DNA of 64,000 nt from Verrucomicrobiota bacterium JB022 (GCA_030673845.1 JAUTCQ010000021.1:62001-126000), one strand, 5' to 3'. Positions 1 to 64,000 are shown, counted from the first letter of the stretch. The notes: a model not told the origin generated them from the sequence alone. Program-made: numbers and translations.

Positions 1-1
1 G

Positions 2-250
2 AAGGTCGAAGGCATCCTCGTCAACATCTTCGGCGGCATCATGAGCTGCGCCCGTATCGCCAAGGGCGTGATCGGCGCGGCTAACAACGTCGAGATCACG
101 GTGCCCCTCGTCGTGCGCCTCGAAGGCAATGAAGTGGCCGAGGGCAAGAAGCTGCTCGCCGAGAGCGGCATCCAGCTGACCTCCGGCGACACGCTCGCCG
201 ACGCCGCCGAGAAGATCGTCGCCCAAGTGAAGGCCGCCAAGTCGGCCTAA
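2..250 (+). CDS. sucC: Succinyl-CoA ligase (ADP/GDP-forming) subunit beta, C-terminal part
   Basis: The gene is cut by the left edge; the last 82 codons are present, reading from base 2. The visible sequence [13 protein letters not shown] is the conserved phosphate-loop region near the C-terminus of SucC, and it ends with the usual helical tail ([11 protein letters not shown]). SucC carries the ATP-grasp nucleotide site and pairs with SucD to interconvert succinyl-CoA and succinate in the TCA cycle, in the cytoplasm. sucD follows after 34 bp on the same strand, the standard sucCD operon. Only the N-terminal part outside the window is unseen, so the identification is firm. Confidence 0.95.
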
Positions 251-284
251 GCCACCACCTGCAAACTTCTACCTTTTCAACACC

Positions 285-1163
285 ATGTCTATTTTGGTTG
301 GTAAAGACACCCGCGTGGTCGGCCAAGGCATCACCGGTAATTTCGGCAGCCTGCACGCCCGCAAGAACATCGAATACGGCACGAACTACGTCGCCGCGGT
401 CACGCCTGGCAAGGGCGGCCAGAAGTTCGAAGACAAGCTCCCGATCTACGACACCGTAGCGCAAGCCGTGGAGAAGGAAGGCGCCAATACCAGCGTCATC
501 TTTGTGCCCCCGCCTTTCGCGGCCGACTCGATCCTCGAAGCGATCGAAGCCGGGATCGAGCTCGTCATCTGCATCACCGAGGGTATCCCGGTGCGCGATA
601 TGGCGATCGTGAAGGACGCCCTCAAGAAGGCGCCCAAGACCCGCCTGATCGGGCCCAACTGCCCCGGCATCATGACGCCCGGCCAGTGCAACATCGGCAT
701 CATGCCCGGCTACATCGCGACCCCCGGCAAGGTGGGCGTCGTCAGCCGCTCCGGCACGCTGACCTATGAGGCCGTGTATCAACTCACGACCCGCGGCCAC
801 GGCCAGAGCACCTGCATCGGCATCGGCGGTGACCCGATCAACGGCACCAGCCACCTCGACGCCGTCCGCATGTTCAACGAAGACCCGGACACCGACGCGA
901 TCATCATGATCGGCGAAATCGGGGGCAGCGCCGAAGAAGAAGCCGCCGCCTACATCAAGCAATACGTGAAGAAGCCGGTCGCCGCCTTTATCGCTGGCAC
1001 GACCGCGCCTCCTGGCCGTCGCATGGGCCACGCCGGCGCCATCGTCAGCGGCAGCAGCGGCTCGGCCGAGACCAAGATCGCAGCGCTCAAGGATGCTGGC
1101 ATCGCCGTGGCGGCCACGCCCAGCGAAATCGCCGACACCCTGCTCAAGATCTACCACGGCTAA
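285..1163 (+). CDS. sucD: Succinyl-CoA ligase subunit alpha
   Basis: Full-length at 292 residues, as expected for SucD. The N-terminal CoA-binding Rossmann domain begins with the [19 protein letters not shown] region, and the ligase domain contains [11 protein letters not shown] and the phospho-histidine motif GHAGAIVSG (His at about residue 249). This subunit binds CoA and carries the phosphorylated histidine intermediate. It follows sucC by 34 bp and is closed by a strong hairpin-plus-U-tract terminator at 1191-1223. No Shine-Dalgarno sequence is evident ahead of the ATG, which fits translation within the sucCD transcript. Confidence 0.97.
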
Positions 1164-1190
1164 GAGCGGGCGCTCCGCGTCCTCCTTTTC

Positions 1191-1223
1191 GCCCCGCTGC
1201 GCCTATGCGCTGCGGGGCTTTTT
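1191..1223 (+). terminator. Rho-independent terminator of sucCD
   Basis: A 12-bp stem with a single mismatch (GCCCCGC-T-GCGC pairing with GCGC-T-GCGGGGC) closes a CTAT loop and is followed at once by five T residues. It starts 28 bp after the sucD stop codon and separates the sucCD operon from dapF. Confidence 0.9.
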
Positions 1224-1310
1224 CGTGTTGCGGCGCAGCGGCTTGCAAGCGGCCAACCGGCGCGTTTTTCGGTTGTCGTCGGTCGAATCACGCGTCCAAA
1301 TAGAGGGCTT

Positions 1311-2153
1311 ATGCAGTTCGCGAAATACCACGCTTTGGGCAACGATTATCTGGTGCTTCCGATGGAACAGGCGGAGGAAGCCACGCTCACGCCAGCCTTC
1401 GTCGAGCGCGTGTGCCACCGCAATTTCGGCTTGGGCTCCGATGGGATCCTGTATGGCCCCCTGCCCTCCGAGGTGGCCGATTTCGGACTGCGGATTTTCA
1501 ACCCCGATGGCAGCGAAGCCGAGAAAAGCGGCAACGGCCTGCGGATTTTTTGCCGCTTCCTGCTCGACATCAAGAGCGTGGAGGTGGGCCGCGAGTTCAG
1601 CATCGAGACCAAGGGCGGCGTGGTGCAGTGCCAGATCCGTGAAGACGGGTTGATCAAGGTCGAGATGGGCCAGGTGAGCTTCCACTCGTCGAAAATCCCC
1701 GTCGCGGGCAGCCCGCGCGAAGTGCTCGACGAGCCGATCACGCTTGGTGGCAAGGAATACCGCTACTACGCCGCAACCATCGGCAACCCCCACTGTGTGT
1801 TGCCGCGCGATGAAATTTCCGCCCGTGAGACGAAAGAGCTGGGCCCGATCCTCGAAAAGGACGCCCGCTTCCCCAACCGCACCAACGTGCAGTTCCTCAA
1901 GGTGATCGACCGCGAAAACATCCAGATCGAGATCTGGGAGCGCGGCGCGGGCTATACCCTCGCCTCGGGCAGCAGCTCCAGCGCGGCCGGTGCCGTCGCC
2001 CGCAAGATGGGCTTGGTCGACAACCACTTCACCGTCCACATGCCGGGCGGCACGCTCGAACTGCTGATCGACGACGACTTCCGCGTGACGATGATCGGCC
2101 CGGTAACGCGTGTGGGTGACATGGTGCTCGACCCCGAGCTGCTGGAATATTAG
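1311..2153 (+). CDS. dapF: Diaminopimelate epimerase family protein with Ser/Ser in place of the catalytic Cys pair
   Basis: A 280-residue protein with the full DapF fold signature: the LGNDY motif near residue 10, PDGSEAEKSGNGLRIF, GNPHCV, RTNVQF and WERGAGYTLASGSSSS. DapF interconverts LL- and meso-diaminopimelate for lysine and peptidoglycan synthesis. Family members use two cysteines as general acid and base (CGNG and ACGTG or ACGSG motifs). Here both are serine: Ser73 (codon agc at 1527) and Ser219 (codon tcg at 1965). The substrate-contacting Asn, Glu and Arg motifs are otherwise kept, so the protein looks intact rather than decayed. AGAGGG lies 3 bp before the ATG. It may be a slow epimerase, a neofunctionalised isomerase, or a natural serine variant. 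Confidence 0.85.
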   Translation: MQFAKYHALGNDYLVLPMEQAEEATLTPAFVERVCHRNFGLGSDGILYGPLPSEVADFGLRIFNPDGSEAEKSGNGLRIFCRFLLDIKSVEVGREFSIETKGGVVQCQIREDGLIKVEMGQVSFHSSKIPVAGSPREVLDEPITLGGKEYRYYAATIGNPHCVLPRDEISARETKELGPILEKDARFPNRTNVQFLKVIDRENIQIEIWERGAGYTLASGSSSSAAGAVARKMGLVDNHFTVHMPGGTLELLIDDDFRVTMIGPVTRVGDMVLDPELLEY

Positions 2154-2203
2154 GCCTGCCCTGCACTCCAGCTTGCCGAGAAGCGCAGGGCCGTCCATGC
2201 TGT

Positions 2204-2581
2204 GTGCTTATGGACCTGCGCTTTCTCTGCGTGCCTGTCTGCACCTTGCCTCTGTTCATCACCGGTTGCTCCTGGCAGGAGTTCAAGGAGAATTCCCCGA
2301 CGGGCCAACTGCTGGCCGGCGAGCTAAACCGCGATCAGTATCTCGACGCGATCACTGCCGCCAATGAAGAGCAGCGCCGGCGCGATCAATTCGAATTCAA
2401 CCGCGACCCTACTCGCGCTTTTAACCCGGAAACAGGCGAATACGAATTCGTCGACGAGGATACGCGGCAGGAGTGGAACCCGGACACGCAACGTTGGGAG
2501 ATCACCCGCACCCGCGAGGCCCAGCCAGCCGAGTCGCCCTCAGCCGCCCAGCCGCAAAATACTGCGAAAACGGCACCGTAA
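2204..2581 (+). CDS. Small predicted lipoprotein of unknown function
   Basis: A 125-residue protein with a short hydrophobic N-terminus ending in a lipobox-like ITGC sequence, which suggests signal peptidase II processing and lipid attachment. The mature part is acidic and polar, contains a DPTRAFNPETGEYEF stretch and two WNPDTQRW-type elements (two 'NP-[ED]-T-x-x' motifs), and ends in a Pro/Ala/Gln-rich tail. The NPETGEYEF and NPDTQRWEI segments look like a duplicated short module. I do not recognise a family. ATG at 2204 is used, with ATG at 2210 as an alternative. It sits between dapF and another uncharacterised gene on the same strand. Confidence 0.65.
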   Translation: MLMDLRFLCVPVCTLPLFITGCSWQEFKENSPTGQLLAGELNRDQYLDAITAANEEQRRRDQFEFNRDPTRAFNPETGEYEFVDEDTRQEWNPDTQRWEITRTREAQPAESPSAAQPQNTAKTAP

Positions 2582-2641
2582 GCAGGAGTTTCGTGCCCCT
2601 GCGCTTGTCAGCAGGTCTATTTTAGTCAACAGGTTAGAGTT

Positions 2642-3424
2642 ATGACGCGCCCACTTTATATCATTCTCGGCGTAAATCCGGCCGACCGCATCCTGCTCGC
2701 CGATTTCCTCATCCGGACCGGTTGGGAAGCCAGCGAAAAGGTATCGCTCTGGCTGGAAGAGGCCGACTTGCCGACCACGGAGCACAAGCTGGCTCGACAG
2801 ATCCAGATCGAAGCCATTGCGTCCGGCACCCCCACGATCCCAGCCGGTGAAGAAAGCGAGGCTGCCTTCCTGCTCCCGCCATTGGGCGACGATCCGCGCG
2901 ACTGGCTGGAAGCCGTCCGCGGCTGGCAGGAGGAGTTCGACCTCGACCTGGCGCGAATCATCACGATTTTCGATTGCCCTGCTGTGCACGACCACCCGTC
3001 GCTGCGCCAATGGTATGACGCGTGCATGCACTTCAGCGACGTGCTGCTGTTCAGCCACCGCGACGCCGTAGAAAAGAAGTGGGTGAGCGAGCTGGAACGC
3101 GACCTCCAGAAACACGCCTACCCCTTCATGGTCGCCACGCTGAAGAAAAGCGGTGCGGTCGAAGGCCCCAGTGAGTTGCTCTTCCCGGAAGCGCGGCGTC
3201 TGTCCCAGTTTTTCGATGAGCCCGAGCCGCTGGAAGCGCCGACCGAATATATGGGCATCGAAATCGTCGACGAGACGCCCGAGGAAGTGCTCGAGGAAAT
3301 CGAAGACGAAGAAGGCGAGGCCGAACCGCAGCCTGGCGATGCCGCCAGCGATCCTTACCTCGCCCGTTACGACTACGGCCAGCGCAAGATCAAGATCCCG
3401 CTGCCGCCGCAGATCCTTGCATAG
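2642..3424 (+). CDS. Uncharacterised protein resembling a CobW/G3E GTPase that lacks Walker A
   Basis: A 260-residue cytoplasmic protein. The N-terminus (PLYIILGVNPADRILLADFLI) occupies the place where a CobW-type P-loop would be, but has no GxxGxGKT motif. Further on, IITIFDCPAVHDHPSLRQW followed by FSDVLLFSHRDAVEKKW resembles the CobW segment with Walker B and the NKxD specificity motif, here degenerated to SHRD. The C-terminal third is strongly acidic (EEVLEEIEDEEGEAEPQ), ending in a basic KIKIPLPP tail. The resemblance is by eye only. If correct, it would be a non-GTP-binding scaffold derived from a metallochaperone-like GTPase. Confidence 0.6.
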   Translation: MTRPLYIILGVNPADRILLADFLIRTGWEASEKVSLWLEEADLPTTEHKLARQIQIEAIASGTPTIPAGEESEAAFLLPPLGDDPRDWLEAVRGWQEEFDLDLARIITIFDCPAVHDHPSLRQWYDACMHFSDVLLFSHRDAVEKKWVSELERDLQKHAYPFMVATLKKSGAVEGPSELLFPEARRLSQFFDEPEPLEAPTEYMGIEIVDETPEEVLEEIEDEEGEAEPQPGDAASDPYLARYDYGQRKIKIPLPPQILA

Positions 3425-3429
3425 GCGCC

Positions 3430-4380
3430 TTAGGGCGCCGCCGGCTTGGGGGTGGAGGCGGCGGCCTTCTCGGCTTCCATTTCCTCCATCTTCGCCTTCA
3501 CATAGGGGGCGAGGTCGGGCTTCTTGAAGGCATCGCCAAGGATGCCGACGTTGGCCGCAATCGACTCGATCTCCATGCGCGAATAGAGTTGGCCGTCTTG
3601 ATAGGTGATCACGCGGTGCGGCAGCGTAAGGCCGTCGACAGGGCGCTCGTCTTCATATTCGACACGGTAGGTGACCATCTTGCCTTGGGTTTCGCGATCC
3701 TGCACGTTGCCCAGCTCGAGCAGCGTCTCGCGGTTGAGGTAATAGGTCTTGATCAAAGCCCGGTTCTGGTCGCGCACTTCGACTTCGTAGGCGGGCACTC
3801 CTTCTTTCCAGTCGACCAAGCGCGGGTGGCTGAGGCTGTAGCCGCGGATGCCGTAGTTGTAGAGCAGGTTATGGAGGTCGGCGTCTTGCCGCAGCGCGGT
3901 GGCTTCGGCGCCGGTCACGTCGCTCACGCGGAGCGCCTGGCCGTCGCGCATCACCGCTTGCCAGCCACTTTCGCCGTCGTAACCCGTCACCATGTCGAGA
4001 TTGTCTCGCTGGATCTTGATCCGCAGCTGGAAGGGGTTCTTCTTGATCACGTCGAGCGGGAACGAAGTGCCGTCGGCCGTAAAGTAGGTGCCAACTATGC
4101 GCAAACTGTTCAGCTCACGCAGGCGGGCACGCCCGCCGACCGCCGAGTAGTGTGCCTCGATCAGCGGCTTGATATCGGTATAGGTGTGGTTTGCACCGCC
4201 GGGAGCGCTCGGATCAGCTTCGCGCTGGGCGCTCTGGGGCGAGACACTCGAAACGCCGCCAGAAGCCAGGGCGGAGATCGCCCACAGCGCGAGCGCCAAC
4301 ACCACCACGGCCCCTGCGCCGAGGATCAAGGTTTTCTGTTTGCGCCAAAGACGGGAGAAGGAAAAACGCGATCGGGCCAT
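3430..4380 (-). CDS. Membrane-anchored LolA-fold-like protein
   Basis: A 316-residue protein with a basic N-terminus and one strong membrane segment (about residues 19-40, ILGAGAVVVLALALWAISA), so it is either an N-terminally anchored periplasmic protein or has an uncleaved signal. The rest has features of the outer-membrane lipoprotein-sorting (LolA-like) fold: HYSAVGGRARLRELNSLRI, alternating beta strands, and VDGLTLPHRVITYQDGQ. Similar proteins bind lipid or lipoprotein acyl chains, but the family is broad. It converges with the preceding gene, leaving only 5 bp between their stop codons. The C-terminus is Ala/Pro/Lys-rich. Confidence 0.65.
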   Translation of the reverse strand: MARSRFSFSRLWRKQKTLILGAGAVVVLALALWAISALASGGVSSVSPQSAQREADPSAPGGANHTYTDIKPLIEAHYSAVGGRARLRELNSLRIVGTYFTADGTSFPLDVIKKNPFQLRIKIQRDNLDMVTGYDGESGWQAVMRDGQALRVSDVTGAEATALRQDADLHNLLYNYGIRGYSLSHPRLVDWKEGVPAYEVEVRDQNRALIKTYYLNRETLLELGNVQDRETQGKMVTYRVEYEDERPVDGLTLPHRVITYQDGQLYSRMEIESIAANVGILGDAFKKPDLAPYVKAKMEEMEAEKAAASTPKPAAP

Positions 4381-4420
4381 AACACTGCTATGAATAGATG
4401 ATTGGAATCGGCGGCAAGGA

Positions 4421-4885
4421 TTAACCCTTGATCGCCAGTGTCAGCTGCACTTCTACCGTCGCATCGAGCGGCAAGCCGCTGACGGTGATGGCGGCACGGG
4501 CATGCTTACCCGCATCGCCCAGCACTTTGACGAGAAAGTCGCTGGCGCCGTTGATAACCTTAGGGCTGTCAGGGAAGCGCGGCGGCGCGAGCACAAAGCC
4601 CTGGAGCAGCAACACGGCCTCGATCTGGTCGAGGCTGCCCAGCTCGGCTTGAGCCACGGCGAGGGCATTGGCCACGCAAAGGGCGGCGGCTTCCTGGGCC
4701 TGCTCGAGGGTCTTTTCCTCCAACACGGGCCCCTTGCAGGTCAGCTGGCCGTCGCGCACCGGCAGCATGCCAGAGATATAAAGGGTGTTACCCGTCCGGC
4801 GGCTCAAGACGTAAGAGCCAGCGGCCTTCGGCACGCCGGGCAATTCGAGACCCAATTCCTGCAATCGCTTTTCTACATTTCCCAT
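4421..4885 (-). CDS. RidA/YjgF-family enamine/imine deaminase
   Basis: A 154-residue protein starting at MGNVEKRLQELGLELP; an in-frame upstream extension is possible but is not RidA-like. RidA proteins hydrolyse reactive enamines and imines formed by PLP enzymes. The visible signature is LYISGMLPVRDG near residue 40, a helical LEQAQEAAALCVANALA segment, and the C-terminal KHARAAITVSGLPLDATVEV with the conserved arginine that contacts the substrate carboxylate. It belongs to the longer RidA subgroup beginning with RLxELGLELP. It is divergent from the transporter gene at 4932, with only 46 bp between the two starts, so the promoters must be compact. Confidence 0.85.
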   Translation of the reverse strand: MGNVEKRLQELGLELPGVPKAAGSYVLSRRTGNTLYISGMLPVRDGQLTCKGPVLEEKTLEQAQEAAALCVANALAVAQAELGSLDQIEAVLLLQGFVLAPPRFPDSPKVINGASDFLVKVLGDAGKHARAAITVSGLPLDATVEVQLTLAIKG

Positions 4886-4931
4886 AAAGGGCGCATTGTC
4901 AGGATTGTCGGTTTGTGCGCAAGCTTCACCC

Positions 4932-5891
4932 ATGAAAGTTTCCGCCCGGCAACTTATGATCCCCGGCATTTTTCTGGTGATCGCCCTTTCGGCGGTCATC
5001 CCGGGCTCCTGGGGATCTGCTATCGACCATGCGTGGGCGCGCAACGCGGGCATCTTCGGCATTTTCCTGCTGCAGGGCCTTTCGCTCGACCTCAAGCAGC
5101 TGGGGGGCTGGGGGCGGCAACTGGAGCGGGTTGCGTGGGTGCTCGCGGGCAACTTTGTGCTCCTGCCGATCATCGGCTGGCTGTTGGTGAAGGCCCTGCC
5201 CTTGCCGCCCGCCATCGCAATTGGCCTGGCCTTCCTGTCAGTCTTGCCCACTACCGTGACTTCCGCCGTGGCGATTGCGACCGAAAATGGCGGCGATCGC
5301 GTCATGGCGCTCATGGCCACTGCGGTTTCCAATCTGGCCTCGGTGCTGCTTACTCCCGCACTGATGTCGCTCTATCTCGCCCAATCGCAGGGCGGGAGCG
5401 GCGATTTCTGGGGGCTGATCGAAGAGCTTTTCTTCCTGCTCGCCCTCCCCTTGTTACTGGGCACGTGGCTGCGGACCTTTCCGGCGGTGCGGCCTTATGC
5501 CACGCCGTGGTGGGCAGCGTATTTCAACCTTGGGGTAATTCTATACCTCCTGTTTCTCGCCATGGCCCGCAGCGTGGCCCAAGGCGTCTGGGCCGATTTG
5601 AGCCGGGGGGAAGCGATTGCGGCCGGGGGCAGCGCGGTGCTGCTTTTTGCGGGCGGCCAACTCGCACTCTGGGTGATAGCACGGTTGCGTCGGATGGAGG
5701 AGCCCCAGCGGATCAGCCTGCTCATCACCGGCGGGCAAAAGAGCTTGGCGACGGGCATCCCCATCGCCACTCTTCTGTTTGGCCCCACGGTGTGGGCAGA
5801 GCAGCTTGGGCTGATCCTGATGCCTTTACTGATCTGCCATCCGCTGCAGTTGCTCGCGCACAGCCAATGGCCGCGCGCTCGGGGTGCCTAA
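4932..5891 (+). CDS. BASS-family (SBF-like, YfeH type) transporter
   Basis: A 319-residue, very hydrophobic protein with about ten predicted transmembrane segments. Sequence elements such as GIFLLQGLSLDLKQL, LPTTVTSAVAIATENGGD and SLATGIPIATLLFG match the SBF-like branch of the bile acid:sodium symporter superfamily, whose bacterial substrates are mostly unknown organic anions. ATG at 4932 is chosen because it leads directly into the first hydrophobic helix; an in-frame TTG at 4896 would add 12 residues. Its stop codon overlaps the stop codon of the convergent gene at 5888 by 4 bp. Confidence 0.85.
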   Translation: MKVSARQLMIPGIFLVIALSAVIPGSWGSAIDHAWARNAGIFGIFLLQGLSLDLKQLGGWGRQLERVAWVLAGNFVLLPIIGWLLVKALPLPPAIAIGLAFLSVLPTTVTSAVAIATENGGDRVMALMATAVSNLASVLLTPALMSLYLAQSQGGSGDFWGLIEELFFLLALPLLLGTWLRTFPAVRPYATPWWAAYFNLGVILYLLFLAMARSVAQGVWADLSRGEAIAAGGSAVLLFAGGQLALWVIARLRRMEEPQRISLLITGGQKSLATGIPIATLLFGPTVWAEQLGLILMPLLICHPLQLLAHSQWPRARGA

Positions 5892-6259
5892 ATGTGGCGC
5901 GAGTCTTCGGCGTCTTTGGCAGTATAGCCGGTCTCCTGGCGCTTGTGGTTCACCTCGTTTTTCTTGAGGTAGGCCTGGAAAACGTCGTCGGGGGTCATGC
6001 CAAGGGTCTGGGCAAGCGAGACGAGGAAGTGGAACAGGTCGATCACCTCCACGCGGGCGTTCTGGAGGTCGAACTCCTGATAGCGGGCCCACCACTTCCA
6101 CGGCACGGAGTCGACCAGCTCGGCCATCTCCTGCTGCATGGCGCGGGTGTAATTGAGCACCCACTTGGTACGTTCGGCCTCGTCGAGGTCTTTCAGGCTC
6201 ACGCCGATGCGTTCGTTGAGCGCCTCCTGCAGGCGGAAAATCTCAGCCAATTTGTCCAT
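5888..6259 (-). CDS. Dimeric dUTPase / all-alpha NTP pyrophosphatase-like protein
   Basis: A 123-residue all-helical protein, starting at MDKLAEIFRLQEALNER. It contains QQEMAELVDS and, about 25 residues later, EVIDLFHFLVSL, which correspond to the ExxE and ExxD metal-binding motifs of the dimeric dUTPase/MazG fold. KWVLNYTRAMQQE and the WKWW aromatic patch are also typical of the dUTPase_2 subgroup. The likely reaction is hydrolysis of dUTP or another non-canonical NTP to the monophosphate and pyrophosphate. The upstream ATG at 6301 would add 14 residues without family support. It converges on the BASS transporter with a 4-bp stop overlap. Confidence 0.8.
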   Translation of the reverse strand: MDKLAEIFRLQEALNERIGVSLKDLDEAERTKWVLNYTRAMQQEMAELVDSVPWKWWARYQEFDLQNARVEVIDLFHFLVSLAQTLGMTPDDVFQAYLKKNEVNHKRQETGYTAKDAEDSRHI

Positions 6260-6414
6260 CCCCGTTTCGTATGGCAGCGAGCTGGAAAGGCGGCAAGGCA
6301 AACCCCGGAAGGCGCTGAAAAAGATTGAAGACGGCCAAGCTTTCGGGCTTCATGACCCTCTTCGCTCCCCGGTTTTACTGTCTGTCTGCTTCCAGTGCCG
6401 GAGCGCCGTTTGCC

Positions 6415-7257
6415 ATGCCCGAGTTTGAAAACCTTGATCGCTATCTGGAACGTGACGCCCAAGGGCGTTTGCATGTAACCCCGGTGGCCCCCCATAGCAT
6501 CCCTGCCGTCGATTACACGCCGCAGCGGAATGGGCGTGCGTCCGGCAAGCACAACCACGCCACGCACCTCAAGGTGCCGGAAGCGAAAGATGTGACCCTG
6601 CTCGACAGCCGTACCCTGGAGCGTGATTTTCGCGTGGCAGACAAGCAGACCACCGTCCGCCATTCCGGGCTGATGGGCGGCTGGCTGGAATTCCGGGCTC
6701 GTCTGGCAGAATGGTGGGAAGAATGGCGCGAATCCCGCGAAGAGCAGGCCCCGCGCAAACCTCGTCCCCGACAAGCCGAGAAAGATCCGGAGGGAGACGA
6801 GCCGCAGGGCCAGGAAACAGACGATGCCGCAACGGAAGCTCCACGCAAGCGCCCCCGCAACCGTCGCCGCAATAACAATAGCCCGAAGCAGGGCGGCAAA
6901 GACGGGAAGCACGGCAAGAACGAGCAGCAACGGCCCCGCCGCGACAAGCAGCCCAAGCCCCAGCAACCCAAAGCAGAGGCGTCAGGACCGGCAGGCGAGG
7001 AGGCGAATCGCCAAGGCAACGATGAGGGTGACAAGGGGCCTCGCAAGGGCCGGCGGCGCGGTGGACGCAACCGACGCGGCAAAGGCAAGGAGGCTGGCGG
7101 CAACCCCAACCCACCGAAAGCGCGCCAAGGGCAAGACCACGAGCGGGGCGAACGCAACGAGCACGCTGGAGCGGACGGCAAGGACAAGCCGCGCCGACGC
7201 AAGCGTCGCAGCGGGCCCAAATCTTCCTCGTCAACCAATCCCGAGTCTGCAGGATAA
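6415..7257 (+). CDS. Arg/Lys/Gly-rich protein of unknown function, putative nucleic-acid binder
   Basis: A 280-residue protein from the ATG at 6415, preceded by GGAG 11 bp upstream; in-frame sequence upstream to 6325 looks non-coding. The first 95 residues appear ordered, with a helix rich in Trp and Glu (EFRARLAEWWEEWRESREEQ). The remaining two thirds are low-complexity and highly basic, with runs such as RKGRRRGGRNRRGKGK and PRRRKRRSGPK. Such tails bind RNA or DNA non-specifically, as in RNase E or Rho extensions, but no catalytic domain is visible. The stop lies 6 bp before murA, so the genes are probably cotranscribed. Confidence 0.65.
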   Translation: MPEFENLDRYLERDAQGRLHVTPVAPHSIPAVDYTPQRNGRASGKHNHATHLKVPEAKDVTLLDSRTLERDFRVADKQTTVRHSGLMGGWLEFRARLAEWWEEWRESREEQAPRKPRPRQAEKDPEGDEPQGQETDDAATEAPRKRPRNRRRNNNSPKQGGKDGKHGKNEQQRPRRDKQPKPQQPKAEASGPAGEEANRQGNDEGDKGPRKGRRRGGRNRRGKGKEAGGNPNPPKARQGQDHERGERNEHAGADGKDKPRRRKRRSGPKSSSSTNPESAG

Positions 7258-7263
7258 TCGTCC

Positions 7264-8560
7264 ATGGATGTGATCCGGATTGAAGGGGGCCGCCCGATAC
7301 AGGGCACGGTGACCATGTCGGGCGCCAAAAACGCCGCATTACCCATTTTTGCCGCTACTTTGTTGACTGAGGAAACCTGCGTTATCGAGCAGGTTCCCGA
7401 CCTCTCCGACGTGCGCTATATGGGCGAAATCCTGCGCTATCTCGGCGCAGAGGTGGAGCGCCCAGATCCGCACACCTGGAAGATCACCGCACGCAACGTC
7501 AGCCCGATCGCGCCATATGAGCTAGTGCGCAAGATGCGCGCCTCCGTCACGCTCTTGGGGCCGCTCGTCGGTCGCTTGCGCTACGCCCGCGTGTCGCTGC
7601 CCGGCGGCTGCGTCATCGGCCCCCGCCCGATCGACCTCCACCTCAAGGGCCTCGCACGCCTGAACTGCGACGTGAAGATCGACCGCGGCTACGTGGAGGT
7701 CGACGGCAGCAAGCTGCAAGGCGACTACCTTTTCCTCGGCGGACGCCACGGCTCGACCGTCACCGGCACGGCCAACATGATCATGGCGGCGGTGCTCGCA
7801 CCGGGCATCACCCGCATCGAGAGCGCCGCCTGCGAGCCCGAAGTGGTCGACCTCTGCGACATGCTCGTCAAGATGGGGGCGCAGATCGAGAATATCGGCA
7901 GCCACTACCTCCGCATCACCGGCGTCGACAAGCTCAAGGGCTGCCGCCACACCATCGTGCCCGACCGCATCGAGGCCGGCACCTTTCTCGTGGGCGGGGC
8001 CATCTCCGGTGGAGACGTGACGGTGGAGAATGTCGTGCCCGGCCACATGCGCGCCCTGCTCGATATCTTTGAACAAGCCAATGTGCCTTGGGAAGCCGAC
8101 ACCGAGCGCCGCCGCATTACGGTGCATGGCGCGCGCCGCGACCCGCGCAACCCGATCGAGCTGATCACCTTGCCTCACCCGGGTTTCCCGACCGACTTGC
8201 AGGCCCAGATGTGCGCACTGATGGCGCTGACGCCCGGCCTCAGTATCATTACCGAACGGATTTACCCGAATCGCTTCATGCACGTGCCGGAGCTGCTGCG
8301 CATGGGGGCCAACATCGCAATCGAGGGCGCGAATGCCATCATCAAAGGCACGGACCGTCTCAGCGGCGCCCCGGTGATGGCGAGCGACCTGCGTGCAAGC
8401 GCCGCCCTGGTGCTGGCCGGCCTCGCCGCCGAAGGCGAAACGTGGGTGCAGCGCATCTACCACCTCGACCGCGGTTATGAGCAGATGGAAGTGAAGCTGC
8501 GGACGCTGGGCGCCCAGATCGAGCGCCTGCCCGAGAGTGAAATGCCGAGCGAGCTGAAAG

Positions 8561-8568
<8 letters not shown>
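7264..8568 (+). CDS. murA: UDP-N-acetylglucosamine 1-carboxyvinyltransferase
   Basis: A 434-residue protein of normal MurA length. It transfers enolpyruvate from PEP to UDP-GlcNAc, the first committed step of peptidoglycan synthesis, in the cytoplasm. The N-terminal IEGGRPIQGTVTMSGAKNAA carries the conserved Lys-Asn pair, and the catalytic loop LPGGCVIGPRPIDLH has the nucleophilic cysteine at residue 116 (fosfomycin target in the family). TDLQAQMCALMALTPG and ERIYPNRFMH are also family motifs. Its 3' end overlaps ruvB by 8 bp, indicating coupled translation. Confidence 0.97.
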
Positions 8569-9601
<1,033 letters not shown>

Positions 9602-9674
9602 CTTTGGCTGTAGTGACGGCGTAAATTCACCGAACTGTTACAGGGCAGGCTCGCAGAAATCCGAATTGGGTTAA

Positions 9675-11801
9675 GTGTCACTCTTGCTGAGTACCGAAAC
9701 CCATGATCCAACACCCCTGCCGGTTTCCCTCCAAGGAAGCTACGGCGCGCTTGTGGCCTCGACGCTGGCCGTCTCGCCCCATGAGACCCTGGAACGTGTC
9801 CAGCAACTTCTGCTGGAGAGCCAGCGCGAATTTGTCGCCATCGTGCAGGAGTCGGGGCGCTTTGCGGGGCTGATCTCGAAAACCCAGCTGGGCGCATTGC
9901 TCGGGCGACGCTACGGTTTTGCGCTGTATGGCGGCAAGATGGTCCACGAGATCAAGTTTACGCCCGCGCTCACGCTACAGGAGGGCGATGCTTTCGAAGA
10001 GGTATTGCGCGAGCTTTTCGAGCGCCCCGAAGACCACCTTTATGACGATGTTGTCTTGCTGGGGCCTCAACAGCGATTCCTTGGCCTGATCCCCACCCGC
10101 CAGCTGCTCAACCTCCAACATCGCCTGCTGATGCAGCAACTGGAGCTCGTCGAAGCGCAGAAGGTGGAGCTGCGCCGCAAGAACCAGGCGCTGGAGCAGA
10201 TGGCCAATCAGCTCAACCATGCCAACCATGAGCTGGAGAAGGCGACCGAAGCCGCACTGACGGCCACGCGCCTGAAGAGCGAGTTCCTCGCTAACATGAG
10301 CCATGAAATCCGCACCCCGATGAACGGCGTCATCGGGATGTGTAACCTGCTGCTCGAAACGCAACTCGACGAGCAACAAGGGTCTTTTGCCCGGACGATC
10401 CACGATAGCGCGGAATCGCTATTGCGGATCATCAACGACATCCTCGATTTCTCGAAAATCGAAGCTGGACACCTCGACATCCAGCCGGAGTCGGTGGGCC
10501 TGCTGGAGCTGGTGGAGGGTTGCCTGCTGATGCTGGCCGAACGAGCTGCGCGCAAAGGTCTGGAACTGCTGCTCGACTGGGCTCCGGACCTCCCTTCATA
10601 CGTGGAGACCGATCCGACCCGCCTGCGCCAGATCCTCGTCAACCTGCTGTCCAACGCGGTCAAGTTTACTGAGACGGGCCACGTGATTCTACAGGCTCGC
10701 TTGATGCCTGGTGAGAATGGCGATGTGCCGCACATCTCATTCTGCGTCGCCGACACCGGATGTGGCATTTCGCCAGAAGCACAGGAGAAGCTCTTTCAGC
10801 CCTTTGCCCAGGCCGATGGCACCTTGACGCGTCGCCACGGCGGCACAGGGCTGGGCTTGAGCATCAGTCGTCGACTGGTAGAGCTGATGCAGGGCCAGAT
10901 CGGCCTGCGCAGCCAGCCCCGGCGGGGGTCCGAATTCTGGTTCCAGCTCCCGTGCAAGGTCATCCGCTGGGCAGAATCGAATGCACGCCGCGCCAGCCTC
11001 CGGATTGCATTGGTGGAGCCCCACCCGGACGCCCGCGAATTGTCTACGCGCCGCTTGGCCCTCGCCGGCGCCGAAGTGGAGCCATTTCGCTCGTGGCTGG
11101 AAGCACATCGTGCGTTGCAAAACGCCACTGCTCCCGGGTTGATCGTGCTCGGAGTGCCGCCAGCCCCGGAATCTCCGGACGATGAAGCTAGAGCTGAGCT
11201 ACAGCGGCGGCACCCTGCTCTGCCCTGCCTTGCCTTACTGCCCTTTGGGCAAACACTCCCGCTTTCGCAGCGCCGGGGCTGGCAAATGGGCCAAATCTAT
11301 AAGCCGCTGCGCCCGACCGACGTCTGGGCCAAGCTCCACAGCCACGGTCAAAGAGAGCGGACCGCCTCCCCTGTCGCCCCTCCCCGTCCCTTGCACCTGC
11401 TGATCGTCGAGGATATCGAAACCAATCAGCGGGTGCTACAACTGACCCTCAAGGGGCTGGGCCATAGCTCCCGCGTGGCCGCCAATGGCCGTGAAGCTTT
11501 GATGATCCTGCAGGAGGAACGCTTTGATGGGATCCTCATGGACTGCCAGATGCCGGAAATGGATGGCTATGAAGCCACCCGGCGCATCCGCCTGGGCACC
11601 GTCGGCATGGCCGTGCGCTCCATTCCCATCATTGCTTTGACGGCCCATGCCATGCAGGGCGATGCTGAGCAGTGTCTGGCCGCCGGGATGAATGCCTACC
11701 TTTCAAAACCCGTTCGTAAGGCAGAACTGCAACACGCTTTGGAGCAACTGCTGCAAAACGAAAAAAGCCGCCCCCATGAGGAGGACGGCTCAAAAGAATA
11801 G
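9675..11801 (+). CDS. Hybrid sensor histidine kinase with CBS-like sensor, degenerate receiver and C-terminal receiver
   Basis: A 708-residue soluble kinase with no transmembrane segment. Domain order: a CBS-pair-like region (about 20-155, with [18 protein letters not shown] and a second [11 protein letters not shown] repeat), a coiled coil (155-200), HisKA with [16 protein letters not shown] (phospho-acceptor His210), HATPase with DTGCGI and [15 protein letters not shown], a receiver-like domain lacking a DxxxPxxDG acceptor (about 440-560), and a true receiver with [17 protein letters not shown] (Asp623). The start is GTG at 9675. No HPt domain or partner regulator is nearby. The CBS pair suggests sensing of an adenine nucleotide, which is inference. 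Its 3' end contains the terminator of the convergent LamG gene. Confidence 0.88.
11761..11790 (-). terminator. Terminator of the LamG gene, inside the kinase 3' end
   Basis: On the minus strand the sequence AGCCGTCC pairs with GGGCGGCT (8 bp, one G-U) around a 9-nt loop and is followed by six T residues. It lies 30-59 bp past the stop of the gene at 11820, within the last codons of the convergent kinase. On the plus strand no T-tract follows, so it appears to act in one direction only. Confidence 0.75.
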
Positions 11802-11819
11802 AGATAAACGCAGGAGCGC

Positions 11820-12878
11820 TTACGGGTTGGTGATAATAAACGACTCGCTCTGGAAGTTCCAATAGCGGTTGCGGACGGAATTCGGATCGTACTGGATCCA
11901 TGCTTCGAGGCCGAAGTGGTAGAGCAGGTTGTCCGAATCGCGAGAGAGGTGGACCCAGCCGAGCGGCTGCCCGTTATCCTCTCGTGTAGCGGCAAAGTAG
12001 GCGTTGCCTCCGCCAAAATCGGTCGCCACATCCACGTAGAACCAGCCTTGACGGGCGCTCATGCACCAAGGGAAATCGCGCACGAATACCCAGCCCATCC
12101 AGTCGGCGTAAACCCAGTCGCCATCACGGTATTCGGAATTGAAGAAGCTGAAATACTCCTCTGGCAGATAGGTGAGGCTAACCTCATTGATCTGCTGTTG
12201 GGTCAACAGCGCATCAAAGACCATAACCTCATCGATCATACCGAGGAAGCGGCGGTCGCCTTCCTGACGGTTACCAATATAGCCGGTGCCGGCATTATCA
12301 ATGGGTGCACCTTCGCTCAGTTTGTCGCGCACGCCGCCTGCTACCGGCTGGCCATTGAGATAAAGAGTGGGGATGTTGGTCGGCAGCATCGGGTCGAACA
12401 CGACAGCAGCCTGGTTCCACTTGCCGAGCAATTCGCTGGCGGGCATATTCCAACGCCACTTGGCTTCGTAAAAGTCGTCGTAGCGATACTCGAAGACGAG
12501 CGCAGTGGGATTATTGGATACAAACAGCGTATAAGCGGGAGCTTCGATGATACGACCAGCATAAACTTCGGCCGCAGGGTCTGGCATGCTAGCGACACGC
12601 ATCCATGCAGCCAAGGTCAACTGGTTGATAGAGGTCGAAGTGAAAACGGCGGCAGCATCTCCGCTCGGCAGGCCGAGACCTTGGGTGTTGACGCCTACTT
12701 TGTTGTTGTGGGCGCCTCCGCGCAAGGTAGCGCCAGAGCCGGCCGTGCCGGCATCTACAGCTACACCACCGTTGACTTCGGTGAAAGCCCAGTAGTGCAA
12801 CGGTTCTGGCGTCTGAGCGAGAAGCGAGCACGCGGACCCTACAAGCGAGAAGGCCAGAAGAGAAAGTGCGTTTTTCAT
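11820..12878 (-). CDS. Secreted LamG-domain (concanavalin A-like) protein
   Basis: A 352-residue protein from MKNALSLLAFSLVGSACSLL, a clear signal peptide cleaved near LLAQTPEP; the upstream in-frame GTG at 12920 is unlikely. GGAGGTGC sits directly before the ATG. Residues about 22-230 form a LamG/ConA-like beta sandwich: HYWAFTEVNGGVAVDAGTAG, LTLAAWMRV, TLYLNGQPV and FLGMIDEVMVFDALLTQQQI are typical. The C-terminal 110 residues are rich in Trp, Tyr and Asp and include GDWVYADWMGWVFV. LamG domains bind carbohydrates, so a role with the neighbouring exopolysaccharide is plausible but unproven. A stretch with no gene (12879-13035) lies upstream. Confidence 0.75.
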   Translation of the reverse strand: MKNALSLLAFSLVGSACSLLAQTPEPLHYWAFTEVNGGVAVDAGTAGSGATLRGGAHNNKVGVNTQGLGLPSGDAAAVFTSTSINQLTLAAWMRVASMPDPAAEVYAGRIIEAPAYTLFVSNNPTALVFEYRYDDFYEAKWRWNMPASELLGKWNQAAVVFDPMLPTNIPTLYLNGQPVAGGVRDKLSEGAPIDNAGTGYIGNRQEGDRRFLGMIDEVMVFDALLTQQQINEVSLTYLPEEYFSFFNSEYRDGDWVYADWMGWVFVRDFPWCMSARQGWFYVDVATDFGGGNAYFAATREDNGQPLGWVHLSRDSDNLLYHFGLEAWIQYDPNSVRNRYWNFQSESFIITNP

Positions 12879-13035
12879 GCACCTCCAGATATAGAAAGAG
12901 CCGTGCCAAAAATTGGTCACGGCTGCATCTATCTTGTTATCAGCGGCTTACTCTTCAGTCTATCCTCACCTGGGACAACGTGAATGCGCATTGCAATACC
13001 TGAATCGCGCACATTGCGTGCCGCAATGGGCAGGC

Positions 13036-14478
13036 TTATTGGCCTTTACCTGTCACGACGACCGACAGAGTCTTGAGGATAATACGGATGTCGAGCCAGG
13101 GAGAGTAATGCTTTACGTAGTAGAGATCGAGCTTCAGCTTCTCCTTGGTATCCTCCTCATTTTCTCCGTAGCCATAGTTCACTTGTGCCCAGCCGGAGAT
13201 CCCAGGCTTCACGATGTGACGCCAGTGGTAATACGGGATGGTCTTCTCATACTCCTCCGTGCAGCGCACCCATTCGGCGCGGGGGCCAATGAGGCTCATC
13301 TGACCTTGGAGCACGTTGAAGAGCTGGGGCAGCTCGTCCAGTCGGGTTTTACGCAAGATGGCACCCACCCGAGTAATGCGCTTGTCGTTGGTGCGGGTGT
13401 AGCGGTCGCCTTTGTCGGCGCTTTCGCACATGGTGCGGAACTTGTAGATTGTAAAGGGCGTGCCGCCCTGCCCCACGCGGGTTTGGCGGAAAATCGCCGG
13501 GCCTTTGCTCTCCAGGCGCACAGCCAGCGCAAGCAGCGCGAGCAGAGGCGAGAGTGCAACCAGCATGACAGAGCCGCCCGCGAGGTCTACCGCGCGCTTG
13601 ATCATGCGATAGACCGGCTGGCGGTGCAGCAAGAAGCCTTCTTCCTGGCCCCAGCCCGCATGCAAGGCGTAAGGCGGCACCTTCTGCCAGAAATTGGCAT
13701 AGAAGCGGTGCAGGTCGAAAACCGGGATGCTGTGGCGGTCCCAGCGCAAAAGCATTTCCTTGAAAGTGTTCGAGGCCGATTCCACCGGATCGAGCAAAAC
13801 GACCGACTCTACTTGCGCTTCGCGCGCCTGCCCCCAGAGGGCACGAGAGGCCACACCATCAGCAGTCACGCTTTGCATGTCGACATGCACGACGCGGTGA
13901 GGCCAGTTTTCGGCCTGCATTTCGCGGCAAAACTCGCGGGTGTGTTCCGGTGAGCCCACTACCATAATGTAGCGTTGGCGTAAGGTGTCGCGCAAAAAGC
14001 GCGCCAGCATCTTGCGAGCTGCCATGCCGATCAGGATCGTGCCGGAGACGGAAAGAAGGACCAGTAGGGCCGACTTGATGGTGACCCAGTCATACTGAAT
14101 GGAAAACCCGAAGAGGGCCCCAGAGACGACGGCAAAGAGAATAACGGCGGTCCAGTAGTCCATCATCCAGCCATCGCCTCGCAGCAGGCTAGAGCGACGG
14201 TAACCTCCTGCCAGAATGGATGTAATCCAGACGCCAAGCGCGGTGGCGCCAATTACACCGGGGCTGACCGCTACCTTCCAGTAGTGGTTTACCCCCCACG
14301 AAATAGCTTGCAGGACCCCAAAACTGAGGACCGTATCGAAGACGGCAAGGCTTCCACTGACAAAGGAAGCCGTGGTAAATCGCGCGAGCGGCTGACGATG
14401 CGTTTCGGGCGCAGATACGACGAGAGGCGTAAAGGGTTTCTCCAACGCCTTTGCGGGCTGAGACGAGGTAGAGAGCAT
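13036..14478 (-). CDS. Polyprenyl-phosphate sugar-1-phosphate transferase (initiating enzyme, WbaP/WcaJ type)
   Basis: A 480-residue membrane protein. The N-terminus has four to five membrane segments (about 45-150), then a nucleotide-binding-like soluble domain (MVVGSPEHTREFCREM), another membrane hairpin (KRAVDLAGGSVMLVALSPLL) and the catalytic bacterial sugar transferase domain with IYKFRTMCESADKGD, RKTRLDELPQLFNVLQGQMS, GPRAEW and KPGISGWAQVNYGYG. This family moves a hexose-1-phosphate from UDP-sugar to undecaprenyl phosphate, which starts repeat-unit assembly. None of the genes in the downstream operon supplies this step, so this enzyme probably serves it. AGAGGGCAGGC precedes the ATG. 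Confidence 0.9.
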   Translation of the reverse strand: MLSTSSQPAKALEKPFTPLVVSAPETHRQPLARFTTASFVSGSLAVFDTVLSFGVLQAISWGVNHYWKVAVSPGVIGATALGVWITSILAGGYRRSSLLRGDGWMMDYWTAVILFAVVSGALFGFSIQYDWVTIKSALLVLLSVSGTILIGMAARKMLARFLRDTLRQRYIMVVGSPEHTREFCREMQAENWPHRVVHVDMQSVTADGVASRALWGQAREAQVESVVLLDPVESASNTFKEMLLRWDRHSIPVFDLHRFYANFWQKVPPYALHAGWGQEEGFLLHRQPVYRMIKRAVDLAGGSVMLVALSPLLALLALAVRLESKGPAIFRQTRVGQGGTPFTIYKFRTMCESADKGDRYTRTNDKRITRVGAILRKTRLDELPQLFNVLQGQMSLIGPRAEWVRCTEEYEKTIPYYHWRHIVKPGISGWAQVNYGYGENEEDTKEKLKLDLYYVKHYSPWLDIRIILKTLSVVVTGKGQ

Positions 14479-14802
14479 GCCTGCCCTCTAACATATTTAA
14501 TGCCACCTCTATCCGGGAATACCCCTCACCTGCCGCTCAAGGCGCAGAAATAGTGGGAAATTGTCAGCAATATCTAGAAATAGAATAGGCTGAAGTGCAG
14601 GCTGCATTTCCTAGGGATGCATACTGACCGCACTCTGCACGCATCCTGCATGATTTCCACGGCAATTACACGGAGAGTCTGTAAAAAATCCTTTAGAGCG
14701 TTGGGTGATCGCCCTCAAAATGGAGGTTGTTACGCAGGGGCATCCGGCAATTGGCATGGGGCATGGTAGAAGGGGAGCCAGCACTCTTAACCTCTTTCTC
14801 TT
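14479..14802 (+). promoter_or_regulatory. Divergent regulatory gap between the sugar transferase and glmS
   Basis: This 324-bp stretch separates two divergent genes and contains no convincing coding sequence. It is more AT-rich than its neighbours and must hold the promoters of both. I could not identify unambiguous -35/-10 pairs. It does contain a near-palindrome at 14595-14607 and a half-site GTGCAG (minus strand) within 14630-14640, which match a site ahead of the exopolysaccharide operon. No glmS ribozyme or other riboswitch structure was recognised. Confidence 0.6.
14595..14607. promoter_or_regulatory. Putative operator, near-palindrome GTGCAG-G-CTGCAT
   Basis: This 13-bp sequence is a near-perfect inverted repeat around a central base. 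It agrees at 11 of 13 positions with the perfect palindrome at 16800-16812. It lies about 117-129 bp upstream of the sugar transferase start. The shared position in two glycan-related promoter regions suggests a common regulator; this is inference. Confidence 0.4.
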
Positions 14803-16656
14803 ATGTGTGGTATTGTTGGATACGTGGGCGATGACGCCGCCCCTCAAATTCTGGTCGAAGGACTCAACCGCCTGGCCTATCGTGGCTACGATAGCGCCGG
14901 CCATGCCCTGATGAATGGCAAGGGCATCAAGATTTTCAAAGATATCGGCAGCCCGGAAACGGTGGGCCAGATCGTGATGAAGGAGAAGGTTCACGCCAAC
15001 TCCGGAATCAGCCATACCCGCTGGGCCACCCATGGTGGCGTGACGCCTGAGAACTCTCACCCCCACCTCTCTAACTGCGGGCGTATCGCGCTCGTCCACA
15101 ATGGGGTGATCGAGAACTACACCGTGCTCAAGCGCCGCCTGGAGCAAAACGGCGTGCACTTCCACTCCGAGACGGACACGGAAGTGCTTTGCAACCTGAT
15201 TGCCCAGTATTATGAAGACTTCCGCGCCCAGGGGCTTGAGGATGCTTTCCTGCAAAGCGTTTTCGCCGGCCTGCGCGAAGTGAAGGGCTCTTATGGGATC
15301 GCCGCCATGTGCTCCGAGCAACCCGGCACGATCATTACCGCCCGCCTGGGTTCGTCGCTGGTGCTTGGCATCGGCAATGGCGAAAACATGGTCGCAAGCG
15401 ACGCCGCTGCCTTCTGCGGGCGCACGAACAACATCGTGTATCTCGACGACGGCCAAGTCGCCTGCCTGACGGGTAAGGATTTCGAAATCTTCAATCTCGA
15501 TCACGAGCGCGTGACTGCCGAGATCTGCGAGATGGAAGCACGCGAGGAGCATGACTACGGCCGCGGCGATTTCGCGCACTTCATGCTCAAGGAAATCTTC
15601 GAGCAACCCGAAGCCTTGCGCAACTCCATGCGCGGTCGCTTCAGCTCCGACGGCAGCACAACCAAGTTCGGCGGCCTCAACCTCGAAGCGAAGGACCTGC
15701 GCCGCATCAACCGCATCCTCTTCATGGGTTGCGGCACGGCGTGGCACGCCTGCCTCCTGGCAAAGTACATCATCGAAAAGCTGGCCCGCATTCCAGTCGA
15801 CGTCGAGTACGCCAGCGAGCTGCGCTACCGCAACGCCCCGATCCCCGACGACACGCTGTGCTTCGTGATCAGCCAGAGCGGCGAAACTGCCGACACGCTG
15901 GAAGCGCTCCGCGAAATGAAGCGCAAGGGCTTTGAGACGCTCGCCATCACCAATGTGGTGGGCTCGACTATCGCCCACGAAGCAGGCGGCGGTATCTATC
16001 AACACGTCGGCCCGGAAATCGGCGTCGCTTCGACCAAGGCCTTCACCTCCCAGGTGTTGCTGGCCACGATGGTGGGCGTTTACCTCGGCCGCTTGCGTGA
16101 TCTGAGCATGACCGAAGGCATGCGCATCGTGAAGGCGATGCACGAATTGCCCGAGCAGATCGTGCAGGTATTGCAAAAGACCCAGGAGATCGAAGCCGTG
16201 GCCAAGAAGTATGCCGACTTCAACGATTTCCTCTTCCTCGGTCGCCAGATGATGTTCCCGCTCGCGTTGGAAGGCGCCCTGAAGCTCAAGGAGATTTCCT
16301 ATATCCACGCCGAGGGTTACCCGGCGGCGGAAATGAAGCACGGCCCCCTCGCCCTCGTCTCGCCCACCTGCCCTTCCCTCTTTATCGCACCGGAGGACGA
16401 TATGATCGAGAAGGTGGCCTCCAACATCCATGAAGTGAAGGCTCGCGGTGGCCCCGTTATTGTCGTTACAACTGAGGGCAGCCCCCTTTGCGAAGAGAAG
16501 GGGATCGACATCATTACGATCCCGCAAACCCATGAGGCGCTCATGCCGGTCCTCGCATCCATCCCCCTGCAGCTTTTCTCGTATTATGCAGCGGTGGCTC
16601 GCGGGTGCAATGTGGACCGCCCGCGCAACCTCGCGAAGTCGGTTACGGTCGAGTAA
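14803..16656 (+). CDS. glmS: Glutamine--fructose-6-phosphate aminotransferase (isomerising)
   Basis: A 617-residue protein of normal GlmS length that makes glucosamine-6-phosphate from fructose-6-phosphate and glutamine, the entry to UDP-GlcNAc. The N-terminus MCGIVGYVG exposes the catalytic Cys2 after Met removal, followed by the glutamine-binding GISHTRWATHGG. Two SIS domains form the isomerase half (GCGTAWHA, SQSGETADTLEAL and STKAFTSQV). The C-terminal DRPRNLAKSVTVE is the hallmark tail that reaches the active site. No Shine-Dalgarno is visible before the ATG. A terminator follows at 16676. Confidence 0.97.
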   Translation: MCGIVGYVGDDAAPQILVEGLNRLAYRGYDSAGHALMNGKGIKIFKDIGSPETVGQIVMKEKVHANSGISHTRWATHGGVTPENSHPHLSNCGRIALVHNGVIENYTVLKRRLEQNGVHFHSETDTEVLCNLIAQYYEDFRAQGLEDAFLQSVFAGLREVKGSYGIAAMCSEQPGTIITARLGSSLVLGIGNGENMVASDAAAFCGRTNNIVYLDDGQVACLTGKDFEIFNLDHERVTAEICEMEAREEHDYGRGDFAHFMLKEIFEQPEALRNSMRGRFSSDGSTTKFGGLNLEAKDLRRINRILFMGCGTAWHACLLAKYIIEKLARIPVDVEYASELRYRNAPIPDDTLCFVISQSGETADTLEALREMKRKGFETLAITNVVGSTIAHEAGGGIYQHVGPEIGVASTKAFTSQVLLATMVGVYLGRLRDLSMTEGMRIVKAMHELPEQIVQVLQKTQEIEAVAKKYADFNDFLFLGRQMMFPLALEGALKLKEISYIHAEGYPAAEMKHGPLALVSPTCPSLFIAPEDDMIEKVASNIHEVKARGGPVIVVTTEGSPLCEEKGIDIITIPQTHEALMPVLASIPLQLFSYYAAVARGCNVDRPRNLAKSVTVE

Positions 16657-16675
16657 CTACCTGCTTACCAATGAC

Positions 16676-16714
16676 AACGGTCGATCGTGCCTTTTAGGGC
16701 CGCGGCCGTTTTTT
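16676..16714 (+). terminator. Rho-independent terminator of glmS
   Basis: AACGGTCG pairs with CGGCCGTT (8 bp, one G-T wobble) across a 19-nt loop and is followed by four T residues. It begins 20 bp after the glmS stop and isolates glmS from the exopolysaccharide operon. Confidence 0.75.
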
Positions 16715-16956
16715 AACATTCTGTAACAAGGCAGAATGCGAACCGGCCAAACGACAGGAGTGCAATCTACAATCTGCAAGATCGAATTTGCGCTCAAAGG
16801 TGCAGACTGCACGACAAAGGGGCCTTCCCCCATGCACCGCAAGATAGAAGATTTTCTTCCCTCTGAAAATCAGCAAGTTACAGCTTCTCGCCTCGTTTTG
16901 GTCCCATCCTTGCAAAGATATTGGCATCGCTGCGGCGACCACTCTCGTTTCTCGAT
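16715..16956 (+). promoter_or_regulatory. Leader/promoter region of the exopolysaccharide operon
   Basis: A 242-bp gap with lower GC content than the genes around it and no credible coding sequence. It must contain the promoter of the 23-gene operon. It carries the direct repeat CAATCT-A-CAATCT at 16763-16775, a GTGCA...CTGCA pair around 16760-16778 and the perfect palindrome at 16800-16812. No confident -35/-10 pair was found. Confidence 0.55.
16800..16812. promoter_or_regulatory. Putative operator, perfect palindrome GTGCAGACTGCAC
   Basis: A 6-1-6 inverted repeat with no mismatch, 145-157 bp upstream of the first gene of the exopolysaccharide operon. A close copy is found in the promoter region of the sugar transferase. 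Such symmetry is typical of a homodimeric regulator site, but no regulator gene is adjacent. Confidence 0.45.
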
Positions 16957-18168
16957 ATGAATTGTCCTTTAAACCCACGACTCGCAGGTGGCACTCTGGC
17001 CTTGATTGCCATGGGGGCCGCTCCCGCCGCGGCTCAACTTGGACCGCGTAACTACTTTCACGCAGAAGTTCTGGCCGATGTCACCTACGACAGCGCCGTT
17101 TTCGGTAACAACGTAAGCCCGGACGATACCGTATTCTCCGTGCGCCCGGCAATCTCCTATGAGCGCACGTATGGCATTATGCACCTGATCGCCAAGGGCG
17201 GCGTGCAGTTCAACTACTTTGACGAGTTCGACTCGGAAAACTCAGAAGATATCAAGTCTTCGATCCAGCTGACGTTCCCTAATGTGGACGAGCGCCGCTA
17301 TTATGTGGACCTCAAGGGCAGCTACAACGAGTTCAACGAGATCAACAGTAAAGTAGCCGACCTGTCGGGCAACCGTAGCCGCATCCACGGCGAGGTTACC
17401 ACTGCGGACGGATTGTTCCTCTACCATTATACCGACCGCATCACGTCCGAGCTGTTCGGCAGCTACCAGAATACCAATATCTACGATGCGAACTTCATCG
17501 GTAACGAAACCTATGAAGGCGGCACCAACCTGGTCTACACCTATTCGGAGCGCTGGGACTTGCTCGGTGGTTACCGCTACCGCCATACCGACATCGAAGA
17601 CTTCAGCCTCGCCGAGTTCCCCGACCTGCGGAACGACGAAGAGCTGAACAGCGACGACCACGCCATTTACATCGGCGCCCGCGGCGTCTGGAATGAAAAA
17701 CTGGAGACTAGCGCCCGGATTGGCTGGCAGCAGCGCAACTTCGATTCCGAAGACCGCGGCGGCGTCATCGTAAGCCGCCAGGACAACGACGCGATTTTCT
17801 TCGAAGCGCAGGCCCGCTGGCAATTCCGCGAAGACATCCTCTTCGATTTCACGGCCATCCAGGATTACAACACCACTGTAGACGGCCGCAGTAACGACGA
17901 GACGAGCTTCTCTGCCCAGATGCAGAAGGAATGGAACCCGAAGCTCTATACCATGACCTTCGTCGGCTACGACATCTACCGCTTCAGCTCCAACAACGAC
18001 AGCAGTAGCGACGACACGATCTTCGTAGCCCGGCAAGGCGTCTTCTACTCGATGTGGGAAGGTTCCAGACTTTTCGGCGAAGCCTCCTGGATGAAGCGCG
18101 ACTCGGATTTGGAAGCCAACAACTACACGCGCTACACGCTCAAGGCCGGCTTCATGCAACGCTTCTAG
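16957..18168 (+). CDS. Outer-membrane beta-barrel protein of the exopolysaccharide locus
   Basis: A 403-residue protein with a signal peptide (LAGGTLALIAMGAAPAAAQL, cleaved near AAA-QL). The mature part is dense in alternating aromatic and polar residues (YVDLKGSYNEFNEINSK, LLGGYRYRHTDIEDF, TSARIGWQQRNF) and ends with RYTLKAGFMQRF, a C-terminal aromatic residue typical of barrels inserted by Bam. Proteins of this type head exopolysaccharide operons in several phyla and may act as a porin or secretin partner for polymer exit. The ATG at 16957 is chosen since the signal peptide starts there. The gene is first in the operon, 15 bp before the Wza-like gene. Confidence 0.8.
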   Translation: MNCPLNPRLAGGTLALIAMGAAPAAAQLGPRNYFHAEVLADVTYDSAVFGNNVSPDDTVFSVRPAISYERTYGIMHLIAKGGVQFNYFDEFDSENSEDIKSSIQLTFPNVDERRYYVDLKGSYNEFNEINSKVADLSGNRSRIHGEVTTADGLFLYHYTDRITSELFGSYQNTNIYDANFIGNETYEGGTNLVYTYSERWDLLGGYRYRHTDIEDFSLAEFPDLRNDEELNSDDHAIYIGARGVWNEKLETSARIGWQQRNFDSEDRGGVIVSRQDNDAIFFEAQARWQFREDILFDFTAIQDYNTTVDGRSNDETSFSAQMQKEWNPKLYTMTFVGYDIYRFSSNNDSSSDDTIFVARQGVFYSMWEGSRLFGEASWMKRDSDLEANNYTRYTLKAGFMQRF

Positions 18169-18183
18169 CTCAAACCAACGAAC

Positions 18184-18789
18184 ATGCACACTCTCTTCCG
18201 CTTCCTCCTGACTGCCTGCCTCCTGCTTGGCAGTGCGCTGCACGGGCAAACTTCCGCTCCGTCTTCCGACGTCTATCGCCTCAATCAACAAGACCTGCTC
18301 ACGATCACGGTCTATGACAATCCCGACCTGACGACTTCGCAACGCGTCGACGTCCAGGGCCGGGTGCAAATCCCTCTGCTCGGGCGCGTCGAGATCGGCG
18401 GCCTGACGGTGGGCGATGCGGAAAACAAGATCGAGCAGCTCTTTCGCGACGAGCGCTACCTGCGCAACCCGCAGGTGACCGTCTCGATCGATGAATACAC
18501 CCCCAAACAGATTTCGATCTTCGGGGAAGTTCGCAGCCCGGGCCAGGTTTCGCTGCCGATCGAGAACAACCGCATCCCGATCGTCGAAGCCCTCTCCCGC
18601 GCCGGTGGTTTTACCGGCATCGCCGACACGGGTGATGTCAAGATCACCCGCACCGACGAGGAAGGCCGCCGCACGACTATCCGTGTAGATGTGCAGAAGT
18701 TCCTCAAGGCACGCAACGACGTGTCCAACCAGGACGGCTACTTCGTCTACGCAGGCGACATCATCGTAGTCCCCCAACGACTTTTTTAA
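18184..18789 (+). CDS. Polysaccharide export protein, Wza-like
   Basis: A 201-residue periplasmic/outer-membrane protein. It starts with a signal peptide (FRFLLTACLLLGSALHGQ), with no canonical lipobox right at the cleavage site, then the poly-export domain (VYRLNQQDLLTITVYDNPD, VQGRVQIPLLGRVEIGGLT) and one SLBB domain (ISIFGEVRSPGQVSLPIE, GGFTGIADTGDVKITR). It is shorter than E. coli Wza and lacks the C-terminal amphipathic helix that forms the Wza outer-membrane pore. The barrel protein encoded just upstream may supply that pore, which is inference. Confidence 0.9.
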   Translation: MHTLFRFLLTACLLLGSALHGQTSAPSSDVYRLNQQDLLTITVYDNPDLTTSQRVDVQGRVQIPLLGRVEIGGLTVGDAENKIEQLFRDERYLRNPQVTVSIDEYTPKQISIFGEVRSPGQVSLPIENNRIPIVEALSRAGGFTGIADTGDVKITRTDEEGRRTTIRVDVQKFLKARNDVSNQDGYFVYAGDIIVVPQRLF

Positions 18790-18820
18790 CCCCTCCCTTC
18801 CTAACTCGCTCGGCGCTGCC

Positions 18821-21049
18821 ATGGCTGATACGCACAACAACTCTTCCGGGTGGACTACCGCCCCCAAACGTGAACCAAAGCGTACGCTGCAGGACTACCT
18901 GCTGATCGTGCGGGAACGCGCCTGGTGGGCGGCCCTGATCGCCCTGGTGGCGGCTGGCCTACTGGCCGCCTACATGTGGTCGCAACCACGTCTTTACCAA
19001 TCCAGTACCACCCTGCTCTTCGAAACCACGCCCGAACGCATCGTGGACATCGAGGAAGTGGTCGATACCTCCTTGCGCGGCAAGGAAGACATGATCCTGC
19101 AAGTGCACCTGGAGCAGATCACCAGCCGCCAGTTCATGCAGCGCGTGATCGACTCTCTCAACCAGGAAGAGCAGACGCTGCTCACCCGCCCTTATGCGGA
19201 TGAAGACGGCAAGACGCCTTCCCTCGCGAGCGTCATCCGCCAGGCTTCCGCGATTTCCCCGGGCCGTGGCGCACCCCTCTTCCGCATCACGTTCCGCCAC
19301 CGCTCGGCCGAAGGCGCCGCCCTGCTGGCCAACCGCTATGCCCAGGAATACATCGACTACATGGGCGAGCGCAGCGACCTCGGTAACGAGCGCGCTCTCG
19401 GCTTCCTCCGCCAGCAGGCTGACGAGCTTCGCGGCCAGATCGAAGCCAGCGAGCTGAAGCTGCAAGACTACCGCCAACAGCACAATCTCGTCTCGCTCGA
19501 AGAGAATCAGAACATCGTGCTGGAGCGCATGAAGGAGCTGAACGCCGCCGTGACCCGGGCCCGCGTCAACCGCCTCAATGCTTCCGCCAAGGTGGCCGAA
19601 GTCGAGGATGCCATGCAGACCGACCGCAACCTGCTCCAGATCCCCGCGATCTCCGAAGGCAGCGGCGTGGACGCTACCGCCGCCAAGCTGGCGGAAGCCA
19701 AGGCCGAGCGTGAAACGCTCAACACCAAGTATCTCGAGCGCCACCCGCGCATGGTCGAGAACGCCCAGAAGATCGAAGGCCTTGAGCAAATGCTCGACCG
19801 CCAGATCCAGACCCGCGTGACGGACCTGCGCAATCAGTTGGCCGAAGCCCAGGAGCGCGAAAACAAGCTGCAGACCGAACTGGCCTCCGCCGAGCAGGAA
19901 GCCCTGCGCCGCGACCGTCAGGCGATCGAATACAACGTGCTGCGCCGCCAGATCGAGAGCGACCAGCGCCTGTTCGACCAACTGATGTCGCGCCTCAACG
20001 AGACCAACGTCTCCAGCCAGCTCGGCAACGTCAACGCCCGCATCGTGGACGAAGCCCAGCCTGCCGGCGCTCCCTTTACGCCCGACCGCAACAAGGTCAT
20101 CGCCTCCTCGGCCATGCTCTTCCTCCTCATCCTCGTCGGCATCCCGATTGCAATGGAGGCCTTCGACAACAAGCTGAAGACCGAGTGGGACGTGGGCAGC
20201 TTCCTGCAGAAGAATTTCCTTGGTGAAATCCCGCTCGTAAAGGGCAACAACCCGGAGAAACGCGCCAAGATCGTGCTCGACAACGAGAACCCGCGAGCCC
20301 GCGAATACTTCCGCTCGATCTACAGCCAGATCATGCTGATGAGCGAAGCCACCTCGCCCCGCGTCTCGATCATCACTTCGACGCTCCCGGGAGAAGGCAA
20401 GACCTTCGTGGCCTGCAACCTCGCGAGCTGCTTCGCCAAGCACCACGCCCGCACCTTGTTGATCGACTGCGACCTGCGTCGCCCCCAGATCAACCGCTAC
20501 TTCGAAATGAAGAACGACGCGGGCCTGATCCCCTGGCTGGAGCGTGGCGATGTGCCCTCCGCTGAGCAATCGGTGCTCGACGATCCCTTGCTGGAGATCC
20601 GCCAGGTGAGCCCTTACCTGCACGTGCTCCGCACCGGTGGCACCACCCAGGAAGCTTCCGAATTCTTCCAGTCGCAGAAGTTCCACAACCTGCTGCTGCG
20701 CCTGCGCGACAACTACGACCAGATCATCATCGACACGCCCCCGGTCGGCGGCTTCTCCGATGCCCTCTTCCTGGCCAGCCAGGCCGATGAAACGATCTTC
20801 GTGGCCAAGCACAATCACGTGAACCGCCGCAAGGTGAAATACCTGCTCGAGCGGATCGACCACACGCCCGGCCGCGTGCTCGGCGTCATTTTCAACCAAA
20901 CAAAGACCAGCCGCACCCAACAATACGGCTTCTATGGATTCTACGACGAAAAGACTTACCGCAACTACTATGGCGACAACAAATCCTCCTCACAGTCCTC
21001 TTCTCTCGCAGCCCGTGAACCTCTCCAGCCTGAAACCGGTCGCGCCTAG
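18821..21049 (+). CDS. Polysaccharide co-polymerase with BY-kinase domain, Wzc-like
   Basis: A 742-residue inner-membrane protein. It has a Wzz domain with two membrane helices (about residues 38-55 and 425-445), a long periplasmic coiled coil between them, and a cytoplasmic bacterial tyrosine kinase with Walker A (STLPGEGKTFVACNLA, near 523-528), Walker A' (LLIDCDLRRPQIN) and Walker B (IIIDTPPVGGFSDALF). The C-terminal tail is Tyr-rich (QQYGFYGFYDEKTYRNYYGD), the site of autophosphorylation in this family. It controls chain length and export together with the Wza-like protein. The last 80 bp overlap the proposed start of the next gene. Confidence 0.93.
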   Translation: MADTHNNSSGWTTAPKREPKRTLQDYLLIVRERAWWAALIALVAAGLLAAYMWSQPRLYQSSTTLLFETTPERIVDIEEVVDTSLRGKEDMILQVHLEQITSRQFMQRVIDSLNQEEQTLLTRPYADEDGKTPSLASVIRQASAISPGRGAPLFRITFRHRSAEGAALLANRYAQEYIDYMGERSDLGNERALGFLRQQADELRGQIEASELKLQDYRQQHNLVSLEENQNIVLERMKELNAAVTRARVNRLNASAKVAEVEDAMQTDRNLLQIPAISEGSGVDATAAKLAEAKAERETLNTKYLERHPRMVENAQKIEGLEQMLDRQIQTRVTDLRNQLAEAQERENKLQTELASAEQEALRRDRQAIEYNVLRRQIESDQRLFDQLMSRLNETNVSSQLGNVNARIVDEAQPAGAPFTPDRNKVIASSAMLFLLILVGIPIAMEAFDNKLKTEWDVGSFLQKNFLGEIPLVKGNNPEKRAKIVLDNENPRAREYFRSIYSQIMLMSEATSPRVSIITSTLPGEGKTFVACNLASCFAKHHARTLLIDCDLRRPQINRYFEMKNDAGLIPWLERGDVPSAEQSVLDDPLLEIRQVSPYLHVLRTGGTTQEASEFFQSQKFHNLLLRLRDNYDQIIIDTPPVGGFSDALFLASQADETIFVAKHNHVNRRKVKYLLERIDHTPGRVLGVIFNQTKTSRTQQYGFYGFYDEKTYRNYYGDNKSSSQSSSLAAREPLQPETGRA

Positions 21050-22376
21050 CGAAAACTTTTCGGTGGAAGTCGGCGAACAAGCCGCCTTCACCTCCGTCTC
21101 CATCATCGGCATGGGCTATGTCGGCCTGCCGCTCGCCCTCCAGTTCGCCCGCGCCGGGCTGAACGTGAACGGCGTCGACATCGACGATGAAAAGGTCGAG
21201 CGCTTGAACAAGGGCGAAAGCTACATCAAGCACATCGCCTCCGCCTCCCTCCAGGAGCAGCTCGACAACGAGCGCTTCCAGGCAACCAACGACTTTTCGT
21301 CGATCGCCGAGACCGAGGCCGTCATCATCTGCGTGCCCACGCCGCTGAACAAGAATCATGAGCCTGACCTGACCTACGTGCTCGCCACGGGTCGCTCCAT
21401 CGCGCCGCACATCCGCCCCGGCCAGCTCATCATTCTCGAATCGACGACCTACCCGGGCACGACGGACGACGAACTGCGCCCCATCCTCGAAGAGGGTTCC
21501 GGCCTCGTCGCCGGTCGTGACTTCTGCCTCGCCTTCTCGCCCGAGCGTGAAGACCCGGGCAACCCGCTGAGCCAGGTGGGCCGCATCCCCAAAGTGGTCG
21601 GCGGCATTTCGCCCAGCTGCACCCAGCGCGCCTGCGCTCTCTACGGCACTGCCATCGAGAAGACCGTGCCCGTCTCCTCCTGCCGCGTGGCCGAAGCCAC
21701 CAAGCTGCTGGAAAACATCTTCCGCTCCGTGAACATCGCCCTCGTGAACGAGCTCAAGATCGTCTACGAGGCCATGGGCATCGACATCTGGGAAGTGATT
21801 GACGCAGCCAAGACCAAGCCCTTCGGCTTCATGCCCTTCTACCCGGGCCCGGGTCTCGGCGGCCACTGTATCCCGATCGACCCCTACTACCTGAGCTGGA
21901 AGGCGCGCGAGTACAACCAGTTTACCCGCTTCATCTCCCTCGCAGGCGAGACCAACACCCAGATGCCGCGCTACGTGCTGCAGCGCTGCATGGAGGCCCT
22001 TAACGGCCGCCGCAAGGCAATCTCGGGCAGCAAGGTGCTGATCCTCGGCCTGGCCTACAAGCCGAACGTCGACGATATGCGCGAGTCGCCCTCCCTGGAG
22101 TTGATGGACCTCTTCCGCGGCCATGGCGCCGAAGTCTCCTTCTACGACCCGCACATCCCTGTCGTACCCAAGACGCGCGAACACCCGGAATACACCGGCT
22201 GGAAGTCGATCGAGTGGAAGCAGGATGTGCTGCAGGAGTTCGACCTCGTGCTCATCGCCACCAACCACCAAAGCGTCGATTACCAAGAGCTGGCCAACTG
22301 GACCGACCTGATCGTCGACACCCGCAACGCGATGCACGGCTGCAGCATCCGCGAGGGCCAGCTCTTCAAATCCTGA
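20970..22376 (+). CDS. wbpA: UDP-N-acetyl-D-glucosamine 6-dehydrogenase (WbpA type)
   Basis: A 468-residue nucleotide-sugar dehydrogenase that oxidises UDP-GlcNAc to UDP-GlcNAc uronic acid with 2 NAD. The Rossmann motif IIGMGYVGLPLALQFA is followed by GVDIDDEKVERLNKGESYI, characteristic of the WbpA subgroup. The catalytic cysteine is in LGGHCIPIDPYYLSWKA (Cys300 from this start), and the C-terminal domain has GLAYKPNVDDMRESPSLE. The start is uncertain: ATG at 20970 overlaps wzc by 80 bp, and GTG at 21015 is an alternative. The following genes complete the WbpABDE pathway. Confidence 0.9.
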   Translation: MATTNPPHSPLLSQPVNLSSLKPVAPSENFSVEVGEQAAFTSVSIIGMGYVGLPLALQFARAGLNVNGVDIDDEKVERLNKGESYIKHIASASLQEQLDNERFQATNDFSSIAETEAVIICVPTPLNKNHEPDLTYVLATGRSIAPHIRPGQLIILESTTYPGTTDDELRPILEEGSGLVAGRDFCLAFSPEREDPGNPLSQVGRIPKVVGGISPSCTQRACALYGTAIEKTVPVSSCRVAEATKLLENIFRSVNIALVNELKIVYEAMGIDIWEVIDAAKTKPFGFMPFYPGPGLGGHCIPIDPYYLSWKAREYNQFTRFISLAGETNTQMPRYVLQRCMEALNGRRKAISGSKVLILGLAYKPNVDDMRESPSLELMDLFRGHGAEVSFYDPHIPVVPKTREHPEYTGWKSIEWKQDVLQEFDLVLIATNHQSVDYQELANWTDLIVDTRNAMHGCSIREGQLFKS

Positions 22377-22392
22377 GCCTCTCTCCATCTCC

Positions 22393-23421
22393 ATGTCCTT
22401 ATCCTCGCTGAACCACCTCGACCGCCGGGTAGCCGTGCTGGGGTGCGGCTATTGGGGCCGCAACCTGGTCCGCAATTTTGCCGAACTCGGCGCCTTGGCG
22501 GCCGTGGTCGACCCTTCGCCGCAGGGCCGCGAAGAAGCCCGCAAGCTCGCCCCGAGCGCGGAAGTCTTCGACGATCCGGCGGTTCTTTGGGAGCGCGACG
22601 ACATCCACGGCGTGGTCATCGCCACGCCGGCTCCCACCCACTTCCAGATCGCGTGCGATGCCTTCGCCGCCGGTAAGGATGTGATGGTGGAAAAGCCGAT
22701 GGCGATGAATGCCGAGGAAGGCGAGCGCATGGTCTCTGCCGCTGAAGCGCATGGCCGACTGCTGATGGTCGGCCACCTGCTCGAGCACCACCCTGCCGTC
22801 CGCCGCCTCTATGAGCTGGTGGAGCAAGGTGCGCTCGGGCCGTTGCGCTACATCCAGTGCCGTCGCCTCAATTTCGGCAAGATTCGCACGGCCGAGAACG
22901 CCCTGTGGAGCCTGTCTCCGCACGACCTCTCGGTGATGCTGCGGCTGGCCGGTAGCGAACCCGTCTCCGTGCACTGCCACGGCACGGGCTTCCTGCAGGG
23001 CGACGTGGCCGACGTGGTGCACGCGCACCTCAACTTCCCGGGTGAAGTCGAGGGCTACCTGCAGGCCAGCTGGCTCAACCCGTTCAAGGAGCAGCGCATC
23101 GTGGTGGTGGGCGAAGACCGCATGGCGGTGTTCGACGATACCCTGCCCGATCGCAAGCTGCAGCTCTTTGCCCACCGGGTCGAGTGGTCCGACCGCGGCC
23201 CGGTCGCCAAGCGCGCCGAGGCCGAGCTGATCGAATACCCGACCTCCGAGCCGCTCAAGGCCGAGTGCCAGCACTTCCTGGATTGCATGCAAGACCGCCG
23301 CCAGCCGTTTACGGACGGCGTCTCCGGGCAGGCCGTCATGCGGACGCTCGAAGCCTGCCAGCGTGCGATGGACACCGGCTCCACCGTTGAACTCTCTCAA
23401 CTGGAGGTTGCCTCGGTATGA
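22393..23421 (+). CDS. wbpB: UDP-GlcNAc uronate 3-dehydrogenase (WbpB type, Gfo/Idh/MocA)
   Basis: A 342-residue oxidoreductase with an N-terminal Rossmann fold (VAVLGCGYWGRNLVRNFAEL) and the family EKP motif (VEKPMAMNAEEGE). GHLLEHHPAVRRLYEL matches the WbpB branch. It would oxidise C3 of UDP-GlcNAcA to give the 3-keto intermediate used by WbpE; in known systems the NADH is recycled with 2-oxoglutarate. Its stop codon overlaps the next start as ATGA, so it is translationally coupled to the acetyltransferase. Confidence 0.88.
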   Translation: MSLSSLNHLDRRVAVLGCGYWGRNLVRNFAELGALAAVVDPSPQGREEARKLAPSAEVFDDPAVLWERDDIHGVVIATPAPTHFQIACDAFAAGKDVMVEKPMAMNAEEGERMVSAAEAHGRLLMVGHLLEHHPAVRRLYELVEQGALGPLRYIQCRRLNFGKIRTAENALWSLSPHDLSVMLRLAGSEPVSVHCHGTGFLQGDVADVVHAHLNFPGEVEGYLQASWLNPFKEQRIVVVGEDRMAVFDDTLPDRKLQLFAHRVEWSDRGPVAKRAEAELIEYPTSEPLKAECQHFLDCMQDRRQPFTDGVSGQAVMRTLEACQRAMDTGSTVELSQLEVASV

Positions 23422-24062
23422 GCTACAAGGCCCACGAATCGGCCGTCGTCGACGACGGCGCCCAAATCGGCAGCGGCACGCGCATCTGGCACTTCTCGCA
23501 CGTCAATTCCGGCGCGGTGATCGGCGAAAACTGCTCGCTTGGGCAGAACGTGATGATCGCGCCCAATGTGGTGATCGGCGACCGCGTGAAGATCCAGAAC
23601 AACGTCTCGGTCTACGAAGGCACGGAGATCGAAGACGACGTCTTCCTCGGGCCTTCGTGCGTGCTGACCAATATCAGCAATCCGCGCTCGCAGGTGGTCC
23701 GCCGCCACCTCTACGAGAAGACCAAGATCGAGCGCGGCGCTACCATCGGGGCCAACGCCACCATCGTCTGCGGCACCAAGCTCGGCCGCTACTGCATGAT
23801 TGCCGCCGGGGCCGTGGTGACGAAGGACGTGCCACCTTATACGCTGATGATGGGCGTACCCGCTCGCCCGGCCGGTTACGTCAGCCGCCACGGGCACCCG
23901 TTGCGCAAGTCTGAAGATGGCGTCTGGACCTGCCCCGAGTCGGGGCTGCACTACGCCCTCAACGAACAGGGCGAGCTCTACTGTTTCGACCTGCCGGAGG
24001 ACGACCCGCTGCCAGAGGCCCTCGCGCAAGGCCAGAACCCCTACGCGCATTACCACCCGTAA
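23418..24062 (+). CDS. wbpD: UDP-3-amino-sugar N-acetyltransferase (WbpD type)
   Basis: A 214-residue left-handed beta-helix acetyltransferase. Hexapeptide repeats run from about residue 7 to 150 (GAVIGENCSLGQNVMIAPNV, GARTIG-like turns, GTKLGRYCMIAAGAVVTKDV), which also form the acetyl-CoA site. The last 60 residues form a small domain with WTCPESGLHYALNEQGELYC, found in WbpD relatives. It would acetylate the 3-amino group made by WbpE to give UDP-2,3-diacetamido-2,3-dideoxy-glucuronic acid. The gene overlaps wbpB by 4 bp and precedes the aminotransferase. Confidence 0.88.
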   Translation: MSYKAHESAVVDDGAQIGSGTRIWHFSHVNSGAVIGENCSLGQNVMIAPNVVIGDRVKIQNNVSVYEGTEIEDDVFLGPSCVLTNISNPRSQVVRRHLYEKTKIERGATIGANATIVCGTKLGRYCMIAAGAVVTKDVPPYTLMMGVPARPAGYVSRHGHPLRKSEDGVWTCPESGLHYALNEQGELYCFDLPEDDPLPEALAQGQNPYAHYHP

Positions 24063-24107
24063 GCGCTCTTTTCGTTCTTTTTCCCGTATCCTTCTCGTTT
24101 TACGCAC

Positions 24108-25247
24108 ATGCCACTCGCTTCTTCTCCCTCCCGCTCCGTCTCATTGCTCGACCTCCAGGCACACCACCAGGATGTCGGCCCGGCCTTCCGCGAGGCCATC
24201 GACCGCGTGATCGAATCGGGCGCCTACATCAATGGCCCCGAAGTCGCCGAATGTGAGGCCGACGTCGCCGCCTATTGCCAGGCGCAATACGGTATCGGAG
24301 TCTCATCTGGCACCGACGCCCTGCTCATCGCCTTGATGGCCGAAGAAATCGGGCCCGGCGACGAGGTGATCACAACGCCCTTTACGTTCTTCGCCACCGC
24401 CGGCTGCATCAGCCGCGTCGGGGCCAAGCCTGTCTTTGTCGATATCGACCCGGCGACGTGCAACATCGACGCCAAACAGGTGGCAGCCGCCATTACGCCC
24501 CGTACCCGGGCCATCATCCCGGTGCACCTCTATGGGCAAATGGCCGAGACCGCCCAGCTCAAGGCGCTCGCCGACGAGCACGACCTCGTGTTGATCGAAG
24601 ACTGCGCCCAAGCCATCGGCGCGGAAGAGGACGGCCACCGCGCGGGCTCCATCGGCCACTACGGTGCGTTCTCTTTCTTCCCGGCCAAGAATCTCGGTGC
24701 CCTCGGCGACGGCGGCATCGTGACGACCAACGACAAAGAGCGCGCCAACCGCTTGCGTCGCCTACGCGTCCACGGAGCCGAGCCCAAGTATTTCCACGCC
24801 GTGATCGGGGGCAACTTCCGTCTGGATACGATCCACGCCGCCGTCGTGAAGGCCAAGCTGCCTTGCCTCGACCAGTGGACGGAAAGCCGCCAGCGGAACG
24901 CCCAGCGTTACGACAGTGCGTTGCAGGAAGTCGGCCTGATCTCCGGCGGGCACCTGATGCCGCTGGCCAAGCGCCAGAGCCGCCACGTCTATAACCAGTA
25001 CATCATCCGCACCAATCGTCGCGACGCCCTGCAGGCGTTCCTGAAGGATCGCGGCGTGTCCACTGCCGTCTACTACCCGCTTTCGCTCCACCAGCAGGAG
25101 TGCTTTGCCTACCTCGGCCACAAGGAAGGCGAATTCCCCGAGGCCGAGCTGGCTGCCCAGGAAGTGCTGGCGCTGCCGGTGCACCCGCACCTGAGCGCGG
25201 ACGACCAAGACTACGTGATCGAGCAACTGGTTGCCTTCTTCCGCTAA
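24108..25247 (+). CDS. wbpE: UDP-3-keto-sugar aminotransferase (WbpE type, DegT/DnrJ/EryC1)
   Basis: A 379-residue PLP-dependent sugar aminotransferase. The N-terminus LLDLQAHHQDVGPAFREAID, the cofactor-binding VSSGTDALLIALMA, the aspartate segment LIEDCAQAIGA and the Schiff-base lysine in SFFPAKNLGALGDGG (Lys194) are all present. In the Wbp pathway it transfers the amino group from glutamate to the 3-keto-uronic acid. It follows wbpD after 45 bp and abuts the flippase gene with no spacer. Confidence 0.92.
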   Translation: MPLASSPSRSVSLLDLQAHHQDVGPAFREAIDRVIESGAYINGPEVAECEADVAAYCQAQYGIGVSSGTDALLIALMAEEIGPGDEVITTPFTFFATAGCISRVGAKPVFVDIDPATCNIDAKQVAAAITPRTRAIIPVHLYGQMAETAQLKALADEHDLVLIEDCAQAIGAEEDGHRAGSIGHYGAFSFFPAKNLGALGDGGIVTTNDKERANRLRRLRVHGAEPKYFHAVIGGNFRLDTIHAAVVKAKLPCLDQWTESRQRNAQRYDSALQEVGLISGGHLMPLAKRQSRHVYNQYIIRTNRRDALQAFLKDRGVSTAVYYPLSLHQQECFAYLGHKEGEFPEAELAAQEVLALPVHPHLSADDQDYVIEQLVAFFR

Positions 25248-26741
25248 ATGAAGCACTCCCGCAAAGTCCAGGCGGCGGCCCTCAGCATCGGCAAGATGTC
25301 CGCCAACCTGGCGGGGCTGTTGACCATGGCGGTGCTGGCGCGCCTCTTCTCGCAAGAGACCTACGCCAGCTACCGCCAAGTGCTGCTCGCATACGGGTTC
25401 GTCGCCCCACTGCTGACACTGGGGATCCCCAAAGCGCTGTATTATTTCTTGCCCGGTGCAGGCGAAGCCTCCCGGGCTCGTCTTTTGGAAAACGTGCTCG
25501 TGCTCTCCGGCATGGGCCTCGTTTTTGGTGCCCTGCTCTACTTTGGCGGCAACGCCTGGCTGGCCCACCACTTCGACAATCCGGCCCTGGAGCCGCTCTT
25601 GCAGGCTTTCGCCCTGTATCCGGTCTTCCTGCTACCGTCGCTCGCCCTGCCCGCCTGCCTGGTGGTGCAAGGCAAGGCGATGATCACCGCGCTTTACTCG
25701 ATCATCAGTCGCCTGCTCATCGCAGGGCTCGTGATCGGCGTCGCGTTGTATACCGACGAGGTCGGCCCTGCCCTCCAGGCCATGGTGATCGGCACCGGGA
25801 TCATGACGCTGGTGGCGTTCGTCATCATGTGGCGCGCAGTCCCGGCGGGTAATGGCAAGCTCAGCTTCAAGGAGACGTGGCAGCAAGTCCGCTACAGCGC
25901 CCCGCTCGGGCTGACCAACATCATGGGTAATGTGGCGATGAACCTCGACAAGTGGATCGTCGCCGCCATGGCCAGCCCTGCCGCCTTCGCGGTGTTCGTC
26001 AACGGCGCGATGCAGTTGCCCATCGTGGGCGCACTGACCGATTCGATTACCGCCGTGATGCTGCCGGAAATGAGCAAGGCCAGCAAGTCGGGCGACTTCA
26101 AGAGCTGCCTGCCACTCTGGAAGCGAGCCGCCGAGCAATGCGCTCACTTGCTCTTCCCCGTCACCGCCGGGCTGATCATCCTCGCCCCGGAGGCGATGGT
26201 GCTGCTCTTTGGCGATGCCTACGCCGCCAGCGCCATTCCCTTTATCATTTACCTGTCGATCCTCCCGACTCGCATCGTGCGGTTCGACGCAGTCTTTATG
26301 GCAACCGGGCGCAGCGGCCTGCTTTTCAAGCGCACCGTTTTGTTCCTGATCCTCACGGTGATCACCAACGTGATCTTCGTGCGCTGGATGGGCCCCAACG
26401 GCGCGGCCCTGGCCACCGTCCTCTGCACGCTGGTCTTTGCCCAGCCCTATAACCTGTTCTTCCTGCGGCGCGCATTTCAGGCCACCACGGCCGAGCTGTT
26501 GCCGTGGAAAGCCCTCGGCAAGATCGCACTTGCCGCGGGCATCGCCGGTGCGGTGGGCTTTGCCGCCAAGGAGCTCGTGCTCGGCCAGTCGATCTTCGTC
26601 CGCGTCGCCGTGGCCGGAATCACCTTTGCCCTCGTCTACGCCCTTTTGCTGCACCTCACGGGGCTCCTGCCCTGGCAGAAAGTCCGGGATCGCCTGGCCC
26701 GCGTCCGTCGCGAAGGCCCTCGGGCGGTGCTGGCATTCTAA
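25248..26741 (+). CDS. wzx: Lipid-linked oligosaccharide flippase, Wzx-like (MOP superfamily)
   Basis: A 497-residue protein with about 12 to 14 predicted membrane helices. The N-terminal segment SIGKMSANLAGLLTMAVLARLFSQETYASYRQV and the pattern of charged residues in the first helices match the polysaccharide-transport (PST/MOP) family. It should translocate the undecaprenyl-diphosphate repeat unit to the periplasmic side for polymerisation by the Wzy-like protein encoded at 32839. Its ATG follows the previous stop codon with no gap. Confidence 0.88.
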   Translation: MKHSRKVQAAALSIGKMSANLAGLLTMAVLARLFSQETYASYRQVLLAYGFVAPLLTLGIPKALYYFLPGAGEASRARLLENVLVLSGMGLVFGALLYFGGNAWLAHHFDNPALEPLLQAFALYPVFLLPSLALPACLVVQGKAMITALYSIISRLLIAGLVIGVALYTDEVGPALQAMVIGTGIMTLVAFVIMWRAVPAGNGKLSFKETWQQVRYSAPLGLTNIMGNVAMNLDKWIVAAMASPAAFAVFVNGAMQLPIVGALTDSITAVMLPEMSKASKSGDFKSCLPLWKRAAEQCAHLLFPVTAGLIILAPEAMVLLFGDAYAASAIPFIIYLSILPTRIVRFDAVFMATGRSGLLFKRTVLFLILTVITNVIFVRWMGPNGAALATVLCTLVFAQPYNLFFLRRAFQATTAELLPWKALGKIALAAGIAGAVGFAAKELVLGQSIFVRVAVAGITFALVYALLLHLTGLLPWQKVRDRLARVRREGPRAVLAF

Positions 26742-26771
26742 AACCCTTCTCCCTCTCTGACCTCTCTCTCC

Positions 26772-27896
26772 ATGCTCAAGATCCTAACCATCGTGGGCGC
26801 ACGCCCGCAATTCGTCAAAGCGGCTACCTTTTCGCGTGCCGTCCGTGAATACAATGCGCAACTCGGCGACCGCGTGGCGGTCGAAGAAGCGATCATCCAC
26901 ACTGGCCAGCATTACGACTCGAACCTCTCGCAGGTATTCTTCGACGAGCTCGACATTCCGAAGCCGGCCAAAAATCTCGAGCTGGGCGGCGGCGGGCACG
27001 GTCAACAGACCGGCCGCATGCTCGAAGCGCTCGAAAAGGAGATGCTCGAACGCAAGCCCGACGTGGTGCTCGTCTACGGTGACACCAACAGCACGCTTGC
27101 CGGCGCCCTTGCCGCCGCCAAGCTGCACATCCCTCTCGCCCACGTGGAGGCGGGCCTGCGCTCCTTCAACCGCCGCATGCCGGAAGAGATCAACCGCGTG
27201 CTGACCGACGAGCTCTCGAAGTGGTGCTTCTGCCCCACCCGCGATTCCGCCGTGAACCTCTACCGCGAGGGCATCTACGACGGCGTGCATGTCGTGGGTG
27301 ACGTGATGTATGACGGCGTGCTCTACTATGCCGACAAGATCGCCAACGAAGGCCGGGCCGCAAAGATCCGCGAGGAGAACAAGCTCCCGGACGGTGACTT
27401 GATCCTCTCGACCTTGCACCGGGCGGAAAACACTGATTGCCCCGACCGTCTACGCGCCGCCATCCGCGTGCTCAACCACTTGGCGGACGAATCGGCGCCG
27501 GTGGTCTTGCCGCTCCACCCGCGCACCAACGGCGCGATCGAGAAGGCCTTCCATGGTGAAAATCCTTTTTCGGAGCGCGTGCACCGGATCGCCCCGCTGG
27601 CCTATCTCGACCTGCTTTCGCTCCTGCGAGAATGCAAGCTCGTAGCCACGGATTCGGGCGGTCTGCAAAAGGAGGCACACTTCCTGCAAAAGCCCTGTCT
27701 GACGCTGCGCGACGAAACGGAATGGGGCGAAACGCTCGCCAACCAGTGTAACCAACTGGTCGACCTGAGCACCGATCCCGTCCCGCAAATCGAAGCGGCG
27801 CTCAACCGGACGACCGGCCCCTGGAACCGGCCTTATGGCCAAGGGGACGCCGCCCGGCAGATACTGACTCACCTGCTCGATTCCTTCTCCGCTTAG
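26772..27896 (+). CDS. wbpI: UDP-N-acetylglucosamine 2-epimerase family (WbpI-like)
   Basis: A 374-residue non-hydrolysing epimerase with the GT-B-like fold: VGARPQFVKAATFSRAVREY at the N-terminus, HTGQHYDSNLSQVFF, VLVYGDTNSTLAGALAAAKL, HVEAGLRSFNRRMPEEINR and the C-terminal TDSGGLQKEAHFL. Given the wbpABDE genes just upstream, the likely substrate is UDP-2,3-diacetamido-glucuronic acid, epimerised at C2 to the manno form as by WbpI. A plain UDP-GlcNAc 2-epimerase activity is the alternative. A second paralogue is encoded at 44266. Confidence 0.85.
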   Translation: MLKILTIVGARPQFVKAATFSRAVREYNAQLGDRVAVEEAIIHTGQHYDSNLSQVFFDELDIPKPAKNLELGGGGHGQQTGRMLEALEKEMLERKPDVVLVYGDTNSTLAGALAAAKLHIPLAHVEAGLRSFNRRMPEEINRVLTDELSKWCFCPTRDSAVNLYREGIYDGVHVVGDVMYDGVLYYADKIANEGRAAKIREENKLPDGDLILSTLHRAENTDCPDRLRAAIRVLNHLADESAPVVLPLHPRTNGAIEKAFHGENPFSERVHRIAPLAYLDLLSLLRECKLVATDSGGLQKEAHFLQKPCLTLRDETEWGETLANQCNQLVDLSTDPVPQIEAALNRTTGPWNRPYGQGDAARQILTHLLDSFSA

Positions 27897-27900
27897 GCAC

Positions 27901-29271
27901 ATGCGAAACCTGCTTCTCATCTCGTATTATTTCCCGCCCCGCGGCGGCAGCGGCGTGCAACGGCCCTCGAAATTCGCCCGCTACCTCGCCGACCACGGCT
28001 ACCAGTCCCACGTCGTCACCTGTGACGACGGCAGCATCACGAACACCCGCGACAACAGCCTGCTCAAGAACCTCAACGGCACCCAGGTCCACCGAGTGCC
28101 CGGTCGGGAAGAGCTGGTCAAAAAGCTGGGCAAGATGCACCTCGGGCCGCTAGTGACGCTCGGGCTGCGCCCCGATGCGCAAGTGCTTTGGAAAGACGCG
28201 GCGGTCAAGGAAGCATTGCGAATTGCAAAGCAGAGTCGGATAGATGCAATCTTTTCGACGGTTCAGCCCTTTGCCTCGGCCCTTGTAGGGCTGGAGCTGA
28301 AAAAAAAGTTGGGATTACCTTGGATCCTCGATTACCGCGACCCCTGGACCAACAGCACCAGCATCACATGGCCCAGCAAGTGGCACTTTGAGCGCGAGCG
28401 CGAGATGGAGCGCAAATGCCTTTTGCATTGCGACCGCGCCCTGGTCGTCACCTCCGGAATGCGGGACGCACTGGCTGAGGCTTTTCCGGAGTTTGCCCAC
28501 AAGATTCGTCTGATCCCGAACGGCTTCGACCCGGAAGACTTCAAGGGGCTGGAAGCCGACAAGCGAGTAGACGACGGTGTCTTCCGCCTCGGCTATGCCG
28601 GTCGCCTTTATTCGGTGGGTGGCAAACAGAACCGCCTCCACCGCAGCGGTGGCCTTACCTACCGCAATTGCGAGGTCGACTTTGTCACGCACTCCGCCCG
28701 CTTCCTGATCCTCGGCATCCAGCGCCTCTTTGAGCAACACCCGGAGCTACGGGGCAAGCTGAGCGTCGACCTGGCGGGCAATATCCCGGCCGACAACAAG
28801 GCTTTTGCCGAAGAATGCGGCGTGGCCGACACGGTGCATGTCCACGGCATGTTGCCCCACCGCGAAGCGATCCAGCTGGTATCGCGCAGCGATGCGGTTT
28901 TCCTGCCCATGCGTCGCGAGGCCGACAACCGCCGCAGCTACAACGCCTCGGGCAAGATCTACGAATACCTCGCCCAGCATAAGCCCATCTTGGCCGCCGT
29001 GCCCGAGGGTGACGCCGCCGACCTGGTGCGCGATGCCCGCGCCGGCTGGGTAGTCGATCCCGCCGACGTGCAGGCGTACGCCGACAAGCTTTACGAACTG
29101 ATCACGCGCAAGCAAACGGGCCCCCTCCGCATCGACCCGGATGTCGCGCTGATCAACACCTACACGCGCCAGAATCAGGCCGCCATGCTCGCAAACGAGC
29201 TGGACAGCCTGCTACCCGCCGCTCCTGCCGCCCGCTCGATGCCCACCCCCGCCCCTGTCGCCGTTTCATGA
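27901..29271 (+). CDS. Glycosyltransferase family 4-like protein
   Basis: A 456-residue GT-B glycosyltransferase. The acceptor-side N-domain begins MRNLLLISYYFPPRGGSGVQ with the flexible Gly-rich loop, and LDYRDPWTNS is typical of this GT4 subgroup. The C-domain has RLIPNGFDPEDF and a donor-site region ending in EYLAQHKPILAAVPEG. An atypical stretch near residue 238 (SVGGKQNRLHRSGGLTYRN) replaces the usual short loop after LGYAGRLY. Part of the gene around 28200-28320 is less GC-rich and includes a run of eight A. The stop overlaps the next start as ATGA. Confidence 0.85.
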   Translation: MRNLLLISYYFPPRGGSGVQRPSKFARYLADHGYQSHVVTCDDGSITNTRDNSLLKNLNGTQVHRVPGREELVKKLGKMHLGPLVTLGLRPDAQVLWKDAAVKEALRIAKQSRIDAIFSTVQPFASALVGLELKKKLGLPWILDYRDPWTNSTSITWPSKWHFEREREMERKCLLHCDRALVVTSGMRDALAEAFPEFAHKIRLIPNGFDPEDFKGLEADKRVDDGVFRLGYAGRLYSVGGKQNRLHRSGGLTYRNCEVDFVTHSARFLILGIQRLFEQHPELRGKLSVDLAGNIPADNKAFAEECGVADTVHVHGMLPHREAIQLVSRSDAVFLPMRREADNRRSYNASGKIYEYLAQHKPILAAVPEGDAADLVRDARAGWVVDPADVQAYADKLYELITRKQTGPLRIDPDVALINTYTRQNQAAMLANELDSLLPAAPAARSMPTPAPVAVS

Positions 29272-30233
29272 ACGATCCTCTCGTCAGCATCATCGTCCTG
29301 AGTTTCAACCGCAAGGAAGAGATCCTCGACTGCCTGGCCTCACTGGAGCAGCAGACCTACGCACGCACCGAGACCATCGTGCTCGACAATGGGTCCAAGG
29401 ACGGTTCCGCCGAAGCCGTGGCCGAGCGTTTCCCCCACGTGCGCCTCATCCGTATGCCCCACAACTTCGGTGCCTGGGGCCCGCGCGACATGGCGATCTG
29501 GAACTCTACCGGCGACTACATTTTCATGATCGACAGCGATGCGGTGGCCCCCGCCGACGCGCTGGAAAAGCTGGTGGCCAAGATGGAAGCCGAGCGCTCC
29601 ATCGGCATCCTCCAGCCCATGATCAAGGACCTCCACAGCGAGACGGTCTACAGCATGGGCTTCGGGCGCGAAGAGGCCAAGGAGCCTTGCTTCCGCTGGC
29701 AGTTCCACGGCTGTGCCGCGCTGATCCGCCGCGAGGCCTATTTCAAGGCGGGCGGCTTCCCCCACCACTACCTGGTGGCAGGCGGAGAGGCCTACCTGGC
29801 GATCCCCGTGCTCGATGCCGGTTACGACGTCTACTATTGGCCCGAAGTCCACGTACGCCATGCACTTTCGCCCAAGGAGCGTGTGAAGTCGCACCGGCTC
29901 CTGATGTCGAATCTGCACCGCATGCAAAACAACGCCACCTACAACCCCTACCTGGGGCGCGTGTGGCTCGACTTTGCGTGGAAGCTCGTCCGCTACGCCA
30001 AGGACGCTACCGCCAACGGCTATTTCAAGGAGCTGTTGCCGGGGCTGGCGCTACACGTAAAGGAGTTTTTCCACACGCTGCGCCACCTGCGTCGCCCGAT
30101 CGCACCACAAACGCAGAACCTCATCGACTACCTCATGGTCCACCGCGTGACGGAGCGGGCCGAATACGAGCGCATCAACCGCGAGCGTTCCTACTTTGCC
30201 GGCCGTCGCCGCTACGCCCTCCGCACCACATGA
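29268..30233 (+). CDS. Glycosyltransferase family 2 protein
   Basis: A 321-residue GT-A enzyme. VSIIVLSFNRKEEILDCLAS and ETIVLDNGSKDGSAEAV form the nucleotide-sugar site, and YIFMIDSDAVAP carries the DxD metal-binding motif. It resembles rhamnosyl- and other sugar-transferases that extend lipid-linked repeat units at the inner face of the membrane. It overlaps both neighbours by 4 bp (ATGA), so it is coupled to the GT4 before it and the CapK-like gene after it. Confidence 0.88.
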   Translation: MNDPLVSIIVLSFNRKEEILDCLASLEQQTYARTETIVLDNGSKDGSAEAVAERFPHVRLIRMPHNFGAWGPRDMAIWNSTGDYIFMIDSDAVAPADALEKLVAKMEAERSIGILQPMIKDLHSETVYSMGFGREEAKEPCFRWQFHGCAALIRREAYFKAGGFPHHYLVAGGEAYLAIPVLDAGYDVYYWPEVHVRHALSPKERVKSHRLLMSNLHRMQNNATYNPYLGRVWLDFAWKLVRYAKDATANGYFKELLPGLALHVKEFFHTLRHLRRPIAPQTQNLIDYLMVHRVTERAEYERINRERSYFAGRRRYALRTT

Positions 30234-31627
30234 ACGCCTTAGTCGACGCCTACGATGCCGCTTTTCGCCGCTGCGGCCCCACTTTTGCCGACCGCGTGCG
30301 CAAGACGCAAGGCTACGGGCTCTATCAAGAGGCCGAGGTCCTGAGCAGCCAGCCGCTGGCCGCACAACAGGCCTATCTGGAGCAGCGCCTGCAAGAGCTG
30401 CTCCACGCCGCCTGGCAGGTGCCCTATTACGCCGAAGTCTTTGCTGCCGCCGGTCGCGGTTTCGATGCCGATTACCCGCTCGAAAGCCTGGCCAAGCTGC
30501 CCGTGTTGACCAAGGACGACCTGAAGCGCGACCCGCAACGTTTCGTGCGTCCGGGCTATACCGGGCCGCTCCCGAAGATCCAGACCGCTGGCTCAACGGG
30601 TTCGCCGCTCAAGGCCTTTGTCGACCCCGTAGTGCCCAGCGTGGTGACCGCCGCGATGTATCTCGGCCGCTCCTGGTGGGGCATCCAGCCGGGTTCCCGC
30701 TCGGTCTCGCTCTGGGGGCACTCGAAGTATCTGGCCGAGAGCCTGCCCGCGCGCCTGAAGCTGGCCCGCCGCCACTTGTTCGATGCCGCGATGAACCGTC
30801 GCGTCTTCCCGGCCTACGACCTGGGCAAGGACAAGCTGAAGGAGTTCTGGAGCCTGATCGCCGAGTTTCAGCCCACCTACGTCGTCGGTTATGCCACCGC
30901 TCTCAGCACCGCCGCCGAATACCTCAACGAGCACGGCGGCACGCCCAAGCTACACCGGGCGCTGAACCGCCTGCAAGCGGTCGTCAGCACCGGAGAAATG
31001 CTCTACGACTGGCAGGCAGAGACGATCCAGCAGGCGTTCCAGGCACCCGCCGTGCGCGAATACGGGCTCTGCGAAGCCGGTTCCGCCGCCTACGAGCACC
31101 CCGATGGCAATCTCTACGCCATCTCGCCTTTTTACCACATTGAGCTGCTCGACGAAGCGGGCCAGCCAGTGCGCCCCGGAGAATTGGGCCGCGTGGTCAT
31201 CACCTCGCTGCTCGGCCAGACGGTGCCGCTGATCCGCTACGACACGGGCGACCTCGCCCAGGAAGTCGAGCGCGCCCCCGAAGCCCCGCTACTTCGCCAG
31301 ATGGGCCAGATCCAAGGGCGTGCCTACGACCTGATCTACACCGCCAGCGGCGACGCCCGCCCGGGGGTGATGTTCACGCACGCGATGAAGTATCTCGACG
31401 AGGTCGAGCGCTACCAGATCGTGCAGAACGATTACGGCCAGCTCGACATTTTCTACGCTTCTCCCTCTCCGCTCGACGAAAACCGGTTGGGTGTCGTCCG
31501 CCAACGCCTTCGCAGTGCCGCAGGCGGCGAAATCCACCTCCGCTTCCACCATCGCCAGCAACTGGAGCAGGAAGCCTCCGGTAAATTCCGCTGGATCAAG
31601 TCCCACGTTTCCAAGCGTTCCGCATGA
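30230..31627 (+). CDS. CapK/PaaK-like adenylate-forming enzyme
   Basis: A 465-residue member of the phenylacetate-CoA ligase-like (PaaK/CapK) group. The start is the ATG that overlaps the preceding stop. Family motifs are intact: KIQTAGSTGSPLKAFVDP (P-loop-like AMP-binding motif), VREYGLCEAGSAAYEHPDG and IRYDTGDLAQEV. Such proteins recur in capsule and exopolysaccharide clusters (hence CapK), but their substrate there is not established. Activation of a carboxylate for attachment to the glycan, for example an acyl or amino acid group on a uronic acid, would fit a locus that makes acidic sugars. The next gene starts 4 bp before this stop. Confidence 0.82.
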   Translation: MNALVDAYDAAFRRCGPTFADRVRKTQGYGLYQEAEVLSSQPLAAQQAYLEQRLQELLHAAWQVPYYAEVFAAAGRGFDADYPLESLAKLPVLTKDDLKRDPQRFVRPGYTGPLPKIQTAGSTGSPLKAFVDPVVPSVVTAAMYLGRSWWGIQPGSRSVSLWGHSKYLAESLPARLKLARRHLFDAAMNRRVFPAYDLGKDKLKEFWSLIAEFQPTYVVGYATALSTAAEYLNEHGGTPKLHRALNRLQAVVSTGEMLYDWQAETIQQAFQAPAVREYGLCEAGSAAYEHPDGNLYAISPFYHIELLDEAGQPVRPGELGRVVITSLLGQTVPLIRYDTGDLAQEVERAPEAPLLRQMGQIQGRAYDLIYTASGDARPGVMFTHAMKYLDEVERYQIVQNDYGQLDIFYASPSPLDENRLGVVRQRLRSAAGGEIHLRFHHRQQLEQEASGKFRWIKSHVSKRSA

Positions 31628-32835
31628 CCGCCACACCCTCTCTCGATTTCTCGACCGTTTCGCCCAAAAGCGCCCGCCCGCTCCGGGTTGCCTGGGTCAC
31701 CTCCTCGCCGACCCCCTACAAGCTCCCGTTCTTCCAGCGCCTCTCGCAGCGCGAAGACTTGCAGCTAAAGTTCTTTTTCCTCACCTGGAAGAGCTCTTCC
31801 CGCCCGTGGGAAATCTCCGCCAGCCAGGCGATCGACTACGAGGTGCTGCCCGGCATCAACGTGCCCACCAGCCTGCGCGAAAAGCGTTACCTGCGTATCA
31901 ACCCGGTCATCCGCCAACGCCTCGACCCGAAGAAGTGGGACGTGGTGGTGATCTCCGGCTACCACCACCCGACGATGTGGTGGGCCATCCAGCACTGCCG
32001 TCGCCACAACATCCCCTTTGTGCTGCAGGGCGAAAGCCACGTGCTGAAGACGCGCGTCTTCTGGAAGCGCAAGATCAAGGAAACGATGATCTTCCCTGCC
32101 ATCCGCGATGCCGCGGCGGCCCTCGCCACCGGTACCCTCGCCAAGCGCTACTGGGAGCAGGTCGGCATCTCCGGAGATAAAATTTACATCGTGGGCAATG
32201 TGCCCGAAGTCGCTTTCTTCCAACAACGCAGCCTGGAGGCGCGCCCGCGTCGACAAGAGATTCGCCAAAAGCTGGGCCTCGACCCGCAACGTCCGCTGGG
32301 CGTCTTCGTGGGGCGCTTCCTGCGCGTGAAGGGCGTCGACGTATTGCTCGAAGGCATGGCACAACTACCCGAGGCTCAACGCCCGCAGATCCTGCTGGTG
32401 GGCGATGGCCCGGAAAAGGAGCAACTCGAAGCCATCGTGGCGGAGCACAAGCTGCCGGTGACGATGCCGGGCTTCCTGCCCAATGACCAACTGCCCGAGC
32501 TTTACGCTGCGAGTGACTTCTTTGTCCTCCCCTCTCGCGAAGAGCCTTGGGGCGTGGTCGTAAACGAAGCGGCGGCCTGCGGCCTGCCCCTGCTACTCTC
32601 CGGCAAGGTAGGTGCGGCCCACGACATCCTGCAACCGGGCCATAACGGCCTCCGCATCGAGCCCAACACCCCTATGCGCTGGGCCGAAGCGTTGAGCGAA
32701 GCCAAGACCTGGAATGCCGCGCAACTGGCGGCGATGGGCCAGCGCTCACGCGAAATTGCCGGCGAGTGGACCCACGAGGCCAGCGAACAAGAATTCATGC
32801 AGGCCGTGCGCTTGGCGGCCGCCACCGTGTCCTGA
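31624..32835 (+). CDS. Glycosyltransferase family 4 protein
   Basis: A 403-residue GT-B enzyme. The N-domain contains RVAWVTSSPTPYKLPFFQRL, and the C-domain has RPLGVFVGRFLRVKGVDVLLE, LLVGDGPEKEQLE, LPELYAASDFFVLPSREEPWG and NEAAACGLPLLLS with the EX7E-type donor motif. It probably adds one sugar of the repeat unit on the cytoplasmic side. It is translationally coupled to the CapK-like gene (ATGA overlap) and lies 3 bp before the polymerase gene. Confidence 0.9.
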   Translation: MTATPSLDFSTVSPKSARPLRVAWVTSSPTPYKLPFFQRLSQREDLQLKFFFLTWKSSSRPWEISASQAIDYEVLPGINVPTSLREKRYLRINPVIRQRLDPKKWDVVVISGYHHPTMWWAIQHCRRHNIPFVLQGESHVLKTRVFWKRKIKETMIFPAIRDAAAALATGTLAKRYWEQVGISGDKIYIVGNVPEVAFFQQRSLEARPRRQEIRQKLGLDPQRPLGVFVGRFLRVKGVDVLLEGMAQLPEAQRPQILLVGDGPEKEQLEAIVAEHKLPVTMPGFLPNDQLPELYAASDFFVLPSREEPWGVVVNEAAACGLPLLLSGKVGAAHDILQPGHNGLRIEPNTPMRWAEALSEAKTWNAAQLAAMGQRSREIAGEWTHEASEQEFMQAVRLAAATVS

Positions 32836-32838
32836 TCC

Positions 32839-34194
32839 ATGGAAGCTTCCGAATCCAAAAGTCCTGATTACCTCAGCTTGCTGCTGCTGGGGTTGCTGTT
32901 CGTCGTGCTTTACCTGCCCCTGATCAATGGGGGCCTCGACGATGTCCGCTGGGTATTGTTTTCCGCCCTGATCGGCGGATTCATGCTCTTTCGCACTGGC
33001 GACTTGATGAACCCGGCGGGCCAGACCTTGCTCTGGCTCCTGGGGGCCAATGCCGGGCTGCGCCTGTTCTCGGTTTTCTGGTCGCCCGACCAGGCTTATA
33101 CGCTGCTGCGGGCGATCTCGATCAGCTGCATGTGCGGCTTTCTCGTGGTGCTGGCCTCACGGGCACATGAACTGCGCCATTTTCGCGCCAGCATCAAGGT
33201 GGTGGCCGGCTATGGCGCCGCGCTCGCGGTGGTCTCGTCGATCGTGTATTTCGCGGGCTGGAAGGCCTTGCCCTGGAACGGCTACGAAGTCTATCGCGGC
33301 ATCCACGGCGGGCGTTTCGCCGGGGTCTTTGGCAATCCCAACCAGATCGGCATCTGTGCCGCCGTCACCGTGCCCTTGATGATCGGGCTGTGGCTGGAAA
33401 AGAAGAAGCACATCTGGTGGCTGGCTTTTGCCGCCCTCGCCTTCTACATGGTGCTGCAATCGCAAAGCCGCGCGGGTATTCTGGCCCTCGCTGCAGCTTC
33501 CGCCGGCATGTTGCTCGTTTACCAGCGCCAGGCCAAGGGCTTGATCCTGGGTGGTATGTTGCTGGTGGTGCTCTTCGCGATGTTTGCCGACACCAGCGCG
33601 ATCGAAAAGGGCTTTGCCTCCTTTGCCTCCCGCGGCGAAACGACGGAGTTCAACGTCGAAGATGTGGCCGAAAACCGCCTGACGCGCTGGACCCTTGGCT
33701 GGCTGAGCATCCAGAAGCACTTTGTGCTCGGTCAGGGCTACGGTATCGGCGGTGTCTCCGACGGCGTAGACCCGCGCCTGACGGACTACGACCAAGGCTA
33801 CCCGCTCCACAATTCTTTCCTGCAGGTGTGGCAGGAAAACGGTGTGGTGGGCCTGCTGCTCTTCCTGGCACTGGTGGGCTGGCTTTACGGCCGCATCCTG
33901 CTGAGCGATTTCCCGATGCCGAAGGGCTCGCAACACCTGATTGCAGGCTGCACGGGAGTCGCCATGGGTGGCATGGTCAGCGCGTTTTTCGAAAGCTGGC
34001 TCTTTTCTGTGGGCAACCTCGGCACCATGCCTTTCTGGGCCTGCATGGCCCTGCTTTGGATGCGGACCAACCCGGCTCCGGCAGAAGAAATGCTGGTAGC
34101 AAGACAGCCAGAGATCGAACCGCTGCAGGTGGCTCAACCTGTGTATGGTCGGCAGATCCTGCCCTATCCCTCTCAACACCCTGACCGCTCGTGA
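32839..34194 (+). CDS. wzy: O-antigen ligase/polymerase family protein, Wzy-like
   Basis: A 451-residue protein with about 11 to 12 membrane helices and the long periplasmic loop typical of Wzy_C proteins. VFGNPNQIGICAAVTVPLMI, LQSQSRAGILALAAAS and GQGYGIGGVSDG followed by PLHNSFLQVWQENGVVGLL are characteristic elements, including the conserved Arg and His. It is the only such protein in the operon, so polymerisation of the exopolysaccharide repeat unit is the likely job; a ligase is less likely without a lipopolysaccharide core locus here. The stop overlaps the next GTG start by 4 bp. Confidence 0.85.
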   Translation: MEASESKSPDYLSLLLLGLLFVVLYLPLINGGLDDVRWVLFSALIGGFMLFRTGDLMNPAGQTLLWLLGANAGLRLFSVFWSPDQAYTLLRAISISCMCGFLVVLASRAHELRHFRASIKVVAGYGAALAVVSSIVYFAGWKALPWNGYEVYRGIHGGRFAGVFGNPNQIGICAAVTVPLMIGLWLEKKKHIWWLAFAALAFYMVLQSQSRAGILALAAASAGMLLVYQRQAKGLILGGMLLVVLFAMFADTSAIEKGFASFASRGETTEFNVEDVAENRLTRWTLGWLSIQKHFVLGQGYGIGGVSDGVDPRLTDYDQGYPLHNSFLQVWQENGVVGLLLFLALVGWLYGRILLSDFPMPKGSQHLIAGCTGVAMGGMVSAFFESWLFSVGNLGTMPFWACMALLWMRTNPAPAEEMLVARQPEIEPLQVAQPVYGRQILPYPSQHPDRS

Positions 34195-35504
34195 AAATTC
34201 TCCACGTCCAACACAGTCTCGACCCCCGCTCCGGCGGCCCCAGCGAATCCCTCCGCGAACTTGTCTCGCACCAATTAGCTCTGGGCCACCAAGTCCAGGT
34301 CGTGGCGACCGACGCCCAGTCGATCGAGCCATGGGAAGAGCGTTTCGCGTATCTCCATCGTCTGCATGAAGATGCGCGTTTTTATGGCGTGGGGCTCTAC
34401 ATCGGCAAGGCCTATGGCCGCACCCGCCCGTGGTCGCGGTTCAGCTACTCGCCAGCCTGCGTTGCGCACCTGCGCGAGAAGTTCCGCGATCCGCAGCGCA
34501 AGCCCGAAGTGGTACACATTCACGGGGTGTTCAGCCACCTGACCCATGCCGCGGCAGCAGAAGCGCGCAAGGCGGGCATCCCCTACATTATTCGTCCGGC
34601 GGGCAGCCTCAATGAAGCGTGCCTCGACTCCGGTCGTGCAAAATTCAAGAAGCTCCTCTACCGCTGGGGTGGCGTCCAGGCCGACTTGCAAGGTGCAGCC
34701 TTCATTCACGCTACCTCCGAGCGCGAACGGGAAGAGTTGCGTGAGCTGGGGATCAAGACGCGTGTCGAGATCATCCCGCACGGCATCCGCCTGCCCGACG
34801 TGGACTGCAAGACCGCAATTCAGGCCTTTCACACGCGTCTGCCGGAGCTGAAGGGCAAGCCCTTCTGGCTCTATATGTCGCGCATCGCGCCCAAAAAGCG
34901 CCTCGACTTGCTGCTGGGAGCCTTTGCCCAGCGTCGCGCCCAAGGCAGCGACTGGCATATGGTGATCGCCGGGACCGAAGACGGCTTGCAGGACAAAGTC
35001 AAACGTATCATCCGCCAGCAAAAGCTGGAATCGGTCGTGCACTTTGCGGGATTCCTGCAAGGTCCGACCAAACAAGGTGCAATCTTTGCAAGCGAAGCCG
35101 TCGCCCTCACCTCGACCGATGAAAATTTTGGGGTGATCATTGTGGAAGGCATGGCCCACGGAAAACCCTGCCTGGTAACCCCCGGGGTAGACACCCACCG
35201 CTACGTGAAAGCCGCCGATGCAGGCATTGTAACCAGCCTGGACGCCGATGTCATCGCGCACGACATGGCCCGCCTCGAACAGGCGAATCGCAAGGAAATG
35301 GGCCTTCGCGCCCAGGAATACGCGCAACAGAACCTAAGTTGGCACTCTACCTGCCAAAGGTTGAGCGACCTCTATTCTCAGATCTCTGAACAAAGCCCTC
35401 ATGAGCGCTCGCAACAATCTCTCGAGTTTCCCGCTGCCCGTCAGCGTCATCATTCTAACCAAGAACGAGTCGGCCAACATCGACAAGTGTCTGGAGTCAG
35501 TTAA
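34191..35504 (+). CDS. Glycosyltransferase family 4 protein with out-of-frame tail
   Basis: A 437-residue GT-B enzyme from a GTG start overlapping the wzy stop. Typical segments are ILHVQHSLDPRSGGPSESLR, VVHIHGVFSHLTHAAAAEAR, FWLYMSRIAPKKRLDLLLGA and ALTSTDENFGVIIVEGMAHG. The family-like part ends near LSDLYSQISEQ (about residue 400). The reading frame then runs on for 104 bp into the next gene in another frame, adding a low-complexity tail (SPHERSQQSLEFPAARQRHH and on). A stop in the ATGA pattern used elsewhere in this operon exists at 35402 but in a different frame, so a late one-base indel may have extended this protein. Confidence 0.85.
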   Translation: MKILHVQHSLDPRSGGPSESLRELVSHQLALGHQVQVVATDAQSIEPWEERFAYLHRLHEDARFYGVGLYIGKAYGRTRPWSRFSYSPACVAHLREKFRDPQRKPEVVHIHGVFSHLTHAAAAEARKAGIPYIIRPAGSLNEACLDSGRAKFKKLLYRWGGVQADLQGAAFIHATSEREREELRELGIKTRVEIIPHGIRLPDVDCKTAIQAFHTRLPELKGKPFWLYMSRIAPKKRLDLLLGAFAQRRAQGSDWHMVIAGTEDGLQDKVKRIIRQQKLESVVHFAGFLQGPTKQGAIFASEAVALTSTDENFGVIIVEGMAHGKPCLVTPGVDTHRYVKAADAGIVTSLDADVIAHDMARLEQANRKEMGLRAQEYAQQNLSWHSTCQRLSDLYSQISEQSPHERSQQSLEFPAARQRHHSNQERVGQHRQVSGVS

Positions 35505-36321
35505 GGAGTTCGACGAAGTTTTCGTCGTCGATTCCCATAGCACCGACGACACGGTCGAACGCGCCCGACAGTATCCGAATACACGCGTCGTCCCCTTCCA
35601 ATGGAACGGGGACTTCCCTAAAAAGAAGCAGTGGGCACTCGATAATTGCCCCATGACCCATGAGTGGGTCCTGATGCTCGATGCCGACGAGGAAGTGACG
35701 GCTGAGCTGCGCGACGAGATCGGACGCGCAGCTGCCGATCCCGATGCCAAAACCGGCTACTTCATCAGCTACGACAACTACTTCCTAGGCCGCCGTCTCG
35801 TGCATGGCAGCCACTCGATGAAGTTGATTTTCTTCCGTCGTGGCACCGCCCACTTCATCCCCACCAACGAGCTGCTCGTCTCGACCATGTGGGAGGTGGA
35901 AGGCAACTACCAGCCGAAGATCGACGGCGAAGTCGGTCGCCTCAAGCACCACGCGCTGCACCGCGACTGCAAGACCCTTTTCCACTATTACAAGCGCCAC
36001 AATCGGTATTCCGACCTGGAGGCCGTGCACCGCATCCACCTCCACCGGATCGAAGAGAGCTATCCGCCCGTACGCCGCTTTCTCAAGCGCATGCTGCGCA
36101 AGACACCGGGCTCCGGTTTCCTTTACTTCATCCACTCCTACATCCTCAAACTCGGTTTTCTGGATGGACGCGCGGGCCTCGCTTTTGCCCTCTCCCGCCT
36201 CGTCTACTTTACCCAGATCGAGTGCAAGGTGTTTGAGCTGAAGCTGAATCCGGACATCATGCAACGCCACTACCAGGACAAGGGCGTGCAGGCCTCCGAA
36301 ACCATCTCCGAACGCGCTTAA
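35401..36321 (+). CDS. Glycosyltransferase family 2 protein (WaaE/KdtX-like)
   Basis: A 306-residue GT-A enzyme. VSVIILTKNESANIDKCLES, FVVDSHSTDDTVERAR and VLMLDADEEVTAELRDEI give the nucleotide-sugar site and DxD motif; GLAFALSRLVYFTQIECKVFE near the C-terminus matches the membrane-associated tail of WaaE-like beta-glycosyltransferases. It probably transfers glucose or a related sugar. The coding start lies inside the last 104 bp of the previous gene in a different frame. Confidence 0.87.
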   Translation: MSARNNLSSFPLPVSVIILTKNESANIDKCLESVKEFDEVFVVDSHSTDDTVERARQYPNTRVVPFQWNGDFPKKKQWALDNCPMTHEWVLMLDADEEVTAELRDEIGRAAADPDAKTGYFISYDNYFLGRRLVHGSHSMKLIFFRRGTAHFIPTNELLVSTMWEVEGNYQPKIDGEVGRLKHHALHRDCKTLFHYYKRHNRYSDLEAVHRIHLHRIEESYPPVRRFLKRMLRKTPGSGFLYFIHSYILKLGFLDGRAGLAFALSRLVYFTQIECKVFELKLNPDIMQRHYQDKGVQASETISERA

Positions 36322-36325
36322 GGCC

Positions 36326-37924
36326 ATGGCCGACGGTCTTTCCATTCCTGCTGCTCCTGCCGGTTCCTGGCCGCAGGACAAGGCCACCTCGCGTGCCAGT
36401 TGGCTCACCTCCCCCCTCGTCTGGGGGCTCGCCTTTGGGTTTATCGCGTTGGCCTTCCTGGGCTATGGCCTCGCACGCCCTTACATGCTCGACGACAGCG
36501 TGTTCCTCCTTTTTTCCGAGGAATGGGCCAGGGGCAACAATCCGTATGTGGTTTACGACAACAAGCTGCCCGCGACGTTTCTCGTGTTTGGTAGTGCAAT
36601 GAAGGTGCTCGGCCACCACTGGTGGACGGGCCGCATTGTTTCGTGGCTCCTCATGCTCGGCACGGCAGCCCTTTGCGTCCAGCCGATGCGCGGGCGCCTG
36701 CGCGGCCATGAACTCGGTTGGCTGGCGGTGGCGAGCCTGTTGGCCCTATGGTTTGCCGAAGGCTCGCTGGTGATGACCGAAGCAGGCCTGGCGGCATGCA
36801 CCGCGCTGGGCTTGTGGGTGCTGCGCGACCGCGAGCTGACGGTTAAGGCCGCCTTGCTGGCCGGGCTCGTCTTTGCCGCCGGTGCGACTTTCAAGCAGGT
36901 TGGTTACGGCTTGCCGATTGCCTTTACCGCGATGGCCGGACTCCAGGCGCTTTTCCGCAACGCCAGCTGGAAGCAGGCAATGGGCAGCACTGCGGCACAC
37001 TGGATAGGTTTTATCGCGTTCACTGCCGCCTTCTGGCTGCTGGCCCAGTGGCAAGGCATTGCCGACCTGCTCTGGCAGCGCAGTTTTCTCGATATGGCGG
37101 GCTACGAGCAACGCTACTCCTTGGGCGGCTTCCTCCTGATCACCCTGCGCCTCGGCTGGTTTGTCGTTCCCGCCCTGGCGGTGGTGGGCTTCCGAGTCCT
37201 GCAAGGCAAGTTCTGGAAAGACGAAGCGATGCTGCAGCTGGCGCTCTTTATCTCGCTCGGTTTCCTGCTTTCGCTGCAAAAGCGCCCCTATTCGCACTAT
37301 GCACTGGCCGCCGTGCCCGCATTGATGGTCTTGCTCGGCTATGGCTGGCAATACTATGGCCGCCGCTGGAGTGCGCGCCTGTTGAAGCCGCAATGGATCA
37401 CCGCCGGGGCCGTCGCCGCGCTGGCTATCCTGGTGGGCGGGATCGCACTCAAGCACGAGAGCCTCGCCCGTATCTTCGGGATCAGCGACCGCCCGGAGAT
37501 CCGCGAACATGCTCACCAACTCGGTGCCTACGTGAGCCAGCCCGGGCAGCACGCGCTCTTCCTCGACCGTGGTCCTGACGACTTGAAGCCGGCGGCGCTC
37601 TACTACTACACGGGCGCGCGTCCGAACTTCCCGTTCCTCTTTTTCCATAACATGCCGGCTTATGCGATCGACCCGTGGATCGCTCAGCTCCCGGCCTTGG
37701 CAGCCGATTCGAGCACGCAGCTCGTGATCTTCAACCCCGAGCTGTCCTACCACCCCTACTGGGCGCCCATCCCCGACGAAACGCGGGCGGAGCTGCACCA
37801 GGCCTTGCTCGAAAACTTCGAGCGCCGCCCCGATCTGGGTGCGGAATGGGTGTGGGTGCGCAAAGGCGCTCAACCGGACACCGCTCAACCTCTTTCCCGC
37901 GGCCCTTACGCTCCTTCTCTTTAA
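36326..37924 (+). CDS. GT-C fold membrane glycosyltransferase-like protein
   Basis: A 532-residue membrane protein with 10 or more helices and a C-terminal soluble domain of about 130 residues. The first periplasmic loop has LARPYMLDDSVFLLF, matching the acidic pair after helix 1 in GT-C/PMT (GT39, GT83-like) enzymes, which use polyprenyl-monophosphate sugars on the outer face of the inner membrane. The next gene encodes a Dpm1-GtrA fusion that could supply that lipid-linked donor. It would decorate the glycan after flipping. AAGG precedes the ATG. Donor and acceptor are unknown. Confidence 0.75.
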   Translation: MADGLSIPAAPAGSWPQDKATSRASWLTSPLVWGLAFGFIALAFLGYGLARPYMLDDSVFLLFSEEWARGNNPYVVYDNKLPATFLVFGSAMKVLGHHWWTGRIVSWLLMLGTAALCVQPMRGRLRGHELGWLAVASLLALWFAEGSLVMTEAGLAACTALGLWVLRDRELTVKAALLAGLVFAAGATFKQVGYGLPIAFTAMAGLQALFRNASWKQAMGSTAAHWIGFIAFTAAFWLLAQWQGIADLLWQRSFLDMAGYEQRYSLGGFLLITLRLGWFVVPALAVVGFRVLQGKFWKDEAMLQLALFISLGFLLSLQKRPYSHYALAAVPALMVLLGYGWQYYGRRWSARLLKPQWITAGAVAALAILVGGIALKHESLARIFGISDRPEIREHAHQLGAYVSQPGQHALFLDRGPDDLKPAALYYYTGARPNFPFLFFHNMPAYAIDPWIAQLPALAADSSTQLVIFNPELSYHPYWAPIPDETRAELHQALLENFERRPDLGAEWVWVRKGAQPDTAQPLSRGPYAPSL

Positions 37925-37942
37925 TTCTCAAATCTTTGCTCA

Positions 37943-39109
37943 ATGGTTCACCCTCAAAGTCTCGCCATCATCGTCCCCACCTACGGCGAAGCGGAAAACC
38001 TGCCCGTCTTGCTGCAGCGCATCCGCGACACCATGCTGCCTACACAGCGGCCCTATGAGGTGGTAGTCGTCGACGACAACAGCCCGGACAACACGCCCGA
38101 AGTCTGCGAAAAACTCGTGGCGGAGGGCCACCCCCTCCGCCTCATCGTCCGCACCGAAGAGCGCGGCCTCAGCTCCGCCGTCCTGCATGGGATGCGCAAC
38201 GCCCGCGAGGCCGACCTGTTGCTCTGCATGGATGCCGACCTCAGCCACCCGCCGGAAGCCCTCCCGGCCATGTGCGAGGCGCTGGAGCAGCACCCGAATG
38301 TGGAATTCGTGATCGGTAGCCGCTACGTCTCCGGCGGCTCGACGGACGAAAACTGGGGTGCGTTCCGCTGGCTCAACAGCAAGGTGGCTACGCTGCTGGC
38401 CCGGCCCTTTACCAAGGTGAAGGATCCGATGGCTGGCTTCTTTGCCATGCCCGAGCGGGTCTTCCGCCGGGCGGAAAATCTGAACCCGTGCGGCTACAAG
38501 ATTGGACTCGAGCTGCTGGTGAAGTGCCGCTGCCGCGAAGTCGCCGAAGTGCCGATCCACTTCCAGGACCGCCTCTACGGCGAGAGCAAGCTGACGCTCA
38601 AGGAACAGTGGAACTACCTCCGCCACATCAAGCGTCTCTTCGACTTCAAGTTTGGCAGCCTGGCCCAGCTCGGCCAGTTCCTGATGGTGGGCGCGTCGGG
38701 CATGTTCGTCGACCTGTTGCTGATGAGCGTGCTGCTCGCCTTCTCCCTGCCCTTCTCCGTGGCGCGGATCATGGCGATCTTCACCGCGATGAGCTGGAAT
38801 TTCTACTTCAACCGGCGCATCACCTTCAGCAGCACGCGCACGGAAAACGTGATGGCGCAATACGCGAAGTTCATCGCCACGTGCTCCCTCGGCGCGGCGA
38901 TCAACTGGGGTGTATCGGTGAGTCTCGCCCACCGGGTGGAGTTTTTCGAAGCCTACCCGCTGCTCGCCGCCGTGCTCGGCATCGTCGCCGGGACCTTCAG
39001 CAACTTCCTGATCTCGAAGTTCTGGGTCTTCCGCAAGCGCAAGCCGGCTGAAGCGACCGCCGAAACGCACCGCACTAACGAAAATCTTTCCCGCCACACC
39101 GCGTCATGA
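37943..39109 (+). CDS. Polyprenyl-phosphate glycosyltransferase (Dpm1-like) fused to GtrA domain
   Basis: A 388-residue two-domain protein. Residues about 1-235 form a GT2 domain of the dolichol-phosphate mannose synthase type: AIIVPTYGEAENLPVLLQRI, VVVVDDNSPDNTPEV, DADLSHPPEALPAM and GSRYVSGGSTDENWG. Residues about 245-375 form a GtrA-like domain with four membrane helices (FLMVGASGMFVDLLLMSVLL, NFYFNRRITFSS). It should make polyprenyl-phosphate-sugar and help flip or anchor it. It follows the GT-C gene, its likely partner, and overlaps the next gene by 4 bp. Confidence 0.88.
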   Translation: MVHPQSLAIIVPTYGEAENLPVLLQRIRDTMLPTQRPYEVVVVDDNSPDNTPEVCEKLVAEGHPLRLIVRTEERGLSSAVLHGMRNAREADLLLCMDADLSHPPEALPAMCEALEQHPNVEFVIGSRYVSGGSTDENWGAFRWLNSKVATLLARPFTKVKDPMAGFFAMPERVFRRAENLNPCGYKIGLELLVKCRCREVAEVPIHFQDRLYGESKLTLKEQWNYLRHIKRLFDFKFGSLAQLGQFLMVGASGMFVDLLLMSVLLAFSLPFSVARIMAIFTAMSWNFYFNRRITFSSTRTENVMAQYAKFIATCSLGAAINWGVSVSLAHRVEFFEAYPLLAAVLGIVAGTFSNFLISKFWVFRKRKPAEATAETHRTNENLSRHTAS

Positions 39110-41262
39110 AGCAGATCCTGCAAAGCCTGCGCAACGGAGATACGCAACTGATCGAGGTCCCCGCTCCGCAAGTGAAGCGTGGGGCAGTCTTGATTGAAAG
39201 CCGCGCCAGCTTGATCTCGCTCGGGACGGAGCGGATGCTGGTGGAGTTCGGTCAAGCGAGCCTGCTCGACAAGGCCCGCCAGCAGCCCGACCGGGTGAAG
39301 GAAGTGCTGCAGAAGGCTCGCACCGACGGCATCCAGGCCACCTGGGACGCCGTCCAGACCAAGCTCGACCAGCCGATCCCGCTCGGCTACTGCAACGCCG
39401 GCGTCGTGCTGGCAGTGGGCGAAGGCGTGACCGATCTCGCCCCGGGCGACCGCGTCGTCTCCAACGGCTCCCACGCCGAAGTCGTCTGCGTGCCGCGCAA
39501 CCTCTGCGCCCGCATCCCCGACGGGGTGGACTTCGACGAAGCCGCCTTTACCGTCACCGGGGCCATCGGCCTGCAAGGCATCCGCCTGCTGGAGCCGACC
39601 CTCGGCGAAACCATCGTAGTGATGGGCCTCGGCCTGATCGGCTTGCTCTCGGTGCAACTGCTGCAAGCCCATGGCTGCAAGGTGATCGGAACCGATTTCG
39701 ACCCGCAAAAGTGCCGCCTGGCCGAGCAGTTTGGCGTCAAGACCGTCCAGATGCAGCCCGGCATGGACGCAGTGGAAGCGATCAAGCAGGCCAATGGCGG
39801 TCGCGAGGTCGACGGGGTGCTGATCACCGCTTCGACCAAGAGCGACGATCCAGCCAACGATGCAGCCCTGGTCTGCCGCCAGCGCGGCCGCGTGGTGCTG
39901 GTGGGCGTGATCGGCCTGAAGCTGAATCGCAACCACTTTTACGCCAAGGAGATCTCGTTCCAGGTATCGTGCTCTTACGGTCCCGGCCGTTACGACGCCC
40001 GCTATGAGCAGATGGGACTCGATTACCCCATCGGCTTTGTGCGCTGGACGGAGCAACGCAATTTCGAAGCGGTGCTGGATCAGCTCCAGCGTGGGGCGAT
40101 GCAAGTCGCACCGCTGATCACCCACCGCTACCCCTTTGCCAATGCGGTCGAGGCATACAGCCAGATCAGCAATCGTGAGGCGCTCGGCATCGTGTTGAAC
40201 TACGAGGCCCGCACGGAAATCGTGGCGGGAACCGAGCCGCTACATGCCTGGGCGCGCCGAATCGAGCTGCGCGAGCCGACCGGGCAGAAGGCCGACCGCC
40301 TCGCCTTGGGCGCGATCGGTGCAGGTGGCTTTGCGGGTAAGGTGCTGCTGCCGGCCTTCGCCAAGGCGGGCGCCGACCTTCGCACGATCTGCGCCCCCGG
40401 CGGGACCAACGCGGCCGTTTTGGGGCGTAAGCTGGGCTTCGCTACCGCGACCTCCGAATTGCAAGACGTGCTGCAGGATCCGGAGATCCGCGCGGTGATC
40501 GTGGCAACGCCGCACAACTCCCATGCCCGCCTCGTGCACCAAGCCTGGCAGGCCGGGAAGGCGGTGTTTGTTGAAAAGCCGCTCTGCCTGACGCGCGGCG
40601 AGTTGCAGGATGTGCTGAAGTCTTACCAGAACCTCCGCGACGAGGGGTTGAACCCGCAAGTGCTGGTCGGCTTCAACCGCCGCTTTGCCCCGCTGGTGCA
40701 GGAAATGAAGCGCCTGCTGAGCCGTAAAAGCGGCCCGATCAGCATGGTAATGAACGTTAACGCGGGAGCTATCCCGGCCGAACACTGGACGCAGGATGTC
40801 CAGACCGGCGGCGGACGGATTCGCGGCGAAGGCTGCCACTTTATCGACCTGCTGCGCTTCCTCGCCGGCTGCCCGATCACCGAAGTGCGCGCGGTAGGCA
40901 TGCCCGCGCCCTCCGATCATCCGATCGACACGGCCTCTATCCAGTTGCGCTTTGAAAACGGCTCCATCGGCACGGTCCATTACTTCGCCAATGGCAGCAA
41001 ATCGTTGCCCAAGGAGCGCCTGGAGGTATTTGCCAGCGGCAGCGTGATGCAGCTCGACAACTTCCGAAAGCTGAAGACGCATCAGTGGCCACAAGCCAAG
41101 GCCAGCTACTCGTCCAGCCAGGACAAGGGCCATCAGGCCGAAGTCGACGCCTTTGCTCAGGCCCTGCGCGAAGGCCAGCCGATGCCGATCCCCTTTGCCG
41201 AACTGGTGGAAGTGACGGAAGCGACTCTCGAAGCAGCAGAGCAACTGGAAGCCCAGCGATGA
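39106..41262 (+). CDS. Two-domain oxidoreductase: zinc-type dehydrogenase plus Gfo/Idh/MocA
   Basis: A 718-residue fusion. The N-terminal half (about 1-370) is an MDR dehydrogenase (GYCNAGVVLAVGEGVTDLAP, GDRVVSNGSHAEVV, IVVMGLGLIGLLSVQLLQAH), which appears to lack the usual catalytic zinc cysteine. The C-terminal half (about 395-715) is a Gfo/Idh/MocA enzyme with GAIGAGGFAGKVLLPAFAKA, FVEKPLCLTRGELQD and EGCHFIDLLRFLAG. This fusion recurs next to heparinase-like proteins in glycan loci, as here. It may carry out linked redox steps on a sugar nucleotide or lipid-linked glycan. Both junctions are ATGA overlaps. Confidence 0.85.
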   Translation: MKQILQSLRNGDTQLIEVPAPQVKRGAVLIESRASLISLGTERMLVEFGQASLLDKARQQPDRVKEVLQKARTDGIQATWDAVQTKLDQPIPLGYCNAGVVLAVGEGVTDLAPGDRVVSNGSHAEVVCVPRNLCARIPDGVDFDEAAFTVTGAIGLQGIRLLEPTLGETIVVMGLGLIGLLSVQLLQAHGCKVIGTDFDPQKCRLAEQFGVKTVQMQPGMDAVEAIKQANGGREVDGVLITASTKSDDPANDAALVCRQRGRVVLVGVIGLKLNRNHFYAKEISFQVSCSYGPGRYDARYEQMGLDYPIGFVRWTEQRNFEAVLDQLQRGAMQVAPLITHRYPFANAVEAYSQISNREALGIVLNYEARTEIVAGTEPLHAWARRIELREPTGQKADRLALGAIGAGGFAGKVLLPAFAKAGADLRTICAPGGTNAAVLGRKLGFATATSELQDVLQDPEIRAVIVATPHNSHARLVHQAWQAGKAVFVEKPLCLTRGELQDVLKSYQNLRDEGLNPQVLVGFNRRFAPLVQEMKRLLSRKSGPISMVMNVNAGAIPAEHWTQDVQTGGGRIRGEGCHFIDLLRFLAGCPITEVRAVGMPAPSDHPIDTASIQLRFENGSIGTVHYFANGSKSLPKERLEVFASGSVMQLDNFRKLKTHQWPQAKASYSSSQDKGHQAEVDAFAQALREGQPMPIPFAELVEVTEATLEAAEQLEAQR

Positions 41263-43001
41263 AGCTCGACCAGGCTCTGCTCTACGCCCATACCATCCGG
41301 CGCCTGCTGCCGGTCCAGATTGCCGCGCAAGTTTCCCAGAAGCTGCGCGGCTTTCGTCCGGCACCAGCGGCGGAACAGGCCCCGCCCTTCCCTGGCTGGC
41401 GCCGCCGCCCCCAGCGTCCGTTGCTGGCGGCCCGAGGTGCGGACTTCAATCCGGTCTCTTCGCTCCGCCGTGCACGCTGGAACTTTCTCAACGAAGAGCG
41501 GGTCGGCACCTCGGCCAATCGTTGGCAGGTTGGCGAAACTTCCAAGCTATGGCTCTACAACCTGCAATACCACGAATGGATCTGGAGTCTTGAGCCCGAA
41601 GAGGCTGCCGCGATGGTTGAAGACTGGATGCAGACCCACCCCGCCGATGTTTCGACCGACGCGTGGGAGCCGTATGTGATCTCGCTCCGTCTGCAAAATT
41701 GGGTGGGCTACTTTAGCGAGCGCGGCTTTGCGGCACTGGAAAATCAAGGCTTTCGCGAACGCTGGTGGCGCTGCATCTACCAACAGGCCGAGTGCCTGCG
41801 CCGTAATCTGGAGGTGCACCTGCAGGCCAACCACCTGCTTGAAAATGCCATTGCGCTGACGATGGTAGCCGCAGCCTTCGACGGTGCCTGGGCCAAGGGC
41901 CTGTGGGAATCCGCCTGGCCGTTGCTGGAAGAAGAACTGGATCGCCAGTTTTTGAGCGACGGGATGCACTATGAGCGCTCTCCGCTTTATCAGGCCCGAT
42001 TACTTTACGCCCTCGCCCAGACGGAGGCGTTTCTGGATGAGGGTCGCCAGTCGATCCTGCGCGCGCGTTTACAAGCCGGCGCCCGGGCCTTGCGCTGCCT
42101 GAGCCATGGCGATGGAGAAATCGCGTTGTTCAACGACAGCGCGTGCGGTATCGCCCATACGCCGCGCGTTTTGCTCGGCCATCTCGAACGTGAGGAACTG
42201 ATCGACAACCGGCGCCTCGACGGCGGCTGGGCCCTGCCGGCGGCTGGTTACTTCGGGTTCTGCCACCAAGGTCTCAACCTGATCGCCGACCTCGGCTCGT
42301 TCGCCCCGCGCCACCAACCTGGGCACGCCCACGCCGACTTCGGCTCCTTCGAGCTGTCGGTGGGCTCGACCCGGATCGTGACCGATACCGGCGTGCACCA
42401 TTACCTACCCAACGCCAGCCGCACCTATGACCGTTCGGTCGCCGCGCACAATACGGTGGAGGTCGAGGGACTGCGCCAGATCGAGCTGTGGTCGGCCTTC
42501 CGCGCCGCCCGCGAGGGAAAAGTGACGCATCAGATCGAGCAGGCCGACGAACGCGGACTGCGCGTACGTGGCGAACTCGTTTCTTACGCCGAGCGCGGCC
42601 AGACGTATCGACATACGCGCGCCTGGGACTGTGATGCCTCCGGGCGTATTGCCTGGGAAGATACCCTACAGGCATCCTGCACTCTCAGCGCCACCACTCG
42701 ATTGCACCTTGCACCGCAAGTAGGCTTTCGCGATGCGGTCGACGGCGCGATTTGGCAACATCCGGCGGAAATAGAATTCCACTCCGCCCTGCCCCGCAAC
42801 GTCGTGTGGGAAGTGGGCGCGAGCGTCTACCACCCGGCGTTTCAGCAGGAAGAAGCGCGCTCCATGCTCGTAGGCCGCGCGCAAGTAGGGCCGCACGCCA
42901 GCCATTGGCGGCACGAGTTGCAACTACGGGCCGCGCCGACGGGAGGCTGGCACGCGAATTGCCAACCCAAGGCACTCGCTTCTTCTCCCTCGCTCGTATG
43001 A
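41259..43001 (+). CDS. Heparinase II/III-family protein, apparently cytoplasmic
   Basis: A 580-residue protein from the ATG overlapping the previous stop. The N-terminal alpha/alpha toroid includes KLWLYNLQYHEWIWSLEPEE and VHLQANHLLENAIALTMV, and the C-terminal beta-sandwich domain includes PGHAHADFGSFELSVGSTRI and DRSVAAHNTVEVEGLRQIE, both typical of heparinase II/III and alginate lyases. There is no signal peptide or membrane helix, unlike degradative polysaccharide lyases, so it probably acts on a precursor inside the cell or is an inactive scaffold. Its pairing with the two-domain oxidoreductase suggests a joint step. Confidence 0.82.
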   Translation: MKLDQALLYAHTIRRLLPVQIAAQVSQKLRGFRPAPAAEQAPPFPGWRRRPQRPLLAARGADFNPVSSLRRARWNFLNEERVGTSANRWQVGETSKLWLYNLQYHEWIWSLEPEEAAAMVEDWMQTHPADVSTDAWEPYVISLRLQNWVGYFSERGFAALENQGFRERWWRCIYQQAECLRRNLEVHLQANHLLENAIALTMVAAAFDGAWAKGLWESAWPLLEEELDRQFLSDGMHYERSPLYQARLLYALAQTEAFLDEGRQSILRARLQAGARALRCLSHGDGEIALFNDSACGIAHTPRVLLGHLEREELIDNRRLDGGWALPAAGYFGFCHQGLNLIADLGSFAPRHQPGHAHADFGSFELSVGSTRIVTDTGVHHYLPNASRTYDRSVAAHNTVEVEGLRQIELWSAFRAAREGKVTHQIEQADERGLRVRGELVSYAERGQTYRHTRAWDCDASGRIAWEDTLQASCTLSATTRLHLAPQVGFRDAVDGAIWQHPAEIEFHSALPRNVVWEVGASVYHPAFQQEEARSMLVGRAQVGPHASHWRHELQLRAAPTGGWHANCQPKALASSPSLV

Positions 43002-44245
43002 GAATCTTGCTGCTCTCGCACTACTTTTATCCGGAAGGCAACGCGCCGGCTTCACGCTGGTATGAGTTTGCCCGCCGCTGGGTCGATGCCGGCCACGAAG
43101 TTACCGTCATCACGGGGGTGCCGAACGTCCCGGATGGCGTGGTTTACGAAGGCTACCGCAACAAGTTGTGCCAGTCGGAAATGATCGACGGCATCAAGGT
43201 GGTGCGGGTCTGGACTTATCTCGCGCCCAATGCTGGCTTCGCCAAGCGCATCCTGAATTTCCTCAGCTACATGGTCATGGCCGTGTGCGTGGGGCTCTTC
43301 CAGAAGCGCCCCGATCGCCTGATCGCAACTTCGCCGCAGTTCTTTGCGGGTTGGGCAGGCACGATCCTCAGCAAGCTGCGCCGGCTCCCGTTTATCCTCG
43401 AAATCCGCGACCTCTGGCCGGAGTCCATTGCGGCAGTAGGTGCGATGAAAACGGATTCGGGCGTCTATCGCTTTCTGGAAGGCCTCGAAAAGGCAATGTA
43501 CCGCTCCGCCGATCACATTGTAACGGTAGGCGAAGGCTATGCTGAAAAGCTCCGCTCCAAGGGCGTGCCAGACGCCAAGCTGACGGTGATCCCCAATGGT
43601 GCAGACCCGGAGCAGTTCCAGCCGATGGCGCGCGATTCGGCGCTGGAGGCCCAATGGAACCTGCAGGGCAAGATCGTAGTCTCCTATGTCGGTACGGTCG
43701 GCATGGCTTCGGCCCTCGATGTAGTGCTGCAAGCCGCAGCCAAGATCCAGGTGACGCATCCGCAGGTAGTCTTCATGATTGTGGGCGACGGCGCAGACCG
43801 CACCCGCCTGGAGCAACTGCGCACCGAGAAGCACCTTTCCAATGTGATCCTGACGGGGCGCGTGCCCAAGAGCGACATGCCGCGCTACTGGAGCCTGAGC
43901 GATGTGGCGCTCGTGCACCTGCGCGATACCGACCTCTTTCGCACCGTGCTGCCGAGCAAGCTCTTTGAAGCCATGGCCATGACCTGTCCCATCCTCAATG
44001 GCGTGGCTGGCGATGCTGCCCGCGTGGTGGACGAAGCGCAGGCGGGCTACAATTTCCAACCCGAATCGGTGGACGACCTGCTCGCCAACCTCATGCCCTT
44101 GCTCGATCCGCAACACCGGGCGCTACTGGGCCTGCGAGGCCGCGAGTTTGTCCAGAACACCTACAACCGCCAGCGCTTTGCCGGCGTCTACCTCGATTTG
44201 CTGACCACCGGCGCGCCGCACCAATGGCAACCCGTGCGCGCCTGA
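42998..44245 (+). CDS. Glycosyltransferase family 4 protein, WbuB-like
   Basis: A 415-residue GT-B enzyme from the ATG overlapping the previous stop. RILLLSHYFYPEGNAPASRW, GHEVTVITGVPNVPDGVVY, LEIRDLWPESIAAVGAM and VTVIPNGADPEQFQP are characteristic of the WbuB subgroup, which transfers N-acetyl-fucosamine or a related N-acetylated sugar early in repeat-unit assembly. The C-domain includes VSYVGTVGMASALDVVLQAA and a donor motif around LPSKLFEAMAM. Its presence fits a repeat unit rich in acetamido sugars. Confidence 0.88.
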   Translation: MRILLLSHYFYPEGNAPASRWYEFARRWVDAGHEVTVITGVPNVPDGVVYEGYRNKLCQSEMIDGIKVVRVWTYLAPNAGFAKRILNFLSYMVMAVCVGLFQKRPDRLIATSPQFFAGWAGTILSKLRRLPFILEIRDLWPESIAAVGAMKTDSGVYRFLEGLEKAMYRSADHIVTVGEGYAEKLRSKGVPDAKLTVIPNGADPEQFQPMARDSALEAQWNLQGKIVVSYVGTVGMASALDVVLQAAAKIQVTHPQVVFMIVGDGADRTRLEQLRTEKHLSNVILTGRVPKSDMPRYWSLSDVALVHLRDTDLFRTVLPSKLFEAMAMTCPILNGVAGDAARVVDEAQAGYNFQPESVDDLLANLMPLLDPQHRALLGLRGREFVQNTYNRQRFAGVYLDLLTTGAPHQWQPVRA

Positions 44246-44265
44246 TAAACCCACTTTCTTATCCT

Positions 44266-45429
44266 ATGTCTCACCCGATCCACCTGGTAATTGTCGCCGG
44301 CACGCGACCGAATTTCATCAAGATCGCGCCGCTCATGCGCACCTTCGAGCAGGCCGACGATTTTCGCATTTCACTCGTCCACACCGGTCAGCACTACGAC
44401 GACCAGATGAGCAAGGCGTTCTTTGCCGACCTCGGCATCCGTCAGCCAGACGCCAACCTCGAAATCGGCACCGGCGGCATCAACGTCCAGGCGGCCAAGA
44501 TTATCGAGCGCTTCGACGCTTTCCTGGAGCAGGAAAAGCCCGACGGCGTGATCGTGGTAGGCGATGTCACCTCCACCGCAGCAGCCTCCTGGGCTACGGC
44601 GCACCGCCACATCCCCCTCTTCCACGTCGAGGCCGGGCTGCGTAGCTTTGACCGCGAAATGCCGGAAGAGCTGAACCGCCTCGTGACGGACCGCCTGAGC
44701 GACCTGCTCTTCGTCTCCGAGCAAAGCGGCGTGAACCACCTCCGCACCGAGGGGGTGGACGACAGCCGCATCCTTTTTGTCGGCAACGTGATGATCGATA
44801 CCCTGCTCCATTTCCAGCAAAAGGCGGAAGCGCGCGGGTATTGGCAAAACCTGAACCTGCCTGACAACGGCTATGGCCTCGTGACCCTCCACCGCCCCTC
44901 CAATGTGGACGATAAGGAGACCTTGCGTGGCTTGCTGGATGTGCTGCACTCGTGCTCCGAGCGACTGCCGCTCGTCTGGCCGATGCACCCGCGCACGAAG
45001 GCCCGCCTCGAAGCCTTCGGCTGGTGGGACGAAGTCCAGAACAGCGAGCGCTTCCACCTGTTGCCGCCGCTGGGCTACCTCGACTTTATCAACCTGCTGA
45101 TGCACTGCCGGATCGCGATGTCCGACTCCGGCGGCCTGCAGGAAGAGGCCACGTGCCTGCGCAAGCCTACCCTGACGCTGCGCCACAACACCGAGCGCCC
45201 CTCGACTTGCGAATTCGGTGGCAACCAGCTTGTCGGTACCGATCCGGAGAAGATCTACGCCGCCTTCCGCCGCGTGATGGACGACCCGGACTTCGACTGC
45301 CAAGTGCCGCCGCTCTGGGATGGCAAGACCGCCCAACGCATCATGCAGCACCTGCGCCAGTATTACCGGGATCGTGCCGGCGCCAAACCCGCCGAGGAAG
45401 CGCTTGCCGCCTCTGGTGTGACTCGCTAA
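44266..45429 (+). CDS. wecB: UDP-N-acetylglucosamine 2-epimerase (non-hydrolysing)
   Basis: A 387-residue paralogue of the gene at 26772, with VIVAGTRPNFIKIAPLMRTF, HTGQHYDDQMSKAFFADLGI, VVVGDVTSTAAASWATAH, HVEAGLRSFDREMPEELNR and MSDSGGLQEEATCLRKPTL. It would convert UDP-GlcNAc to UDP-ManNAc, or act on a modified UDP-GlcNAc. The start at 44266 gives the family N-terminus; an in-frame ATG at 44224 overlaps the previous gene. The symbol is assigned by family only, since substrate specificity cannot be read from the sequence. Confidence 0.85.
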   Translation: MSHPIHLVIVAGTRPNFIKIAPLMRTFEQADDFRISLVHTGQHYDDQMSKAFFADLGIRQPDANLEIGTGGINVQAAKIIERFDAFLEQEKPDGVIVVGDVTSTAAASWATAHRHIPLFHVEAGLRSFDREMPEELNRLVTDRLSDLLFVSEQSGVNHLRTEGVDDSRILFVGNVMIDTLLHFQQKAEARGYWQNLNLPDNGYGLVTLHRPSNVDDKETLRGLLDVLHSCSERLPLVWPMHPRTKARLEAFGWWDEVQNSERFHLLPPLGYLDFINLLMHCRIAMSDSGGLQEEATCLRKPTLTLRHNTERPSTCEFGGNQLVGTDPEKIYAAFRRVMDDPDFDCQVPPLWDGKTAQRIMQHLRQYYRDRAGAKPAEEALAASGVTR

Positions 45430-45441
45430 AGCACTGCCGCC

Positions 45442-46386
45442 ATGAAGGAACGCTACACCCTCGTAATCCTCGCTGCCGGGATGGGCAGCCGCTTCGGCGG
45501 CTTGAAACAGCTCCATGCACTCGGGCCCGACGACTCCACCTTGCTGGACTATTCGCTCTTCGACGCCCAGCGCGCTGGCTTTACGGACTTCGTGTTCGTC
45601 ATCCGCCCGGAGCTGGAGGAGGACTTCGAGCGGCAGGTAGCGAGCCGTTTCGGCAATCGCCTGAAGTATTGCTACGCCTACCAAAAGGCGGACGAGCTGC
45701 CCGTAGAACTGGCGAACCAGCCAGAGCGGACCAAGCCGTGGGGCACCGGACACGCCTTGTGGGCGGCCCGTGCCGTGGTGGACCGCCCTTTCGGCCTGAT
45801 CAATGCCGACGATTTTTACGGCAAGGGCGCCTACCAGACGCTGATCAAGGGCCTCAAAGAGGCCGAAGCCAAAGCGGGCGAGGTCGACCAGGCGGTCCTG
45901 GTCTCCTATCCGCTCAATCACACTCTTTCTCCCCACGGCCCGGTATCTCGCGGCGTATGCGTGGTTAACAACGGCAGTCTGCAACAGCTGACCGAGTTTA
46001 CCAAAATCGAGCGGCAAGGGGACGACCGCATTATGGGTCAGTGCGAGGGCGACGAGCAGGAGCTGGCGCCCAGCACGCCCGTATCGCTCAACTGTTTCGG
46101 CTTTACCCCCCGTTTCTTCGATCTCTTGCAGGATGAGCTGAAGACATTCTTGCAGACGCCCGACCGCGATCTGTCCAAAGGTGAATTTTATCTACCCTCG
46201 GCCGTGATGGCCGGCGTAAAGCAGGGCAAGCTGGAGGTGGCCGTCCCATCGACCGATTCGCCATGGTTTGGCATGACCTACCGGGAAGACCTCCCGCAGG
46301 TGCAGGCCAAGCTTAATGAATTAATTGCGCAAGGTGTCTACCCGTCCGAATTATGGGGACGGGAAGCGCATCCGGGCATTGAATAG
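45442..46386 (+). CDS. Nucleotidyltransferase-family protein
   Basis: A 314-residue GT-A-like nucleotidyltransferase. The N-terminal signature LVILAAGMGSRFGGLKQLHA binds the NTP and DRPFGLINADDFYGKGAYQT holds the metal-binding aspartates. Such enzymes activate sugar-1-phosphates, though this subgroup is usually annotated only as NTP transferase and sometimes sits beside kinases for unusual sugars. It is the last gene of the operon. Its stop lies 9 bp from the convergent amidotransferase gene and no clear terminator separates them. Confidence 0.8.
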   Translation: MKERYTLVILAAGMGSRFGGLKQLHALGPDDSTLLDYSLFDAQRAGFTDFVFVIRPELEEDFERQVASRFGNRLKYCYAYQKADELPVELANQPERTKPWGTGHALWAARAVVDRPFGLINADDFYGKGAYQTLIKGLKEAEAKAGEVDQAVLVSYPLNHTLSPHGPVSRGVCVVNNGSLQQLTEFTKIERQGDDRIMGQCEGDEQELAPSTPVSLNCFGFTPRFFDLLQDELKTFLQTPDRDLSKGEFYLPSAVMAGVKQGKLEVAVPSTDSPWFGMTYREDLPQVQAKLNELIAQGVYPSELWGREAHPGIE

Positions 46387-46395
46387 GCTTGCAGC

Positions 46396-47091
46396 TTACT
46401 GCGCCTGGCTCGCCAAATCGTCCAGCAGTGCGAAAAGCAACGGCTGCGTCTGGACGCATTGGATGGCGCAGTTGGTAATTTGAGCCTGTGTCTGGCCCCA
46501 AACGCCCGCCTGCACGTCTTGCGGGCATTCTGCGCAAAGGGCCTCTACTCCTGCAGGAGTCGCTTCCAGATGAAACTGGAGGCCGAGCACGCGATCTTGC
46601 CACCGGTAGGCCTGGTGGGAGAAATCAGGCGTAGAAGCCAACACGATCGCTTCGGGCGGCAATTCAAAGGTGTCGTGGTGCCAATGCAGCGGCGTAATGC
46701 CTGCCTGCCATGCTACGCGGTCTTCACGAGCGGCCGGCGTCAGCATGAGCGGCGCCCAGCCCACTTCCATCACAGGGCCGCGAAAGACTCTCTGGCCGAG
46801 GCAAGAAGCAATCAATTGCGCACCCAGGCAAATCCCGGCTACAGGGACTTGAGTTTGATGGAGCAAATGGCGAAGCAGCTTTTTCTCATCCGTCATCCAC
46901 GGATAATCTGCCTCGTCATTCACCCCCATCGAGCCGCCGAGCACGATCAACATCCGGATCTCATCGGCGGCGGGCACCGTCTGGCCCGCATAGAGGTGAG
47001 TCACCTTAAGCTGGTGCCCCCGGGCTTCGGCCCAGCTCGCAATCGAGCCAGGAGCTTCAAACGGCAAGTGCTGCAAGACATGGACTTCCAT
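46396..47091 (-). CDS. Class-I glutamine amidotransferase-like protein
   Basis: A 231-residue GATase of the type related to GMP synthase amidotransferase domains (YfeJ-like). The nucleophile elbow VAGICLGAQLIASCLG gives Cys88, and GLQFHLEATP gives the His174/Glu176 pair, so the triad is complete. VLGGSMGVNDEADYPWMTDE is also characteristic. It is a stand-alone amidase-type domain; its substrate is unknown, with glutathione- or glutamine-related compounds being possibilities. It converges with the exopolysaccharide operon. Confidence 0.82.
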   Translation of the reverse strand: MEVHVLQHLPFEAPGSIASWAEARGHQLKVTHLYAGQTVPAADEIRMLIVLGGSMGVNDEADYPWMTDEKKLLRHLLHQTQVPVAGICLGAQLIASCLGQRVFRGPVMEVGWAPLMLTPAAREDRVAWQAGITPLHWHHDTFELPPEAIVLASTPDFSHQAYRWQDRVLGLQFHLEATPAGVEALCAECPQDVQAGVWGQTQAQITNCAIQCVQTQPLLFALLDDLASQAQ

Positions 47092-47118
47092 GCCTTCAGG
47101 AACTAAACGGAAAATACG

Positions 47119-47289
47119 TCATCCGCGAGTGGGATGCGTCGATTTTTGATGCGCTTGGGCGGCGTGTTCAGCGGCCCGCACTTGGCGGTTTTGTTGTTCG
47201 CGGTCCAGCTCGCGTCCTTTCCAGAGGAACCAGAAGAGGCCTCCCAGGATGACGACGACGACCGCCACGACCATAATATATTCCAACAT
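47119..47289 (-). CDS. Small single-pass membrane protein
   Basis: A 56-residue gene, missed if only longer frames are considered. The translation has a strongly hydrophobic N-terminal helix (MLEYIMVVAVVVVILGGLFW, continuing FLW) followed by a polar tail with KGRELDREQQNRQVRAAEHA. The layout (Met-Leu-x-Tyr-Ile start, one helix, cytoplasmic charged tail) resembles the small protein at 47904-48113, so both look real. A longer frame on the opposite strand here has no such features. It lies between the amidotransferase and the DUF892 gene on the same strand. Confidence 0.6.
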   Translation of the reverse strand: MLEYIMVVAVVVVILGGLFWFLWKGRELDREQQNRQVRAAEHAAQAHQKSTHPTRG

Positions 47290-47360
47290 AGCGGTTTCCG
47301 GTATGGGTTACAAAAAGGGCCGCAACCCGAAGGCTACGACCCGTGCATGAAAGAGTCGCC

Positions 47361-47867
47361 TTAGCGCTTGGCGGCGGCCTCGTTCAGGCCCTTGGAGAAC
47401 ATACCACCCTCGGCCAGCTTGGTCAGCTTGCTATCGGCAGCGCTTTCTTCCTTTTCGGACTTTTCGAGCAGGTCGACGGCTTCTTTTTCGCCGAGGATCT
47501 TGCCAAAGGTCTTGGTGGCGCCATAAGCGGCGATCTCGTAGTGCTCCACGCGGTTGGCGGCAGCGATGAGCGCGGCATCCTTGACTTCAGGGTTGCCGAG
47601 CTCACGAATCGCTTCTTCGCCTTCGCGGATCAGTCCCTTCATCGCCTCGCAGGTATGGCCGTCCGGGCGCTGGTTGAGCTGAGAAAAGATCTTGAGGAGA
47701 CGATCCGCCTGGTTGCGGGTCTCATCGAGGTGCTCGCGGAAAGCCTTTTTCAAGTCCTGATTTGAGGCGGCGGCCTCCATCTTCGGCAACGCTTCGATCA
47801 GTTGCGTCTCGGCGCTATAAAGGTCTCGGAGTTGTTCGAGGTAGAGATCGTGTAGGGTATTCAACAT
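47361..47867 (-). CDS. DUF892 ferritin-like protein (YciE/YciF type)
   Basis: A 168-residue all-alpha protein. LHDLYLEQLRDLYSAETQLI at the N-terminus, REHLDETRNQADRLLKIF and RVEHYEIAAYGATKTF carry the Glu and His residues that form a diiron-type site in this ferritin-like family. E. coli YciE and YciF are induced by stress, and relatives are common in general-stress regulons. It is flanked on both sides by tiny membrane proteins on the same strand. The function is uncertain beyond the fold. Confidence 0.88.
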   Translation of the reverse strand: MLNTLHDLYLEQLRDLYSAETQLIEALPKMEAAASNQDLKKAFREHLDETRNQADRLLKIFSQLNQRPDGHTCEAMKGLIREGEEAIRELGNPEVKDAALIAAANRVEHYEIAAYGATKTFGKILGEKEAVDLLEKSEKEESAADSKLTKLAEGGMFSKGLNEAAAKR

Positions 47868-47903
47868 TGTCTTGTCCGGTTGAGGTTCTGTGTCTGTGAA
47901 AAA

Positions 47904-48113
47904 TTAGTGGGAGGTGCGCGGGCGGTTAATGCTGTTGACCGGGCCGGGTTGCGGCTCTTCGGCGACAGGTTCGCTGCGCGAGGTGCCGGCGCGTTCGTCT
48001 GGGCGGAGGCGCTTGGCGTCGTTCAGGCCCTGATTTTTCGCCGGGCCGCGAATGGCAAAGGCGAGCACGATCAGGAGCACGACACCGATGATGGCAAAAA
48101 TATATCCAAGCAT
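47904..48113 (-). CDS. Small single-pass membrane protein
   Basis: A 69-residue protein with one N-terminal membrane helix (MLGYIFAIIGVVLLIVLAFA) followed by a polar, Pro- and Arg-rich tail of about 48 residues. It is upstream of the DUF892 gene with 36 bp between and has the same design as the 56-residue protein downstream. The family is not recognised. It is probably cotranscribed with the DUF892 gene and may anchor or localise it, which is inference. Confidence 0.65.
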   Translation of the reverse strand: MLGYIFAIIGVVLLIVLAFAIRGPAKNQGLNDAKRLRPDERAGTSRSEPVAEEPQPGPVNSINRPRTSH

Positions 48114-48180
48114 GGCTCTGATGGGTTGATGTTTGCCAAACCTTTTTGCATACGCCGTTCCAAACCGGCATAAAAATCAT

Positions 48181-48211
48181 GAAAGCCGCCCCGAAACGCA
48201 TCGGGACGGCT
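48181..48211 (-). terminator. Terminator of the Asn/Gln-rich secreted protein gene
   Basis: On the minus strand AGCCGTCCCGA pairs with TCGGGGCGGCT (11 bp with one G-T wobble) around a 6-nt loop and is followed by TTTCATGATTTTT, a broken U-tract. It lies 31 bp past the stop of the gene at 48243, so it separates that gene from the downstream small-protein cluster. Confidence 0.7.
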
Positions 48212-48242
48212 TACCAAGCATCTGCTAATCAAGCATTAAGCT

Positions 48243-49952
48243 TTAGGAAGAAGACTTGACGGTTTCGCCTTCCACACGAATGCGTTGAGCTTGAACGATG
48301 CTACGGTCTCCCCATTGCTGACGCTCACCGCTGATCATAACACGGTCGTCACGTTGCAAATCGAGATCCGAGAGGGAGGTGTCGGAGCCGAGGTTGATGA
48401 GGGCGCTTTCACCATTCTGGAGGCGAATGCGGACCAGCGTTTGCTCCTCGGAATCCTGGCCACTACGGTTCAACGTCACCCGGCGAAAGTCTTCGACCCG
48501 GCCGCGGAGCGTCACCTGATCCATCTGGTCGCCAGAGCTGCTGTTCTGGCCGTAGCGATTTTGATTGCTGCGATCTCGCGAGGTGGACGCGGTGGTGTCG
48601 CGGTCCTCATTCTGCATGGCACGCATGCGAGAAGCCGTCCGGTTCTGGGAGTTGAAGTTGGTCGCGTTGCGCTGATCCTTGCTGTCGCTCCACTGCCCGT
48701 CAGCCGAGTCGTAGGTGTAGGAAGTCACCGATTGATTCTGGCTGCTGCGATCCGAACGATTCTGGTTTTGGCTACGGTTTTGATCGCGGTTGCCTTGTTC
48801 CCAGCTGCCCTCACTCGAATTGTAGGTGTAGGACTGATTGGACTGGCCGGAACTGCGGTTACTCGCTTGCTGATTACGGCTCTCATTGCGGTCGCGGCTG
48901 CTTTGCTCCCAGTTCCGCTGGTTGGAGTCGTACGAATAGGTATCGTTGTAGCGGTCCGAGCTGTTGGAAGCCTGCTGATTGCGGTTCCAGTTACTGCGGT
49001 TCTGGTTGGAACTTTCAGAACGGTTGCGGTCTTCCGGGTTATAGGAAGAAGTCGACTGCTTCCAGTCGGAGTTCTGCGAACTGCCGTTCCGATTACCTTG
49101 GCGGTTACGGTCGGAATGGCTCTGGTTCACGCTTTCGCGTCGAATGGCGCGGTTGACGTCTACCGTCTGGTTGTTGACGCGCAGTTTCTGAGCAATGAAG
49201 ACAGGCTGGTTGTCGATCTGGCCGACGGTGCCTTTCAGCTGGACCTGGTCCCCTTGTTCAAGGTTGAGATCTTGCAGATCGTTCGAGCGACCGAGACTGA
49301 CGACCGTATTGCGACCGTCGTCGAGGCGCAGCTTGACGACCGTAAACTGGTCGGAATCGCCCTCTTGGGTCTGCAGCTCCATTTGGCGAAAGCCTTGAAT
49401 CTCGCCTTGGATTTGCTTGCTCTTCGTCTTCTGCTTGTCTTCCGCCTGAGAAGCCTGGTTGCGGTTTCCCTGGCTACGATCGTTGCTCCGCATGTTCCGG
49501 GAATCCTGCTGTCGCTGGCGATCGGTGCTCGTAAAGGTATAGATCACATATTCCGCCTCGTAATTCGAGCGGGCTCGATCTTGGCGGTTATTGTTTTGAT
49601 CGCGTGTACCTTGGCGCTCCCATTGATCGGAGCTGTCGTTCCGATTGTAATAGTAGTCGCCATCGTAGCCTACATTATTATTGGAGGCCATATTATTGCT
49701 CCAGGAATCGTCGTTCCAATAGCGACCATAGTCGGATTGGTTCAACTCCTGAAATTCATCATCAAACCAGTCAGTGGGGTCATACCATTCTTCCTGGCTC
49801 CAGCCTTCATCGGTATATTCCCAATCGCCGTTCTGGGCGAAGATTGCGCTTGGAGTAATCAAGAGGCCAAGCGTAGTGGCAGCGAGCAGCGCGGAAAGCG
49901 GCTTACGGGCGTGGCGTCGGAGGCTTTGGGTGGTTTTCTGGTTGTTCATCAT
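48243..49952 (-). CDS. Secreted Asn/Gln/Ser/Arg-rich repeat protein with two OB-like modules
   Basis: A 569-residue protein with a signal peptide (LSALLAATTLGLLITPSAIFA, cleaved before QNGDWEY). An acidic, aromatic N-terminal part is followed by an OB-like module (about 180-265, IQGEIQGFRQMEL...VNNQTV), a disordered Asn/Gln/Ser/Arg-rich region and a second OB-like module (about 480-565, LRGRVEDFRRVTL...VEGETV). The two modules share (V/L)(K/R)(L/I)RL(D/Q)(D/N)G and DL(N/D)L(E/Q)(Q/R)(G/D)D. The disordered part holds a motif Y-x-Y-(D/N)-S-x4-W repeated three times plus a divergent copy near residue 100. The family is unknown. It may act in the matrix or envelope. MMNN offers two adjacent ATG starts. 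Confidence 0.75.
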   Translation of the reverse strand: MMNNQKTTQSLRRHARKPLSALLAATTLGLLITPSAIFAQNGDWEYTDEGWSQEEWYDPTDWFDDEFQELNQSDYGRYWNDDSWSNNMASNNNVGYDGDYYYNRNDSSDQWERQGTRDQNNNRQDRARSNYEAEYVIYTFTSTDRQRQQDSRNMRSNDRSQGNRNQASQAEDKQKTKSKQIQGEIQGFRQMELQTQEGDSDQFTVVKLRLDDGRNTVVSLGRSNDLQDLNLEQGDQVQLKGTVGQIDNQPVFIAQKLRVNNQTVDVNRAIRRESVNQSHSDRNRQGNRNGSSQNSDWKQSTSSYNPEDRNRSESSNQNRSNWNRNQQASNSSDRYNDTYSYDSNQRNWEQSSRDRNESRNQQASNRSSGQSNQSYTYNSSEGSWEQGNRDQNRSQNQNRSDRSSQNQSVTSYTYDSADGQWSDSKDQRNATNFNSQNRTASRMRAMQNEDRDTTASTSRDRSNQNRYGQNSSSGDQMDQVTLRGRVEDFRRVTLNRSGQDSEEQTLVRIRLQNGESALINLGSDTSLSDLDLQRDDRVMISGERQQWGDRSIVQAQRIRVEGETVKSSS

Positions 49953-50239
49953 AATTTTATTTTCAGTGGGTTTATTTTCTGTTTCCAGACGCCTTTCACT
50001 TGCGCAATGCCCATACCAATAACGCTTACATCTTTGCTTTCTTACTCCTGTTCAGGGAAATAAAGAATCTGTCGTCACATATGCTGATTGAGGCCCATCC
50101 GAGCCTTTGCGATTCGCTAACTTTCGCGGTGCAAACTGAGATGCACGCCTTCATGAGGGTAATTCTTCGAAAGCTTCATCTTCATCATTATTTTTCGTCC
50201 AACGGTCTTTTCTGGCACTTTTGGTGCATGTAGGGAGGC
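49953..50239 (+). promoter_or_regulatory. Divergent gap between the secreted repeat protein and the SDR gene
   Basis: A 287-bp AT-richer stretch between two divergent genes. It must hold both promoters. A TGGCAC-N5-GTGCA sequence at 50213-50228 resembles a sigma-54 site with correct GG-N10-GC spacing, but the predicted transcript would start at or next to the ATG at 50240. AGGGAGG lies just 1 bp before that ATG, unusually close. No coding sequence is convincing here. Confidence 0.4.
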
Positions 50240-51091
50240 ATGTCGAATACCTTACCTCCTCAACATCAAGACAAGCAGCCCGGGCATGAGGCCCAGATGA
50301 CTCCCGCACCTCAGGTGCGACAAGCAGCTTCGCCTGCCGCAGGACGCTTGAAGGGTAAACGCGCCCTGATCAGCGGGGGCGACAGCGGGATCGGGGCTGC
50401 CGTAGCCGCCGCCTTCGCGCGCGAGGGCGCAAGCGTGGCCATACTCTACCTCGATGAGAGCGACGATGCCGAGCGTACGATGAAGGCGATCGAGGCCGCC
50501 GGACAGCGCTCGCTGGCCTTGGCGGGCGATATTGGAGATCGCGCTTTTTGCCGAGAGGCCGTGCAGAAAGTCGTCGAGACGTTCGGCGGGCTCGACATCC
50601 TCGTGAACAATGCAGGCGAGCAACACGTATGCACCAAAGTTGATGACATCGACCTCGATACGGTCGAGCGCACCTTTCGCACGAACGTTTTCGGGGCTTT
50701 TGCGCTGACGAAGTACGCCCTGCCCCACTTGCCGGAAGGTGGAGCCATCATCAATACCACCTCCGTCACCGCGTACCGGGGTAGCGGGGGGTTGGTAGAC
50801 TATTCCTCGACCAAGGGCGCGCTCGTTTCCTTTACCCGCTCGCTGGCCACGCAGCTGGCCGAGCGCAAGATCCGCGTCAATGCCGTCGCCCCCGGCCCGG
50901 TCTGGACGCCTCTGATCCCTGCGTCTTTCAACGAAGACAAGGTCAAGGAGTTTGGGAGCGACAACCTTATGCAGCGTCCGGGGCAGCCCAACGAGCTGGC
51001 TGCTTCCTACGTCTTTCTGGCGTCCAGCGATTCCAGTTTTTACACCGGCCAAGTCCTCCATCCGAACGGGGGAGAGATTGTAAACACCTAA
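50240..51091 (+). CDS. SDR-family oxidoreductase (YghA/YdaD type)
   Basis: A 283-residue classical SDR with an N-terminal extension (PPQHQDKQPGHEAQMTPAPQ) that is conserved in the YghA group and supports the start at 50240. RALISGGDSGIGAAVAAAFA binds NAD(P), LVNNAGEQ is present, and the catalytic set is Ser in NTTSVTAY with Tyr and Lys in VDYSSTKGAL. Relatives are general-stress proteins with broad aldehyde or sugar alcohol activity. The gene is the first of the plus-strand accessory cluster, separated from the next by 165 bp. Confidence 0.85.
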   Translation: MSNTLPPQHQDKQPGHEAQMTPAPQVRQAASPAAGRLKGKRALISGGDSGIGAAVAAAFAREGASVAILYLDESDDAERTMKAIEAAGQRSLALAGDIGDRAFCREAVQKVVETFGGLDILVNNAGEQHVCTKVDDIDLDTVERTFRTNVFGAFALTKYALPHLPEGGAIINTTSVTAYRGSGGLVDYSSTKGALVSFTRSLATQLAERKIRVNAVAPGPVWTPLIPASFNEDKVKEFGSDNLMQRPGQPNELAASYVFLASSDSSFYTGQVLHPNGGEIVNT

Positions 51092-51256
51092 ATCCGTGAG
51101 CTGCAACTGCCCATGCCATTCCGCCATGCACGGTGCACGGGCGGATGCAGCCTCCCCCTGCAGCAGAAGAAGCCTAAATTGTAAGAGCGGGTATCCCAAC
51201 GGTTTAACAAAATCCACCTTATGATTGGCATCAGGCGTGCGCAGCCCCACTCACCC
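51092..51256 (+). other. Intergenic stretch before the accessory sugar-epimerase gene
   Basis: This 165-bp gap carries several TGCA-containing inverted repeats (for example CCGCC-ATGCAC-GG-TGCAC-GGGCGG around 51120-51145) but no T-tract, so it is not a clear terminator. It probably holds the promoter of the sugar-modification genes that follow. No coding sequence is seen. Confidence 0.35.
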
Positions 51257-52378
51257 ATGAAACAACGACACATCCTGATTACGGGCGGAGCTGGTTTTAT
51301 CGGTTCGCATCTCGCTACCGAGCTTCTGACCCAAGGGCATCGTGTCCGGGTCATGGACTCGCTGGAGGCACAGGTGCATGGCGATACCCCGTCGGTTCCC
51401 GGCTACCTGCATCCTAACGTGGAATTTTTCCGCGGCGATCTCCGAAACAAGGGAGAGCTGCAGGAAGCCCTCGCTGGGATCGATACCGTCTACCACTTTG
51501 CCGCCGCCGTGGGCGTTGGCCAAAGCATGTATGAAGTCGACCGTTACACCGCGATCAATAACCAAGGCACCGCTAATCTGCTGCAATGCCTGATCGAACG
51601 CCCGGTCCAGCGCCTGTTGGTGGCCTCCAGTATGAGCGTTTATGGCGAGGGGCTTTACCGCCAGCCCGGCGGTGAGGTGTGCAGCGTGCCCGAGCGCAGT
51701 CTGGAGCAACTGAAGCAGGCCCAGTGGGAAGTGCGCAACGAAGACGACCAGCTACTGGAGCCGGTGCCGACGCCAGAGAGCAAGCAGCCCCTGCCCTCGT
51801 CGATTTACGCCTTGGGCAAGCTCGACCAGGAGCGCATGTGCCTGATCGTGGGCAAAGCTTACAACATCCCCACGACCGCTTTTCGCTTTTTCAACGTGTA
51901 TGGGCCCCATCAGGCCCTTTCCAACCCCTACACGGGTGTCATCGCGATTTTCGCCTCGCGCTATCTCAACGGCAAGCAGCCCCAGATATTTGAAGACGGC
52001 CAACAACAGCGCGACTTTGTGCATGTGAAGGATGTCGCGCGTTGCTGCCGTCTGGCGCTGGACAACGAGCGCGCCCATAACGAGGTCTTCAATGTGGGCA
52101 GTGGCCAGCCCATCACGATTGAAAAGCTGACACAGCGCCTGGCTGAAGCCATGGGCCGCAGCTACCTGGGCTACGAGACCACCGGCAAGTATCGCGTGGG
52201 CGACATCCGCCACTGCTTCGCCGATATCTCCAAGGCTCGGGATATCCTGGGCTACACGCCCGAAGTGCGTCTTGAAGATGGCATGCGTGAACTGGCCCAA
52301 TGGCTGGAAGGCGAGATCGCCACCGACCATACGGAGGCCGCCCGCTCCGAACTGACTCAACGTGGACTGACCCTTTAG
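51257..52378 (+). CDS. NAD-dependent sugar epimerase/dehydratase
   Basis: A 373-residue extended SDR. The start at MKQRHILITGGAGFIGSH is preferred over an in-frame ATG at 51221. NAD binding is by TGGAGFIGSHLATEL, the active site has Ser in VASSMSVYGEG and Tyr/Lys in SIYALGKLDQE, and RFFNVYGPHQALSNPYTGVI binds the nucleotide sugar. It resembles dTDP-L-rhamnose 4-epimerase and UDP-glucose 4-epimerase types; the exact reaction cannot be read off. Its stop lies 2 bp before the glycosidase-epimerase fusion gene, so the two are likely coupled. Confidence 0.82.
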   Translation: MKQRHILITGGAGFIGSHLATELLTQGHRVRVMDSLEAQVHGDTPSVPGYLHPNVEFFRGDLRNKGELQEALAGIDTVYHFAAAVGVGQSMYEVDRYTAINNQGTANLLQCLIERPVQRLLVASSMSVYGEGLYRQPGGEVCSVPERSLEQLKQAQWEVRNEDDQLLEPVPTPESKQPLPSSIYALGKLDQERMCLIVGKAYNIPTTAFRFFNVYGPHQALSNPYTGVIAIFASRYLNGKQPQIFEDGQQQRDFVHVKDVARCCRLALDNERAHNEVFNVGSGQPITIEKLTQRLAEAMGRSYLGYETTGKYRVGDIRHCFADISKARDILGYTPEVRLEDGMRELAQWLEGEIATDHTEAARSELTQRGLTL

Positions 52379-52380
52379 CC

Positions 52381-54444
52381 ATGATCATTTCTCCTACCGA
52401 CTCCGCCGCCAATGGCGAAACGCCCCGCACTCCCCTTGGTTTTGTGGAATGGTTCCGCCCAGGCGAAGAAGACCGCGTCGCCAGCGTGCTTGCAGCCGTA
52501 CGCGAGCTGGGCGTCGAGCACCTGCGCATCGGCTTTTCGTGGGCAGATTACCACCGACCGGAGGGCAAAGCGTGGTATGATTGGCTCGTCCCCACACTGG
52601 CGGCGGAAGTCGAGCTGCTGCCGTGCCTGAACTACACCCCGCCCTCGATTGCCGAGGCGCCGCGCACCAGCGCCCCACCGCAGGATTTGAAGGCGTTTGC
52701 GGACTTCACCGATGAAGTGATCCGGCGCTACGGAGAGCATTTTGAATGGGTCGAGCTGTGGAACGAACCCAACAACCATGTGGAGTGGGACTTCCATCAC
52801 GACCCGGGTTGGGCCAAGTTTGCCGAGATGATCGGCATGGCCGCTCACTGGGCCAAGCAGTGCGGGAAGAAAGTCGTTTTGGGTGGCGTCAGCCCGATCG
52901 AAGGCCAGTTTTTCTGGAATCTCGCCCAACGTGGGGTATTGCAGCACCTCGACGCGGTCTCCGTTCATGGATTCCCGGAAACCTGGGACCACCAGTGGCA
53001 GGACTGGCGTGAACCGCTGAAAGAGGTACGCGATGTCCTCGACCAAAGCGGCAATTCTCACCTCCAACTGTGGATTACCGAGGCGGGCTACTCCACCTGG
53101 CGGCACGATGAATTTCGCCAGTTGCAGCACTTCCTCGCCGCTTTGCACGCCCCGGCCGACCGCCTTTACTGGTATTCGCTCGACGACCTCGATCCGAACC
53201 TTTCCCACCAGGACGGCTTCCACGCCGACGAGCGACACTACCACTTTGGGCTGCGCCGCGACGACGGCTCGCCGAAGCTTCTATACCGCCTGTGGGCAAG
53301 CGAGGGCTTGGAAGCTGTCGCCGCATTTGGGCAGCTCCCCTCGCCACAATTCGGGCATGAGGCCCGCGCCGACCGCACCCACCATCTCAACCGCAGCGAG
53401 GCAGAAGAATACGTGCTCGTCTTCGGCGGCTCCGGTTTTATCGGCAGCAACGTAGCCGAGCATTTCCTGAATCAAGGCGAGAAGGTCTTGGTGTTCGACA
53501 ATCTTTCCCGCGCCGGGGCCGAGAACAACCTCAACGACTTGCTCGCCCGCTACGGCGACCGTCTGCGGGTGGAGCTGAGCGACGTGCGCAACCGTTTTGC
53601 GGTGGCAGATGCGGTGGCCGGAGCCAAGGCAGTCTTCAACTTTTCCGCTCAGGTCGCCGTCACCACAAGCCTCGTCAACCCGCGCGACGACTTTGAAATC
53701 AACGTAGGCGGCACTTTAAACATTCTCGAAGCGATCCGCCAACGCAGCACGCCGGTTCCTATTATCTTTACCTCCACCAACAAGGTGTATGGCGGCATGG
53801 AAGATGTGGTGATGGAAGCGGTCGACAATCGCTACCGCCCGGTCGATCGCAAGCAGCAGGCTTTCGGGGAAGATCGCCCGCTCGACTTTCACAGCCCCTA
53901 TGGCTGTTCCAAAGGCGCGGCCGACCAGTATATCCTGGATTACGCGCGCTCGTTTGGCATCCCGGCCACCGTCTTCCGCCTCAGCTGCATTTACGGCCCG
54001 CATCAGCATGGCAACGAGGATCAGGGTTGGGTAGCGCACTTTATCCGTCGCACGCTGGCGGGAGAGCCGATCACGCTTTATGGCGACGGCAAGCAGGTGC
54101 GCGACATCCTGTATGTGGGCGACCTCGTCCGCGCCTTCAGCCTCGCGCTGAATCACCCGGAGCATTGCGCTGGCCATGCGTTCAACCTGGGGGGCGGGCG
54201 CGACAACTCGATCAGCCTCATCCAGTTGCTCGACTACCTTTCCGAGCTTCATGGCCAGCCGGTCGATGTAAACTTTGGCGAATGGCGCACGGGCGACCAA
54301 CGCTACTATGTGACCGACCACAGCCGCTTTTCCACCGCGACCGACTGGCGCCCGGAAATCAGCTGGAAGCAGGGCGTGGCTAAACTTTACCGCTGGCTCG
54401 AACGTCGCCAGCAACTCACTTCACCCGTCTCAACCTTATCCTGA
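52381..54444 (+). CDS. Fusion of a GH-A-like glycosidase domain and an NAD-dependent sugar epimerase
   Basis: A 687-residue two-domain protein without a signal peptide. Residues about 15-300 look like a (beta/alpha)8 glycosidase of clan GH-A (GH39/GH5-like): VELWNEPNNHVEW gives the acid/base Glu129 and LQLWITEAGYSTW the nucleophile Glu234. Residues about 343-685 are an extended SDR: VFGGSGFIGSNVAEHFL, Tyr/Lys in SPYGCSKGAADQY, and FRLSCIYGPHQHGNEDQGW, close to CDP-paratose 2-epimerase-like enzymes. Both active sites look complete. The enzyme may release or rearrange a sugar and then epimerise it, or act on a glycosylated cofactor; this is inference. GTs follow downstream. Confidence 0.85.
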   Translation: MIISPTDSAANGETPRTPLGFVEWFRPGEEDRVASVLAAVRELGVEHLRIGFSWADYHRPEGKAWYDWLVPTLAAEVELLPCLNYTPPSIAEAPRTSAPPQDLKAFADFTDEVIRRYGEHFEWVELWNEPNNHVEWDFHHDPGWAKFAEMIGMAAHWAKQCGKKVVLGGVSPIEGQFFWNLAQRGVLQHLDAVSVHGFPETWDHQWQDWREPLKEVRDVLDQSGNSHLQLWITEAGYSTWRHDEFRQLQHFLAALHAPADRLYWYSLDDLDPNLSHQDGFHADERHYHFGLRRDDGSPKLLYRLWASEGLEAVAAFGQLPSPQFGHEARADRTHHLNRSEAEEYVLVFGGSGFIGSNVAEHFLNQGEKVLVFDNLSRAGAENNLNDLLARYGDRLRVELSDVRNRFAVADAVAGAKAVFNFSAQVAVTTSLVNPRDDFEINVGGTLNILEAIRQRSTPVPIIFTSTNKVYGGMEDVVMEAVDNRYRPVDRKQQAFGEDRPLDFHSPYGCSKGAADQYILDYARSFGIPATVFRLSCIYGPHQHGNEDQGWVAHFIRRTLAGEPITLYGDGKQVRDILYVGDLVRAFSLALNHPEHCAGHAFNLGGGRDNSISLIQLLDYLSELHGQPVDVNFGEWRTGDQRYYVTDHSRFSTATDWRPEISWKQGVAKLYRWLERRQQLTSPVSTLS

Positions 54445-54447
54445 AAA

Positions 54448-55491
54448 ATGATCTCCTCACTCACCGTCGAAGAAGCCTCTACCGCTGCTCCCTCTACCCG
54501 CGAAACTTCTGATCCCATCCCCGCCACGATGCGCGCCGCCGTCCTCAAAGGGCCGCGGCAATGGGTGCTGGAAGAAGTCCCCGTGCCCGAACCGAAGGCC
54601 GATGAAGTCCTCATCCGCATGGAGGGTTGCGGCGTCTGCGGCTCCAACCTGCCGATCTGGGAAGGGCGCGACTGGTTCCAGTATCCAGTCAAGGCTGGCA
54701 ACCCGGGCCATGAAGGTTGGGGCTATGTCGCAGCCGTGGGGGAAGACGTAACCGAGTGGCAAGTCGGCGATCGTGTGACTGCGCTCACCTATCATGCTTT
54801 TGCTCCGTACGACCTTGCCCACCGCAGCCAGGTTATCGCCTTGCCGGAGTCGCTCGACGGTCGCCCCATGCCGGGAGAACCGCTGGGCTGCGCGATCAAC
54901 GTCTTCCGCCGCGCCCGCATTTTTGCCACTGACACGGTGGTGGTGATCGGCAGCGGCTTCCTCGGCACGTTGCTGGTCTCGCTTTGCGCCCGGGCTGGCG
55001 CCCGAGTGGCAGCCGTCAGTCGTCGCGAGTCGGCGCTGGAATTTGCCAAGGAATACGGGGCGGAATTTACGGTACGCGATACGGGAGACGGCCAGGACGT
55101 GACCAAACAGCTGCACGAGTGGGCTGGCAGCCAAGGGGTGAGCGTCGTTATCGAAGCCACAGGTGCCGCCGGCCCAATCGACCTCGCCACCAATCTGCTG
55201 AAGGAGCGGGGCCGCATGGTCATTGCCGGCTTCCACCAGGACGGGCTGCGCCAAGTCAACCTCCAGCAGTGGAACTGGCTGGGGCTCGACGTGATCAACG
55301 CCCATGAGCGCGATCCGCTGATCTACCTCGACGGCATGAAGCGTGCGGTGGAGCTGCAGGCGTTGGAAGGTCTCGACCCCCGTCGCCTTTACACCCACAC
55401 CTTCGCGCTGGAAGACATCCAGCAGGCGTTCGAGACCATGCATGAGCGGCCTGAAGGCTTTATGAAGGCGCTCGTCTTGATGAATTCCTAG
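54448..55491 (+). CDS. Zinc-dependent alcohol dehydrogenase (MDR family)
   Basis: A 347-residue MDR enzyme. The N-terminal catalytic domain starts at MRAAVLKGPRQWVLEEVPVP (residue 28 from this ATG; the start at 54529 is an alternative). Catalytic zinc ligands are expected in GCGVCGSN and GHEGWG plus the cysteine of EPLGCAINVF; the structural four-cysteine zinc lobe seems absent. The coenzyme domain has VVVIGSGFLGTLLVSLCARA. The gene sits 3 bp after the glycosidase-epimerase fusion and could oxidise or reduce a sugar or polyol in the same pathway. Confidence 0.85.
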   Translation: MISSLTVEEASTAAPSTRETSDPIPATMRAAVLKGPRQWVLEEVPVPEPKADEVLIRMEGCGVCGSNLPIWEGRDWFQYPVKAGNPGHEGWGYVAAVGEDVTEWQVGDRVTALTYHAFAPYDLAHRSQVIALPESLDGRPMPGEPLGCAINVFRRARIFATDTVVVIGSGFLGTLLVSLCARAGARVAAVSRRESALEFAKEYGAEFTVRDTGDGQDVTKQLHEWAGSQGVSVVIEATGAAGPIDLATNLLKERGRMVIAGFHQDGLRQVNLQQWNWLGLDVINAHERDPLIYLDGMKRAVELQALEGLDPRRLYTHTFALEDIQQAFETMHERPEGFMKALVLMNS

Positions 55492-55602
55492 CTTCGACGG
55501 TTTCATGCTTGTCGCACCCGATTTTGTCTGGAACAGCCCCACGCGTCGCACGTTTGGGCAGCAGGAGCAAACAACAAGTCTCACCCTCTTTGCGCAGTGT
55601 TG

Positions 55603-56790
55603 ATGGAAGCAACGGAAACATACCCGACCACACGCCGTGTATTGATGACCGCTGATACACTGGGCGGGGTGTGGACCTACGCCATGGAGCTCATCCGCTC
55701 GCTGGAGCCCCACCACGTCGAAGTCGCCCTCGTGGCGCGTGGCCGGGAGCCGAACCGCGAGCAGCGTGAAGAGGCCAATGCGCTGCGCAACTGCGAGCTC
55801 TATACCTTGCCCCAGAAGCTGGAATGGATGGACGACCCGTGGCACGACGTCGAAGAAGCGCAGGACGCCTTGCGCCGCCTCGTCGACGATGTGACCCCCG
55901 ATGTCCTGCACTTTAACGACTATGGAGCCGCAGTCGCGGGCTGGGAGTTGCCGGTGGTCTTGACTGCGCATTCGTGCGTCTACTCGTGGTTTCAGGCCGT
56001 AAAAGGAGGGCTGCCTTCTCAGGAGTGGCAGCCTTATCGCAATTGCGTTCGCCAAGCGCTCGAAAACGCGACCGTAGTGACTGCGCCGACCAAGGAAATG
56101 CTGCGAGGACTGGCAGTCTACGATGCCGACGTGCAGGACGCCCGCGTCTTCGCCAATGGCCGCAGCTCGACCGCCTTTGTCCGCAACGCGCAAAAGCAGC
56201 CGCTGATCCTTGCCGCTGGGCGCGTGTGGGATGAGGCGAAGAATCTCAGCGTCTTGCACCCCGCCGGGCGCAAACTCAGCTGGCCCATTTATGTCGCGGG
56301 CGAGACCGAGCACCCGAGCTATCCCGAGCAACGCGAGCCTCAAACCGCTTTGCGTTGCCTGGGCAACCTCGGGCCGCTGCAGATGCGTCAGGTGCTGGCC
56401 GCTGCCTCGATCTTCGCCCACCCGGCCCGCTACGAGCCCTTTGGGCTGGCCCCGCTAGAGGCAGCCTTGGCAGGTTGTGCGCTCGTGCTGGGCGACATCC
56501 CGTCGCTACACGAAGTGTGGGGCGATGCGGCGTTGTATGTGCCCTGCGATGCTCCCGAAGCCTGGTGCCTGACGCTGCGGCAACTCATTTATGATGCGCC
56601 CCGCCGGGCGGAAATGGCCCGCCGTGCCCAAGCCCGCGCCCGTCGCTATTCTGCCGAAGCCTTTGGGGAAGCCTACGCCAGCCTCTACGCGGAATTCCCG
56701 AGCCGCGAGTCGACCCATGAGAAAGCGTCCGCCACCACCTTTTCACGCGCGCCTTTCGTCCCCTCACCCTTTCAACCGCCCTTTGGATGA
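55603..56790 (+). CDS. Glycosyltransferase family 4 protein
   Basis: A 395-residue GT-B enzyme. RVLMTADTLGGVWTYAMELI contains the Gly-rich acceptor loop, DVLHFNDYGAAVAGWELPVV and TAHSCVYSWFQAVKGGLPS follow, and the C-domain has LAAGRVWDEAKNLSVL, HPARYEPFGLAPLEAALAG and SLHEVWGDAALYV. GTG at 55597 is a possible alternative start. The last 25 residues are a Ser/Pro-rich tail. The stop overlaps the next gene as ATGA. It is the first of four consecutive glycosyltransferases in this cluster. Confidence 0.88.
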   Translation: MEATETYPTTRRVLMTADTLGGVWTYAMELIRSLEPHHVEVALVARGREPNREQREEANALRNCELYTLPQKLEWMDDPWHDVEEAQDALRRLVDDVTPDVLHFNDYGAAVAGWELPVVLTAHSCVYSWFQAVKGGLPSQEWQPYRNCVRQALENATVVTAPTKEMLRGLAVYDADVQDARVFANGRSSTAFVRNAQKQPLILAAGRVWDEAKNLSVLHPAGRKLSWPIYVAGETEHPSYPEQREPQTALRCLGNLGPLQMRQVLAAASIFAHPARYEPFGLAPLEAALAGCALVLGDIPSLHEVWGDAALYVPCDAPEAWCLTLRQLIYDAPRRAEMARRAQARARRYSAEAFGEAYASLYAEFPSRESTHEKASATTFSRAPFVPSPFQPPFG

Positions 56791-57926
56791 ATATTATCGG
56801 GTTTTACCATTCCCTCGCGTCCGACTGGAACCACGGCAACGCCCATTTCTTGCGCGGCGTCGTGACCGACCTTATTACCCGCGGCCATCAGGTAGCGATC
56901 TACGAGGAGTTCAACAACTGGAGCCTCCAGCATCTGGTGGAGGATGCGGGCTCGGAGCCGCTCTCGGCCTTGCGGGACTACTACCCGCGGTTGCACCCAC
57001 GCTTTTACCTGCCGAATGAGCTGGAGCTGGATGCCTTGCTTGAAGATGCCGACGTCGTGATTGTGCACGAGTGGAACCCGCCCGCCCTGATCAAGGCGAT
57101 CGGCGAGCATCACAAGGCCAACCCGAATTACGTGCTGCTTTTCCACGACACGCACCACCGAGGCGTGAGTGCGCAGCACGAGATGGATGCTCTGGATCTT
57201 TCCGGCTACGACGGTGCGCTCGTCTTTGGCGAAGTCTTGCGCCAGCGTTATCTGGAAAAGCAATGGGTGGAACGCGCCTGGACGTGGCATGAAGCCGCCG
57301 ACAGCCGCGTATTTCGCCCCCTGCCCCGCGACCATATCGAAGGCGACGTCGTCTGGATCGGCAACTGGGGAGACGACGAGCGCACGAACGAGCTGCACGA
57401 GTTCCTGCTGGAGCCGGTCAAGAACCTCGGCTATCAGGCGACGGTCCACGGGGTGCGTTACCCGCCCGAAGCACTCGCAGCCCTCGAAGAGGCGGGTATC
57501 CGTTATGCCGGTTGGCTGCCGAACTTCCGCGCGCCCGAGGTGTTTGCCCGCTACCGCATGACGGTTCACGTGCCGCGCCGGTACTACCGCGAGAGCCTGC
57601 CCGGCATCCCGACTATTCGGCCCTTTGAGGCGATGGCCTGCGGCATCCCGCTGATCAGCGCTCCATGGGAGGATGCCGAAAGGCTCTTCACCCCCGGGCT
57701 AGATTACCTCGTGGCCGAGGACGCCGATGAAATGGAGCGCCACCTCTACGCGCTGAAGCATGACCCGCGTCGCGCCGAAGCCATGGCCCAACGCGCCTTC
57801 AACACCATCCGCTCTCGGCACACCTGCCACCACCGGGTCGACGAACTGATCCAGATCATCGATCTGATCAAGACGCACCGTCATGCCCGCCTCACCCGCA
57901 GGTTGAGCCCCGCCACCCAAGTTTGA
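56787..57926 (+). CDS. CgeB-family glycosyltransferase, copy 1
   Basis: A 379-residue GT-B-like protein of the CgeB group (named after a Bacillus spore-maturation glycosyltransferase). NIIGFYHSLASDWNHGNAHF starts the N-domain; the C-domain has YRESLPGIPTIRPFEAMACG and ISAPWEDAERLF, the CgeB pattern of Arg-x-Phe-Glu-Ala-x-Ala-x-Gly donor binding. It belongs to a run of three related genes with similar N-terminal layout (W-x-x-G-x-x-x, then RGH). The copies share the fold but are diverged, so they probably add different sugars. Confidence 0.85.
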   Translation: MNIIGFYHSLASDWNHGNAHFLRGVVTDLITRGHQVAIYEEFNNWSLQHLVEDAGSEPLSALRDYYPRLHPRFYLPNELELDALLEDADVVIVHEWNPPALIKAIGEHHKANPNYVLLFHDTHHRGVSAQHEMDALDLSGYDGALVFGEVLRQRYLEKQWVERAWTWHEAADSRVFRPLPRDHIEGDVVWIGNWGDDERTNELHEFLLEPVKNLGYQATVHGVRYPPEALAALEEAGIRYAGWLPNFRAPEVFARYRMTVHVPRRYYRESLPGIPTIRPFEAMACGIPLISAPWEDAERLFTPGLDYLVAEDADEMERHLYALKHDPRRAEAMAQRAFNTIRSRHTCHHRVDELIQIIDLIKTHRHARLTRRLSPATQV

Positions 57927-57939
57927 TCCCTTTCACGCT

Positions 57940-59037
57940 ATGCCCAAGCTCAAGATCGCTTTCTTCGGCTCCAGCCTCGTTTCCGCCTACTGGAACGGCG
58001 CCGCCACCTACTACCGTGGCATGCTGCGCGCCTTCCATGCCCGAGGCCACGAGATTACCTTTTACGAGCCCGACGCTTTCGAACGCCAGCAACACCGCGA
58101 CCTCGATACCCCCGACTTTGCCCGCAGCGTCGTCTACGCCGCCAACCGCGAAGCCATGCACCAGTGTCTGGAGCATGCCAGCCACGCCGATGTGGTGGTG
58201 AAGGCCAGCGGAGTCGGTATTTTCGACGAAGAGCTGGAGGCCGCCGTGCTGGCCCACCAACGACGAGGCGCGCAGGTCATTTACTGGGACGTTGACGCCC
58301 CGGCGACGCTGGAGCGGCTCGATAACAACCCGCAAGACCCCCTGCGCAGCCACATCCCCGAATATGATGCGGTGCTAACCTACGGGGGTGGACCAGGCGT
58401 GGTGCAAGCGTTTACCCAGTTGGGCTCGCGCCAGTGCGTGCCGATCTACAACGCTTTGGACCCGGAAGACCATCACCCGGTGCCGACCGACGAACGTTTT
58501 GCCTGCGACCTCAACTTCGCGGGCAACCGCCTGCCCGATCGTGAAGAGCGCGTGATGGAGTTTTTCTTTGGCGCCGCCCGGGCCCTGCCCGAGAAGCGTT
58601 TCCTGCTGGCAGGGAACGGCTGGCACCAAAACGCACCCGAGCTGGCGAACGTCCAGCCAATGGGGCACCTCTACACGCGCGACCACAATGCTTTCAATGC
58701 GAGCCCGCGCGCGGTCCTCAACATCAGCCGCGAGAGCATGGCCCGCATGGGTTATTCGCCCGCCACCCGCGTGTTTGAGGCCGCCGGAGCCGGAGCTTGC
58801 CTGATCACCGATGCCTGGAAGGGTGTGGAGCAGTTTCTGGAGCCGGGGCGTGAGTGCCTCGTAGCCCACAATGGCAAGGAAGTGGCCGAGCTGCTGCGCG
58901 ACCTTTCCATGAAGGAATCGCGCGAAATCGGCCGCCGGGCCCGCGCGCGGCTGCTGCAGGAGCACACCTACGCCCACCGTGCAGCCGAGCTTGAAGCCCT
59001 TCTCTTGAACCGTCCTCAGTTTGCCAGCGCCTCATGA
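57940..59037 (+). CDS. CgeB-family glycosyltransferase, copy 2
   Basis: A 365-residue paralogue with IAFFGSSLVSAYWNGAATYY, the YRGMLRAFHARGHEITFYEP element and the donor segment YSPATRVFEAAGAGACLITD. QVIYWDVDAPATLERL matches the corresponding YDIDTPVTLEKL of copy 3, and DLDTPDF matches NRDLPHPDF there, so copies 2 and 3 are closer to each other than to copy 1. The stop overlaps the next start as ATGA. Confidence 0.85.
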   Translation: MPKLKIAFFGSSLVSAYWNGAATYYRGMLRAFHARGHEITFYEPDAFERQQHRDLDTPDFARSVVYAANREAMHQCLEHASHADVVVKASGVGIFDEELEAAVLAHQRRGAQVIYWDVDAPATLERLDNNPQDPLRSHIPEYDAVLTYGGGPGVVQAFTQLGSRQCVPIYNALDPEDHHPVPTDERFACDLNFAGNRLPDREERVMEFFFGAARALPEKRFLLAGNGWHQNAPELANVQPMGHLYTRDHNAFNASPRAVLNISRESMARMGYSPATRVFEAAGAGACLITDAWKGVEQFLEPGRECLVAHNGKEVAELLRDLSMKESREIGRRARARLLQEHTYAHRAAELEALLLNRPQFASAS

Positions 59038-60128
59038 ACACCCCCCATCCCCTGCACATCGTTGTCCTCGGCCTCTCCATCACATCTTCATGGGGTAACG
59101 GCCACGCCACCACCTACCGCGCCTTGCTCAAGGCCCTCCAGCGCCGGGGCCATCGGATTACGTTTCTGGAGCGCGACGTGCCGTGGTATGCCAGCAACCG
59201 TGACCTGCCGCATCCCGACTTTGCCGAAACGCACCTTTACACCGACCTCGACGATCTGAAGCAACGCTTCGCCGACACCGTGCGCAGGGCCGACATGGTG
59301 ATCGTAGGCTCCTACGTGCCCGACGGGGTCGCGGTCGGCCATTGGGCCTGCGATACGGCGCACGGTATGATCGCGTTTTACGACATCGATACGCCGGTGA
59401 CGCTGGAGAAGCTGGCGCGGGGCGACGAGGAGTACCTTTCAACAGGTCTGATCCCGCGCTTCGACCTCTACCTGTCGTTCACCGGCGGCCCCTTGCTGCG
59501 ACGCCTGGAGCAGGAGTTCGGCGCCCAACGAGCGCGCCCGCTCTACTGCTCCGTCGATCCAGAGCTGTATTACCCAGAGCAGGGCGAAACACATTACGAC
59601 CTGGGCTACCTCGGCACCTACAGCGACGACCGCCAGCCAGGGGTCGACCGCCTGATGCTCGAAGCCGCACGCCACTGGCGCAACGGTCGCTTTGCAGTCG
59701 CCGGCCCACAGTATCCGGATTCGATCGCGTGGCCGGAAAATGTCCGTCGTATCGAGCACCTGCCGCCCGCCGAACATCGCGCCTTTTACAACCAGCAGCG
59801 TGCTACCCTCAACATCACCCGCGCAGCCATGCGCCAGACGGGTTATGCGCCCAGTGTCCGCCTGTTTGAAGCCGCCGCTTGCGGCACGCCGGTGATCTCG
59901 GACTACTGGAACGGTCTGGATACCTTGTTCGACATCGGGTCGGAAATCCTGATCAGCCGAGGCCCCGCCGACACGCTGCGCTACCTGCAGGAGTTCTCGC
60001 CCGCCGATCTCCAGAACATCGGCACGGCCGCACGCAAACGTATCCTCGCCTCCCACACGGCCGATCATCGCGCGGCGGAACTCGAAGGGCATTACCATGG
60101 GTGCCTCGCCCCGGCGCTCGCATCCTAA
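59034..60128 (+). CDS. CgeB-family glycosyltransferase, copy 3
   Basis: A 364-residue paralogue beginning LHIVVLGLSITSSWGNGHAT, then YRALLKALQRRGHRITFLER. IAFYDIDTPVTLEKLARGDE and the donor segment YAPSVRLFEAAACGTPVISD align with copy 2. It lies immediately upstream of the methyltransferase gene (7 bp gap). A soluble glycosyltransferase acting on a small-molecule or lipid acceptor is likely; the acceptor cannot be inferred from the sequence. Confidence 0.85.
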   Translation: MNTPHPLHIVVLGLSITSSWGNGHATTYRALLKALQRRGHRITFLERDVPWYASNRDLPHPDFAETHLYTDLDDLKQRFADTVRRADMVIVGSYVPDGVAVGHWACDTAHGMIAFYDIDTPVTLEKLARGDEEYLSTGLIPRFDLYLSFTGGPLLRRLEQEFGAQRARPLYCSVDPELYYPEQGETHYDLGYLGTYSDDRQPGVDRLMLEAARHWRNGRFAVAGPQYPDSIAWPENVRRIEHLPPAEHRAFYNQQRATLNITRAAMRQTGYAPSVRLFEAAACGTPVISDYWNGLDTLFDIGSEILISRGPADTLRYLQEFSPADLQNIGTAARKRILASHTADHRAAELEGHYHGCLAPALAS

Positions 60129-60135
60129 GCGGCAT

Positions 60136-60939
60136 ATGGCACAGCTTCAGACAGATTTCTCGAACCCTTCGACACCGACGGAACGCAAGGTGGCAGAGCT
60201 GGGACCGTGGTTCCAGAACCTGCACCTGCCAGATGGCACGCAGACCGCCCCCAAACATCCGCTGGGCGACTTCCCGTCGTTCAAATGGGAGCAGCTCGCC
60301 AGCCACCTGCCGGAAGACCTCTCCGGCCAGCGCGTGCTGGAGCTGGGTTGCAACGCTGGTTTCTACGCCCTGAAGCTGGCGGAGCGAGGCGCGCAGGTGG
60401 ATGCGGTCGAGATCGACCCGCACTACCTGAAGCAAGCGATCTGGGCTGCCGAGCAACATGGCTTGCAAAAGCGCATCCGATTTCGCGAGGCCTCGGTCAA
60501 CACCGTCATTCGCGAACCCGATCGCTACGATGGGATCTTTTTTATGGGGCTGTTTTACCACCTGCGCTACCCGCTGCTCGCGCTCGACGGGCTGGTGCGC
60601 AAGATGGACGGCTGGATGGTGTTCCAGACGCTGACCAGCCCCGAAGGCAGCGAGGGCTGCGCGGTGCCCGACAATCTCGAATTCGAGCGGCGCGAGCGCC
60701 TGGCAGAGCCGGGTTGGCCCAAGATGGCGTTTATCGAGCATCGCCTGGCCGACGACCCGACCAACTGGTGGGCGGCCAATATCCCCGGAGTCGAAGCCAT
60801 GTTGCGTTCTGCCGGCCTTGAAATTGTCGAGCGGCCCATGCACGAGACGTATCTCTGCCGTCCGCGCTCCTACGCCCTGGAGGGCGACGCTTTCATTCAG
60901 CAAGCGCTTGCGGAGGTCCTTGATCCGCCCAACGCCTGA
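60136..60939 (+). CDS. Class-I SAM-dependent methyltransferase (TIGR04290-like)
   Basis: A 267-residue Rossmann methyltransferase. The start at MAQLQTDFSN is chosen; upstream in-frame sequence overlaps the previous gene. The N-terminal PWFQNLHLPDGTQTAPKHPL, motif I VLELGCNAGFYALKLA, acidic VDAVEIDPHYLKQAIWAAEQ and FFMGLFYHLRYPLLALDGLV match the family I know as TIGR04290, which is encoded beside glycosyltransferases in several proteobacteria. The catalytic substrate is unknown; methylation of a sugar hydroxyl is the simplest proposal. Confidence 0.87.
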   Translation: MAQLQTDFSNPSTPTERKVAELGPWFQNLHLPDGTQTAPKHPLGDFPSFKWEQLASHLPEDLSGQRVLELGCNAGFYALKLAERGAQVDAVEIDPHYLKQAIWAAEQHGLQKRIRFREASVNTVIREPDRYDGIFFMGLFYHLRYPLLALDGLVRKMDGWMVFQTLTSPEGSEGCAVPDNLEFERRERLAEPGWPKMAFIEHRLADDPTNWWAANIPGVEAMLRSAGLEIVERPMHETYLCRPRSYALEGDAFIQQALAEVLDPPNA

Positions 60940-60991
60940 GGCTGGTACCGTCTCTGCTCCCCCTATCGGGTAAACTCAACCCCTTCCCGAT

Positions 60992-62017
60992 ATGGTATCA
61001 GAGAATCGTAAACCCGTCGTCGTAATCACGGGCGGGACGGCAGGCGTAGGACGCGCCACCGCCCGCAAATTTGCCCATGAGGGCTACAATGTAGCGGTTA
61101 TAGCCCGCGAAGCCGGACGCCTGGAGGCGACGGAAAAGGAATTGCAGCAGCTGGGGGCACACGCCCTGGCGATCCAAGCCGATGTCAGCGACGCCCATGC
61201 ACTGGCAATGGCAGCCGATCGTATCGAACATCAGCTAGGCGAGATCGACGTGTGGGTCAACTGCGCGATGACCAGCGTCTTCGCCCCGGTCAAGGATACC
61301 ACACCGGAAGAGTTTCGCCGCGTGACGGAAGTCTGCTTCCTCGGCTACGTCTACGGCACCAAGGCAGTGCTGGGCCGCATGCTGGAGCGTGACCGCGGCA
61401 CGATCGTGCAAGTGGGCTCTGCCCTCGCCTATCGGGGGATCCCGCTGCAGAGCGCATACTGCGCTTCCAAACACGCGATTCAGGGCTTCTGCGATTCCCT
61501 GCGCACGGAGCTTTTGCACGACGGCAGCAACGTGCACGTGACGATGGTCCAGCTGCCGGCGGTCAACACGCCCCAATTTAGTTGGGTCCGCAGCCGTTTG
61601 CCACAGAAGGCCCAGCCGGTGCCGCCTATCTACCAGCCCGAAGTGGCGGCCGACGGCATTTATTTGGCCGCGTGTAGTCGCCGGCGCGAGGTCCTCGTCG
61701 GCAGCTCTACGCTCAAGGCAGTTTACGGCAACAAGGTGGCTCCCGGCTATGCGGATCGCAAGCTGGCCCGCGAGGGCTACAGCGGCCAACAAATCGAGGA
61801 GCCCGAAGCTGCCGACCGCCCGGACAATCTTTATGCCCCCGTACCAGGGGACTTCGCCGCACACGGAGACTTCGACGACCGGGCTTACGGGCACAGTCTG
61901 CAGCTGGAGGCCAGCAAACATCGGGGCACTGTGGCGATGGCGGGGGTGACGACGGGCGTCCTGCTCGGCACGGCGCTCGGTTTGGCCCGCGTCTTGCGCC
62001 ATAGGAACGACTCTTAA
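60992..62017 (+). CDS. SDR-family oxidoreductase with C-terminal membrane anchor
   Basis: A 341-residue classical SDR. VVITGGTAGVGRATARKFAH binds NAD(P), and the catalytic residues are Ser in VGSALAYRGIP with Tyr and Lys in SAYCASKHAIQ. The N-A-G motif is altered to NCAMTSV. After about residue 250 there is a polar extension and a final hydrophobic helix (VAMAGVTTGVLLGTALGLA) followed by basic residues RVLRHRNDS, which looks like a C-terminal membrane anchor. The orientation would keep the enzyme on the cytoplasmic face. It is 14 bp upstream of another SDR. Confidence 0.83.
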   Translation: MVSENRKPVVVITGGTAGVGRATARKFAHEGYNVAVIAREAGRLEATEKELQQLGAHALAIQADVSDAHALAMAADRIEHQLGEIDVWVNCAMTSVFAPVKDTTPEEFRRVTEVCFLGYVYGTKAVLGRMLERDRGTIVQVGSALAYRGIPLQSAYCASKHAIQGFCDSLRTELLHDGSNVHVTMVQLPAVNTPQFSWVRSRLPQKAQPVPPIYQPEVAADGIYLAACSRRREVLVGSSTLKAVYGNKVAPGYADRKLAREGYSGQQIEEPEAADRPDNLYAPVPGDFAAHGDFDDRAYGHSLQLEASKHRGTVAMAGVTTGVLLGTALGLARVLRHRNDS

Positions 62018-62030
62018 CCCCCAATCCATT

Positions 62031-62822
62031 ATGGCAGACAAAAAAGACAATAACCGCGTGGCCTTGATTACCGGAGCCGGCGAAGGCCTGGGACGCGCTA
62101 CCGCGCTCCGACTGGCCCGTGACGGCGTCAAGGTGGGCTGCCTGGGGCGACACCTCGATAACACCCAGGAAACCGTCGACCTGATCAAGGAAGCGGGCGG
62201 CGAGGCCAAGGCTTTGCAGGCCGACATCAGCAAATGGGAGGACATGCAAAAGGCTGCCAAACAACTCGACGAGCTGTGGGGCCGGATCGACATCGTCTTT
62301 GCCAATGCCGGCATCAACGGCACCTGGACACCCATTGCAGACATGGAGCCGGAGGAATGGTGCAAGACGATCGACATCAACCTCACGGGCACCTTTTACA
62401 CCGTCAAGGCCTGCCTCCCGATGCTGAAGCGCGACGGCGGCTCCGTCATCATCACCTCTTCGGTCAATGGTACCCGTATGTTTACCAACACGGGTGCCAG
62501 TGCCTACTCGTCGTCCAAGGCGGGTCAAGTGGCCTTCATGAAGATGATCGCACTGGAGCTGGCCAGCCACCGCATCCGCGTCAACGCCATCTGCCCCGGC
62601 GCCATCGAATCGGCCATCGACGACAATACGGATAAGGAGAACATCGAGTCCGAAGCTGAGCCGGTCGTATTCCCCGAGGGCAAAATCCCGCTGACCGACG
62701 GCAAGCCTGGCAAGGCCGAAGATGTGGCCGAGCTGGTCTACTTCCTCGCCAGCGAGCACAGCCGCCACATCACTGGCACGGAGGTCTTTATCGACGGTGC
62801 CCAATCCCTGCTCCAAGGCTAG
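62031..62822 (+). CDS. SDR-family oxidoreductase
   Basis: A 263-residue classical SDR of normal length. ALITGAGEGLGRATALRLAR, FANAGINGTW, the Ser of SSVNGTRMF and the Tyr/Lys of SAYSSSKAGQVAF are all in place, and EVFIDGAQSLLQG closes the fold. It has no membrane anchor. It sits between the anchored SDR and the DUF296 gene, both of which are separated from it by under 15 bp. Its substrate is unknown; 3-oxo sugar or fatty-acyl derivatives are candidates. Confidence 0.87.
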   Translation: MADKKDNNRVALITGAGEGLGRATALRLARDGVKVGCLGRHLDNTQETVDLIKEAGGEAKALQADISKWEDMQKAAKQLDELWGRIDIVFANAGINGTWTPIADMEPEEWCKTIDINLTGTFYTVKACLPMLKRDGGSVIITSSVNGTRMFTNTGASAYSSSKAGQVAFMKMIALELASHRIRVNAICPGAIESAIDDNTDKENIESEAEPVVFPEGKIPLTDGKPGKAEDVAELVYFLASEHSRHITGTEVFIDGAQSLLQG

Positions 62823-62824
62823 GC

Positions 62825-63280
62825 ATGCGCTACCAAAAGCTAGATACTACCGGCGACACCACCTATGTGCTCGTCTTTGAAACGGGCGAAGCCGTGATGG
62901 AAAAGCTGGCCGCATTTGTCGCGAAGGAAGGGATCGTTTCTGCCCGCTTCCACGGCATCGGTGCCTTTTCAGAGGCGGGCCTGCGTTTCTTCAACACCGA
63001 CCATCTGGAATATATCGACATCCCGGTGCACGAGCAGGTGGAGCTGCTCTCGTTGACTGGCACGATTGCCTCTCGCGATGGCAAGGCCCAGCTGCATGCC
63101 CACGCGATCCTGGGCAAGCCAGATGGCCAGTGTATCGGCGGGCACCTTAAGGATGCCGTGGTGCGCCCCACCCTGGAGGTGATGGTGATTGCCAGCCCGG
63201 CTCACCTGCACCGCGAATTCGACCCACGGGTCGAGCTGCCCTTGTTGCAGCTCGATGCCAGCAAGCAACAGGAAGTGTAA
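62825..63280 (+). CDS. PPC/DUF296-domain protein
   Basis: A 151-residue protein consisting of one PPC (plant and prokaryote conserved, DUF296) domain. ARFHGIGAFSEAGLRFF and LHAHAILGKPDGQCIGGHL carry the histidines typical of the metal-binding bacterial branch. In plants the domain is paired with AT-hook DNA binding, but bacterial stand-alone versions lack a known DNA-binding part and their role is unclear. It follows the SDR gene by 2 bp, so it belongs to this cluster. Confidence 0.85.
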   Translation: MRYQKLDTTGDTTYVLVFETGEAVMEKLAAFVAKEGIVSARFHGIGAFSEAGLRFFNTDHLEYIDIPVHEQVELLSLTGTIASRDGKAQLHAHAILGKPDGQCIGGHLKDAVVRPTLEVMVIASPAHLHREFDPRVELPLLQLDASKQQEV

Positions 63281-63307
63281 TCCTTTCACTTACGAATCCC
63301 TACCACC

Positions 63308-63583
63308 ATGAACGCTCAAACTTCTTTCCTTTACCGCCCCTTGGCGGGGCTGAGCCTGCTCGCGGCTTTCTGCTTTGCGGGCTGCGAAAACTACCGTAAG
63401 CCGCAGAACACCGAAGAAGGTGCGCTGCAAGGCGCGGCGGCCGGAGCCGCAGCCGGGGCCTTGATCGGGTCCCAATCGGGCGATGCGCTCGAAGGGGCGG
63501 CCATCGGGGGCGCAGCAGGAGCCGCAGCGGGTGGCTACTACGGCAATCGCGAGGAACGGCGCGACCGCGACGATGACGACTGA
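63308..63583 (+). CDS. Glycine-zipper lipoprotein-like protein
   Basis: A 91-residue protein. LSLLAAFCFAGCENYRKP is a signal sequence with a lipobox (FAGC), so the mature protein would be lipid-anchored. The middle is a glycine zipper: GALQGAAAGAAAGALIGSQ and AAIGGAAGAAAGGYYGN, which forms membrane-associated helical oligomers in outer-membrane proteins. The tail is highly charged (REERRDRDDDD). It is the last plus-strand gene and ends before a strong terminator. Confidence 0.82.
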   Translation: MNAQTSFLYRPLAGLSLLAAFCFAGCENYRKPQNTEEGALQGAAAGAAAGALIGSQSGDALEGAAIGGAAGAAAGGYYGNREERRDRDDDD

Positions 63584-63610
63584 TCGCGGGCCAGAAATTT
63601 GTGCTAAGCG

Positions 63611-63642
63611 AGCGGCGGGGATCAGGCTCCCGCCGCTTTTTT
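63611..63642 (+). terminator. Rho-independent terminator of the accessory cluster
   Basis: AGCGGCGGG pairs with CCCGCCGCT (9 bp) around a 9-nt loop and is followed by a run of six T residues. It lies 28 bp past the glycine-zipper gene, between it and the convergent gene at 63648. Confidence 0.88.
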
Positions 63643-63647
63643 GTGCC

Positions 63648-64000
63648 CTACTCCTTCGCCGGGTAGAGCTTGGTGCCCCCTTGGGTCTCGGGCTGGAAAG
63701 GCTGCTCGTCGGTCACGCGCTGATAGCCTTCCGGCAGCTCTCCCCAGTTCCATGTGATGCCACTGACGAAGTAGCGCGCGTTGCCGGGAGGAGCCTGCAG
63801 CGTGACGCTGTCGGTAGACTCGGTGATGACCTGCGCGGCCATGCCCTCGCTGTGCGCCACTCGCGCCCAGATCCATACCTGGTCGCGCACCTGCCAGACT
63901 TCCTGGATCGAGATGCTGTGAGCAGGCGTTGGGACCTGGAGCGTGGCGGTAAAGGTCCGCTCTGCCCAGGCGCGTTCCTGCTCGCTGGGCGTGGTCGAGC
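63648..64000 (-). CDS. Hypothetical protein, C-terminal part, cut by the window edge
   Basis: The frame stays open to the window edge and gives about 117 residues before the stop, so the start is outside. Visible elements are QEVWQVRDQVWIWARVAH and SVTLQAPPGNARYFVSGITW, an alternating pattern that suggests a beta-rich protein. No known motif is recognised. It is convergent with the glycine-zipper gene across the terminator at 63611-63642. Confidence 0.55.
   Translation of the reverse strand, partial: STTPSEQERAWAERTFTATLQVPTPAHSISIQEVWQVRDQVWIWARVAHSEGMAAQVITESTDSVTLQAPPGNARYFVSGITWNWGELPEGYQRVTDEQPFQPETQGGTKLYPAKE

Follow-up and report, generated by a model that had tools for sequence, protein, structure and literature searches.

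A unit of eight genes that recurs in at least 12 bacterial phyla appears to encode cytosolic enzymes that together make a small oligosaccharide or glycoside carrying a methyl group. For Alphaproteobacteria this reading adds that the acceptor is probably inositol and that the set is induced by the general stress factor EcfG, and we put the probability of the whole at about 55%. The core consists of two nucleotide-sugar enzymes (E1 and the glycosidase-fused E2), a dehydrogenase (ADH), a GT4 glycosyltransferase, three CgeB-type glycosyltransferases (CgA, CgB and CgC) and a methyltransferase (MT). In a literature search we found no published description of the cluster or its product, and searches on several SMb locus tags, on CgeB with desiccation and on EcfG with a glycosyltransferase and an epimerase returned nothing useful. 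Roughly eight enzymes thus keep one gene order across distant phyla, yet we found no described product; should that product prove to be a general stress glycoside, it would be a widespread protectant that has been overlooked beside trehalose and comparable solutes.

The window, meaning the whole stretch of DNA analysed, comprises 64,000 nt of Verrucomicrobiota bacterium JB022 (JAUTCQ010000021.1:62001-126000; genome assembly of 4.35 Mb in 25 contigs), and the cluster lies at 51257-63280, all on the plus strand. To describe its conservation, we scanned 84,980 species with a CgB alignment, which gave at least 567 places, and kept the best 80; the counts below refer to 67 loci with full flanks, where, because CgB was the bait, its own count is fixed and close relatives are favoured. 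The features are as follows.

47361-47867, minus strand: DUF892 gene adjoining the cluster.
50240-51091, plus strand: YghA-like short-chain dehydrogenase/reductase (SDR) gene adjoining the cluster.
51257-52378, plus strand: E1, the first core gene, an extended-SDR protein like NDP-sugar epimerases/dehydratases (PF01370, 189 bits; ortholog in 65 loci).
52381-54444, plus strand: E2, with a glycosidase-like domain of clan GH-A (about 52381-53406) joined in one protein to a CDP-tyvelose-2-epimerase-like domain (about 53407-54444; this half in 61 loci).
54448-55491, plus strand: ADH, a Zn-dependent dehydrogenase like IolM, Tdh and sorbitol dehydrogenase (PF00107/PF08240; 49 loci).
55597-56790, plus strand: GT4 glycosyltransferase (PF13439/PF00534; 67 loci).
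56787-57926, plus strand: CgA, CgeB-type glycosyltransferase (PF13524; 66 loci).
57940-59037, plus strand: CgB, CgeB-type glycosyltransferase, the most conserved (PF13524; 66 loci, as bait).
59034-60128, plus strand: CgC, CgeB-type glycosyltransferase (PF13524; 64 loci).
60136-60939, plus strand (alternative upstream ATG at 60097): MT, TIGR04290-like SAM methyltransferase (52 loci).
60992-62017, plus strand: SDR of the PRK07109 subfamily (468 bits to NF005495), genus-specific passenger.
62031-62822, plus strand: classical SDR (PF13561), genus-specific passenger.
62825-63280, plus strand: DUF296/PCC-domain protein (PF03479, 101 bits), genus-specific passenger.
63308-63583, plus strand: small glycine-zipper-like lipoprotein-type ORF (71% identical ortholog in locus L014).
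63610-63638, plus strand: predicted terminator-like hairpin (consensus match; 11 pairs, then a T run).

The conserved unit is formed by the first eight genes (51257-60939). A sequence-only reading of the window had described ten genes with gaps mostly below 15 bp. The genes and the mostly tight spacing (-4 to +13 bp) are real, but the set holds 11 genes, and the spacing widens to 105 bp ahead of GT4 and to 52 bp ahead of the first SDR. All of the families it had named (two epimerases, a glycosidase domain, ADH, GT4, three CgeB-type transferases, a methyltransferase, two SDRs and DUF296) were recovered, as were the adjoining DUF892 and YghA-like genes. The hairpin is the sole strong terminator-like one on the plus strand of the stretch and lies downstream of the glycine-zipper ORF, which may be the transcript's final gene.

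The order E1-E2-GT4-CgA-CgB-CgC is unbroken in 52 of the 67 loci, and 12 phyla are named among the best 80 CgB matches. The grouping far exceeds chance, because the eight core genes are found together as one unit in at least 12 phyla; the comparison of neighbourhoods that the sequence-only reading had proposed therefore shows wide co-occurrence. Moreover, MT served as an independent bait, and each of the copies inspected with it belonged to the same cluster (X. sacchari, S. meliloti, R. leguminosarum, Geminicoccaceae, R. etli and three more whole genomes). Carriers occur among Verrucomicrobiota and Bacteroidota as well as rhizobia, sphingomonads and biocrust cyanobacteria. They include S. meliloti 1021 (pSymB, at about 227-258 kb), R. 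etli (p42b, at 53-65 kb) and S. melonis, all of them model organisms, which makes both the product and its role directly testable. Near the window, TIGR04290 is scarce (2 of 55 relatives, 4 of 286 genomes in the class), and the sole cluster-bearing relative within the genus and family searched is a Puniceicoccaceae MAG, strain 5H, Verrucomicrobiota (genome G001, locus L018). Among the loci compared, only this same-genus locus has the SDR-SDR-DUF296 genes in this place. The two SDRs and DUF296, which had been counted as parts of the cluster, are thus better regarded as passengers than as members of the pathway.

The synteny with strain 5H also bears on whether the cluster could belong to the exopolysaccharide locus at 29-46 kb of the window as an accessory branch that decorates its repeat unit. 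The region at 30-48 kb of the window does adjoin the cluster in strain 5H too, but this arrangement is confined to the same genus, no polysaccharide locus recurs beside the core elsewhere, and several alphaproteobacterial copies are borne on plasmids among unrelated genes. We therefore reject it as a general reading, and find it very improbable for the window as well.

The second half of E2 is, by its sequence matches, CDP-tyvelose-2-epimerase-like and closer to these enzymes than to other extended SDRs: it scores 284 bits (PDB 1orr) and 274 bits against solved CDP-tyvelose 2-epimerases, and 132 bits against the next non-tyvelose enzyme. The first half is predicted to fold as a (beta/alpha)8 barrel of the GH-A type, for which the best Foldseek match and closest solved fold is PslG (E = 2×10−15), the GH39 glycosidase of the Psl locus. 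No curated Pfam glycoside hydrolase family matched this domain, so its sequence does not place it in GH39. In the window it keeps both catalytic glutamates, acid/base and nucleophile (WNEPN and ITEAG), and these residues are lost in several relatives, among fused copies. The domain is fused to the epimerase in 28 of the 67 loci, encoded by a separate gene in 26, present in both forms in 3 and missing in 10. Unlike PslG, it is thus fused to or placed beside a nucleotide-sugar epimerase, in what would be a soluble pathway without polymer export. A UDP-glucuronate-decarboxylase-like SDR is added in 25 loci.

A Gfo/Idh protein accompanies ADH in 44 of the 49 loci that have ADH. Of the 14 loci that encode the B12 radical-SAM protein TIGR04295, none has ADH, as against 49 of the 53 others (P = 3×10−11), and the Gfo/Idh protein likewise never occurs with TIGR04295. 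This mutual exclusion suggests that the two systems solve the same step, which would be an unusual case of replaced chemistry. The best family matches of ADH and the Gfo/Idh protein, which are weak, are inositol or inosose dehydrogenases; solved relatives of the latter include DgpA and other sugar dehydrogenases. The window cluster has ADH with neither an adjacent Gfo/Idh partner nor TIGR04295, and elsewhere in its genome only distant Gfo/Idh homologues (at most 34% identity) were found.

The window MT scores 293.6 bits against TIGR04290, about 6 bits under the cut-off of 300, and covers model positions 3-226 of 226, while relatives with the same neighbourhood score 319 and 386; the earlier label "TIGR04290-like" is therefore apt. 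It is distantly like EvdMO1 and a D-glucose O-methyltransferase. MT and the alternative radical-SAM enzyme correspond to the NCBIfam models TIGR04290 (meth_Rta_06860) and TIGR04295 (B12_rSAM_oligo), and the "oligo" in the latter name suggests that its curators saw an oligosaccharide context. In contrast to the whole cluster described here, these are hypothetical single-protein models without a described pathway, and a literature search found no paper with either accession. The kinds of enzyme are already known; it is their combination for which no described product was found, and the NCBI family names indicate that it had been half-noticed before.

The radical-SAM enzyme, the methyltransferase and the CDP-tyvelose-type sugar chemistry recall antibiotic oligosaccharides, and the product might then act as a glycosylated, diffusible signal or secondary metabolite instead of protecting the cell, with a stress promoter serving ecological timing. 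We consider this rather unlikely, given that the flanks show no recurrent gene for scaffold synthesis, resistance or dedicated regulation, that an exporter is missing from most loci, and that most antibiotics are not distributed over 12 or more phyla.

CgA, CgB and CgC each match PF13524 with 130-137 bits, above the gathering score of 25. A tree of 88 CgeB-type proteins places CgA in one clade (support 100), CgB in another (support 99) and CgC in a third group, beside a fourth paralogue of some lineages that co-occurs with a nucleotidyltransferase (P = 1×10−10). On this tree the three transferases are old, separate subfamilies, and one GT4 step plus three distinct CgeB-type steps were therefore already in place when the cluster began to spread. 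The likeness to Bacillus CgeB rests on membership of the PF13524 GT-B transferases, a family common to both; what differs here is that three co-inherited subfamilies stand in one operon, mostly in Gram-negative bacteria. A CgB sequence profile found no match in the PDB, and its fold came from a predicted structure: the AF2 model (pLDDT 91) adopts a GT-B fold nearest to BshA, MshA, a methylmannose transferase and similar enzymes. The nearest solved relatives of the GT4 profile are sucrose-phosphate synthase, MshA, maltose-1-phosphate synthase and PimA, and GT4 probably carries out the first glycosyl transfer.

A simple hydropathy scan gave no clear membrane span in any core protein, the top value being that of ADH, within its nucleotide-binding region. 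The window set has no flippase or polymerase of the Wzx/Wzy type, and no such family recurs in the flanks of relatives. These results agree with the view of the sequence-only reading that the product is small rather than a polymer. Its statement that export proteins are absent holds for the window but fails for the family, since an MsbA/NdvA-like ABC exporter lies beside the core in about nine diverse relatives; for the one tested, the scores against MsbA and against a glucan exporter are equal. Such exporters count against our main reading, as they equally fit an exported or lipid-linked product, and export or lipid linkage is thus possible in some lineages. We therefore retain the explanation that the soluble transferases work at the inner membrane face on an existing lipid (e.g. 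phosphatidylinositol), as glycolipid or envelope decoration, with flipping of the MsbA type. PimA, a relative of GT4, does glycosylate phosphatidylinositol, and an extended variant of five loci (L016, L029, L040, L073 and L094) adds a PIG-L deacetylase, a further glycosyltransferase and a GNAT acyltransferase. Most loci, however, lack a transporter, and none of the core proteins shows a clear membrane span. The flanks contain no recurrent gene for lipid synthesis or for an acyl-lipid or polyprenyl-phosphate transferase. A glycolipid product thus seems possible yet doubtful.

An inositol-3-phosphate synthase gene lies less than 10 kb from the core in 15 of the 67 loci, often with a histidine phosphatase. 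One such protein scores 533 bits to TIGR03450 (cut-off 638) and lies above the cut-off of Pfam Inos-1-P_synth. Among 199 Sphingomonadaceae genomes, CgB is present in 26, the synthase in 54 and both in 25, usually less than 10 kb apart. The synthase thus occurs in 25 of the 26 CgB-positive genomes compared with 29 of the 173 CgB-negative ones (P = 9×10−16, Fisher's exact test, a value inflated by phylogenetic relatedness), and in the single CgB genome without it CgB is at a contig edge. No PF01658 synthase was found in the window genome, so inositol cannot be claimed as acceptor there; the synthase is also missing in strain 5H, several Bacteroidota carriers and most Pontibacter carriers. Inositol as a universal acceptor is accordingly rejected. 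Part of the family resembles the mycothiol pathway (Ino1, MshA, phosphatase, MshB) in sharing an inositol-3-phosphate synthase, an MshA/PimA-like GT4 and a histidine phosphatase, as well as the PIG-L deacetylase of the five extended loci. It differs from that pathway by the addition of epimerases, a methyltransferase and three or four CgeB-type transferases, and no cysteine ligase was seen among the genes that recur nearby. In addition, GT4 reaches 46 bits where MshA reaches 462, and the window genome lacks the synthase.

The EcfG motifs listed for S. melonis have the form GGAAC-N15-18-GTT (PMC6599016), and we searched for this form in the 300 bp before E1. It is present in 13 of 20 alphaproteobacterial loci compared with 2 of 51 elsewhere. 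The background, taken from random windows of the same loci, is 1.9%, and the internal genes from E2 to CgC have no such motif upstream. The true motif occurs in 13 loci, whereas each of 89 permuted motifs occurs in at most 5 (mean 0.6). In S. meliloti the motif stands before the E1, ADH and inositol-synthase operons. Similarly, R. etli p42b, which is outside the test set, bears it before E1 and ADH; the main text of the R. etli stress papers does not name the p42b cluster genes. The promoter motif predicts that EcfG controls the alphaproteobacterial clusters under stress. It is absent before E1 in the window, where EcfG is not expected because it is exclusive to Alphaproteobacteria (PMC3892343). 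The stress setting that had been read from the window thus gains ground in Alphaproteobacteria and is not shown for the window organism, for which, with neither the synthase nor the motif in its genome, stress and inositol links could only be inferred.

From these families we infer the substrates, steps and product of the pathway as follows. E1 and E2, in many relatives with the UDP-glucuronate-decarboxylase-like SDR, would shape the nucleotide sugars; GT4 would begin the chain on a small acceptor, and CgA, CgB and CgC would each add one sugar. A dehydrogenase step, by ADH and Gfo/Idh or elsewhere by the B12 radical-SAM enzyme, may reset one carbinol centre, the TIGR04290-like enzyme would put on a methyl group, and the GH-A domain may trim or recycle the product or an intermediate. 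In Alphaproteobacteria the acceptor would probably be inositol or inositol phosphate and EcfG would turn the set on. The product may help cells to survive stress. Only tentatively do we go further and suggest a new class of stress solutes in at least 12 phyla, namely methylated hetero-oligosaccharides with an inositol or cyclitol cap in many lineages, whose stereochemistry would be set by the dehydrogenase pair or the B12 radical-SAM enzyme.

Two further matches concern single genes. A PADLOC match of MT to mad2 covers the methyltransferase domain only, and a defence system was rejected. The Crp-like gene that ends the cluster of S. melonis AS2.3 is preceded by a motif that nearly matches the one of EcfG target #0072 in strain Fr1 (PMC6599016).

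Among relatives carrying the cluster, several have lost one or both catalytic glutamates of the glycosidase domain that forms the N-terminal half of the fusion protein E2 (loci L022, L036, L037, L050, L063 and L078), as if the domain without them had retained a structural or binding role in those relatives. The S. melonis AS2.3 cluster has one further gene at its end:

L080:13163-13942, Crp-like regulator

This gene bears a motif for the general stress sigma factor EcfG that is nearly identical to the motif of target #0072 in PMC6599016, and its product is a possible regulator of the S. melonis cluster.

Nine loci, spread over several phyla, have next to the cluster a member of a protein family of ~580 aa; a Pfam and NCBIfam search of one member of this family gave no match. 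Its members include:

L011:3148-4896
L073:19618-21339
L079:13212-14882

In Lysobacter-type and Bacteroidota loci (L060, L062, L075, L036, L046 and L092), a polysaccharide-pyruvyl-transferase-like gene adjoins a histidine phosphatase gene close to the cluster.

Two further features lie upstream of the cluster in the window:

48243-49952, minus strand, secreted-type protein of 569 aa, rich in Asn, Ser and Arg
29268-46386, plus strand, exopolysaccharide locus

The 569-aa protein gave no match in a Pfam search and contains two OB-like stretches resembling each other; the 592-aa plus-strand ORF antisense to its gene is probably a composition artefact. The exopolysaccharide locus, with identities read from sequences only, is predicted to encode glycosyltransferases, an O-antigen-ligase-like protein, a heparinase-like protein, a WecB-like epimerase and a nucleotidyltransferase, and its counterpart is found in synteny in the same-genus strain 5H at ~73-76% identity.
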